36,991 bases of DNA from Halorubrum sp. Hd13 (lineage in GTDB: Archaea; Halobacteriota; Halobacteria; Halobacteriales; Haloferacaceae): NCBI RefSeq assembly GCF_002252755.1, contig NZ_NHOY01000019.1, positions 1 through 36,991 on the forward strand. Direction: 5' to 3'. A model generated the notes under the pieces. The model saw nothing but the letters and a program-made list of their open reading frames with translations. It had not been told where the DNA came from and made no database searches. Positions 1-36,991 of this stretch are shown here, piece by piece. How positions within the stretch are numbered: the first letter of the stretch is position 1; every line of letters begins with the position of its first letter. The translations under genes and the position numbers were made by a program.

Positions 1-167
1 CCGCCGTCCCCGCCGCCACCGCTCCCGGCGTCGGCAACCTTCTCCGCCTGCCGCTGGACGTACTCGTCGAGCTCCTCGGCCGCGTCCTCCGTCTGCGGGG
101 CGCCGCACTGCGCGCAGTACCGGGCCTCCTCGTCGATCGACGCCTCACAGCGGGGACACGATGGCAT
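1..167 (-). CDS. Zinc-ribbon protein, N-terminal part (runs off window)
   Basis: The minus strand reads from an ATG at 167 to the window edge without a stop, giving about 55 residues. Two CxxC knuckles are visible (CPRC at residues 4-7, CAQC at about 18-21), a classic double-Cys zinc ribbon. An acidic, probably helical stretch and a Gly-rich linker follow. Haloarchaea carry many proteins with such an N-terminal zinc ribbon joined to a membrane or unknown domain; that downstream part is outside the window. The function is unknown. A TATA-like box about 30 bases upstream supports this start. The gene is divergent from the large surface protein. Confidence 0.75.
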   Translation of the reverse strand, partial: MPSCPRCEASIDEEARYCAQCGAPQTEDAAEELDEYVQRQAEKVADAGSGGGGDG

Positions 168-193
168 CGTAATCAAAGGGGACGCTAGTCTGG

Positions 194-200
194 CTTAATT
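194..200 (-). promoter_or_regulatory. TATA-like box of the zinc-ribbon gene
   Basis: The minus strand reads AATTAAG, centred about 30 bases before the ATG at 167. That spacing fits a leaderless or nearly leaderless haloarchaeal transcript. On the plus strand a weaker box, GTTTTAG at 309-315, could serve the divergent surface-protein gene. Confidence 0.45.
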
Positions 201-389
201 CTTCGGGGAACGATCGGACGGTTCACCCCGGCGCAGTCGGCCGATCTTGACGAGTTCACGTCGTTCGCGTTCCGATCCGGTTCACAGGCGTGATAATCGG
301 GAGGGTACGTTTTAGTCGGTGACTCTCGGACCGATAGACGACAGACACGCTCCGTGCTCCCGCGGAGCCGACGATCCCTCCACACCACG

Positions 390-2705
390 ATGACAGCCAC
401 ACCCGATGACGAGGCGGAGCGGTTCGAGCGATCGAGAGCCGCGGAACCGTGCGACACGGCCGGAGCTAAATGTACCGACGTGACGCTCCCAGCTCGCCTC
501 CGATGGCTCTCGACGACTCTGTGCGGCACGACGGCGCTCGTCGTCCTCGTCGCGGTGGTCGTAGTCGTGGCAACGGCTCCCGCTACCGCGGGCCTTTCGG
601 CTCCTTACCCTGAGTCGCCGATCGAACCCCTCGGGCCCAACGCGGTCACCGCGGAGCCGACGGCCGGTGATGGTCCGAGCGACCGGACGGCGATCAACGG
701 CTCGTTCGTCCGTCCGACTTACACCGGGATTGCGGGCGATACCGTCGAGATCAGATACAATGATATTGACAAAAAGCGGTATCTCCTCATCGGCGGGAAT
801 CGGCTCACCGATACCGGAGAGTCGGTCGGATACACCGACGTCGTGGTACTACAGCCCGACAGCAACAACGTCACGATCAACACGCGACTCCTCGGAACCG
901 ACAACAGCACGGCCGAGGGCTGTCGCGATGGCGGCTGTAATCTCGATTTCCGTAATGAGGACGGAGATCCACACGACAACGTGGAGGATCTCTCTGATCT
1001 CTCCGGTGCGACCGGTGCTGGCGGGCTCGCGCGGCCACTCGTGCCAGAGCGGTACCGGCTTGCGATCACCAACGGCACGTTCGTCGTTGAGGAGCCAGGC
1101 GTCGTGACGCCGGTCGAGACGGCAGCGCAGTCGGACCTCCTGTTAACGAAGCCGACGTTTCACGACGAGGTCGAGGTGTTCACGACCTCGGACTCGAACG
1201 ATATCGAAGGCGAGGTCGACAACGAATCGCTCAGTACTCTCGAACAGAACGGTCTCGACCGCACCGCGGTGACGAAGGGAGATCGCGTCGTCCTCGGCTT
1301 CGAGTCGACCGGCATCTGGGGGGCGCTCTCGTACTTTGCGGACAAGGAGTCGCTACAGGCCGGGCAATCGATCGATCCCTCCGTCTTATCGGAGTTCCTC
1401 AGGACCGAAAATGGCGTCTCGCTCGAGGTACGACAGACGAATCCGGGGATGAACGAGCCGCGGTCGGAACTCGAACTCGCCGACGTCGACCCCGAGGACG
1501 TGACGCTCCTCCTCGCCGACGCGGAGGAGCTGGAGACCGGCGACTCGACCCCGGGCCGGTTCTACCTCGTCTTGGACACGAGCGACGGCGGTCCGTTCAC
1601 CGAGGACCCGGAGCCCGGCGACGAGTTCGCCGTCGAGTTCGCCCTAGAGGGCGCCGAGGGACACCGGTACGCGTTCGCTGACGACGACGGCGACGACGAG
1701 GAGCCGCCGGCGGCATTCGAACAGCGGTTACCCGCCCCGGACCAGTTCCCGTACTGGGAGACCGACGACGGGACTGTGAGCGCGGAGGCGTCGTTCTCGA
1801 TCCAGGAGCGGTACTTCGAATACGACCACGTCACCGACGACGGCGAACTCCTCGTCGAGGCCTCGGGCGGGGCGGTGACGGGGACGACAACGATCCTCCC
1901 ACCGATCGAGATGTCCGCCACCTTCGTCGACGACAAGCGCGACGAGCCCTTCCGGTCGGAGTCCGAAGTATCGCTCTCCGACGACGGGAACTTCACCATC
2001 GGCGCCGACCTCGGCAACGCCGACCCCGGAACGCGGCTGAACTACGAACTGTACGACGGGACGACGCTCCGCGACAGCCGCACGGTGGTCGTCGTCGACG
2101 ACACCGACGACCCGGACCGGCTCGCGATCGACAGCGTCCCCGAGAACGTCACCGTCGCGACGGGCGGGAACCTCTCCGCGCTCGGAATCGGCGTTCGAAA
2201 CGCCGGCGGGCTGGAGGGAGCGGGAACGCTCGCGCTCGATGTCGCCGACGGGAACCTGACGACCGCTCGCGAACTGACGCTGTCGTCGAACGGGTCGCGC
2301 ACCGTTAGCTTCCCGTCCGCGACCGTCCGTCTCGACCCCGGCGAATATCCGTTCACCGCCACGCTCGACGGAGATCAGAGAAACGGGACGCTAGTCGTCG
2401 CGGAGGATCCGGCGAGGACGACGATCGACGACGATGATGGCGGCGCCGACACGAACGACTCCGAGAACTCCTCGAGCAGCGGTGATGACGACGAGAACTC
2501 TACGGCCATCGACACAAACTCCACAGGTACCGACACTGACTCCACGGACACCGGCGGAAACACGTCGGACCCGACCGGTGACTCCGGCGGTCAGGACGGC
2601 GAGGACGAGCCGACGACGTTCCTCCCGTTCGGGATCGGCACGCGCGAAACGCTCATCGGCACTGCCCTCGTCGGTGCCGTCCACCTCCTCGGTCACTGGG
2701 TGTGA
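390..2705 (+). CDS. Large secreted or membrane-anchored surface protein (S-layer/BGTF-like)
   Basis: This 771-residue protein is predicted to be displayed outside the cell. Residues 1-40 are hydrophilic and a strongly hydrophobic helix (about 44-67) follows, acting as signal anchor or signal peptide. The following region (about 95-150) resembles the repeat domain of haloarchaeal S-layer-like (BGTF/DUF7827) proteins, as recalled. Residues about 590-685 look like a CARDB-type beta domain. A long Asp/Ser/Thr/Asn-rich stalk with many N-glycosylation sequons leads to a short hydrophobic C-terminus. The usual PGF-CTERM sorting motif is not seen. The ATG at 390 is chosen; an in-frame GTG at 354 would add 12 residues and cannot be excluded. 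The ligand or role is unknown. It lies directly upstream of the che/arl block but about 100 bases and a separate promoter divide them. Confidence 0.75.
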   Translation: MTATPDDEAERFERSRAAEPCDTAGAKCTDVTLPARLRWLSTTLCGTTALVVLVAVVVVVATAPATAGLSAPYPESPIEPLGPNAVTAEPTAGDGPSDRTAINGSFVRPTYTGIAGDTVEIRYNDIDKKRYLLIGGNRLTDTGESVGYTDVVVLQPDSNNVTINTRLLGTDNSTAEGCRDGGCNLDFRNEDGDPHDNVEDLSDLSGATGAGGLARPLVPERYRLAITNGTFVVEEPGVVTPVETAAQSDLLLTKPTFHDEVEVFTTSDSNDIEGEVDNESLSTLEQNGLDRTAVTKGDRVVLGFESTGIWGALSYFADKESLQAGQSIDPSVLSEFLRTENGVSLEVRQTNPGMNEPRSELELADVDPEDVTLLLADAEELETGDSTPGRFYLVLDTSDGGPFTEDPEPGDEFAVEFALEGAEGHRYAFADDDGDDEEPPAAFEQRLPAPDQFPYWETDDGTVSAEASFSIQERYFEYDHVTDDGELLVEASGGAVTGTTTILPPIEMSATFVDDKRDEPFRSESEVSLSDDGNFTIGADLGNADPGTRLNYELYDGTTLRDSRTVVVVDDTDDPDRLAIDSVPENVTVATGGNLSALGIGVRNAGGLEGAGTLALDVADGNLTTARELTLSSNGSRTVSFPSATVRLDPGEYPFTATLDGDQRNGTLVVAEDPARTTIDDDDGGADTNDSENSSSSGDDDENSTAIDTNSTGTDTDSTDTGGNTSDPTGDSGGQDGEDEPTTFLPFGIGTRETLIGTALVGAVHLLGHWV

Positions 2706-2772
2706 ATCCAAGCTCCTCGACGAGCACCGTTATCGCCGTCCGTTCTCAGCGCTGAGAACCGCGGGGGAGCCG

Positions 2773-2777
2773 TTAAG
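2773..2777 (+). promoter_or_regulatory. TATA-like box before cheY
   Basis: TTAAG lies about 31 bases before the cheY ATG at 2806, in a 100-base gap after the surface-protein stop. It is the likely start of the cheY-cheC-cheD transcript. Confidence 0.45.
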
Positions 2778-2805
2778 TGATCGCTGTACCCGCCTTCAGA
2801 CAACA

Positions 2806-3162
2806 ATGGCAACGCGCGTGCTTATCGCAGACGATTCGGAGTTCATGCGGAACCTCCTTCGGGAGATCCTCGAAGGGGAGTTCGAGATCGTCGGCGAGGC
2901 CGAAAACGGCGTCGAGGCGGTCAACATGTACGAGGAACACGGCCCGGACCTCGTGATGATGGACATCGTGATGCCGATCCGCGACGGGATCGAAGCGACG
3001 ACGGAGATCTTAGAGGAGAACCCGCAAGCGACGGTGATCATGTGCACCAGCGTCGGTCAAGAGGAGAAGATGAAGGCCGCCATCAAGGCCGGCGCGGAGG
3101 GGTACATCACGAAGCCGTTCCAGAAGCCGAACGTGCTCGACGCCATCGGATCGGCGGTATAA
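2806..3162 (+). CDS. cheY: Chemotaxis response regulator CheY
   Basis: A 118-residue single receiver domain. All signature residues are present: acidic pair D9/D10, phospho-acceptor D53 (in MMDIVMP), T81 or S82, and K103 in the TKPF motif. In archaea CheA-phosphorylated CheY acts on the archaellum motor through adaptor proteins such as CheF; neither cheA nor cheF is in this window. The ATG at 2806 was chosen because it gives exactly a CheY-length protein and follows a TATA-like box. The TAA stop shares one base with the cheC start (TAATG), so the two are probably translationally coupled. Confidence 0.97.
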   Translation: MATRVLIADDSEFMRNLLREILEGEFEIVGEAENGVEAVNMYEEHGPDLVMMDIVMPIRDGIEATTEILEENPQATVIMCTSVGQEEKMKAAIKAGAEGYITKPFQKPNVLDAIGSAV

Positions 3163-4382
3163 TGCGGGTCGACGTGCGTGCGCTCGGCGCGTGTAACCGC
3201 CTGGCGGAACGCGGGGCCGAGCAGGCCGCCGGCGCGCTCGCCGACCTCACGGGGACCGACCTCGCGGTCGAGGTCACGGGCGCGAGCGTCGCCAGCGGCG
3301 AGGACCTCGCCGAGGCGTTCGCGGGTCGCGAGTCGATCGGCGTGAGCGTCGGACTCCGCGGCGGGCTGGACGGCGAGGCGGTGCTGGCGTTCGACGCCGC
3401 CAACGTCGACGCCCTGCTCTCGCTGCTCCCCGGCGGCGCGTCGATGGAGCGCAGCGCGGTGACCGAGGTCGGCAACATCGCGCTCGGCGGCTTCCTCGAC
3501 GGCTGGGCGAACTACCTCGGGAAGGCGATCGACATGACACCGCCGCGCTACTTCGAGGCCGACGGCGCGGCCGTCCTCCCGGACGGGGCGCTGGCCGGCG
3601 ACGGCGTGTTCCTCTTCGAGAGCCGGCTGGACGCGACGACGACGGACCTCGACTTCTCGATCTACATGCTGCCCGACTCCGGTCCCTTCCGCGACCTCAT
3701 CGTCGGGAAGACGGCGCCGGCGGCGACGGCGGGGGCCGAGGCGACGGGAGACGGCGGACCGGGGGCCGGAGCCGCCGGCGAGGGCGGGAGCACCGCGGTC
3801 CCGTACGAGTCGCTGTCGACGTTCGCGTCGCTGGCGAAGCGCGGCTCGGCGAACGCCGCCGACAACATCGCGATGATGACCGGCCTCGACACGACCGTCG
3901 ACGTGAGCCGCCTCCGGTTCGTCCCGCTCGCGGACGTGCCCGCGGAGGTCGGCGTCGAGCCCCACGCCGGCACCGTCTTCGAGTTGCAGGGGGAGCCGAG
4001 CGGCTACCTCGCGATACTCTTCGAGGAGGAGTCGGCCGCGGCGATCGCGGAGTCGATGCTCCCGACCGAGCCGGACGAGCCCCTCGGCGGGATGGCGGAG
4101 AACGCGCTCTGCGAGCTCGGAAACGTGATGACGAGCGGGTTCATCGACGGCTGGGCGAACGTGCTCGGCACCTCGATCAGCCACTCGCCGCCGGAGTTCG
4201 TCCACGACATCGGCTCGGCGACGATCAGCCCGCTGGTCGCCAAGCTCAGCCGCCGGCAGGACTACGGGTTCGTGATCGACGCCGCGATCCAGACGGAGGG
4301 CGTGCAGGCGCGCTGCGACGTGTACGCGCTCCCGGACGAGCGCGAACTGGCCCGGGCCCTCGACCGCCTCTCAGAGACGTGA
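3162..4382 (+). CDS. cheC: CheC, two-domain CheY-P phosphatase family protein
   Basis: A 406-residue protein made of two CheC units. CheC proteins dephosphorylate CheY-P and bind CheD. The first active-site motif (S/D-x3-E-x2-N-x22-P) fits exactly: S98, E102, N105, P128. The second unit has E318 and N321 with the correct spacing to the Pro, but Asn where the first position is normally Asp or Ser. Both are followed by the matching helix containing DGWAN. An Ala/Gly-rich linker (about 185-210) joins the halves. It starts at the cheY stop and ends inside the cheD start, indicating a tightly coupled operon. Bacterial CheC proteins are usually single-unit and about 200 residues; duplicated forms are common in haloarchaea. 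Confidence 0.93.
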   Translation: MRVDVRALGACNRLAERGAEQAAGALADLTGTDLAVEVTGASVASGEDLAEAFAGRESIGVSVGLRGGLDGEAVLAFDAANVDALLSLLPGGASMERSAVTEVGNIALGGFLDGWANYLGKAIDMTPPRYFEADGAAVLPDGALAGDGVFLFESRLDATTTDLDFSIYMLPDSGPFRDLIVGKTAPAATAGAEATGDGGPGAGAAGEGGSTAVPYESLSTFASLAKRGSANAADNIAMMTGLDTTVDVSRLRFVPLADVPAEVGVEPHAGTVFELQGEPSGYLAILFEEESAAAIAESMLPTEPDEPLGGMAENALCELGNVMTSGFIDGWANVLGTSISHSPPEFVHDIGSATISPLVAKLSRRQDYGFVIDAAIQTEGVQARCDVYALPDERELARALDRLSET

Positions 4383-4963
4383 GCCACCCCTCGTCGTCCC
4401 GCGGTCGCGGGTCGCGAGACCGCGACGGGAGCGACGGCTCCGCGAAGCGCGGCGACGGCCAAGCGCCTGGAGACGTCGGGACCGGCGGTGCGACCGAGCG
4501 CCGGATCAAGGTCGGTGTGGGCGAGCTGGCCGTCGCGACGCGGGGGGAGACGCTGACGACGAGCGGACTCGGCTCCTGCGTCGCCGTCGCCATCGCCGAC
4601 GAGCGGGCGAGCGTTCGCGGCCTCCTCCACGCGATGCTGCCGACGGGCGACGAGACGCGTACGGCCGCCGCCCGTCGAGGGAAGTACGTCGACGCCGGCA
4701 TCGACGCGCTGGTCGACGACCTCGTCGACGCCGGCGCGGTGCCCGGTCGATTGGAGGCGCGCGTCGCCGGCGGCGCCGAGATGCTCGACCTCACGGACGC
4801 CGTCGGTCCCCGAAACGTCGAGCGGGCCGAGCGGTGCCTCGCGTCCGCCGACGTTCCGGTCGTCGCCAGCGACGTCGGCGACGGCGTGGGCCGCACGGTC
4901 CGGTTCGTCGCCGGCGGCGGGCTCGTCGTCCGGGCGGCCGACGGGTTCGAGCGCACGCTCTGA
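4379..4963 (+). CDS. cheD: CheD, chemoreceptor glutamine deamidase
   Basis: A 194-residue protein with a GTG start overlapping the cheC stop by 4 bases. CheD deamidates receptor glutamines and partners with CheC. The catalytic triad is visible as T61, C67 (in GLGSCV) and H84 (in LLHAML). These are offset by exactly 40 from the known Thermotoga triad (T21, C27, H44, recalled). The offset comes from a disordered Ser/Arg/Gly-rich N-terminal extension of about 40 residues. If the GTG is not used, a shorter form beginning nearer residue 40 would still hold the whole enzyme. Confidence in the family is high and in the exact start moderate. Confidence 0.93.
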   Translation: MSHPSSSRGRGSRDRDGSDGSAKRGDGQAPGDVGTGGATERRIKVGVGELAVATRGETLTTSGLGSCVAVAIADERASVRGLLHAMLPTGDETRTAAARRGKYVDAGIDALVDDLVDAGAVPGRLEARVAGGAEMLDLTDAVGPRNVERAERCLASADVPVVASDVGDGVGRTVRFVAGGGLVVRAADGFERTL

Positions 4964-5062
4964 TCCGGGCGCTCGGCGCACCCGTTGAGCGAGTCGGACG
5001 ACGGGCCCGCCGCGGACGTGACACGCGTTCGCCGTCCCCGAGTGTGGTGTTTTCTCACTGTT

Positions 5063-5070
5063 GATATTTT
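5063..5070 (+). promoter_or_regulatory. TATA-like box before arlCE
   Basis: GATATTTT sits in a locally AT-rich patch of the 148-base gap between cheD and arlCE. The predicted transcription start would fall near 5092-5097. That places an alternative GTG at 5088 upstream of the transcript and supports the ATG at 5112 as the arlCE start. Confidence 0.45.
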
Positions 5071-5111
5071 GAGGGGTGAATTGAAGTGTGTTCTGCGGGT
5101 CGTACTCGGTA

Positions 5112-6950
5112 ATGGGCCTCGAACTACCGGTGTGGGGAGCTCCAACGGCCACCTGGATAGTCGCCACGCTGGGGCTCGTCGGTGCGAGCGTCCTCGACCG
5201 TTTTCTCGACGACGGCGGCTCCGACGACGACTCCGGAGGCATGGGCGGCGACGACGATCCCTTCGGCGGCGGAGGGATGGGCGGCGGCGGCGGTGGCGGC
5301 GGTAGCGGCGGTGGCGGCGGCATGGGCGACGACTTCGACGACTTCGACGGGATGGACGAGTGGGACGACGGCTTCGACGACGGCGGCGGTGGCGGCGGCG
5401 GTGCCGGCGCCGACACGGACGAGCTGGAGAAGCGGCTCGACGACCTCGAGAACGAGGTCGCGTCGCTCTCCTCGACGGTGTCCACGGTCCGGTCGGAGAA
5501 CGAGGAGATCTCGGCCGCGGTCGACGATATCGAGGAGGACGTCAGGAACCTGCTCGACATCTACGAGATGGTCACCCGCGGGATCAACCCCTTCGTCGAC
5601 GACTCCAGCGGCTTCGACAGCGTCAGCGGCGGCGGCGAGGGGTCGTTCGGCCTCTTCGACGACGAGGAGGAGGACGACGCGGGGGACGACCTCGACGAGG
5701 ACGTCGCGAACGCGGACGCCGACGGGTTCTTCGACGACGAGATGCTCGACGACGACTTCGACGACGGCGGCGACGAGTTCGGCGAGCTGGACGGGGAACC
5801 GGACGACGACCACACGGACGACGGCGACTCCGCCGACGCCGCGTCCGAGACCGCGGCGGCGGACGAGGGAGACGACATGAACGACGACGGAAAGAGCTTC
5901 AGCGAACTGAAAGAGGAGTACGACGCCGGGGAGGCCGACTGGGCCGACGAAGAGGGGGGAGACGGCGACGCGGCCGCCCCCGCGGACGAGGACCCGTTCG
6001 ACGACGGGGACGCCTCGTTCGACGACGACCTCGGCGACGAGACGGATCCCTTCGACGACGACCTCGGTGACGAGACGGACCCGTTCGACGACGGGGACGA
6101 TTCGTTCGACGGGGAGCCGGCGACCGACGCAGACCCCGCGACGAACGGCCACGAGCCGGACCCCGAACCGGAGCCGGACCCCGAACCGGAGCCGGCGGCC
6201 GACCGCACGCGCGGCCGACAGCCCGGCGGCGATCCGGCCGAGGCGAACGGCGGCGGCTTCGAGTACGTCGGTGAGGACGACCTCTCCGGGAGCCGCGGGA
6301 AGCCGTACCTCACGGAGCTCCCCGGCGACTACGTCGGCGACCTCCTCGTGATGGAGTGGCTGGAGTTCCTCGTCTCGGAGAGCGACGTCACCGACGCGGT
6401 GCGCGCGATCAACTACTACGAGCGCATCGAGTGGGTCGGCCCGGAGGCCGCCGCGCGGCTCCGCGACTTCCTCTCCGGCTTCGGCACGATCGACCGCAAC
6501 CTCGTCGACCGACCGGGGACCGATCGACTGGTCCGGGAGCACCACACTCGTAGCCTCCGGTACGTGACGCAGCTCAACGGGACGAGCGGACACCTGCTGC
6601 TGCTCGACCGGTGGGACGACCTCGCCGGGGGCTCGCTGGTCGGCGGCGGCGCGCCGCGGGTCGGCGGGCGAGACCACGGGCGGGACCGACGCGAGGAACG
6701 CGGCGGCCGGCGTCGAGACGGCTCCGAGGGGCGCCGGCACGACGGCTCCGAGGGGCGACGCGCGAACGGCCACGGCGACGCTGAACGGCGGGACGAGCGG
6801 TCGGGACGCGCAGAGGGGCGGACGGACCGCGGCGGCGAGCGACCCGACGGACGCGAGCGGAACGGCGGCTCCCCGCGTCCGATGAACGACCCGAACCCGC
6901 GTTCCGACCGCGCCGACCCGGCCGACGGAGGGTGGGGAGATGGGCGTTAG
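5112..6950 (+). CDS. arlCE: Archaellum protein ArlCE (fused FlaC/FlaE)
   Basis: A 612-residue cytosolic archaellum component that in Euryarchaea links the ArlH/I/J motor to the chemotaxis adaptors. Residues 13-27 are hydrophobic, then come Gly/Asp-rich sequence and a coiled coil (about 103-153) running into the FlaC-like stretch ending GINPF. A very acidic low-complexity region (about 165-385) carries near-repeats of DDLGDETDPFDD and an EPDPEPEP run. The ArlD/E domain (about 397-505) has the typical YLTELP and YYERIEWVG motifs. The C-terminal ~100 residues are an Arg/Gly/Asp-rich basic tail with a doubled DGSEGRR. The core domains are clear; the acidic middle and basic tail look expanded. It overlaps arlF by 11 bases. 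Confidence 0.92.
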   Translation: MGLELPVWGAPTATWIVATLGLVGASVLDRFLDDGGSDDDSGGMGGDDDPFGGGGMGGGGGGGGSGGGGGMGDDFDDFDGMDEWDDGFDDGGGGGGGAGADTDELEKRLDDLENEVASLSSTVSTVRSENEEISAAVDDIEEDVRNLLDIYEMVTRGINPFVDDSSGFDSVSGGGEGSFGLFDDEEEDDAGDDLDEDVANADADGFFDDEMLDDDFDDGGDEFGELDGEPDDDHTDDGDSADAASETAAADEGDDMNDDGKSFSELKEEYDAGEADWADEEGGDGDAAAPADEDPFDDGDASFDDDLGDETDPFDDDLGDETDPFDDGDDSFDGEPATDADPATNGHEPDPEPEPDPEPEPAADRTRGRQPGGDPAEANGGGFEYVGEDDLSGSRGKPYLTELPGDYVGDLLVMEWLEFLVSESDVTDAVRAINYYERIEWVGPEAAARLRDFLSGFGTIDRNLVDRPGTDRLVREHHTRSLRYVTQLNGTSGHLLLLDRWDDLAGGSLVGGGAPRVGGRDHGRDRREERGGRRRDGSEGRRHDGSEGRRANGHGDAERRDERSGRAEGRTDRGGERPDGRERNGGSPRPMNDPNPRSDRADPADGGWGDGR

Positions 6951-7413
6951 CGTCTCCGCGTCGACGGCCATCATCGTCGCGGGGCTGTTCTTCGCGTTCA
7001 CCGCGTTCTACCCCGTCGCGGCCAACGGCTTCGACCGCGTCACCGACGCGCAACAGGGGATCCAAGAGCGCTCGCTGGAGCGGCAGAACACCGAGTTCGC
7101 CGTGACGAACGCGACGTACGACGACGGCGCGGACGAACTGGTCGTCAACGCCACCAACGACGGCTCGGTCGGGCTGGTCGCGAGCGACGCGACGCTGGTC
7201 GTCGGCAACGAGTACGTCGACGTGGGCGGACCGAACGCGACCACGACCGTCGACGGCGACGGCGACACCGAGCTCTGGCTCGGCGGCGAGACGCTGACGG
7301 TGACGGTCGACACGACGACCGTCGACACCGCGATCACGACCGGGGGCGACCCCACTCGCGTCGTCCTCGTCGTCGAGTCCGGCGTCCGCGACGCGGCGGA
7401 GGTGAGCGCGTAG
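6940..7413 (+). CDS. arlF: Archaellum stator protein ArlF
   Basis: A 157-residue protein with one N-terminal transmembrane helix (about 7-28) and an extracytoplasmic beta-sandwich. In ArlF the outer domain binds the S-layer and, with ArlG, anchors the rotating motor. Visible support: the hydrophobic start, a short helix after the membrane segment, then beta-rich sequence (FAVTNATYDDGADELVVNAT) typical of ArlF. It starts inside the end of arlCE, and the arlG ATG directly follows its stop, so the three genes are one transcript. Confidence 0.92.
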   Translation: MGVSVSASTAIIVAGLFFAFTAFYPVAANGFDRVTDAQQGIQERSLERQNTEFAVTNATYDDGADELVVNATNDGSVGLVASDATLVVGNEYVDVGGPNATTTVDGDGDTELWLGGETLTVTVDTTTVDTAITTGGDPTRVVLVVESGVRDAAEVSA

Positions 7414-7911
7414 ATGGCCAGCGTACCGGTCTCTCACCTCATCCTGTTCATCGCGAGCCTCGTGATCGCCGCGGGCGTCGTGGGCACGATCACGACCGGC
7501 GTCGACCGGGTGAGCGCGGCCGTCGAGGACGCCGGGATCGACGCGACCGAGCAGCTCCGGACCGACGTGACCGTCATCTCCGACGCGAGCGCCGGGGTGT
7601 ACAACGAGAGCGGGAACGAGAACGTGACGCTGCTGATAAAGAACACCGGGACACAGCGCCTCAACCCGGACGGCTCCGGCGTCGACGTCGTCTTCGACGG
7701 CGCCTACGTCCCGCCGAGCGCGACGGAGGGCGAGCTCGCCTCCGCCGGAACGGGCGCGGCGTGGAGCCGCGGGGACGTCCTGCGGCTCACGATCGACACC
7801 AACCGGCTGGGCGAGACGAGCGACGGTCTTGACCCCGGAACGGACCACCGCGTGTACCTCACGGTGAACGGCGACGAGGAGCTGTTCCAGTTCCGCACGG
7901 AGGCCAACTGA
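7414..7911 (+). CDS. arlG: Archaellum stator protein ArlG
   Basis: A 165-residue partner of ArlF with the same plan: an N-terminal membrane helix (about 5-27, HLILFIASLVIAAGVV) and an outer beta-sandwich (TLLIKNTGTQRLNPDG is characteristic of archaellin-like folds). ArlG filaments capped by ArlF are thought to contact the S-layer. It abuts arlF with no gap and is followed by one base before the arlH ATG. Confidence 0.92.
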   Translation: MASVPVSHLILFIASLVIAAGVVGTITTGVDRVSAAVEDAGIDATEQLRTDVTVISDASAGVYNESGNENVTLLIKNTGTQRLNPDGSGVDVVFDGAYVPPSATEGELASAGTGAAWSRGDVLRLTIDTNRLGETSDGLDPGTDHRVYLTVNGDEELFQFRTEAN

Positions 7912-7912
7912 C

Positions 7913-8665
7913 ATGCCTCGCACAGACAATCTGCTTTCCATCGGACTCGGCGAACGCGACCGCTTGAATAAGGAGCTCGGTGGGGGGATCCCCCGCGGCA
8001 GCATCGTCCTCATGGAGGGCGACTACGGGGCCGGGAAGAGCGCCATCTCGCAGCGGTTCGCGTACGGACTCGTCGAGGAGGGAGCGTCCGTCACGATGAT
8101 GTCGACGGAGCTCACCGTCCGCGGGTTCATCGATCAGATGCACTCGCTGGAGTACGACATGGTGAAGCCGCTCCTCCAAGAGGAGCTGCTGTTCCTCCAC
8201 GCCGACTTCGACTCGGGGGGCGCGTTCTCCGACGGCGACGGCGAGCGGAAGGAACTGCTCAAGCGGCTGATGAACGCGGAGGCGATGTGGAACTCCGACG
8301 TCATCTTCCTCGACACGTTCGACGCCATCTTCCGGAACGACCCGACGTTCGAGGCGCTCGTCCGGAAGAACGAGGAGCGGCAGGCCGCCCTGGAGATCAT
8401 CTCCTTCTTCCGCGAGATCATCTCGCAGGGGAAGGTCGTCGTGCTCACCGTCGACCCGTCGGCGGTCGACGACGAGGCCATCGGCCCGTTCCGGTCGATC
8501 GCCGACGTGTTCCTCGAGCTGGAGATGATCGAGGTCGGCAACGACATCCGCCGGCAGATCAACGTGAAGCGCTTCGCGGGGATGGGCGAACAGGTCGGGG
8601 ACACGATCGGGTTCTCTGTCCGGTCGGGTACCGGAATCGTCATCGAGAGCCGCAGCGTGGCGTGA
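7913..8665 (+). CDS. arlH: Archaellum ATPase-like protein ArlH
   Basis: A 250-residue RecA/KaiC-type nucleotide-binding protein that forms a ring at the base of the motor and controls ArlI. Walker A is GDYGAGKSA (36-44). Walker B is VIFLDTFD, with the Asp at about 134. An internal segment (STELTVRGFIDQM) matches the KaiC-like core. It is full length for the family. Its TGA stop overlaps the ATG of a 35-codon ORF that fills most of the space to arlI. Confidence 0.95.
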   Translation: MPRTDNLLSIGLGERDRLNKELGGGIPRGSIVLMEGDYGAGKSAISQRFAYGLVEEGASVTMMSTELTVRGFIDQMHSLEYDMVKPLLQEELLFLHADFDSGGAFSDGDGERKELLKRLMNAEAMWNSDVIFLDTFDAIFRNDPTFEALVRKNEERQAALEIISFFREIISQGKVVVLTVDPSAVDDEAIGPFRSIADVFLELEMIEVGNDIRRQINVKRFAGMGEQVGDTIGFSVRSGTGIVIESRSVA

Positions 8666-8772
8666 TGACGCCGCCCGCCCGCGACGGACTCGCCGTCCCG
8701 CGCGGGCGGGACGCGAACGACGGACCGCTCGCGACGGCGCGCGCGGTCAGGACCCGCGGAGGCGGCGAGTAG
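8665..8772 (+). CDS. Possible 35-residue ORF between arlH and arlI
   Basis: An ATG overlaps the arlH stop (ATGA) and the frame runs 35 codons to a TAG three bases before the arlI ATG. The product is Arg/Gly/Ala-rich with no recognisable domain. It could couple translation from arlH to arlI across a 110-base spacer, or it may be chance in GC-rich DNA, where stop codons are scarce. No function is claimed. Confidence 0.2.
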   Translation: MTPPARDGLAVPRGRDANDGPLATARAVRTRGGGE

Positions 8773-8775
8773 ACC

Positions 8776-10449
8776 ATGACCGAACACGGAACCGCGAAAC
8801 CGTCGGAAGAGCTCCGCAAGGCCGCCATGCGGCGGCCCCACCTCCGGGAACACCTCCGGGAGTTCAAGCAGATCACGGGGGAGTTCCCGCAGTTCATCGA
8901 GGAGCCGAAAGGCGAGTACGAGTCGAACCGGCCGAACGTCATCTACCCGGTCGGGGGGCCGATCTACAGTCACATCTACGGCGACCTCGGACAGGACACG
9001 AAGTACTACGCCATCGAGCCGGAGATCACCGGTACCCAGGCGGAGGTCCTCACAGAGGTCAAGAACCGCCTCCTCAGGACGAGCGGGCAGCACACCGCTC
9101 CCGACAGCGAGGCCGAGTACGACGACCTCATCGAGGAGCTGTTAGAGGAGGTCACTCACATCGACGGGCAGAACGAGGGCATCCGAGGGAACCTCTCGAA
9201 GGTGCTGAACATGGGGAAGCTCTCCGTCACCGAGGAGACGTACGAGAACATTCGCTACCGGCTCAACCGCGACATCGTCGGACTCGGACCGCTCGAGCCG
9301 ATAATGCGCGACCCGGCCAACGAGGACATCCACGTCATCGGCCCGAAGGAGTGCCACGTCGATCACGGCACCTACGGGATGTTGGAGACGACCGTCGACT
9401 TCGGGACGCCCCAGGAGTTCGACAACTGGCTCCGCAACATGGGCGAACGGATGGGCGACCCGCTCTCCGACTCCGACCCCATCGTCGACTCGACGCTGCC
9501 GGACGGGTCGCGTATCAACATCATCTACTCCGACGACGTGTCGCTAAAAGGCTCCTCGCTCACGATCCGGCAGGGCGACGAAGTGCCCCTGTCGATCAAC
9601 CAAATCACCCACTGGGGAACGCTCTCGCCGCAGCTGTCGGCGTACCTCTGGCTCTGTCTGGAGAACGAACAGACCGTGTTCGTCGTCGGGGAAACGGCGT
9701 CGGGCAAGACGACGACACTGAACGCGATCCTGTCGTACATCCCGGACGACTCGAAGATATACACCGCGGAGGACACCGCCGAGGTCATTCCCCCGCACAA
9801 CACCTGGCAGCAGCTGCTGACCCGCGAGGGCGGCGACGAGGGCTCCTCCGACGTGGACATGTTCGACCTCGTCGCCGCCGCGCTGCGGTCGCGGCCCGAC
9901 TACATCATCGTGGGCGAGGTCCGTGGCGCCGAGGGTCGTATGGCGTTCCAGGCGGCTCAGACGGGTCACCCGGTCATGCTGACGTTCCACGCGTCGGATA
10001 TCGTCTCGATGATCCAGCGGTTCACCTCCGAACCGATCAACGTCCCCGAGACGTTCATGGACAACGCCGACGTGGCGCTGTTCCAGAACCGCGTGAAACA
10101 GGGCGACGACGTCCTCCGCCGCGTGACGAGCGTTCAGGAGATCGAGGGGTACTCCAAGGAGATGGAGGGGGTCGTCACCCGGGAGGTGTTCAGCTGGGAC
10201 CCCGTCGAAGACGACATCGTGTTCCAAGGGATGAACAACTCCTACGTCCTCGAAGAGCAGATCGCGACGCTGCTCGGCTACGCCGACACCCGCGACATCT
10301 ACGACGACTTGGACTTCCGCGCGGAGCTGATCGAGCGGATGATCCAGGAGGGGATCATGGGGTACCACGAGGTGAACGAGGCGATCAACTCCTTCCAGCG
10401 CGACGGCGTCGAGGGGCTTCCCTTCGACATGCACCGGAACGTCGGGTGA
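8776..10449 (+). CDS. arlI: Archaellum motor ATPase ArlI
   Basis: A 557-residue secretion-superfamily hexameric ATPase that powers both archaellum assembly and rotation. Walker A is GETASGKTT (305-313). The Walker B/catalytic segment is DYIIVGEVR (375-383), followed by the GAEGRMAFQAAQTGHP and HASD boxes. The long N-terminal domain (1-~230) is the part that contacts ArlJ and neighbouring subunits in homologues. It is full length. The 28 bases to arlJ contain a six-codon mini-ORF ending on the arlJ start. Confidence 0.96.
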   Translation: MTEHGTAKPSEELRKAAMRRPHLREHLREFKQITGEFPQFIEEPKGEYESNRPNVIYPVGGPIYSHIYGDLGQDTKYYAIEPEITGTQAEVLTEVKNRLLRTSGQHTAPDSEAEYDDLIEELLEEVTHIDGQNEGIRGNLSKVLNMGKLSVTEETYENIRYRLNRDIVGLGPLEPIMRDPANEDIHVIGPKECHVDHGTYGMLETTVDFGTPQEFDNWLRNMGERMGDPLSDSDPIVDSTLPDGSRINIIYSDDVSLKGSSLTIRQGDEVPLSINQITHWGTLSPQLSAYLWLCLENEQTVFVVGETASGKTTTLNAILSYIPDDSKIYTAEDTAEVIPPHNTWQQLLTREGGDEGSSDVDMFDLVAAALRSRPDYIIVGEVRGAEGRMAFQAAQTGHPVMLTFHASDIVSMIQRFTSEPINVPETFMDNADVALFQNRVKQGDDVLRRVTSVQEIEGYSKEMEGVVTREVFSWDPVEDDIVFQGMNNSYVLEEQIATLLGYADTRDIYDDLDFRAELIERMIQEGIMGYHEVNEAINSFQRDGVEGLPFDMHRNVG

Positions 10450-10457
10450 ACCGACCG

Positions 10458-10478
10458 ATGAGCGAGGCTGACGTGTAA
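10458..10478 (+). other. Mini-ORF of six codons overlapping the arlJ start
   Basis: ATG at 10458 opens a six-codon reading frame (MSEADV) whose TAA shares its last base with the arlJ ATG (TAATG). It could assist reinitiation at arlJ; equally it may be accidental. There is no evidence that a peptide is made. Confidence 0.15.
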
Positions 10479-12214
10479 TGGCGGTGAAACAGGTCGGAAA
10501 CGGGCTCGCGACCGCGGCCGAGCTGACCTCGGCCGTCATGGAGTCGTACGATAAACTCGACATCTCGAAGCGGAAGTACGTCGGGCTCGTGTTGATCCCG
10601 GCGCTGCTCGTCTTCGCCGCGAGCGTCGTCGGCCTGTTCGCGCTCCCGCTCCCGTTGGCGGCGCGGGTTCCCGTCCCGATGTTCGGGGGGCTGGTGTTGG
10701 TGGCGGCGGTGATCTACCCGAAGATCTACCTCTCCAGCCTGGAGAACCAGATCGACAACCAGCTCCACCTCGTGATGACGCACATGACCGTGCTGTCGAC
10801 GACGAACATCGACCGCATGGAGGTGTTTCGGACGCTCGCAAAGGAGGAGGAGTACGGGGTCGCCGCCGAGGAGATCGGCCGCGTCGTCCACCTCGTCGAC
10901 ACGTGGAACCAGAGCCTCGACGACGCCTGTCGCCGGCGCGCCGAGGAGGTGCCCTCAGACGCGATGGCCGACTTCTTCGACCGCCTCGGCTACACGATGG
11001 GGGCGGGCCAGTCGTTAGAGGAGTTCCTCGTCTCAGAGCAGGACGTCATGCTCGCGAAGTACGAGACGGTGTACGAGTCCTCGCTGGCGAACTTAGAGGT
11101 GATGAAGGACCTGTACATGTCGATGATCCTCTCGATGACATTCGCCCTCGTCTTCGCGATCGTCCTCCCGATCCTCACCGGGAACAATCCGACCGCGACG
11201 GTGGCGGCCGTCATCGTCCTGTTCGTCTTCGTCCAGCTCGGCTTCTACGCGATGATCCGGGCGACCTCGCCGTACGACCCGATCTGGTTCCACCCGGACG
11301 AGCGCGCCCCGGGCGACCTGAAGCTGTGGGCGTCGCTCGGGGTCGGCGGCGGGCTCTCCTTCCTGATCATCGGGATCACCGCGGCCGGGATGTTCGGCTA
11401 CGGCTCCGGGCTCCCCGGGCTGCTCTTCTTCGTCGACGACGTCCGGCTGCCGCTGTACCTCGCGGTCCCCATCTCGCCGCTCATCATCACGGGCGTCGTC
11501 CTCAGGCGAGAGGAACAGCAGATCACGGCCCGCGACGGCGAGTTCCCCTCCTTCGTGCGCGCGCTCGGCGCCACCGAGAGCGCCAAGCAGTCGACGACGA
11601 CCGACGTGTTGACCACGCTGCGCGACAAGAACTTCGGCGACCTCTCGCCGGCGATCGAGCGGCTCTACCGCCGGCTCAACATGCGTATCAGCACCGAGGG
11701 GGCGTGGGAGCAGTTCACGTACGACACGCGGTCGTACCTCATCCAGAAGTTCTCCGAAATGTACCTCGTCGGCCGGCAGATGGGGGGAGACCCGAAGACG
11801 CTCGGCGAGCTGATATCGAAGAACATGAACGCCGTGAATCAGCTGCGCGAGCAGCGGCGACAGGCGGCGATGACGTTCATCGGCCTCCTGTACGGGATCA
11901 CGGCGGCGGCGACGTTCGCTTTCTTCATCGGGCTGGAGATCGTCGCGATCCTGGCCGAGCTCACGGCCGACTTCGGGCTCGAGGAGATGGACATCGGCCA
12001 GATCGTCTACCCGGGCGCGTACGACATCCCGCTGATCGAGTACCTCCTCCTGACGGTCGTCCTCTTCAACGCCGCCCTCTCCTCGCAGATGATCCGGCGG
12101 ATCGACGGCGGCAACCCCGCGAACGGCTACATCCACTTCGTGCTGCTGACGTGGCTCGGCGCGGCGACGGCGATCGCGACCCGGACGCTGGTGAACGCGA
12201 TCCTGACGATTTAG
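10478..12214 (+). CDS. arlJ: Archaellum platform protein ArlJ
   Basis: A 578-residue polytopic membrane protein, the platform on which ArlI acts (type II secretion F / TadC-like superfamily). Several hydrophobic segment clusters are visible: a pair near 40-85, a group in the middle (about 205-255), another near 285-345, and three near the C-terminus (470-575). The two T2SF-type cytoplasmic loops lie between them, including QSLDDACRRRAEEVPS and the basic stretch around NMRISTEGAWEQF. It is the last gene of the arl run; the next gene has its own promoter. Confidence 0.95.
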   Translation: MAVKQVGNGLATAAELTSAVMESYDKLDISKRKYVGLVLIPALLVFAASVVGLFALPLPLAARVPVPMFGGLVLVAAVIYPKIYLSSLENQIDNQLHLVMTHMTVLSTTNIDRMEVFRTLAKEEEYGVAAEEIGRVVHLVDTWNQSLDDACRRRAEEVPSDAMADFFDRLGYTMGAGQSLEEFLVSEQDVMLAKYETVYESSLANLEVMKDLYMSMILSMTFALVFAIVLPILTGNNPTATVAAVIVLFVFVQLGFYAMIRATSPYDPIWFHPDERAPGDLKLWASLGVGGGLSFLIIGITAAGMFGYGSGLPGLLFFVDDVRLPLYLAVPISPLIITGVVLRREEQQITARDGEFPSFVRALGATESAKQSTTTDVLTTLRDKNFGDLSPAIERLYRRLNMRISTEGAWEQFTYDTRSYLIQKFSEMYLVGRQMGGDPKTLGELISKNMNAVNQLREQRRQAAMTFIGLLYGITAAATFAFFIGLEIVAILAELTADFGLEEMDIGQIVYPGAYDIPLIEYLLLTVVLFNAALSSQMIRRIDGGNPANGYIHFVLLTWLGAATAIATRTLVNAILTI

Positions 12215-12317
12215 CAGACGGGGCGGGCTGTCGTATGTATATACGTCGTTCTCGGCGGTACAGCGTGCGGCTCCGAGATCGCGGCCGTTCGTAGAGAAAG
12301 TTCGTTCTACCAACAGG

Positions 12318-12325
12318 TATTTTAT
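12318..12325 (+). promoter_or_regulatory. TATA-like box of the Mop-like gene
   Basis: TATTTTAT centred about 26 bases before the ATG at 12348 predicts a leaderless transcript, separate from the archaellum operon. Confidence 0.5.
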
Positions 12326-12347
12326 GTACTGGTGATCTGGGAGCGAT

Positions 12348-12557
12348 ATGGCACTCAGTGCTCGCAACAGACTCACGGGAACAGTCAAGTCCATAAAAAC
12401 GAACGACGTCATGGCAGAAGTGGTCATCGAACTGCCCGACGGACAGGCGATAGCGTCTACTATCACTCGGTCATCCGCCGATCGGCTCGATCTCGCCGAG
12501 GGCGACGAGGTTCAGGCTGTTATCAAGGCCAGCGAAGTGATGGTCAATAAGGATTGA
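12348..12557 (+). CDS. Molybdenum-pterin-binding (Mop/TOBE) single-domain protein
   Basis: This 69-residue protein is a stand-alone TOBE/Mop domain. The start (LSARNRLTGTVKSIKTNDVMAEVVIEL) and the centre (ITRSSADRLDLAEGDEVQAVIKASEVMV) follow the molbindin pattern closely. Such proteins bind molybdate or tungstate as small oligomers for storage or homeostasis. No molybdate transporter or molybdoenzyme gene lies nearby. It has its own promoter and appears monocistronic. The family call is strong, but the bound oxyanion is not shown by sequence. Confidence 0.88.
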   Translation: MALSARNRLTGTVKSIKTNDVMAEVVIELPDGQAIASTITRSSADRLDLAEGDEVQAVIKASEVMVNKD

Positions 12558-12688
12558 AGCCGCACCCTCCGACTGAGAACCGTTCGAACTGCGGGCACCC
12601 ACCAGTCAGTACGCGCTCCTCAGTAACCGGGGTTTCAGCGTTATCTCTGAAGACGGATTTCAACAGCGTCCAAGACACCGTTCGGCGT

Positions 12689-13627
12689 CTATCGCTCGAA
12701 CAGGACCGGCTCGGGGACGCCCTCGTCGGCCGCCTCGCGCCACGACCGACTCGGCGTCCACCCGAACAGCCGCTCGGCCGTCGCGACCGCGTAGGCGCCC
12801 CGCTCGTCGCCCTCGGCGAGCGCGCTCTCGTCGACGGCGCAGTCGTTCGGAATCGCACCGTACGACTCCCGCAGGAGGCCGAGTAGGGGCCGACCGAGCG
12901 CGTTGTCGGCGGCGACGCAGTTGACCGCCTCGTGGGTCCCCGGAGCCACCGCCGGGTCGGGCCCCGCGGTCTCCGCGAGCGCCGCCGCGACGAGGTCGGC
13001 GACGTCGCGGGCGTCGACGTACGACCAGAAGTTGCCGGCGCCGGCGTCCAGATCCCCGACGTACTCGTCGCTCCGACAGGCGTACGCGCCGGGGTACTGG
13101 ATCCACGACGGCCGGATGGAGACCGCCGGGACGCCCTCGCGGCGCGCGACCGCGCCGGCGGCCGCCTCCGCCGTCACCTTCGAGAGCCCGTACGGGTCCT
13201 CCGGGCGGAGCGGGTGGTCCACGGTGATCGGCAACTCCTCCGGAAACGGCGTCGGATCGGCGAAGAAGAAGCCGTACGCGCCGTCGCTCGACGCCTGCAC
13301 GATCCGGGCGTCGACGCGACCGGCGGCGTCGAGGACGTTCTTCGCGGCGCGGACGTTCGTCTCGAACACGCGACCGTCGGGGTGGGTGCCCGCGACCGGG
13401 ATCGCCGCCCAGTGGACGACCGCGTCGGGGTCGACAGCGTGGACGACGTCGAGCGCCTCGCCGCGATCGGCGAGGTCGGCCGCGCGGAACGAGACGTTCG
13501 GGACCGGGTCGGCGTCGAGGCCCGGGTGGTCGTAGTCGACGACGACGACCTCGTAGTCGCCGGCGAGTCGGTCGACGACCCAGCGCCCGGAGGCGCCGCG
13601 GCCGCCGGTGACGAGGACGGTCTCCAT
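12689..13627 (-). CDS. NAD-dependent epimerase/dehydratase (extended SDR)
   Basis: A 312-residue extended short-chain dehydrogenase. The Rossmann motif is GGRGASG (about 8-14). An acidic residue ends strand 2 (VVDYDH), as expected for NAD preference. The catalytic set is present: Ser in QASSDGAYGFF and YxxxK in DPYGLSK. Homologues act on nucleotide sugars or sugar lactones (UDP-glucose epimerase, uronate dehydrogenase types), but the substrate cannot be read here. It faces htpX head to head with a 115-base gap, and no operon partner is seen. Confidence 0.85.
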   Translation of the reverse strand: METVLVTGGRGASGRWVVDRLAGDYEVVVVDYDHPGLDADPVPNVSFRAADLADRGEALDVVHAVDPDAVVHWAAIPVAGTHPDGRVFETNVRAAKNVLDAAGRVDARIVQASSDGAYGFFFADPTPFPEELPITVDHPLRPEDPYGLSKVTAEAAAGAVARREGVPAVSIRPSWIQYPGAYACRSDEYVGDLDAGAGNFWSYVDARDVADLVAAALAETAGPDPAVAPGTHEAVNCVAADNALGRPLLGLLRESYGAIPNDCAVDESALAEGDERGAYAVATAERLFGWTPSRSWREAADEGVPEPVLFER

Positions 13628-13713
13628 GCGGGCGGGTCGGCGCGGCGGCGGAAAAACGCACCGTCGTCCGGCGACCGAGCGGCCGCGGCGTCGCTCCGGG
13701 AACCCCGGCAGGC

Positions 13714-13719
13714 TTTAAT
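13714..13719 (+). promoter_or_regulatory. TATA-like box of htpX
   Basis: TTTAAT, centred about 26 bases before the ATG at 13743, predicts a leaderless htpX transcript. Confidence 0.5.
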
Positions 13720-13742
13720 CCGACGAACGGTAAAACTCGGGT

Positions 13743-14612
13743 ATGGAATGGAAGACCGACTGGGGACTCCGTGGGCGGATGGCGTTCACGATGTTCCTCC
13801 TCTTCGCCCTCTACGTCGTCTTCGTCGGCGTGCTCACCGTATACTTCGGCGACTTCCTGTTCCCGCTGGTCATGCTCGGCGGGTTCGCGATCGCCCAGTA
13901 CTTCTTCAGCGACAAGCTCGCCCTGCGGAGCATGGGCGCCCGCGAAGTGAGCCCCGACGAGTACCCCGACCTTCACCGGCGGGTCGAGCGACTGAGCCAG
14001 CAGGCCGACCTCCCGAAGCCGACGATCGCGGTCGCGGACACGCAGGTGCCGAACGCGTTCGCGACCGGCCGGAACAAGAAGAACGCGACCGTCGCGGTGA
14101 CGACCGGGCTGCTCCGGTCGCTGGACGAGGACGAGCTCGACGGCGTGCTCGCCCACGAGCTCGCGCACGTGAAGAACCGCGACGTGATGGTGATGACCAT
14201 CGCCTCGTTCCTCTCGACGATCGCCTTCTTCATCGTCCGGTGGGGATGGCTGCTTGGCGGGAACAACCGTCAGGGCGCGCCCGTCATCGTCGCGGTGCTC
14301 GTCTCCATCGTCGTCTGGATCGTCTCGTTCCTGTTGATCCGCGCGCTCTCGCGGTACCGCGAGTACTCCGCCGACCGGGGCGCCGCGCTGATCACGGGGA
14401 AGCCCGGTGCGCTCGCGTCGGCGCTGATGACGATCGACGGGCGGATGGACCGCGTGCCGGAGGAGGACCTCCGCCAGGAGGCGGAGATGAACGCGTTCTT
14501 CATCATCCCGATCAAGGCGGGGTTCGTCGGCAAGATCGCCTCGACGCACCCGTCGACCGAGAACCGCATCGAGCGGCTCCGGGACCTCGAGCGCGAGATG
14601 GAGACGGCCTGA
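13743..14612 (+). CDS. htpX: HtpX-type membrane zinc metalloprotease (M48B)
   Basis: This 289-residue M48 peptidase acts in the membrane on misfolded or damaged membrane proteins. The zinc motif HELAH is at 138-142 and the third ligand Glu (E207) lies in REYSADRGA. Two hydrophobic helices near the N-terminus (about 14-55) and two between the zinc motifs (about 155-200) match the HtpX plan. The C-terminus ends with the conserved STHPSTENRIERL segment. Haloarchaea often carry several HtpX paralogues. It is followed by a long gene-poor stretch. Confidence 0.94.
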   Translation: MEWKTDWGLRGRMAFTMFLLFALYVVFVGVLTVYFGDFLFPLVMLGGFAIAQYFFSDKLALRSMGAREVSPDEYPDLHRRVERLSQQADLPKPTIAVADTQVPNAFATGRNKKNATVAVTTGLLRSLDEDELDGVLAHELAHVKNRDVMVMTIASFLSTIAFFIVRWGWLLGGNNRQGAPVIVAVLVSIVVWIVSFLLIRALSRYREYSADRGAALITGKPGALASALMTIDGRMDRVPEEDLRQEAEMNAFFIIPIKAGFVGKIASTHPSTENRIERLRDLEREMETA

Positions 14613-15375
14613 TTCGGGCCCGGTCGCTCGCCGCGGGACGGCGAGCCGGAAGCGATCCCCAAGGCCGCGGGCCGGAAGCGACCCTCCGCCGTTACCACTC
14701 GTCCGTCGGTCGACGAGACAGTCGAAGAGCCGGAGTCGCGACGCCGCCGTCGCGGCCGGAAATCCCTCCCGTCTCAGTTCGTATATGACAGACATTGGTA
14801 CATCATTGTACTATTATACGTTCGAATTCGTTGGGGCGTAAGTGACGGCGAAACAAAAAGATAGATCGGACGTGAGCGACACAGCTCGGATCGGTCCGTC
14901 GCGTTTTATACGCCCGATACACGGTACTGAGACACTCACGGTGCGAACGGAGGCCGACGAGAGACGACTGGTGATCGCCGCCGGTCGTCGCTCTCCGTAG
15001 CGTTGCGAAGAGTGTTGAAAGGCGGCCGTTGGCGGTGAAGTCGTCGTTTGAGGTCTCAGAGCAGATCGAGGGCGTAAACACCGTCGCGAGCGGAGCAATT
15101 AATTTCAGCTCCGTAATGTTCACCCGATCGTGACACACTTATGAATCACGTGCTGAGGACCCGATTCGGTGTCGGGGGTCCGGTTCGGACGGGGCGGATC
15201 GACTATCCGGAGCCGAGTTAAGATAACAAAAGTACTCCTGTTATTTTGAGCCGCGACAAGAGATCGGGCGGTTCACGGATGACCGATAACGGCGTTCTAT
15301 CATATCGAACGAACGGACGCCGCGAACGGACGGACGCCGCGTACGGACGAGCACCGCGAACGGCCGGGCGTGGCG
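14613..15375. other. Gene-poor gap of about 760 bases
   Basis: No convincing gene was found. The left 150 bases are GC-rich with a duplicated GCCGGAAGCGA (14645, 14671). From about 14780 the DNA becomes markedly AT-richer. It carries an inverted repeat GTACA-TCAT-TGTAC (14798-14811), TATA-like boxes at 14902-14909 and 15097-15105, and a weak hairpin (15223-15244, arms ATAACA/TGTTAT). Two very short frames start downstream of these boxes (19 codons from GTG 14941; 26 codons from ATG 15141). Neither resembles a known protein. A 111-codon minus-strand frame (14803-15138) lacks haloarchaeal acidity and is probably not coding. The gap could be an eroded gene, a regulatory region or an unrecognised RNA. 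Confidence 0.4.
15307..15366. repeat. Short tandem repeat, 17-bp unit, about 3.5 copies
   Basis: Three imperfect 17-base units start at 15307, 15324 and 15341, with consensus close to GAACGGACGGACGCCGC, and a partial fourth follows. The repeat ends just beyond the iclR stop codon (15376, minus strand), in the iclR 3' flank. Confidence 0.55.
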
Positions 15376-16161
15376 CTACATGTGCGCGATGTTGAGTTCG
15401 AGTTCGTTCGCCGCGCCGAGCAGGAGGTCCGGGATCTCGGACTCGAGTCGATCCCCGTTCAGGCGGTGCGAGGGGCCGGTGACGCTGAGCCCGCCGATCA
15501 CCTCGCCGTCCGGGTCGCAGATCGAGACGCCGACGGCGTGGGTACCGCGGAGCGACTCCTCCCTGTTGAAGAAGTAGCCGCGCTCGCGTCCCGCCTCGAT
15601 CTCCGCGCGGAGCTCGTCCGGGTCGGTGACGCTGTGTTCCGTCACCGGCTCGAACGACATGCGTTCGAACATGTCGGACAGTTCGGGCTCCGGAAGCTCG
15701 GCGAGGATCGCCTTCCCGGCCGACGCCGCGTACAGCGGAATGCGGCTGCCGATCCCGGGGTCGGTGCGGACCGCCCGGTCCCCGACGGCCCGCGCGAGGT
15801 ACACCGCCTTCCCGTGTTCCTCGACGAAGAACTGGGCGCGCTCCCCGGTGACCTCCGCGATCTCCTCGACCTTCTGGCGCACGAGGTCGTACCCGCGGTA
15901 GCCGCTCCGTGCGGTGACGCCGATCTCGAGGAACCGGAGGCCGACGTGGTACCCCCCGTCGCGCCGGACGACGTAGCCGAGGTCCGCTAGGGTGTGGAGG
16001 TGTCGGTGCACCGTGCTCTTCGCGTAGTCGAGTTCGGCCGCCAACTCGGCCAGGGACGCGCCGTCGTTCTCGACGAGGCGTTGCACGACGTCGAACATCG
16101 TTTCGGCGGTCCGTACCGCGTCTTTTTCCGGCGTATCGGCGTCCTTCGGCCCTCCGTTCAT
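15376..16161 (-). CDS. IclR-family transcriptional regulator
   Basis: A 261-residue DNA-binding regulator. A winged helix-turn-helix occupies about 15-75 (LAAELDYAKSTVHRHLHTL is the recognition region). An IclR effector-binding domain follows, with the usual GSRIPLYAASAGKAILAEL and RGYFFNREE segments. IclR proteins sense small organic acids and control catabolic operons. The ATG at 16161 is preferred over a GTG at 16167. A TATA box at 16182-16189 is about 25 bases upstream of the ATG, fitting a leaderless start. The gene is divergent from an MFS carrier, and a palindrome lies next to its own TATA box. It is the only regulator in the catabolic island. Confidence 0.92.
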   Translation of the reverse strand: MNGGPKDADTPEKDAVRTAETMFDVVQRLVENDGASLAELAAELDYAKSTVHRHLHTLADLGYVVRRDGGYHVGLRFLEIGVTARSGYRGYDLVRQKVEEIAEVTGERAQFFVEEHGKAVYLARAVGDRAVRTDPGIGSRIPLYAASAGKAILAELPEPELSDMFERMSFEPVTEHSVTDPDELRAEIEAGRERGYFFNREESLRGTHAVGVSICDPDGEVIGGLSVTGPSHRLNGDRLESEIPDLLLGAANELELNIAHM

Positions 16162-16181
16162 ACTCACGCGTCGGACTCCAA

Positions 16182-16209
16182 GTATAAAAGCGTTCGATTA
16201 CGTCGAACG
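16182..16209 (-). promoter_or_regulatory. iclR promoter with adjoining palindromic operator candidate
   Basis: The minus-strand TATA box TTTTATAC (16182-16189) is followed upstream by CGTTCGATTACGTCGAACG (16191-16209), a perfect inverted repeat with 7-base arms and a 5-base spacer. It occupies the BRE position of iclR. Autoregulation by the IclR protein is an inference from position and symmetry. Confidence 0.5.
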
Positions 16210-16270
16210 TTTTTTGACGGTCGCTGCCGCCTCTCGGCGACGGAGCGGGACCGCCGCGCGACCGCCTGCC

Positions 16271-16288
16271 CCTACGCGTAGGTTTAAT
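16271..16288 (+). promoter_or_regulatory. MFS-gene promoter with palindrome at the BRE position
   Basis: The perfect 12-base palindrome CCTACGCGTAGG (16271-16282) directly abuts the TATA-like TTTAAT (16283-16288), about 28 bases before the GTG at 16313. Transcription factor B contacts should lie here, so a protein bound to the palindrome could block initiation. Confidence 0.5.
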
Positions 16289-16312
16289 CCGGACGACCGT
16301 CTGCGGCCATGC

Positions 16313-17566
16313 GTGGTATCCCGCTCGTCGATCGCCGGAGCCGACTCGGGGATCGTCCGAGAGCGACCCTTCCAGCTGCTGCTTCTCATCAACGTCCTCC
16401 CGCCGCTCGGCACCGCGCTCCTCTCGCCCGTGCTCGGATCGCTCGTCGAGCCGCTCGGGGCGTCGACGGCGAACATCGGGCTCATGATGTCGGCGTTCAC
16501 CGCGCCGTCGATCGTCGTCATCCCGATCGCGGGCGTGATCTCCGACCGGTACGGGCGCCGGCCGGTGTTGCTCTTCGGACTCGTCTGGTTCGGGCTCACC
16601 GGCACCGCCATCGCCTTCGTCTCCGCCTTCGCCGCGGCGCTCGCCCTGCGCGCGCTCCAAGGGATCGGGTTCGCCGCGCTCACGCCGATCATCATCACCA
16701 GCCTCGGCGACCTGTACGCGGGCACGAAGGAGGCGACCGCGCAGGGGCTCCGGTTCACCGGCTCCGGGCTGTCGCAGACGGCGTTCCCGCTGGCCGCCGG
16801 GGTGCTCGTCGGGATGGCGTGGCAGTACCCGTTCCTGCTGTACGCCGTCGCCTTCCCGATCGCGGCGGTCGTCTACCTGTACTTCGAGGAGCCGCTCGAT
16901 AGCGAGGCGGCGGACGATGGTTCGGAGGCGGGGATCCGGGCGCAGATCGGAGACATGCGCGCGCTCGTCGCGCACCGCCGGGCGTGGACGATGGTCGTGG
17001 CGCGCGGGAGCGCGAACGTCGCGTGGTTCGGCTTCCTCACGTACAACTCGATCCTCGTCGTCAACGTGCTCGGCTACACGCCGGCGGAGGCGGGGGTCCT
17101 CGCGGCGGTCGCGAGCCTCACGTACGCGCTCGCCGCGACGCAGGCCGGGCGGATCGCCTCCCTGTTCGACGACCGGCTCTACCCGCTCGTCGCCACGAAC
17201 CTGTCGATGGGCGCCGGGCTCGCGCTAGCGTTCCTCGCGCGATCGTTCGCGGTCGCCGCCGTCGGCGTCGTGTTCATGGGGATCGGGTTCGGGCTCGTGC
17301 TCTCCATCTACCGGAGCGTCATCACGACGCTCCCGCCCGCGGACCTGCGCGGCGGACTGGTCAGCCTCGGCGAGGGGAGCGGGCGCGCGGCGGCGACGGC
17401 GACCCCGGTGGTCATGGGCGTCGCCGTCGCGGTCGCGACCCGCCCGCTCGGGTTCGAGGCGGCGGTCCGCGCGGTCGGCGCCGGCACCGGCCTCGTCGGC
17501 GCGGGCGTCGGGATCGGCTGCCTGCTCCTGATGAGCGCGTCGCCGCCGATCCGGATGGGGGAGTAG
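16313..17566 (+). CDS. Major facilitator superfamily transporter
   Basis: A 417-residue polytopic carrier. The first helix begins at about residue 17 (FQLLLLINVLPPLGTALLSPVL). The MFS motif A is seen as DRYGRRPVLLF after helix 2. Roughly twelve hydrophobic segments are separated by a central hydrophilic loop (about 195-225, acidic). The GTG start at 16313 fits a leaderless transcript from the TATA box at 16283; upstream in-frame codons would give an unlikely Arg/Pro-rich extension. Placement beside iclR and a catabolic cluster suggests it moves an organic acid or sugar acid. The substrate and direction are not visible from sequence. Confidence 0.85.
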   Translation: MVSRSSIAGADSGIVRERPFQLLLLINVLPPLGTALLSPVLGSLVEPLGASTANIGLMMSAFTAPSIVVIPIAGVISDRYGRRPVLLFGLVWFGLTGTAIAFVSAFAAALALRALQGIGFAALTPIIITSLGDLYAGTKEATAQGLRFTGSGLSQTAFPLAAGVLVGMAWQYPFLLYAVAFPIAAVVYLYFEEPLDSEAADDGSEAGIRAQIGDMRALVAHRRAWTMVVARGSANVAWFGFLTYNSILVVNVLGYTPAEAGVLAAVASLTYALAATQAGRIASLFDDRLYPLVATNLSMGAGLALAFLARSFAVAAVGVVFMGIGFGLVLSIYRSVITTLPPADLRGGLVSLGEGSGRAAATATPVVMGVAVAVATRPLGFEAAVRAVGAGTGLVGAGVGIGCLLLMSASPPIRMGE

Positions 17567-17580
17567 CTCCGGGGGACCGC

Positions 17581-17664
17581 GACGGACGCGGGCCGACGCC
17601 GCCGACGGACGCGGGCCGACGCCGCCGACGACCGCGGGCCGACGCCGCCGACGACCGCGACCCC
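17581..17664. repeat. Tandem repeat, 23-bp unit, about 3.5 copies
   Basis: Units start at 17581, 17604 and 17627. The first two are identical (GACGGACGCGGGCCGACGCC then GCC). The third differs by two bases (GACGACC in place of GACGGAC) and a fourth is partial. The repeat fills nearly all the space between the MFS stop and the next gene's TATA box. It looks like a recent slippage expansion. Confidence 0.75.
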
Positions 17665-17667
17665 GGG

Positions 17668-17673
17668 TACTTT
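17668..17673 (+). promoter_or_regulatory. TATA-like box of the D-2-hydroxyacid dehydrogenase gene
   Basis: TACTTT lies about 28 bases before the ATG at 17699, just after the 23-base tandem repeat. The spacing supports that ATG over an in-frame TTG at 17672. Confidence 0.4.
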
Positions 17674-17698
17674 GTCGACCGACCGCGACGCGTGGAGC

Positions 17699-18658
17699 AT
17701 GTCCACTATCGACGTCGCGGTGCTCGACCACGACGCGCACGGAATCCCGGCGGCCGACTACGCGGAGATTCTCGACCGACGCCTCCCCGACCGGGAGGTG
17801 CGCCTCGCCGCGACGCCCGACGACCACCGGCGCTACCTGCGGGAGGCCACCGTCGTTGCCGGGAAGTACATCGACGCCGAGGAGGTGGCGGCCGCCGAGA
17901 ACCTGCGGCTGTTCGCGTGCAACGCCGCCGGCGTCGACCACCTGCCGCTGGACGCGCTCGCCGATCGCGGCGTCGCGGTGACGAACGCGTCGGGCGTCCA
18001 CGGCCCGAACGTCGCCGAGCACGTGCTCGGCTGGGTGCTGACGTTCGCGCGGCGGCTCGACGAGGGGCGCCGCCGCCAGCGGCGCCGGGAGTGGCGCCGA
18101 TTCCAGTCGTTCACGGAACTCGCCGGCAGCACCGTGACCGTCGTCGGCCTGGGTTCGATCGGCGAGACCGTGGTCGAGCGGTTCGAGGGGTTCGACGTCG
18201 ACACGGTCGGCGTCCGCCACACCGTCGAGGACGGGGGACCGACCGACGACGTGGTCGGCTACGACGACCTCGCGGACGTCCTGCCGGGGACCGACGTGCT
18301 CGTCCTCGCGTGTCCGCTCACGGAGACGACAGAGGGGCTGATCGGCGAGCCCGAGCTCGACGCGCTGCCGACGGACGCGATCGTCGTCAACGTCGCGCGC
18401 GGCGGCGTGATCGACACGCCGGCGCTCGTGGACGCGCTGCGGGCGAACGCGCTCCACGGCGCCGCGCTCGACGTCACCGACCCCGAGCCGCTCCCGAGCG
18501 ACCACGACCTGTGGGGGTTCGAGAACGTCTTCCTGACGCCCCACGTCGCGGGCCACACGCCGAGGTACTGGGAGCGGTGCGCCGACGTCCTCGTCGAGAA
18601 CCTCGAGCGGGTCGCCGAGACCGGCGAGTACGAGGGACTGAGAAATCAGGTCGTTTAA
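17699..18658 (+). CDS. D-isomer-specific 2-hydroxyacid dehydrogenase
   Basis: A 319-residue NAD(P)-dependent enzyme interconverting a 2-oxoacid and a D-2-hydroxyacid. The Rossmann motif is GLGSIG (150-155). Catalytic residues are at the family positions: R234 (NVARGG), E263 (DPEP) and H282 (TPHVAGH). An Asp about twenty residues after the glycine motif is part of FDVDTVG, so cofactor preference is uncertain. Possible roles include glyoxylate/hydroxypyruvate reductase or D-lactate dehydrogenase. With a LarA-like racemase and an L-2-hydroxyacid oxidase nearby, it supplies the D-specific side of 2-hydroxyacid metabolism. It converges on gcdH with a 33-base gap. Confidence 0.9.
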   Translation: MSTIDVAVLDHDAHGIPAADYAEILDRRLPDREVRLAATPDDHRRYLREATVVAGKYIDAEEVAAAENLRLFACNAAGVDHLPLDALADRGVAVTNASGVHGPNVAEHVLGWVLTFARRLDEGRRRQRRREWRRFQSFTELAGSTVTVVGLGSIGETVVERFEGFDVDTVGVRHTVEDGGPTDDVVGYDDLADVLPGTDVLVLACPLTETTEGLIGEPELDALPTDAIVVNVARGGVIDTPALVDALRANALHGAALDVTDPEPLPSDHDLWGFENVFLTPHVAGHTPRYWERCADVLVENLERVAETGEYEGLRNQVV

Positions 18659-18691
18659 AAAGGCGCCGTCGGAGACGGAGCGAGCGCCGGA

Positions 18692-19852
18692 CTACTGGTA
18701 CGCCTGTATCCCCGTGATGTCCTCGCCGAGGATCAGCGTGTGGATGTCGTGGGTGCCCTCGTAGGTGTAGACGGTCTCCATGTTCGCCATGTGACGCATC
18801 GGCGAGTAGTCGGCGGTGATCCCGTTGCCGCCGAGCATCTCGCGGGCGATCCGCGACTGGTCGCGCGCCATCCGGACGTTGTTGCGCTTGGCCATCGAGA
18901 CGTGTTGCGGGCGCATCTCGCCCGCCTCCTTGAGGTCGGCGAGCCGGTGGGCGAGCAGCTGCGCGAGCGTGATCTGCGTCGCCATCTCCGCGAGCTTCTG
19001 CTGTTGCATCTGGAAGCCGCCGATCGGCTTCCCGAACTGCTCGCGGTCAGTGGCGTACCCCTTGGCGACCTCGAAGCAGTCCTGCGCGGCGCCGACCGCG
19101 CCCCACGCGATGCCGTAGCGGGCCTGCGTCAGGCACGACAGCGGCCCCTTCATCCCCTCGACGCCGGGGAGGCGGTTCTCGGCGGGGACGCGGACGTCCT
19201 GGAGGCTGATCTCGCCAGTGATCGACGCGCGCAGGCTGAGCTTCTCGTCGATCTTGTTGGTGGTGACGCCGTCGCGGTCGGTCTCGACGAGGAACCCGCG
19301 CACGGGGTTCCCGTCCTCGGTGCGGTCCTTCGCCCAGACGACGGCGACGTCCGAGATCGGGGAGTTCGTGATCCACGTCTTCGAGCCGTTGAGCACGTAG
19401 CCGTCACCGTCGGCCTCGGCGCGCGTCTCCATCGCGGAGGGGTTCGAGCCGTGCTCGGGCTCGGTGAGCCCGAAGCAGCCGACCGCCTCGCCGGTGCCGA
19501 GCTTCGGCAGCCACTCGTCTTTCTGCTCGTCGCTTCCGAAGGCGTGGATCGGGTACATCACCAGCGCGCCCTGCACGCTCGCCATCGAGCGGAGCCCGGA
19601 GTCGCACGCCTCCAGCTCGCGCATCAGCAGGCCGTACGCCGTCTCGCTGACGCCGGGGAGACCGTACCCCTCAAGATTCGGCGCGTAGAATCCCATCTCG
19701 CCCATCTTCGGGATGAGCTCTTCCGGGAACGTGCCGTCGATCCAGTGCTGGCCGATGTCGTCGACCTCGCCGTCGATGAACGACCGGGCGGAGTCGACGA
19801 GCATCCGCTCCTCCTCGGACAGAGTCGACTCCATGTCGAAGTAATCGAGCAT
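18692..19852 (-). CDS. gcdH: Glutaryl-CoA dehydrogenase
   Basis: This 386-residue FAD enzyme of the acyl-CoA dehydrogenase superfamily probably converts glutaryl-CoA to crotonyl-CoA plus CO2. The C-terminal block TYEGTHDIHTLILG with catalytic base E365 is diagnostic for the glutaryl-CoA type. The substrate-carboxylate binding set known from human GCDH (E87, R94, S98, recalled numbering) is matched by E81, R88 and S92 in RELEACDSGLRSMAS. The flavin-contacting segments GCFGLTEPEHGSNP and TWITNSPISD are intact. The ATG at 19852 has a TATA box 26 bases upstream. A long in-frame upstream extension is Arg-rich and non-coding. Other GcdH-like enzymes act on related dicarboxyl-CoAs. Confidence 0.9.
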   Translation of the reverse strand: MLDYFDMESTLSEEERMLVDSARSFIDGEVDDIGQHWIDGTFPEELIPKMGEMGFYAPNLEGYGLPGVSETAYGLLMRELEACDSGLRSMASVQGALVMYPIHAFGSDEQKDEWLPKLGTGEAVGCFGLTEPEHGSNPSAMETRAEADGDGYVLNGSKTWITNSPISDVAVVWAKDRTEDGNPVRGFLVETDRDGVTTNKIDEKLSLRASITGEISLQDVRVPAENRLPGVEGMKGPLSCLTQARYGIAWGAVGAAQDCFEVAKGYATDREQFGKPIGGFQMQQQKLAEMATQITLAQLLAHRLADLKEAGEMRPQHVSMAKRNNVRMARDQSRIAREMLGGNGITADYSPMRHMANMETVYTYEGTHDIHTLILGEDITGIQAYQ

Positions 19853-19873
19853 ACGATCGCTTGCGATCCCAAG

Positions 19874-19882
19874 GATAAATAA
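19874..19882 (-). promoter_or_regulatory. TATA box of gcdH
   Basis: The minus strand reads TTATTTATC centred about 26 bases before the gcdH ATG, a strong haloarchaeal core promoter predicting a leaderless mRNA. It separates gcdH from the two upstream dehydratase-like genes on the same strand. Confidence 0.6.
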
Positions 19883-19980
19883 GTATACTCTTGGCCGGCG
19901 AGCGGCTGGGATCGCGGGTCGCTTCGCGTGTCGATTCGCGGGTCGGGGCGAGTCGAGAGCGCGCCTGCGACGGGCGCGGC

Positions 19981-21198
19981 TCAGAACCCGTCGGTCCCCT
20001 CGAGAAGGTGCGCCTCGACGACGTCCATATCGAGCTCGATCCCGAGCCCGGGGGCCTCCGGCACCGCGATTCGCCCGTCCTCGATCAGCGGCTCGTCGCG
20101 CGCCAGCAGGTCGTCCCACCAGTCGACCTCCAGCGCGTGGTACTCCAGCAGGTCGAAGTTCGGCGTGGCCGCGCCGAGGTGGACGCAGGCCATCGTCCCC
20201 ACCGGGCTACAGACGTTGTGCGGGGACATCGGCATGTAGTTCTCCTCGGCGCGGTCGGCGATCCGCGTCGTCTCCGTGAGCCCGCCCACCGTCGCCGGGT
20301 CGGGGGTGACGACGTCGACGCCGTGCTCGTAGATCAGGTCCGACAGCTCGAAGACGCGGAAGCGGTTCTCGCCGGTCGCGACCGGGGTGCGCGTCGCCTT
20401 CGTCACCTCCTTCTGGGCGTCCATGTTCTCCGGCGGGATCAGGTCCTCTAACCACATCAGGTCGAACTCCTCTAACTCGTGGGCGAGCCGCTTCGCGCTC
20501 TCGACGGAGTAGTCCCAGTGGCAGTCGAACGCGAGGTCGACGTCGTAGCCGATCTCCTCGCGCACGGCCGCGACGATTTCCTTCTTCTCCCGGATCGCCG
20601 CGTTCGTCAGGCGCCCGTTGTACGGGTCGTTCTCGTTGTCGGCCGGCAGGTCGAGGTCGAACTTCAGCGCCGAAAAGCCCATGTCGGTGACGCGGGCGGC
20701 CTCGGCGGCGTACGCCTCGGGGGAGTACGCCTCGGCGTCGGCGTAGGCGGTCGCGCCGTCCTCGACCGCGTACGCCTCGCCGGCGTGGCAGTCGCAGTAG
20801 AGCCGGACCTCGTCGCGGTACTTCGAGCCGAGCAGCTGGTAGACGGGGAGGCCGAGGATCTTCCCGGCGGCGTCCAACAGCGCGATCTCGATGCCGGAGG
20901 CCGCGGTGACGACCTTCCCGGTCGTGCCGCCGTGGCCCGACATCTCTTGGAAGATGTACCGAACCAGGCGCTCGACGTCGAGGGGGTTCTCGCCGACGAG
21001 GAACCGGTTCGTGTACTCGACGAGCTCCGGGACGCCGCCGCCGCGGTACGCCTCGCCGATGCCGGTGACGCCGGCGTCGGTCTCCACTCTGATCAGGTTC
21101 CACTCGAAGTTCCCCTCGACGACGCAGGCGTCGAGGCCGGTGATCTGTACGTCTCGGTCCGGGTCGCGGGTGTCGATCTGGTCTGAGTAGTCTCGCAT
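19981..21198 (-). CDS. Enolase-superfamily acid-sugar dehydratase (galactonate/gluconate dehydratase type)
   Basis: This 405-residue enzyme of the mandelate racemase subgroup probably dehydrates an aldonic acid to a 2-keto-3-deoxy acid. K179 (ALKFD) is the catalytic lysine. The metal ligands are D225, E251 and E277. The DxH signature at D225-H227 (DCHWDY) is typical of acid-sugar dehydratases. The general acid/base pair is D300 and H327 (MSPHN). An N-terminal capping domain covers about 18-135. Haloarchaeal xylonate, arabinonate and gluconate dehydratases belong to this group; which sugar acid is used is not resolvable. It follows the second enolase-superfamily gene by 28 bases and is surely co-transcribed. 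Confidence 0.88.
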   Translation of the reverse strand: MRDYSDQIDTRDPDRDVQITGLDACVVEGNFEWNLIRVETDAGVTGIGEAYRGGGVPELVEYTNRFLVGENPLDVERLVRYIFQEMSGHGGTTGKVVTAASGIEIALLDAAGKILGLPVYQLLGSKYRDEVRLYCDCHAGEAYAVEDGATAYADAEAYSPEAYAAEAARVTDMGFSALKFDLDLPADNENDPYNGRLTNAAIREKKEIVAAVREEIGYDVDLAFDCHWDYSVESAKRLAHELEEFDLMWLEDLIPPENMDAQKEVTKATRTPVATGENRFRVFELSDLIYEHGVDVVTPDPATVGGLTETTRIADRAEENYMPMSPHNVCSPVGTMACVHLGAATPNFDLLEYHALEVDWWDDLLARDEPLIEDGRIAVPEAPGLGIELDMDVVEAHLLEGTDGF

Positions 21199-21226
21199 GT
21201 GTCTGGTTGAGTGATATTTGTCGGGG

Positions 21227-22336
21227 TCAGTCGTCTCTGAATCGCTCCAGCGCGTCCTCGTCGAGCGGCACGCCGTGGCCGGGGCGGTCGGGGAGGTCGA
21301 TCATCCCGTCGTCGCCGGGCGTCACGGGGTCGGCGACGACGTCGTCGAACGCCTTCACGTCCATGTCGCGGTAGAAGTACTCCACCCAGAGGCCGTTCTC
21401 GATGGCCCCGAGCAGCGACGCGTGGATGTTCCAGTTGTAGTGGGGCGCGATGGGGATGTCGTACGCCGAGGCGTGGTTCGCGATCTTCAGCCACTCCGTG
21501 ACCCCGCCGCAGACGGTGACGTCGGGCTGGAGGATCGTCGCCGCGCCCGTGTCGGCGAGGCGGGCGAAGTTGTGCCGCGTCCCCTCCAGTTCGCCTGTGG
21601 CGACGGGGTAGTCGATCCCGTCGTTCACCTCGGCCATCGTGTCGACGCGGTCGATCATCACGGGCTCCTCGATGAAGTACGGGTCGTACGGCTCGAACGC
21701 CCGGCAGTTGCGGAGCGCCTCGGTGCTGGAGCCCCAGACGCCGTTGGCGTCGAGCAGGAGGGTACGCTCGTCGCCGATCTCGTCGCGCACCGCGGCGACG
21801 CGCTCGGCCTCCTCGTCGGCCGACAGGCGCCCGACCTTCATCTTCACGACGTCGTGGCCCTCGTCGAGGTAGCGCCGCATCTCGTCACGGAGCGCCTCGT
21901 GGCCCTTGTCGTCGCGGTAGTAGCCGCCGCTGGCGTACGACGGGACCGACTCCGAGTGCCCGCCGAGCAGCTTGTGGAGGGGCATGTCTGCCGCCTTCGC
22001 CTTCGCGTCCCAGAGCGCGATGTCGACCGTGGAGATGGCGCGCAAGAAGAGACCGGTCCGACCGATCTGGACGTTCCCCTCGTACATCTCGTGCCACAGG
22101 CGCTCGGTGTCGCGGGGGTCCTCGCCGACGAGGATCGGTTCGAGCAGCGACTCGACCGCGTCGGCGATGAGGCCGGCCCCCTCGTACCCCAGCGAGTAGC
22201 CGACCCCCTCGTGACCGGTGTCCGTTCGCACGTACGTGATCGCGTGGTCCCGGTAGGTGAGCGTCCGGTTGGAGAAGGAGACGGGCGACTCCAGCGGCAG
22301 CTTGATCGGGAACGACTCGACTTCGGTTATCTGCAT
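21227..22336 (-). CDS. Mandelate racemase/muconate lactonizing enzyme family protein
   Basis: A 369-residue enolase-superfamily enzyme. The active site contains the KxK pair K165/K167 (VVKMKVG), metal ligands D196, E223 and E249, and the D272/H299 dyad (APHYNWNIH). This set marks the mandelate racemase subgroup, which includes racemases and acid-sugar dehydratases. It is clearly a different specificity from its downstream neighbour (KMK versus KxD; no DxH). The start at 22336 follows a weak TATA-like CTACTTGTA about 27 bases upstream, which is flanked by 5-base inverted arms ACGGG/CCCGT (22354, 22371). It heads a two-gene operon and is divergent from the LarA-like gene. Confidence 0.87.
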   Translation of the reverse strand: MQITEVESFPIKLPLESPVSFSNRTLTYRDHAITYVRTDTGHEGVGYSLGYEGAGLIADAVESLLEPILVGEDPRDTERLWHEMYEGNVQIGRTGLFLRAISTVDIALWDAKAKAADMPLHKLLGGHSESVPSYASGGYYRDDKGHEALRDEMRRYLDEGHDVVKMKVGRLSADEEAERVAAVRDEIGDERTLLLDANGVWGSSTEALRNCRAFEPYDPYFIEEPVMIDRVDTMAEVNDGIDYPVATGELEGTRHNFARLADTGAATILQPDVTVCGGVTEWLKIANHASAYDIPIAPHYNWNIHASLLGAIENGLWVEYFYRDMDVKAFDDVVADPVTPGDDGMIDLPDRPGHGVPLDEDALERFRDD

Positions 22337-22429
22337 ACGTGCAGCGGCGTCACACGGGTACAAGTAGACCCCCGTATCGGCAACACTCTCAGGCGCGGTG
22401 CCGACCGCAGCCGCGCCGACCACCCGCAG

Positions 22430-22437
22430 TTTTTGTA
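22430..22437 (+). promoter_or_regulatory. TATA-like box of the LarA-like gene
   Basis: TTTTTGTA centred about 26 bases before the ATG at 22460. It rejects the long in-frame upstream extension and indicates a leaderless transcript. Confidence 0.5.
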
Positions 22438-22459
22438 TCGTCGCCACGAGGGGGCCCAC

Positions 22460-23812
22460 ATGGAGTTCCCCGACCGATCCGACGTCGACGGGCTCATCGA
22501 CCCGCAGCCGCTCCCGGGGTTCGCGCGGGTGCGGTACGAGCCGGAGACCGAACGCCTCGACGACCCCGTCGGGGCGGCGCGCGAGGCGCTCGGCTCGCTC
22601 GACCTCGACGGCCTCCCCGCGGGCGCGACCGTGGCCGTCGGGGTCGGCAGCCGCGGGATCGACCGGATCGACGAGGTCGCGGCGGCGGTCGTCGACGAGG
22701 TCGCCGAGCGCGGGTTCGACCCCGTGGTCGTCCCCGCGATGGGCAGCCACGGCGGCGCGACGGCCGAGGGACAGCGCGAGGTGCTGGAGGCGCTCGGGAT
22801 CACGGAGGAGACGGTCGGCGCCCCGATCGACGCGCGGATGGCCGCCGAAGCGCTGGCGACGGCGCCCGTGGGCGACGTCGACATGCCGGTGTACTTCTCG
22901 GAGGCGGCGCTCGCGGCCGACGCCGCCCTCGTCGTGAACCGCGTGAAGGCCCACACCAACTTCACCGGGCCGATCGAGAGCGGGCTCGCGAAGATGACCG
23001 TCGTCGGGCTCGGCAAGCAGCGCGGCGCCAAGTCGTTCCACTCGACGGCGATCGCCGAGGGGTACGTCGAGACGCTGACCGCCGCGCTCGACGTTATCGA
23101 GCGCGAGACGCCGCTGATCGGCGGGATCGCGCTCGTCGAGAACTTCGAGGAGGAGGTCGGGCACCTAGCGGCCGTCCCCGCGGGGTCGTTCCTCGACCGC
23201 GAACCGGAGCTGTTGGAGCGCGCGTACGAGGAGATGCCGACGCTCCCGATCGACGACGTCGACCTCCTCGTCATCGACGAGATCGGCAAGGAGATATCCG
23301 GCGCCGGGATGGACACGAACGTCATCGGGCGCTACCGCGTCCTCAACGCGCCCGACCCCGAGACCCCCGACATCGACCTCATCTACGTGCGGGGGCTGAC
23401 CGAGGCGACGAAGGGGAACGGCAACGGGATCGGCCTCGCCGACCTCACCCGGCGGGCCGCGGTCGACCAGCTCGACCTGAAGAAGACGTACGCGAACGCG
23501 CTCACGAGCGGGTCGCTCTCGAAGTCGAAGCTCCCCGTGGTGGCGCCCGACGACGAGTTCGCGCTCCGGACCGCGCTGGCGGCGCTCGGGGGGTACGACC
23601 CCGAGACCGTCCGGATCGTCTGGGTCCAGAACACGCAGGACCTCGGGGAGCTCCTGGTCTCCGACGCCGCCGTCGACGACCTCCCGGAGGCGGCGACGGT
23701 GGTCGGCCGCGAGACGGTGGGGTTCGACGACGGGACGGCGGGGTTCGAGGACGCGGCGGGTGAGGTCGACGCCGAACCGGCGACCGACCCGTCGGGCGGT
23801 CCGGACGCATAG
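22460..23812 (+). CDS. LarA-like (DUF2088) 2-hydroxyacid racemase-family protein
   Basis: A 450-residue member of the lactate racemase superfamily. In LarA a nickel-pincer nucleotide bound to a lysine takes hydride from the C2 of a 2-hydroxyacid. Candidate equivalents of LarA residues (H108, H174, K184, H200, recalled) are H97 (MGSHGG), H165 (RVKAHT), K178 (GLAKM) and H194 (KSFHS). The K-to-H spacing of 16 is the same. The core NRVKAHTNFTGPIESG is typical of the broad DUF2088 group, whose members racemize or epimerize varied 2-hydroxyacids or remain unstudied. The C-terminal ~25 residues are an acidic, probably disordered tail. The LarB, LarC and LarE cofactor-making genes are not in the window. 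Confidence 0.85.
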   Translation: MEFPDRSDVDGLIDPQPLPGFARVRYEPETERLDDPVGAAREALGSLDLDGLPAGATVAVGVGSRGIDRIDEVAAAVVDEVAERGFDPVVVPAMGSHGGATAEGQREVLEALGITEETVGAPIDARMAAEALATAPVGDVDMPVYFSEAALAADAALVVNRVKAHTNFTGPIESGLAKMTVVGLGKQRGAKSFHSTAIAEGYVETLTAALDVIERETPLIGGIALVENFEEEVGHLAAVPAGSFLDREPELLERAYEEMPTLPIDDVDLLVIDEIGKEISGAGMDTNVIGRYRVLNAPDPETPDIDLIYVRGLTEATKGNGNGIGLADLTRRAAVDQLDLKKTYANALTSGSLSKSKLPVVAPDDEFALRTALAALGGYDPETVRIVWVQNTQDLGELLVSDAAVDDLPEAATVVGRETVGFDDGTAGFEDAAGEVDAEPATDPSGGPDA

Positions 23813-23901
23813 CGCCCCGACCGCGGTCGCCTCGTCCGACGGATTCCCGTCCCCTTGCCTGTAGGGAAACGTTTTCACGCCGCACTCGGGATGGGTGAGG
23901 C

Positions 23902-24690
23902 ATGGACCTACAGATCGACGGGAACGCGGCCCTCGTCACGGCGTCGTCCAGCGGACTCGGCAAGGCATCGGCGAAGGCGTTGGCCCGCGAGGGCGTCGAC
24001 GTCGTCATCAACGGCCGCGACGAGGAGCGGCTGGCGGCCGCGAAAGAGGAGGTCGAGGCGGTCGCGACCGGCGAGGTCGTCGCGCAGTCCGCCGACCTGA
24101 CCGACGCCGACGAGGTCGCGGCGCTCGTGGAGACGACCGTCGACGAGTTCGGCACGATCGACCACCTGGTGACGAGCGCGGGCGGCCCGCCCTCGGGCGC
24201 ATTCCTCGACACCGACGACGAGGACTGGCAGCACGCCTACGACCTGCTCGTGATGAGCGTCGTCCGGCTGGCGCGGGAGTCGTACCCGCACCTCAAGGAG
24301 GGCGACGGCGGCACGATCGTCAACATCACCTCCCGGAGCGTGAAGGAGGCAATCGACAGCCTCGTGCTGTCGAACGCCGTCCGGATGAGCGTCATCGGGT
24401 TGGAGAAGACGCTCTCGAAGGAGTTCGCGCCGGAGGTGCGCGCGAACGCCGTCCTGCCCGGCCCCCACGAGACGAGCCGCATCCGCGACCTCGTCGAGGC
24501 CGCCGTCGAGCGCGGCGACTACGACTCCTACGAGGAGGGGCTCGACGACTGGGCCGGGAACCCGCTGGAACGCATCGGCGACCCGATGGAGCTCGGCAAC
24601 ACCGTCGCGTTCCTCTCGTCGCCGAAGTCCGGCTACGTCAACGGCACCGCGCTCCCGATCGACGGCGGCTCGACCGGAGCGAACTTATGA
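23902..24690 (+). CDS. SDR-family protein with replaced catalytic Tyr and Lys
   Basis: A 262-residue Rossmann-fold protein of the FabG-like SDR group. The cofactor motif is TASSSGLG (13-20), where the first Gly of TGxxxGxG is Ala. S144 sits at the catalytic Ser position, but YxxxK is replaced: aligning on VIGLEK places S157 at the Tyr site and R161 at the Lys site. The rest (TSAGG, PGPHET, YVNGTALPIDGG) is intact, so this is a real gene of a divergent subgroup rather than a broken one. It may use other chemistry or a different base. GTTTTCA at 23871 is a weak TATA. Its stop overlaps the cupin start by 4 bases (ATGA), so the two are coupled. Confidence 0.88.
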   Translation: MDLQIDGNAALVTASSSGLGKASAKALAREGVDVVINGRDEERLAAAKEEVEAVATGEVVAQSADLTDADEVAALVETTVDEFGTIDHLVTSAGGPPSGAFLDTDDEDWQHAYDLLVMSVVRLARESYPHLKEGDGGTIVNITSRSVKEAIDSLVLSNAVRMSVIGLEKTLSKEFAPEVRANAVLPGPHETSRIRDLVEAAVERGDYDSYEEGLDDWAGNPLERIGDPMELGNTVAFLSSPKSGYVNGTALPIDGGSTGANL

Positions 24691-25034
24691 ACCCGGTCCC
24701 GTTCGACGAGGCGGAGACGTACGAGCCCGAGGAGGGCTGGCGGCGCGTGGCGATGGCGGGCAGCGACCGGTTCTCCTTCGAGTGGTTCGAGAAGCCGCCG
24801 GGCCACAGCTCGCCGATGCACGACCACGAGAACGAGCAGGTGTGCCTCTGTCTGGAGGGCGAGCTCACGGTCGCGACCGAGGACGACTCGGTCACGCTCC
24901 AGAAGAACGACTCCGTCCTGCTGGAGTCCAACGAGGCCCACCGGGTCGAGAACACCGGAGACGAGCGCGCCGTCGGCCTCGACGTGTTCGCGCCCGGTCG
25001 CTCGTTCGACTTCTGGACGGACCGCGAGGAGTGA
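24687..25034 (+). CDS. Small cupin-domain protein
   Basis: A 115-residue single-domain cupin. Metal-ligand candidates are H45, H47 (HDHENEQ) with E50 or Q51, and H85 (EAHRVEN). Such proteins can be small metal-dependent enzymes (dioxygenases, isomerases, pectin-degradation KdgF-type) or sensors. It overlaps the SDR gene by 4 bases and the FAH gene follows after 21 bases, placing it inside the SDR-cupin-FAH unit. A KdgF-like role on an unsaturated sugar acid is possible but only an inference. Confidence 0.85.
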   Translation: MNPVPFDEAETYEPEEGWRRVAMAGSDRFSFEWFEKPPGHSSPMHDHENEQVCLCLEGELTVATEDDSVTLQKNDSVLLESNEAHRVENTGDERAVGLDVFAPGRSFDFWTDREE

Positions 25035-25055
25035 GATGAACGGAGCGACCCCCCG

Positions 25056-25877
25056 ATGAAGTACCTCGCACGCACGGCGACCGGCGACCCCCTGCTCGGC
25101 GGCGACGAGGGGTACGTCCCTCTCGGCGCCGTCGAACCGGATCTGGAGAGCGTCCGCGACGCGCTCCCCCGGGCGGCCGCGGGGACGCTCGGCGACGTCG
25201 CCGACGCGACCGCCGACCCCGTCCCGGCGGCGGACGTGACGTTCGGCGCCCCCCTGGCGTCGTTCGGGAAGCTGTGGGGGATCGGGCTGAACTACGAGGA
25301 GCACGCCGGCGACCTCGACGAGGAGCGCCCGACGGAGCCGGCGAGCTTCATGAAGCCGTCGTCGGTCCTGACGGGGCCCGGCGGTCCGATCCGACTGCCG
25401 CCGGAGTCGCAGAGCGAGCGGGTGACCGCCGAGGCGGAGCTGGCCGTCGTCATGGGCCGAACGTGCCGGAACGTCGACGAGGGCGACGTCGACGACGTGA
25501 TCGCGGGGTTCCTGCCCGTGATCGACATGACCGCCGAGGACGTCCTCCAGCGGAACCCGCGCTTCCTCACGCGGGCGAAGAGCTACGACACGTTCCTCGT
25601 GCCCGGCGCCGCGCTCGCGGTGCCGGAGGAGCCGCTCGACCTGGAGCCGCTCTCGGTGCGGACCGAGGTCAACGGCGAGGTGCGGGCGGAAAACGAGATC
25701 CGGAACATGCTGTTCCCGCCCGCGGAGATCGTCTCGTTCCACTCCGACGTGATGACGTTAGAGCCGGGCGACCTGTTCAGCACGGGGACGCCCGGCGCGG
25801 CGCCCATCGACCCCGGCGACGAGGTGCGGGCGGTCGTCGAGTCGATCGGCGCGGTCGACGCGCCGGTGACGCGGTAG
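25056..25877 (+). CDS. Fumarylacetoacetate hydrolase (FAH) family enzyme
   Basis: A 273-residue FAH-fold enzyme. The divalent metal site is E126 and E128 (AEAEL) with D157 (VIDMT). K175 (RAKSYDTF) and the late STGTPGAAPIDPGD segment match the family core. In haloarchaea FAH-family proteins serve sugar-acid routes, as 2-keto-3-deoxyxylonate dehydratase or as hydrolase of a 2,4-diketo-3-deoxy acid. Either fits next to two acid-sugar dehydratase-like enzymes and an SDR. It may instead be an acylpyruvate hydrolase. It is the last gene of the SDR-cupin-FAH unit; its 3' end runs into a 16-base tandem repeat. Confidence 0.9.
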   Translation: MKYLARTATGDPLLGGDEGYVPLGAVEPDLESVRDALPRAAAGTLGDVADATADPVPAADVTFGAPLASFGKLWGIGLNYEEHAGDLDEERPTEPASFMKPSSVLTGPGGPIRLPPESQSERVTAEAELAVVMGRTCRNVDEGDVDDVIAGFLPVIDMTAEDVLQRNPRFLTRAKSYDTFLVPGAALAVPEEPLDLEPLSVRTEVNGEVRAENEIRNMLFPPAEIVSFHSDVMTLEPGDLFSTGTPGAAPIDPGDEVRAVVESIGAVDAPVTR

Positions 25878-25918
25878 GCGGTCGGCGCGGTAGGCGGTCG
25901 GCGTGGTAGGCGGTCGGC
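25871..25918. repeat. Tandem repeat, 16-bp unit, three copies
   Basis: Units of GCGGTAGGCGGTCGGC start at 25871 and 25887; the third, from 25903, begins GTGG. The first copy overlaps the last FAH codons and the stop codon, so duplication spread outward from the coding end. Confidence 0.75.
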
Positions 25919-25965
25919 GTGTCGACCGGGGGGCGGCGTCCGCCGACCGCGCCGCCGGCAGCCAT

Positions 25966-25973
25966 CTTTATTA
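25966..25973 (+). promoter_or_regulatory. TATA box of the universal stress protein gene
   Basis: CTTTATTA centred about 28 bases before the ATG at 25998 predicts a leaderless transcript. Confidence 0.55.
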
Positions 25974-25997
25974 CCCGCTGTTCGGTTAGGTGTCGAT

Positions 25998-26426
25998 ATG
26001 TACCGCGTACTGCTCCCCGTCGGCGGGGACGTCGAGCACGTACTGGCCGCGGCTGACGCCGTCGCGTCGCTGCCGAACGCCGCCGACGAGGTCGAGGCGG
26101 TGATACTCAACGTCTACGAGGGGTTCGAGGTCAGCGGCGAGGGCGGCCGCGTCGACTCCGAGGACGTGTGGAACGAGGAGAACTACCCGGAGGCCGTCGG
26201 GACCGTCGAGGACCGGCTGGCGGAGGCCGGCGTCGAGACGGCCAGGCGGCGCGAGCACGGCGACCCCGCCGAGACGATCATCGAGGTCGCCGCGGAGCTC
26301 GACGTCGACAACATCACGATGAGCGGGCGGCGCCGGAGCCCGACCGGCAAGATGCTGTTCGGGAGCACGACCCAGTCGGTGCTGCTCGCGGCCGACCGTC
26401 CGGTGACGGTGATCCTCGACGAGTAA
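25998..26426 (+). CDS. Universal stress protein (UspA family)
   Basis: A 142-residue single Usp domain. The C-terminal ATP-binding loop (G-2x-G-9x-G-S type) is present as SGRRRSPTGKMLFGS followed by TQSVLLAADRPVTVI. Usp genes often sit beside TRAP transporters; TeaD regulates the TRAP transporter TeaABC in Halomonas. The TAXI-TRAP genes follow 111 bases downstream under their own promoter. A role in tuning that transporter is an inference from position. Confidence 0.93.
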   Translation: MYRVLLPVGGDVEHVLAAADAVASLPNAADEVEAVILNVYEGFEVSGEGGRVDSEDVWNEENYPEAVGTVEDRLAEAGVETARRREHGDPAETIIEVAAELDVDNITMSGRRRSPTGKMLFGSTTQSVLLAADRPVTVILDE

Positions 26427-26498
26427 GTCGGCGGCCGCGACGTGTTCGACAGGGTTCACGGCGTGGAGTATTCTCTCCGTTTAAACTGAAACAAACAG

Positions 26499-26527
26499 GT
26501 ACATTGTTAATGATCGACCGAATGTAC
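26499..26527 (+). promoter_or_regulatory. TAXI-gene promoter flanked by an inverted repeat
   Basis: A TATA-like GTTAATG (26506-26512) lies about 29 bases before the ATG at 26538. It is bracketed by perfect 7-base inverted arms, GTACATT (26499-26505) and AATGTAC (26521-26527), with centres 22 bases apart, or two helical turns. A PmeI-type palindrome GTTTAAAC sits just upstream (26479-26486). This is a good candidate operator for substrate-controlled transport. Confidence 0.5.
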
Positions 26528-26537
26528 ACGGTTGAGC

Positions 26538-27671
26538 ATGGCAGATAACTCAGTCAATCGGCGCAAGTTCCTGTACGGCACGGGCGCGGTAGGTATCACC
26601 GGACTCGCGGGTTGTGCCGGCGGCGACGGCGGAGACGGCTCCGACGGATCCGACGGCGGCGACGGCGAGGACGGCGGCGACGGAATGGACGGCGACGACG
26701 GCGAGGACGGCTCCGACGGCGGGAGCCAAGACCTCTCGCTGCGCGTCGGGACGTCGGCCGGCGGGACGCAGGACGTCGGACTCGCCGTCGAGCGCGCGGT
26801 GAGCCAGGAGAGCGACACCCTCGAGTATTCGACGATCGAGAGCCCGGGCTACATCGGGACGATCCGGCGGATGGCGAACAACCAGTTCAACGCCGGCATC
26901 ACCGACAACAACTCGCTGTCGAAGGCGCTCGACGACAGGGGGGCGTTCGAGGAGCAGGGCGTCGAGCGCATCCCGCAGTACGGCTTCTACGCGTTCCCGT
27001 ACAGCATCTACGTCATCGCCCGCGACGGCACGGGGATCGAGACGTTCGACGACCTCGCCGGCGCGAACGTCTACCCCGCCGAGCCGGGATACTCGACGCG
27101 CGCGACGACGCTCGACGTCTGGTCGCAGGAGCCGACGGCGGACGTCTACGAGGAGATGAACATCCAGAACATGGGCGTGGGCGACGCGCCCGGCGCGATG
27201 GAGGAGGGCAACATCGACGCCAGCATCGCGTACGGGACGCCCGGCGTGCGGTACACCGGATTCGTCCAGGAGATCGCCTCCCGCATCGACGTCCACTACG
27301 TGGAGCCGACGGACGCGCTCCGCGAGTCCGCCGAGTCGTACGCGGGCGCCGGGACCGGCACCACGAGCTACGACGACTGGTCCATCGCGGGCACGGACAT
27401 CGGCACCGACGAGGTGTTCCACTGGAACCTCGAGGTCAACTACACGTTCAACCCCGAGGCGAACCCGGACGCCGTCTACGAGCTGTGCCGGGTCGTCGAC
27501 GAGCACAACGACGTCGTCAACGAGGGCGAAGAGCAGTTCAACGACTTCGAGTCCACCGCGGACATGCTCAGCTCGGCCCGGTCGAACATCCCGGTCCACC
27601 GCGGCGCCGTGCAGTACTACCGGGACAACGACGCGTGGGACGACAACCTGACCGAAGGCGACAGCGCCTGA
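26538..27671 (+). CDS. TAXI-type TRAP transporter solute-binding lipoprotein
   Basis: A 377-residue extracellular binding protein. The N-terminus has a Tat signal (NRRKFLYG) and a lipobox (LAGC), so it should be exported folded and lipid-anchored. A Gly/Asp-only style linker of about 40 residues tethers the binding domain. The domain starts with LRVGTSAGGTQDVG, the TAXI signature region, and contains FYAFPYSIYV and DLAGANVYPAEPGYSTR as in TAXI family proteins. TAXI systems carry C4-C5 dicarboxylates, glutamate or 2-oxoglutarate in known cases. The permease follows after 156 bases containing two hairpins. Confidence 0.93.
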   Translation: MADNSVNRRKFLYGTGAVGITGLAGCAGGDGGDGSDGSDGGDGEDGGDGMDGDDGEDGSDGGSQDLSLRVGTSAGGTQDVGLAVERAVSQESDTLEYSTIESPGYIGTIRRMANNQFNAGITDNNSLSKALDDRGAFEEQGVERIPQYGFYAFPYSIYVIARDGTGIETFDDLAGANVYPAEPGYSTRATTLDVWSQEPTADVYEEMNIQNMGVGDAPGAMEEGNIDASIAYGTPGVRYTGFVQEIASRIDVHYVEPTDALRESAESYAGAGTGTTSYDDWSIAGTDIGTDEVFHWNLEVNYTFNPEANPDAVYELCRVVDEHNDVVNEGEEQFNDFESTADMLSSARSNIPVHRGAVQYYRDNDAWDDNLTEGDSA

Positions 27672-27674
27672 TCG

Positions 27675-27710
27675 GCCGGTAGCCCGGCTTTTCCTCCCCG
27701 CTCTTCGGGG
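27675..27710 (+). terminator. Two hairpins after the TAXI gene (terminator-like)
   Basis: Four bases after the stop codon, GCCGG-TAGC-CCGGC (27675-27688) forms a stem directly followed by TTTT. A second stem, CCCCG-CTCTT-CGGGG (27696-27710), follows. This could be a terminator or an RNA-stabilising 3' end that gives more binding protein than permease. Haloarchaeal terminators depend mainly on U-tracts, so the stems may mostly protect the RNA. Confidence 0.45.
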
Positions 27711-27723
27711 CGTACCGATCAGT

Positions 27724-27733
27724 AATTTAAAAT
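27724..27733 (+). promoter_or_regulatory. TATA-like box before the TRAP permease leader
   Basis: AATTTAAAAT is the most AT-rich patch between the binding-protein and permease genes. Its predicted start point (about 27755) lies just before a 20-codon leader ORF that ends on the permease start. Confidence 0.4.
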
Positions 27734-27768
27734 CATCGAATGCGTAATCGACAATCCAGACACTAACT

Positions 27769-27831
27769 ATGACACGACCGACCACACCCGGGCGGACGAA
27801 CATCCTCGCTAACGGACGCTGGCGCCAATGA
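27769..27831 (+). CDS. Possible 20-residue leader ORF coupled to the TRAP permease
   Basis: ATG at 27769 opens 20 codons ending in a TGA that overlaps the permease ATG (ATGA). It lies about 40 bases after the TATA-like box. It may couple translation into the permease, or be chance. The peptide has no recognisable features. Confidence 0.25.
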   Translation: MTRPTTPGRTNILANGRWRQ

Positions 27832-29819
27832 GCACAGAAACCGCTTCAACGGAGCCCGAATCCGGACTCCTGCGGGGGCTCGACGTCACGGTCACGGCGG
27901 CGGCGCTGCTGTTCTGGGCCGGGGTGCTCTACTGGGCCCAGACCCAAGCCATCTCGCAGGTGCGGTTCGCCACCGCGTTCGTCGGTGGCATCCTGACGGT
28001 GTACGCGCTCAACGAGACGCGGCTCGCCATCAGCGACGGCGACTGGATCGACGGCGCCGTGCTGATCCCCGCGTCGCTGGCGCTGATGACCGCGTCGGCG
28101 TTCTTCGCGGTCAACTTCCAAGACGTCTACCTCCAGCGGCAGGGGTACGCGCTCGAACACGAGTACATGCTCGCGCGGCTCGTCATCCTCTCGCTGATGT
28201 ACCTCACCTGGCGCGAGTTCGGCAACGTGTTCCTCGGGCTCGTCATCGGCGTGTTCGCGTACGCGATGTACGGGAACCTCGTCCCGGGCGTGCTGGGACA
28301 CGCGGGGATGAACCAGGCGACGCTGCTGCAGGCGACGGTCACGGACCTGTACGGCTTCTACGGGAGCCTCACGCAGATCACGGCCTCGTGGATCGCGCCG
28401 TTCCTGCTGTACGCCGGGCTGCTGTTCGCGTACGGGGCGTTCGACCTCATCCTGCGGGTCGCCATCGTGGCCGCGAAGTACATCGAGTCCGGGATCGCCC
28501 AGACCGCCGTGCTCTCCTCGGCGGTCATCGGTTCGATCAACGGCTCGTACACCGCCAACGCGGCGATGACGGGCTCGTTCACCATCCCGACGATGCAGGA
28601 GGCCGGGATGAAGGGCCACCGCGCGGCGGGCATCGAAGCGGTCGCGTCCACCTCCGGGCAGGTGCTCCCGCCCGTGATGGGGGCGTCCGCGTTCGTGATG
28701 GCGTCGTACCTCGGCGTCCCGTACCTCAGTATCGTCGTCGCCGGCCTCGTGCCGGCCGCCATCCTTGTCGTCTCCATCTCCATCGCGGTCCACTACCTCG
28801 CCATCTCCGACGCCAGCAGCCAGGAGATGGAGTTCTCCGAGTTCTTCGACGAGGAGCTCTCGACGGAGAAGAAGGTGTTCGAGGCGCTCCGCTTCGGCGT
28901 CCCGTTCGCGATACTCATCTACCTGCTCGGGATCGCCCAGTACACGGTGATGACGTCCGCGCTGTACACGGTCGTCGCGATGATGCTCACGGGGGTACTC
29001 ATGCCGCCGCTCCAGCGGGTCGTCGACAGCTCGGGCACCGGTCCGGGCGAGGAGTTCGTCACGCAGGTGAAAAACACCGTTCACGGGATCCGGCGGGGTG
29101 CGATCATCCTCGCGCCGATCGCGATCATCCTCGTCGTCATCAGCGGCGTCGTGAACCTGTTCGGCACGACCGGCATCCCGGCGAAGATCGCGCTGCTGCT
29201 CATCAACATCTCGGGCGGCGTCCTGCTGTTCGCGGTCCTGCTCGGGATGGCCGTCGCCATCCTGATGGGCGTCGGCATGCCGACGGTCGCGGCGTACGTC
29301 ATCGTGGCCATCCTCATCGTGCCGACGTTCGTCTCCGACTTCAACGTCGCTCCCATCACGGCCCACTACACGATGTTCTACGCCGCCATCCTCGCGGGGA
29401 TCACGCCGCCGGTGGCGACCGCGGCAGTGATCGCGGCGGGGATCGCGGAGGCGAACTTCTGGCGGACCTGCGGGGCCGCGATCCGGATCGCCGCGCCGCT
29501 GTTCGTCCTCCCGGTCGCGTTCGTCTACAACCCCGACATGATCTCGATGGATCCGGGACTCAACACGCTGTACGTCGGGCTGCTCGTGCTGCTCGGCGCG
29601 GTGGCGATCATCTACGGGCTGAACTACCCGTTCAAGATGCGCCCCGGGAGGAAGATCGGCACGCGGGCCCTGCTCGCGACGCTCGGCGTCCTCATCATGG
29701 CGTACCCGAGCAACACCGCGAAGATCGCCGGGATCGCCGTCTTCGCCGCCGTCTTCGTCGCGGAGAAGGTGATGATCCGCGGCCTCAAGCTGCCGTTCGG
29801 CAGGGGGGCGAGCCAATGA
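27828..29819 (+). CDS. TRAP transporter fused permease (4TM + 12TM)
   Basis: A 663-residue polytopic membrane protein combining the small (DctQ-like, about 20-165) and large (DctM-like, about 170-620) TRAP subunits, the usual form in TAXI systems. Typical sequences are SAVIGSINGSYTANAAMTGS and TSGQVLPPVMGASAFVMASY in the first half, and MGVGMPTVAAYVIVA and APITAHYTMFYAAI in the second. These two inverted halves form the Na+-coupled transport path. Extra hydrophobic helices close the C-terminus. Its stop overlaps the start of a small one-helix protein by 4 bases. Confidence 0.95.
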   Translation: MSTETASTEPESGLLRGLDVTVTAAALLFWAGVLYWAQTQAISQVRFATAFVGGILTVYALNETRLAISDGDWIDGAVLIPASLALMTASAFFAVNFQDVYLQRQGYALEHEYMLARLVILSLMYLTWREFGNVFLGLVIGVFAYAMYGNLVPGVLGHAGMNQATLLQATVTDLYGFYGSLTQITASWIAPFLLYAGLLFAYGAFDLILRVAIVAAKYIESGIAQTAVLSSAVIGSINGSYTANAAMTGSFTIPTMQEAGMKGHRAAGIEAVASTSGQVLPPVMGASAFVMASYLGVPYLSIVVAGLVPAAILVVSISIAVHYLAISDASSQEMEFSEFFDEELSTEKKVFEALRFGVPFAILIYLLGIAQYTVMTSALYTVVAMMLTGVLMPPLQRVVDSSGTGPGEEFVTQVKNTVHGIRRGAIILAPIAIILVVISGVVNLFGTTGIPAKIALLLINISGGVLLFAVLLGMAVAILMGVGMPTVAAYVIVAILIVPTFVSDFNVAPITAHYTMFYAAILAGITPPVATAAVIAAGIAEANFWRTCGAAIRIAAPLFVLPVAFVYNPDMISMDPGLNTLYVGLLVLLGAVAIIYGLNYPFKMRPGRKIGTRALLATLGVLIMAYPSNTAKIAGIAVFAAVFVAEKVMIRGLKLPFGRGASQ

Positions 29820-30049
29820 GCGACGACGGCTCCCCCGAGGCGGTCGCCGAGCAGTCCGCACAGCAGGCCGGCGGGCTCGGTGAGATCATTCCGGAGCCGC
29901 TGATGCCGGTGTGGAATCAGGTCGAGAAGGTGCAGGCGTTCCGCCGGACCCACGGCGAGAAGTACGTCGGCGCCCTCGAACTGCTCACCGCGCTCGCGCT
30001 CGCCGGCGGTTACGTCTGGTGGCTGCTCATCTTCCTCGAACTGCTGTGA
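29816..30049 (+). CDS. Small single-helix membrane protein coupled to the TRAP permease
   Basis: A 77-residue protein, not recognised. Residues 1-50 are hydrophilic (an Ala/Gln/Glu-rich start, then IIPEPLMPVWNQVEKVQAFRRTHGEKY). Residues about 52-77 form one hydrophobic helix ending the protein (ALELLTALALAGGYVWWLLIFLELL). The ATG overlaps the permease stop (ATGA), so translation is probably coupled and the product likely meets the permease in the membrane. The permease already carries a fused small subunit, so this is an extra piece rather than a DctQ. The hydrophilic part could contact the Usp protein or the permease; this is inference. Confidence 0.8.
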   Translation: MSDDGSPEAVAEQSAQQAGGLGEIIPEPLMPVWNQVEKVQAFRRTHGEKYVGALELLTALALAGGYVWWLLIFLELL

Positions 30050-30091
30050 GCGGGCGCACGACGTAGCGCCCCGCCGACCGCTTTTTCTGTC

Positions 30092-31564
30092 CTACTCGAA
30101 CCACTCAGCGGCGCGCTCGACGTCTTGGGGGATGTGGTACTCCCGCTCGCAGACGTCGTCGAGGTACGAGCGCAGCTCCGGCGCGAACTCGGGATGCGCG
30201 CAGCGGTCGACGATCAGCTCCGCGCGCTCGACCGGCGAGAGCCCGCGCACGTCGGCGACGCCCTGCTCGGTGACGAAGACGTCGACGTCGTGTTCCGTGT
30301 GGTCGACGTGGAAGGTCTGCGGGACGACCCGCGAGACCGCGCCGTCGTTCAGCGCGGAGGGGAGCGCACACACCGTGATCAGCGAGTTCCGGTTGAAGTC
30401 GGCCGAGCCGCCGACGCCGTTTATCATGCGTTCGCCGCGGACGTGCGTGGAGTTAACGTTGCCGTAGAGGTCGAACTCGATGGCGCTGTTCACGCCGATC
30501 ACGCCGAACTGGTCGATGAGCCCCGGGTGGTTGGAGACGTCGGCCGGCCGGAGCACCACGTCCTCGGCGTAGCGCTCGACGTCCTCGAAGAGCCGCGCCT
30601 GCCCCTCGTCGGTGAGCGCGAGCGACGTGGCGCTCGCGGCCGCCAGCCCGCCTTCGTCGAGCATGTCGAAGAGCCCGTCCTGGATGAGCTCGCCGAAGTA
30701 GACGACCTCGCGGTCGCCGAAGTCGAGCGCCTGGAGCTCGCCCATCAGGGCGTTGCCGAGCGATCCGACGCCGAACTGGAGGTGGACCGCGTCGTCGAAG
30801 ACGGGGGAGCGATCCAGCTCCTCGCGGAGGAACGAACCGAGGTTGGCGGCGATCGCGAGGTCGTCGTCCGTCGGGTCCCGGAAGGTGTACGTCGAGTCGG
30901 GAATCTCCGTCTCGACGACGCCCGCAAGCTTCTCGGGGTCGAAGCCGACGTGTGCGGTGCCGATTCGCTCGCCGGGGTCGGAGAGGGGGATCGGTCCGCG
31001 GTCCGGCGGCGCGTCGGGGCGGTAGACGTCGTGGAGCGCCTGCAGTTCGAGCGGCTGGTGGCGGTTCAGCTCGACGTACAGCTCGTCGGCGGCCTCGACG
31101 AAGGCGGGCACCTGCCCGAGCGACGTGGAGGGGACGAACCAGTCCTCGCCGACCGCGACCGCCTCGACGACGGCGACGTCGGGGTCGACGAGCCCGCCGT
31201 ACTGGACCTCGTCGCCGATCGAGGAGGCGTTACGGTCGCTGAAAGCGATCTCGCGGGCGTCGGTCTTCTCGCGGGCGACCCGCGACGACTGGTAGGAGAA
31301 CCGGCGCTCGACCTGCCCGGAGCCGACGAGGTCGACGTCGATCTCGTCGCCGACCTTCCCGCTGGCGACCAGCGTGAGCGACAGGTCGCGGGGCGACGAC
31401 GCCAGCGCGAGCGGGATCGCCTTCGGGTAGCCGACGCTGCCGAAGCCGCTCGTGAGCACCGTCGCGTCGGCGTCGACCGCGGCGGCCGCCGCCTCGGCGT
31501 CGACGATCGGCACGTCGCCGTGGAGCCGGCGCTCGACCGGCCGCCGGTCGGGACCGCGGCTCAT
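30092..31564 (-). CDS. Acetyl-CoA hydrolase / CoA-transferase family protein
   Basis: A 490-residue class I CoA-transferase-fold enzyme of the Cat1/acetyl-CoA hydrolase family. The CoA-thioester-forming glutamate is E292 in YFGELIQDG, close to E294 of the acetate CoA-transferase AarC (recalled). Other marks are the early TSGFGSVGYPKA, the FGVGSLGNALM glycine loop, and the C-terminal TEQGVADVRGLSPVERA. It moves CoA between carboxylates (acetate, succinate, propionate, possibly glutarate) or hydrolyses the thioester. In this setting it could activate an imported acid for gcdH. The ATG at 31564 is preferred; the frame stays open upstream without stops but reads as Arg-rich non-coding sequence. 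Confidence 0.88.
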   Translation of the reverse strand: MSRGPDRRPVERRLHGDVPIVDAEAAAAAVDADATVLTSGFGSVGYPKAIPLALASSPRDLSLTLVASGKVGDEIDVDLVGSGQVERRFSYQSSRVAREKTDAREIAFSDRNASSIGDEVQYGGLVDPDVAVVEAVAVGEDWFVPSTSLGQVPAFVEAADELYVELNRHQPLELQALHDVYRPDAPPDRGPIPLSDPGERIGTAHVGFDPEKLAGVVETEIPDSTYTFRDPTDDDLAIAANLGSFLREELDRSPVFDDAVHLQFGVGSLGNALMGELQALDFGDREVVYFGELIQDGLFDMLDEGGLAAASATSLALTDEGQARLFEDVERYAEDVVLRPADVSNHPGLIDQFGVIGVNSAIEFDLYGNVNSTHVRGERMINGVGGSADFNRNSLITVCALPSALNDGAVSRVVPQTFHVDHTEHDVDVFVTEQGVADVRGLSPVERAELIVDRCAHPEFAPELRSYLDDVCEREYHIPQDVERAAEWFE

Positions 31565-31689
31565 CGGTCCCCTCGGTCCGGACGGGTGGAGCGCTCGCGA
31601 GTGGCGTGGCGCTCGCGAGGAGCGGTGCGACCGTCGACGGCGGCCCGGGCGGGGCCGCCGCGAGTCGGGATGGGCGTGTGTGGTGTCAT
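31561..31689 (-). CDS. Possible 42-residue leader ORF before the CoA-transferase
   Basis: In the 209-base gap after lhgO a minus-strand ATG at 31689 opens 42 codons whose TGA overlaps the CoA-transferase ATG (ATGA). The product is Arg/Pro/Thr-rich. It spans the hairpin at 31638-31660. It may be a translated leader or a chance frame. Confidence 0.2.
   Translation of the reverse strand: MTPHTPIPTRGGPARAAVDGRTAPRERHATRERSTRPDRGDR
31638..31660. repeat. GC-rich inverted repeat between lhgO and the CoA-transferase gene
   Basis: Arms CGGCGGCC and GGCCGCCG pair perfectly over 8 bases around a 7-base loop. A direct repeat GCGCTCGCGAG (31591, 31609) lies closer to the CoA-transferase start. The hairpin could process or pause a shared transcript. 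Confidence 0.5.
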
Positions 31690-31773
31690 GGGTCCGACGC
31701 GGGGCGTGCGGTGGGGAGCCCGGGCTCCGGCGCCGCCCCGTGAGTGGCGGTCGCAACGTCGGCCGGCCGGGAC

Positions 31774-32982
31774 TTAAACGGTCACCTTCGCCGCGAGCCG
31801 CTCCGCGATGTGCTCGCCGAACGGCAGCGAGGAGGTCAGTCCGGGGGAGACGGCGTTGAGGACGTGGACGGCGTCCTCGCGCTCGACGAACAGCGGCTCT
31901 TTCACCAACTCGCCGTCGGCGCTCACGAGCTGCGCGCGGATCCCGGCGTAGCTCTTCCGGAGGTCCTCGGCGCGCACGTCGGGGACGAGCTTCTGGGAGG
32001 CCGCCGCGAACTTCTCCTTCCGGTACGACTTGTTCAGCTCCGCCCACGCGACCGAGAGCATCAGCGGCGAGGCGAGCAGCCGCCGGAAGCCGCCGTAGGT
32101 GAGCGTCTCCAGCAGTTCGCGGGGGTCGACGTCGGTGTTGTCGTACGCCTCGCGGCCGAACGCGAGGACCGCGTTCGGGCCGACGATCACCTTCCCGTCC
32201 GTGCGGCGGGTGTAGTGGACGCCGAGGAAAGGGAGCTCGGGGTTCGGCGTCGGGTAGATCATCGTCTCGCAGAGCTCGGCGCGCTCGGGCCGCACCTCGT
32301 AGTACTCGCCGCGGAACGGGACCACTTGGTACTCCTCGCCGACGCCGACCTGGTGGGCCAGCGTGTCGGCGTGGAGCCCGGCGGCGTTGACGAGGGAGGA
32401 GACCTCGAAACGGCCGTTGCTCGTGTCGAGCCGGTACCCCTCGGCCGCCTCCTCGATCCGCGAGACCTCGTAGCCCGTATAAATGGTAACCCCGAGGTCA
32501 CGGGCCTCGCGGGCGAGCGCGTAGACGTACTGCTCGGAGTCGACGGAGGCGGCCTCCGGGGCGTGGAACGCGGCCTGGCCCTCCGCGTGCGGCTCGTGCT
32601 CGCGGATCGCCTCGCGGGAGTCGAGCAGCTCGTAGGCGACGCCGTTGGCCTCGGCCCGCTCGGCGAGGTCGTCGAGCCGCGCCTCCTCCTCGTCGTCCGT
32701 CGCGACGACGAGGACGCCCAGCTCCTCGCAGGGGACGTCGTGCTCCTCGCAGTACGCCTTCATCCGGGCGGTGCCCTCGGTGGCGAACCGCGCCTTCTTC
32801 GAGCCCGGCGGGTAGTTGAACCCGGGATGGAGCACGCCGGAGTTCCGACCGCTCTGGTGGGCGGCGAGGTGGTGTTCCTTCTCTAGGACGGCGACGTCGA
32901 GGTCGGTTCGCTCGGCGAGGTGTTTGGCGACCGACAGGCCGACGCAGCCGCCGCCGACGATGGCGACGTCGTGGCGCATCAT
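31774..32982 (-). CDS. lhgO: L-2-hydroxyglutarate oxidase/dehydrogenase
   Basis: A 402-residue FAD enzyme of the DAO superfamily oxidising L-2-hydroxyglutarate to 2-oxoglutarate, probably passing electrons to the membrane quinone pool. The FAD motif is GGGCVG (10-15). LhgO signature blocks are present: HQSGRNSGVLHPGFNYPPGS, PFRGEYYEVRP, IYPTPNPELPFLGVHYTRR, KVIVGPNAVLAF and GIRAQLVSADGELVKEPLF. The match to E. coli LhgO from memory is extensive. Start MM at 32982/32979 follows a TATA-like box at 33012-33017. It is upstream of the CoA-transferase on the same strand. Related enzymes may use other L-2-hydroxyacids. Confidence 0.92.
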   Translation of the reverse strand: MMRHDVAIVGGGCVGLSVAKHLAERTDLDVAVLEKEHHLAAHQSGRNSGVLHPGFNYPPGSKKARFATEGTARMKAYCEEHDVPCEELGVLVVATDDEEEARLDDLAERAEANGVAYELLDSREAIREHEPHAEGQAAFHAPEAASVDSEQYVYALAREARDLGVTIYTGYEVSRIEEAAEGYRLDTSNGRFEVSSLVNAAGLHADTLAHQVGVGEEYQVVPFRGEYYEVRPERAELCETMIYPTPNPELPFLGVHYTRRTDGKVIVGPNAVLAFGREAYDNTDVDPRELLETLTYGGFRRLLASPLMLSVAWAELNKSYRKEKFAAASQKLVPDVRAEDLRKSYAGIRAQLVSADGELVKEPLFVEREDAVHVLNAVSPGLTSSLPFGEHIAERLAAKVTV

Positions 32983-33011
32983 TGCGTGTCCGACGGATCC
33001 GGGAGCGGTGG

Positions 33012-33017
33012 CATATA
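33012..33017 (-). promoter_or_regulatory. TATA-like box of lhgO
   Basis: The minus strand reads TATATG about 32 bases before the lhgO ATG. Confidence 0.4.
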
Positions 33018-33101
33018 GGTGCCGTTCGGCGCGGGCCGGCGGGGGGTCGCGGCGCCGTCTCCGAGCGGTCCCGCCGCCGCCCCTCGGGGCCACGGTAACG
33101 C

Positions 33102-33108
33102 CTATATC
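33102..33108 (+). promoter_or_regulatory. TATA-like box of the rdfA-like gene
   Basis: CTATATC centred about 28 bases before the ATG at 33133, divergent from the lhgO promoter. Confidence 0.5.
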
Positions 33109-33132
33109 GCTGCCCGACTGTGGTACTAACGA

Positions 33133-33756
33133 ATGACCGATACGAGCGGCGGGCGCCGGAACAAGGTGGCGCGCCTCGTCGACGAGTACGACTTAGACGG
33201 CGTCGGCGACGAGCTGGAAGCGCGGTGGACGGCGACCGGCGACGACCACACGAGCCTGCGCGACCTCGCGTACGAGTTCAACCGCGCGCTCGTCGAGTCG
33301 CGGCTCGACGAGACCGGGGTGCGCCTGTCGGCGCGGGAGCTGGACGCGGTGGTGCGCTCGCTGACGAGCGACGACGTCGCCGCCGCCGACCGGACGCAGC
33401 TCCGCCGGCGGCTCGAACGCGAGGGGGTCGACGTCGACGCCCTCGACTGCGACGTGGTCACGTACCAAGCCGTCCGGAGCTACCTCCAAGACCACCGCGG
33501 CGCGGAGTACGAGCCCGACGACGGCGACCGCGCGACGACCGCGGCCCGGGCCATCGGGAAGCTCCGCGGCCGGCTGGTCTCGGTCGCGGAGTCGAAGCTC
33601 CGGGGACTCCGGAAGACCCCGGCGCTCACGCTCGGGGAGTTCCGGGTGCTGGTGGACGTGAGCGTGCTCTGTACGGACTGCGGCTCGCGGTACGGCGTCG
33701 CCGACCTGCTCTCGTCGGGGGGCTGTGACTGCGAGGCGACGGAACCGGAGGAGTAG
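33133..33756 (+). CDS. rdfA: RdfA-like rod-determining factor family protein
   Basis: A 207-residue acidic protein. The start GRRNKVARLVDEYDLDGVGDELEARW and the central ERE-GVDVDALDCDVVTYQAVRSYL region match the haloarchaeal RdfA family as recalled. Haloferax RdfA is needed for rod-shaped cells. The C-terminus has four cysteines (CTDC and CDC) around VADLLSSGG, a likely small zinc site. Haloarchaea often encode several RdfA-like paralogues, so this may not be the shape-determining copy. It shows no functional link with the flanking catabolic genes. It converges on the formamidase gene with a 38-base gap. Confidence 0.7.
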   Translation: MTDTSGGRRNKVARLVDEYDLDGVGDELEARWTATGDDHTSLRDLAYEFNRALVESRLDETGVRLSARELDAVVRSLTSDDVAAADRTQLRRRLEREGVDVDALDCDVVTYQAVRSYLQDHRGAEYEPDDGDRATTAARAIGKLRGRLVSVAESKLRGLRKTPALTLGEFRVLVDVSVLCTDCGSRYGVADLLSSGGCDCEATEPEE

Positions 33757-33794
33757 GCCGACGGGGAAGACGGACGCGTAGCCCGACGGCGGCG

Positions 33795-35102
33795 CTACAG
33801 GTCGTACTGGTCGCGGACCGGCCCGTCGAGGCCGCGGTCTTCGAGGACGGCGAGCGGCGCCAGCATGTCAAGCTGGACGACGCCCGGGAGCCGCCCGACC
33901 TGGACGCCCCCGGTGAACGTGCAGCGCCCGCGGACCTCGCCCTCGCTCATGTCCAGGAGCTTCGTCGCGCGGTCGAAGGCGTTCTGCGTGGCGTCGTTGA
34001 CGGTGGCGCCGGAGCCGACGACCTGAATCGGCGCCATCTCCGTCTCCGTCTCGACGCCGTGCTCGGCGCCGAGCTCGCGGCCGGCCTCGCGCTCGGCGTC
34101 GGTGTACGGCGCGCTGATGAACGGGAGGTCCTCCTCGTTCGGGAGCAGCACGGGGCCGTCGAGTTCGAGCCCCTCGATCACCTCCACGTCCATGGTGACG
34201 GTGCCGCTCACGTCGGTGGTGTGGAGGGAGAGCTCGCCGTCCCCCTGGTTCGCGTGGAGGTCGCCGACGTAGATCCCGGCGCCGTCGACGTCGACGGGGC
34301 AGATCAGCGTGGCGCCCGGCCGGACCTCCGGGATGTCCATGTGGCCGTCGGTGCGCTTCTCGAGGTCCGCCTCGGTCTCGACGCCGTAGTCGTGGTCGGC
34401 GCCGATGAGGCTCTGCCCGAAGTCGCCCGCGTTGTGCGAGTCGGGCATCGTCACCGACGGCGTCGTCCCGATGTTGCCGATAAACGGCCGGAGGCGACCG
34501 AGCGTGCCGGGCATGCCGTCCGGCTCGTACAGCAGGATCGGGTGTTGCCGGGAGTTCTCGGGGATGTCCATCACCTCGTCGGCGTCGAGCGCGAGCTCGT
34601 GGGCCCCCTCCTCGTCGAGCGTGACGCCGACCGCGTTCTCGTGGTCGAACGCGACGGTGTAGCCGTACTCGAAGCCGAACGACGAGGCGTTGGCGCCGCA
34701 CTCGGCGCAGCGGATCGCGTCTTCGCCGGTCCCCTCGACGTAGGAGTCGGGCCACGTCGTCCCGCACTCCGGACAGCGGTGGTCGACGAACGGGTCGTCG
34801 CGGAACGCCGCCTCGCGTTCGGCCATCGACCCCGTGCTCGTCGCCAGGCTCGTCACCTCCACGTCGCGGATGCGGATCGCGACGGCGTCGCCCACCTCGG
34901 CGCCCTCGACGCGGATCGGTCGCGTCACCTCGTGACCGCCCCGGAACGAGGGGGTGACCATCGGCCCCCAACAGCCCGGCGGCGTGTACGTCGTCACCGT
35001 GCCGCCGTCGGCGACGGTGCCGGCCCACTCTTGATCGGGACCCACCAGCCCGAGCGTGTACTGGTCGACGTACAGCTCCTCTTCGATCTCTTGCTGTGAC
35101 AT
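33795..35102 (-). CDS. Formamidase/acetamidase (FmdA family) with zinc-ribbon insert
   Basis: A 435-residue FmdA/AmdA-fold amidohydrolase, expected to release ammonia from formamide, acetamide or a related short amide. Family marks are GCWGPMVTPSFRGGHEV, the GTTPSVTMPDSHNAGDFGQSLI region, and the GAGIYVGDLHANQGDGE block with catalytic and metal residues. Between about 108 and 137 an insert carries two knuckles, C110/C113 and C132/C135, that should form a zinc ribbon. The ATG at 35102 gives MSQQEIEEEL; an in-frame start at 35126 would place the start inside the promoter. It could supply nitrogen, and is possibly independent of the organic-acid island. Confidence 0.9.
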   Translation of the reverse strand: MSQQEIEEELYVDQYTLGLVGPDQEWAGTVADGGTVTTYTPPGCWGPMVTPSFRGGHEVTRPIRVEGAEVGDAVAIRIRDVEVTSLATSTGSMAEREAAFRDDPFVDHRCPECGTTWPDSYVEGTGEDAIRCAECGANASSFGFEYGYTVAFDHENAVGVTLDEEGAHELALDADEVMDIPENSRQHPILLYEPDGMPGTLGRLRPFIGNIGTTPSVTMPDSHNAGDFGQSLIGADHDYGVETEADLEKRTDGHMDIPEVRPGATLICPVDVDGAGIYVGDLHANQGDGELSLHTTDVSGTVTMDVEVIEGLELDGPVLLPNEEDLPFISAPYTDAEREAGRELGAEHGVETETEMAPIQVVGSGATVNDATQNAFDRATKLLDMSEGEVRGRCTFTGGVQVGRLPGVVQLDMLAPLAVLEDRGLDGPVRDQYDL

Positions 35103-35503
35103 AACACACCATAGTACGGTGCACACCGAAATAATGCTACTGCTCGCGGAACCGCGGCGGCGGTCGCGCAGAGAGAGGATGTTTCAAAACAAATAGTAAA
35201 TGAGATACCAGTCATTTCGAGGTACAAAACGTCGACGAGCCGGGAACTGAACGCAGATCTGGGACTTATCGTCCGCTAAACGCCGTTTAAATGGATTTCA
35301 GAGGACTATTCTCGGTGAGTTCGACGGTGACCGGCGTGAGTCGGAGACACGAGCGTACGCGGGCAAAAACCCGCAGAAACGGCGTTCTCGCCGGACCGGC
35401 GACGACGACTGAAATTTCGATGTCGAACAACAGTCCGATTCGAAGAATACTCGCGTTTCTTATAAATGTCGGCTTCGGGGCCGGGGTCGGCGTGGTGACC
35501 CGA
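35103..35503. other. Non-coding gap of about 400 bases upstream of the formamidase gene
   Basis: Apart from the formamidase promoter near 35130, no gene is supported. The stretch 35175-35300 is AT-richer than its surroundings, with AAATAGTAAATGAG and CGTTTAAATGG patches. A plus-strand frame from 35291 (inner ATG 35420) is mainly an open frame running into the opposite-strand gene at 35504. No hairpin or tRNA-like arm was seen. Confidence 0.4.
35117..35135 (-). promoter_or_regulatory. Formamidase promoter with adjoining inverted repeat
   Basis: The minus strand has ATTATTT (35129-35135) about 30 bases before the ATG at 35102. Immediately downstream, CGGTG-CA-CACCG (35117-35128) is a 5-base-arm inverted repeat over the predicted initiation region. 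It could be a repressor site. Confidence 0.45.
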
Positions 35504-35923
35504 CTACGCCGCGCGGTCGGCGGCGCCGTCGACCAGCTCCTCGGCGACGGTCGCGGCGTCCATCAGGGCCGGGTCGATCGCGAGGTCGGCGACGCCCGCG
35601 ACGAACTCCGGCAGGGACCGCTCGGCGTACGTCACGGCGAGGACGCCCGGGTGCAGCTCCTTAGCGATCGGGATCCCGGTCGCCTCCTCGACGTCGGTGA
35701 GGACGAAGTAGGCGGCGTCGGCGATGCCGGCGTCGGTGAGCGCGTCGGCGGTGACGAGCCCGTCGATCCGGCGGATTTCGACGCCGAGCGCGGCCAGCTC
35801 CTCGCCGAGGCCGTGCTCGTCGGGGCCGGCGACGACGGCGAGCGCGCCGCCGTCAGGGCCCGTCTCGCCGGCGCGGTCGCCCTCGGCGCGACCGCCGTCG
35901 GGGCGAGCGGATTCGCCCGCCAT
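35504..35923 (-). CDS. Conserved haloarchaeal protein of the guaA operon (DUF7126-like)
   Basis: A 139-residue protein. After a charged, Gly/Asp-rich first 25 residues the sequence looks like a small Rossmann-type regulatory domain: ALAVVAGPDEHGLGEELAAL as first strand and loop, ADAAYFVLTDVEEATGIPIAKEL, and ALAVTYAERSLPEFVAGVADLAIDP. This resembles TrkA-N-like folds without a clear full dinucleotide motif. I recall a haloarchaeal DUF7126 family in this gene order, but the name is uncertain. Its ATG shares one base with the guaA stop (TGATG), so it is made with GMP synthase. A role in purine synthesis or its control is inferred only from that coupling. Confidence 0.75.
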   Translation of the reverse strand: MAGESARPDGGRAEGDRAGETGPDGGALAVVAGPDEHGLGEELAALGVEIRRIDGLVTADALTDAGIADAAYFVLTDVEEATGIPIAKELHPGVLAVTYAERSLPEFVAGVADLAIDPALMDAATVAEELVDGAADRAA

Positions 35924-36840
35924 CACTCGTACTCGATCGTCGCGGGCGGCTTGTGAGTCACGTCGTAGACGACGCGGGCGACGCTCTCGTTCTCGCCGGT
36001 GATCCGGCTCTGGATCCGCTGGAGCGTGCTCCAGTCGAGCTCCTGCGCGCGGGCGGTCATCCCGTCGCGGCTCTCGACCGAGCGCACGGCGACGACCCAG
36101 CCGTGGACGCGGTTGTCGCCTTTCACCCCGGTCGCCTTTCCGAGGACCGCGGCGAACGCCTGCCACGGGTCGTACTCCTCCAGCTCCTCCTCGACGACGT
36201 GCGTCGCCTCGCGGGCGACCGCGGCCTTCTCCGGGGTCACCTCGCCGACGATGCGGACGGCGAGCCCGGGGCCGGGGAACGGCATGCGCTCGGAGATGAT
36301 CTCCTCCAAGCCGAGTTCGCGGGCGACCTCGCGGACCTCGTCTTTGTACAGGTCGCGGACCGGTTCGACTATGCCCTCGAAGTCGACGACCTCGGGGAGC
36401 CCGCCGACGTTGTGGTGCGACTTGATGTTCCCCTCGGACTCGATGCGGTCGGGGTAGATCGTCCCCTGCACGAGGTAGTCGGCGTCGGCGTCGCGGGCGA
36501 CGCTCTCGAACTCGTCGATGAACCCCTCGCCGATGACGTGGCGCTTCTCCTCGGGGTCGGTGACGCCCGCCAGCCGCTCGAAGAAGCGGTCCTGCGCCTC
36601 GATCACCCGCAGCGACTCCATGAACGAGAACGTGTCGCGGATCTCCGCCGTCTCGCCCTTCCGCATCAGCCCCGTGTCGACGTAGACGGGGGTGAGCTGG
36701 TCGCCGACCGCCTCGTACGCGAGCGTCGCCGCGACCGAGGAGTCGACCCCGCCGGAGAGGGCGATCACGGCGTTCGCGTCGCCGATCGCTTCCCGGATCT
36801 CGGTTATCGCCTCGTCGATGAATGCCTCCGTCTCGACCAT
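35923..36840 (-). CDS. guaA: GMP synthase, ATP-pyrophosphatase subunit
   Basis: This 305-residue subunit adenylates and aminates XMP to GMP using ammonia from a separate glutaminase subunit, the split archaeal arrangement. The PP-loop SGGVDSS is at 29-35. The C-terminal dimerisation domain has the conserved [11 protein letters not shown] and the terminal [16 protein letters not shown] that binds XMP. The glutaminase half is not in the window. The ATG at 36840 directly follows the pyrG stop and the gene overlaps its downstream neighbour by one base. Confidence 0.96.
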
Positions 36841-36991
36841 CTATAGCCTCACGTCCGCGTTCCGCTCGGTTGTGTCCGTCGATCCCAGCGCCGCCTCCAC
36901 GAGGGCGACGAACGGCGGGCTCGCGCGGTCCGGCCGCGACCGGAACTCGGGGTGCGCCTGCGTCCCGAAGAAGAACGGGTGGTCCGGGCGC
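36841..36991 (-). CDS. pyrG: CTP synthase, C-terminal end (runs off window)
   Basis: Only the last 49 codons are present, ending in TAG at 36843-36841. The sequence [16 protein letters not shown] is the hallmark of the glutaminase domain of CTP synthase, where the His and Glu of HPE are catalytic. The following [12 protein letters not shown] is the usual C-terminal helix. It abuts guaA with no gap, so CTP and GMP synthesis are co-transcribed here. Confidence 0.93.

Follow-up and report, generated by a model that had tools for sequence, protein, structure and literature searches.

One of the closest described systems is LarA, the lactate racemase of Lactiplantibacillus plantarum (PDB entries 5huq and 6c1w), whose residues R75, H108, H174, K184 and H200 are named here in the L. 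plantarum numbering used in the available part of PMC11770544. GntE, a D-gluconate 2-epimerase represented by LarAH19 and LarAH20, is described in excerpts of another paper as a further isomerase of a sugar acid that depends on the nickel pincer cofactor (NPN) and that occurs in a sugar-pathway context (PMC7583248). Table 1 of that paper, as available in the same excerpts, contains 13 tested LarA homologues; group 22, the family treated below, is not among them, although its group numbering may differ from that of NCBIfam. On the side of pathways, the non-phosphorylative Route III of L-rhamnose, L-fucose and pentoses, according to the accessible sections of PMC6336799, has genes for an acid-sugar dehydratase, an SDR and an FAH enzyme side by side, and the neighbouring SDR and FAH turn 2-keto-3-deoxy sugar acids into pyruvate and lactate or glycolate. 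In the literature that we found, partly in the form of excerpts, no activity is assigned to group 22 and no haloarchaeal LarA homologue is described, while a search for deoxyhexose pathways in Haloferax returned nothing of use.

The window, by which we mean the whole analysed stretch of 36,991 nucleotides from Halorubrum sp. Hd13, belongs to a draft genome (G000) of 3.8 Mb in 130 contigs. At positions 22460..23812 on the plus strand it carries an open frame with an ATG start at 22460 and a stop at 23812, whose product of 450 aa had originally been predicted to be LarA-like. This label is correct, and the family has already been named by a public model, since the curated profile that fits the protein best is NCBIfam NF052515, "nickel pincer cofactor-dependent isomerase, group 22", with 488.8 bits (cut-off 400, E 1e-146) and coverage of profile positions 1-388 of 392. 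As a family member the protein shows no difference from this model: the match is full-length and the invariant residues are the same. The model itself carries no assigned activity, so that the protein is a known kind of enzyme from a named branch without an assigned activity. DUF362 is the sole Pfam match (27.8 bits, cut-off 24), and Lar_N (PF09861) was not found in the window protein at E 0.01, whereas close homologues pass its cut-off of 23.3 (for example, 24.6 bits in G163); phmmer and profile searches against PDB sequences gave nothing useful. The closest named matches of the gene come from Halorubrum. The window's own genome contains a second group-22 gene (C1:63921-65099), and no canonical LarA was found in it with Lar_N.

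The fold leads to the same family. An AlphaFold2 model of the protein, built from 47 sequences of the window and named loci, reached a mean pLDDT of 91.8 and a pTM of 0.87. Foldseek gave 1381 matches in the PDB; the 17 chains with E <= 0.001 are without exception of the LarA type, lactate racemase and malate racemase among them. With VIA-align, 12 LarA-fold entries scored Z 18.4-20.4 and the next entry only 6.5; one of the 12, 4nar, is described in its title only as a Thermotoga maritima protein. The L. plantarum lactate racemase has the same fold as the window protein (Z 18.6), in spite of only about 11-12% identity over the aligned part. When the group-22 profile was compared with that of 30 canonical haloarchaeal LarA proteins, the result was E 5.4e-6 with a probability of 85.7. 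GntE differs from the window protein in that it belongs to another group and has other neighbours.

In the joint alignment, R65, H97, H165, K178 and H194 correspond to R75, H108, H174, K184 and H200 of LarA, and this R/H/H/K/H set is matched in 47/47 group-22 rows and 30/30 canonical rows. The four residues H97, H165, K178 and H194 had already been put forward as LarA equivalents from the window alone, and the alignment places them exactly there. Judged by sequence, the two catalytic histidines, the lysine anchor, the nickel-ligand histidine and the phosphate arginine would thus be common to both proteins. The spacing of 16 residues from K178 to H194 is that of canonical LarA, while the stretch between H165 and K178 is three residues longer. 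No equivalent of D72, the LarA aspartate for the NPN ribose, is present; a gap stands at this position (GSRG against TDVTR). H97, H165, K178 and H194 are invariant in both group-22 alignments, one of 20 sequences (A1) and one of 47 (A2), the latter made of the window and 46 of the 80 named loci (L160 and L212, whose reported match range contains a stop, were excluded). H165, K178 and H194 are also identical in 94/94 haloarchaeal group-22 genes; H97 was counted in A1 and A2 but not in this larger set, because some gene starts there are too short. From the alignment and the modelled fold, we infer that R65, H97, H165, K178 and H194 meet in one pocket. If the protein works as LarA does, the cofactor would be bound to K178 as a thioamide, with H194 as the nickel's fourth ligand. 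The two residues H97 and H165 would in turn take and give back the proton of the C2 hydroxyl group, and the C2 hydride would pass to the cofactor and back, leaving carbon 2 of a 2-hydroxy acid inverted.

The gene lies in a metabolic island. On the minus strand, there are two enolase-superfamily dehydratases with MR_MLE_N/C domains, one at 21227..22336 that resembles L-talarate/galactarate dehydratases (NF047820, 242.7 bits, below its cut-off of 500; closest PDB entry 2pp0) and one at 19981..21198 that resembles galactonate/mannonate dehydratases (NF010624, 198.9 bits, below 311; closest PDB entry 2qq6). Neither reaches any NCBIfam cut-off, so neither can be given a substrate. Downstream of the isomerase and on its strand, an SDR-like protein (23902..24690; matched by profiles of SDR families), a small cupin (24687..25034; Cupin_2, 62.4 bits) and an FAH-family hydrolase (25056..25877; FAA_hydrolase, 167.7 bits) follow each other; the last is a candidate acylpyruvate or 2,4-diketo-3-deoxyaldonate hydrolase. 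Next come a universal stress protein (25998..26426, plus strand; Usp, 61 bits), a TAXI-type TRAP solute receptor (26538..27671, plus; NMT1_3, 66.6 bits) and a fused TRAP transporter permease (27828..29819, plus; TIGR02123, 368.5 bits). The island further includes an IclR-family regulator (15376..16167, minus; IclR_C, 107 bits), an acyl-CoA dehydrogenase (18692..19852, minus; Acyl-CoA_dh domains) and a protein of the acetyl/succinyl-CoA transferase family (30092..31513, minus; AcetylCoA_hyd_C, 129.9 bits), which with a longer start matches NF053853 at 478 bits, the cut-off being 500. The two redox enzymes on which the original prediction was built are both there: an NAD-type D-2-hydroxyacid dehydrogenase at 17672..18658 on the plus strand (start possibly at 17699; 2-Hacid_dh_C, 1.8e-51; NF041369, 246 bits, below 400), and an L-2-hydroxyglutarate oxidase family protein at 31774..33093 on the minus strand (NF008726, 430 bits, cut-off 299).

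The adjoining dehydratase, SDR and FAH genes recall Route III, with several differences. The window SDR lacks the YxxxK motif, which reads SxxxR, and in every aligned sequence of the window type from the window clade the motif is replaced (SNxVR); this SDR-like protein may therefore not be an ordinary dehydrogenase. The FAH hydrolase reads H..D instead of H..E, at a position where the FAH enzymes described in the available part of PMC6336799 have Glu. It has a PDB relative in L-2,4-diketo-3-deoxyrhamnonate hydrolase (8gsr, 1e-34), while HpcE-type enzymes score better. The window cluster has an isomerase in addition, and neither a sugar dehydrogenase nor a lactonase could be recognised in it. 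The absent Tyr-Lys pair of the SDR and the Asp in place of Glu in the FAH enzyme make the hydrolytic route uncertain.

Which of these genes are true partners was judged from 97 haloarchaeal stretches including the window, 94 of them with a group-22 match, in which genes were called and clustered; L139 (a near-duplicate), L145 (a placeholder), L146 (where no group 22 was expected) and L097 (overlapping L049) had been left out beforehand. The 94 group-22 genes fall into four clusters of 33 (that of the window), 39, 12 and 10, and the window clade has a tree support of 1.0. Within three genes of the isomerase, members of this clade have dehydratases, the cupin and the acyl-CoA dehydrogenase in 18/33 loci each, the SDR in 17/33, IclR in 14/33 and FAH in 13/33; over the whole fetched locus, FAH is present in 19/33 and TRAP genes in 16/33. 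The gene set recurs between families while its order is rearranged. The conserved partners are thus the two enolase-superfamily dehydratases, the SDR-like protein, the cupin, the FAH hydrolase and the TRAP transporter.

The redox enzymes, which had been proposed as the partners of a racemase, do not have this constancy: the D-2-hydroxyacid dehydrogenase lies within three genes in 1/33 loci and anywhere in the locus in 12/33, and the L-2-hydroxyglutarate oxidase was found in 3/8 downstream stretches fetched to look for it. What stands of that interpretation is the LarA fold, the active-site residues and an NPN pathway in the genome, discussed below; the choice of partners is weakened. A subclade of eight genes, at L112:8438-13206 and seven similar loci, does lie beside a different redox enzyme, a YdiJ-like FAD/Fe-S D-2-hydroxyacid dehydrogenase of 1016 aa (8/33 within three genes), and neither a dehydratase nor FAH was seen in the gene orders of this subclade. 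A racemase of 2-hydroxyglutarate that links the island's oxidase with a D-2-hydroxyglutarate dehydrogenase would make use of these enzymes, and such an activity (HGR) is known in the LarA family, according to excerpts of PMC7583248. The NF008726 match of the window oxidase and the fact that YdiJ is the best family match of the dehydrogenase beside the eight members agree with this reading. We consider it very improbable, because that YdiJ match, at 530.8 bits, is far below its cut-off of 1350, the oxidase recurs in 3/8 of the searched stretches, and the conserved neighbours are sugar-acid enzymes.

An NPN enzyme needs its cofactor, and the cofactor genes larB, larC and larE had been reported as not seen. 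This holds within the window; genome-wide, larB is intact on contig C13 (217.8 bits, cut-off 175), and larC is split into two fragments, each of which runs up to a contig end (C38 and C68). No larE above its cut-off was found in the genome, but contig C105 starts about 20 codons into a frame that matches the larE start of sister species, with the syntenic flank adjoining, and the 14 other members of the genus that were sampled all have larE. A genome devoid of Lar cofactor genes, the finding that was to count against the original prediction, is therefore not what the draft contains: larB is whole, and contig ends truncate both larC and larE. The final 60 bases of C13 recur at the right end of the window (36720-36779), inside a GMP synthase gene, which makes the two contigs neighbours and puts larB on the contig next to the window, by our own reckoning roughly 44 kb from the isomerase. 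Matches to TIGR00268 in this genome were rejected as larE: of those read in frame, the ones at L004 and L005 resemble NAD synthetases, and the one in the window is the GMP synthase.

The association extends beyond this genome. In a sample of 243 haloarchaeal genomes of the order, searched for larB at E <= 1e-30 and for larE at E <= 1e-20, group 22 occurs in 98, larB in 185 and larE in 189. larB is present in 94/98 genomes with group 22 compared with 91/145 without it, and larE in 95/98 compared with 94/145; Fisher's test gives p about 1.6e-10 for each, with kinship ignored, and relatedness inflates such p-values. The NPN pathway is thus supported as being statistically tied to the group-22 gene. 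The group-22 genomes without larB include the incomplete G089 and G096, and the larE exceptions include the window's own genome with its contig gap. There is also physical linkage: in G155, a window-type cluster is followed directly by larE, larB and larC, and G135 has larB and larE next to a group-22 gene from a different clade (no larC match was found in G135). G107 (L100), which is 99% complete, and G160 (L281) keep the isomerase without a larB, larE or larC match, which counts against the reading as an NPN enzyme. Separately, both group 22 and canonical LarA (judged by a strong Lar_N match) are missing from 46 of the 185 larB-bearing genomes, which may have a different NPN client or use larB in some other way.

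These data also bear on whether the protein is an NPN enzyme at all, or a DUF362-type protein of some other function. The latter reading draws on DUF362 being the only Pfam match, on the placement of DUF362 and the LarA domain in one clan (PMC11770544, in the part available), on the two genomes that have the gene without larB or larE, and on the non-conserved D72. It is nevertheless very improbable in our estimate, as close homologues score above the Lar_N cut-off, all strong fold matches are LarA (though the PDB may hold no DUF362 structures), and larE lies in the operon of some homologues, in addition to the co-occurrence with larB and larE. That the gene product is an NPN-dependent C2 isomerase working in a sugar-acid pathway, no single substrate being implied, is likely.

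The isomerase gene is dispensable within its pathway. The first dehydratase (E <= 1e-140) is present in 51 genomes, and group 22 occurs in 39/51 of them versus 59/192 genomes without the dehydratase. When only first dehydratases with an identity of about 80% or higher are counted, 27 genomes remain, of which 22 have group 22 and 5 do not. NPN genes (larB or larE) accompany group 22 in 20/22 of these genomes, compared with 1/5 of those without it (p 0.004, kinship uncorrected); across all 51 dehydratase genomes the figures are 37/39 and 7/12 (p 0.005, kinship again uncorrected). The first dehydratase and NPN genes also occur together in seven genomes that lack group 22. A clean case of absence is G151 (L277), where the island is collinear with that of its congener G107 (L100) at about 88% DNA identity and the isomerase gene alone is missing. 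The pathway can therefore exist without the enzyme, which fits an accessory isomerase. Neither larB nor larE was listed for G151; G107, G160 and G151 belong to one genus, and all three genomes lack both genes. In G049 and G123, the clusters without the isomerase contain a homologue of the L-2-hydroxyglutarate oxidase between the SDR and the dehydratase; these homologues, at L279:7664-8848 (80%) and L282:8644-9849 (77%), stand mid-cluster.

Group 22 is also found in many bacteria. In Heyndrickxia coagulans, a run at L219:2624-9983 encodes a GntP permease, LarE (370.7 bits, cut-off 150), a PrpR-like regulator, a D-threonate-kinase-like protein (327.5 bits, below its cut-off of 450), PdxA, the group-22 isomerase (562 bits) and a small membrane protein, which, from its motifs, we take to be a nickel transporter. 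Five further Bacillota loci (L191, L193, L180, L195 and L224) share with it the D-threonate-kinase-like gene, pdxA and the group-22 isomerase. Several such runs contain larE, and L195 has larE, larB and larC. Over the 80 named loci, some of which are not full length, PdxA-like and kinase-like genes were each counted at least 9 times, larE at least 4, larC at least 2 and larB at least once. D-erythronate and D-threonate differ at C2 only, and for this reason a tetronate epimerase is predicted in Bacillota; the gene context suggests that group 22 there is a nickel-dependent enzyme of this kind. Other LarA homologues have been observed to epimerise 4-deoxy-threonate/erythronate (PMC11770544, in the part available). 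Among the haloarchaea, the 10-gene clade has a PdxA-family gene within three genes of the isomerase in 9/10 loci and a DUF1537-type kinase in 2/10.

For the window, the conserved partners point to a pathway in which a sugar acid would be taken up by the TRAP transporter and dehydrated by an enolase-type enzyme, followed by an SDR-like step and by FAH-type hydrolysis of a carbon-carbon bond that would yield pyruvate and a small 2-hydroxy acid. Inversion at C2 would let this salt-loving archaeon use both forms of the sugar acid or of the hydroxy acid derived from it. We give an even chance to the isomerase acting on the imported aldonate as a C2 epimerase, which would make both epimers available to a dehydratase. 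Less probably, the enzyme would act after the hydrolase as a racemase of the released 2-hydroxy acid, namely lactate from 6-deoxyhexonates or glycerate from hexonates, feeding a dehydrogenase or oxidase specific for the D or the L form. This reading refines the idea in the original prediction and is, in our judgement, rather unlikely. It stays live because of the oxidase in the middle of the isomerase-free clusters L279 and L282 and because of the eight loci with the YdiJ-like dehydrogenase. The D-2-hydroxyacid dehydrogenase of 12/33 window-clade loci agrees with it, as does the 39-gene sister clade, where FAH is near the isomerase in 12/39 loci and a MOFRL-type glycerate kinase within three genes in 11/39; glycerate and lactate are, moreover, known substrates of the LarA family (PMC11770544, available part). 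Against this, neither redox enzyme is a constant neighbour, and the Bacillota partners, a D-threonate-kinase-like protein and PdxA, lead one to expect neither lactate nor glycerate.

Epimerisation of the sugar acid itself can be extended to the family as a whole. As a tentative proposal, to which we give slightly less than even chances, group 22 would be the sugar-acid branch of the NPN isomerases: C2-epimerases of polyhydroxy acids that serve as optional modules in several unrelated acid-sugar pathways. In Bacillota and some haloarchaea, with a threonate kinase and PdxA as neighbours, they would exchange D-erythronate and D-threonate; in Halorubrum and relatives, with paired enolase dehydratases and FAH as neighbours, they would epimerise aldonates; and the module would be lost where NPN synthesis is absent. 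The family is common, being present in 98/243 haloarchaeal genomes as well as in the bacteria mentioned, and its neighbourhoods yield short, testable lists of substrates: tetronates for Bacillota, and aldonates, glycerate and lactate for haloarchaea. If true, a tetronate or deoxyaldonate epimerase would be a new reaction for NPN chemistry, and such an epimerase would explain the use of larB, larC and larE in many haloarchaea. Deletion of the gene is feasible, since Halorubrum and Haloferax relatives can be cultivated. In the window, the metabolic island is directly preceded by archaellum and chemotaxis genes (3162-12214), including CheC, a FlaC-FlaD/E fusion, a KaiC-like ATPase, T2SSE and T2SSF.
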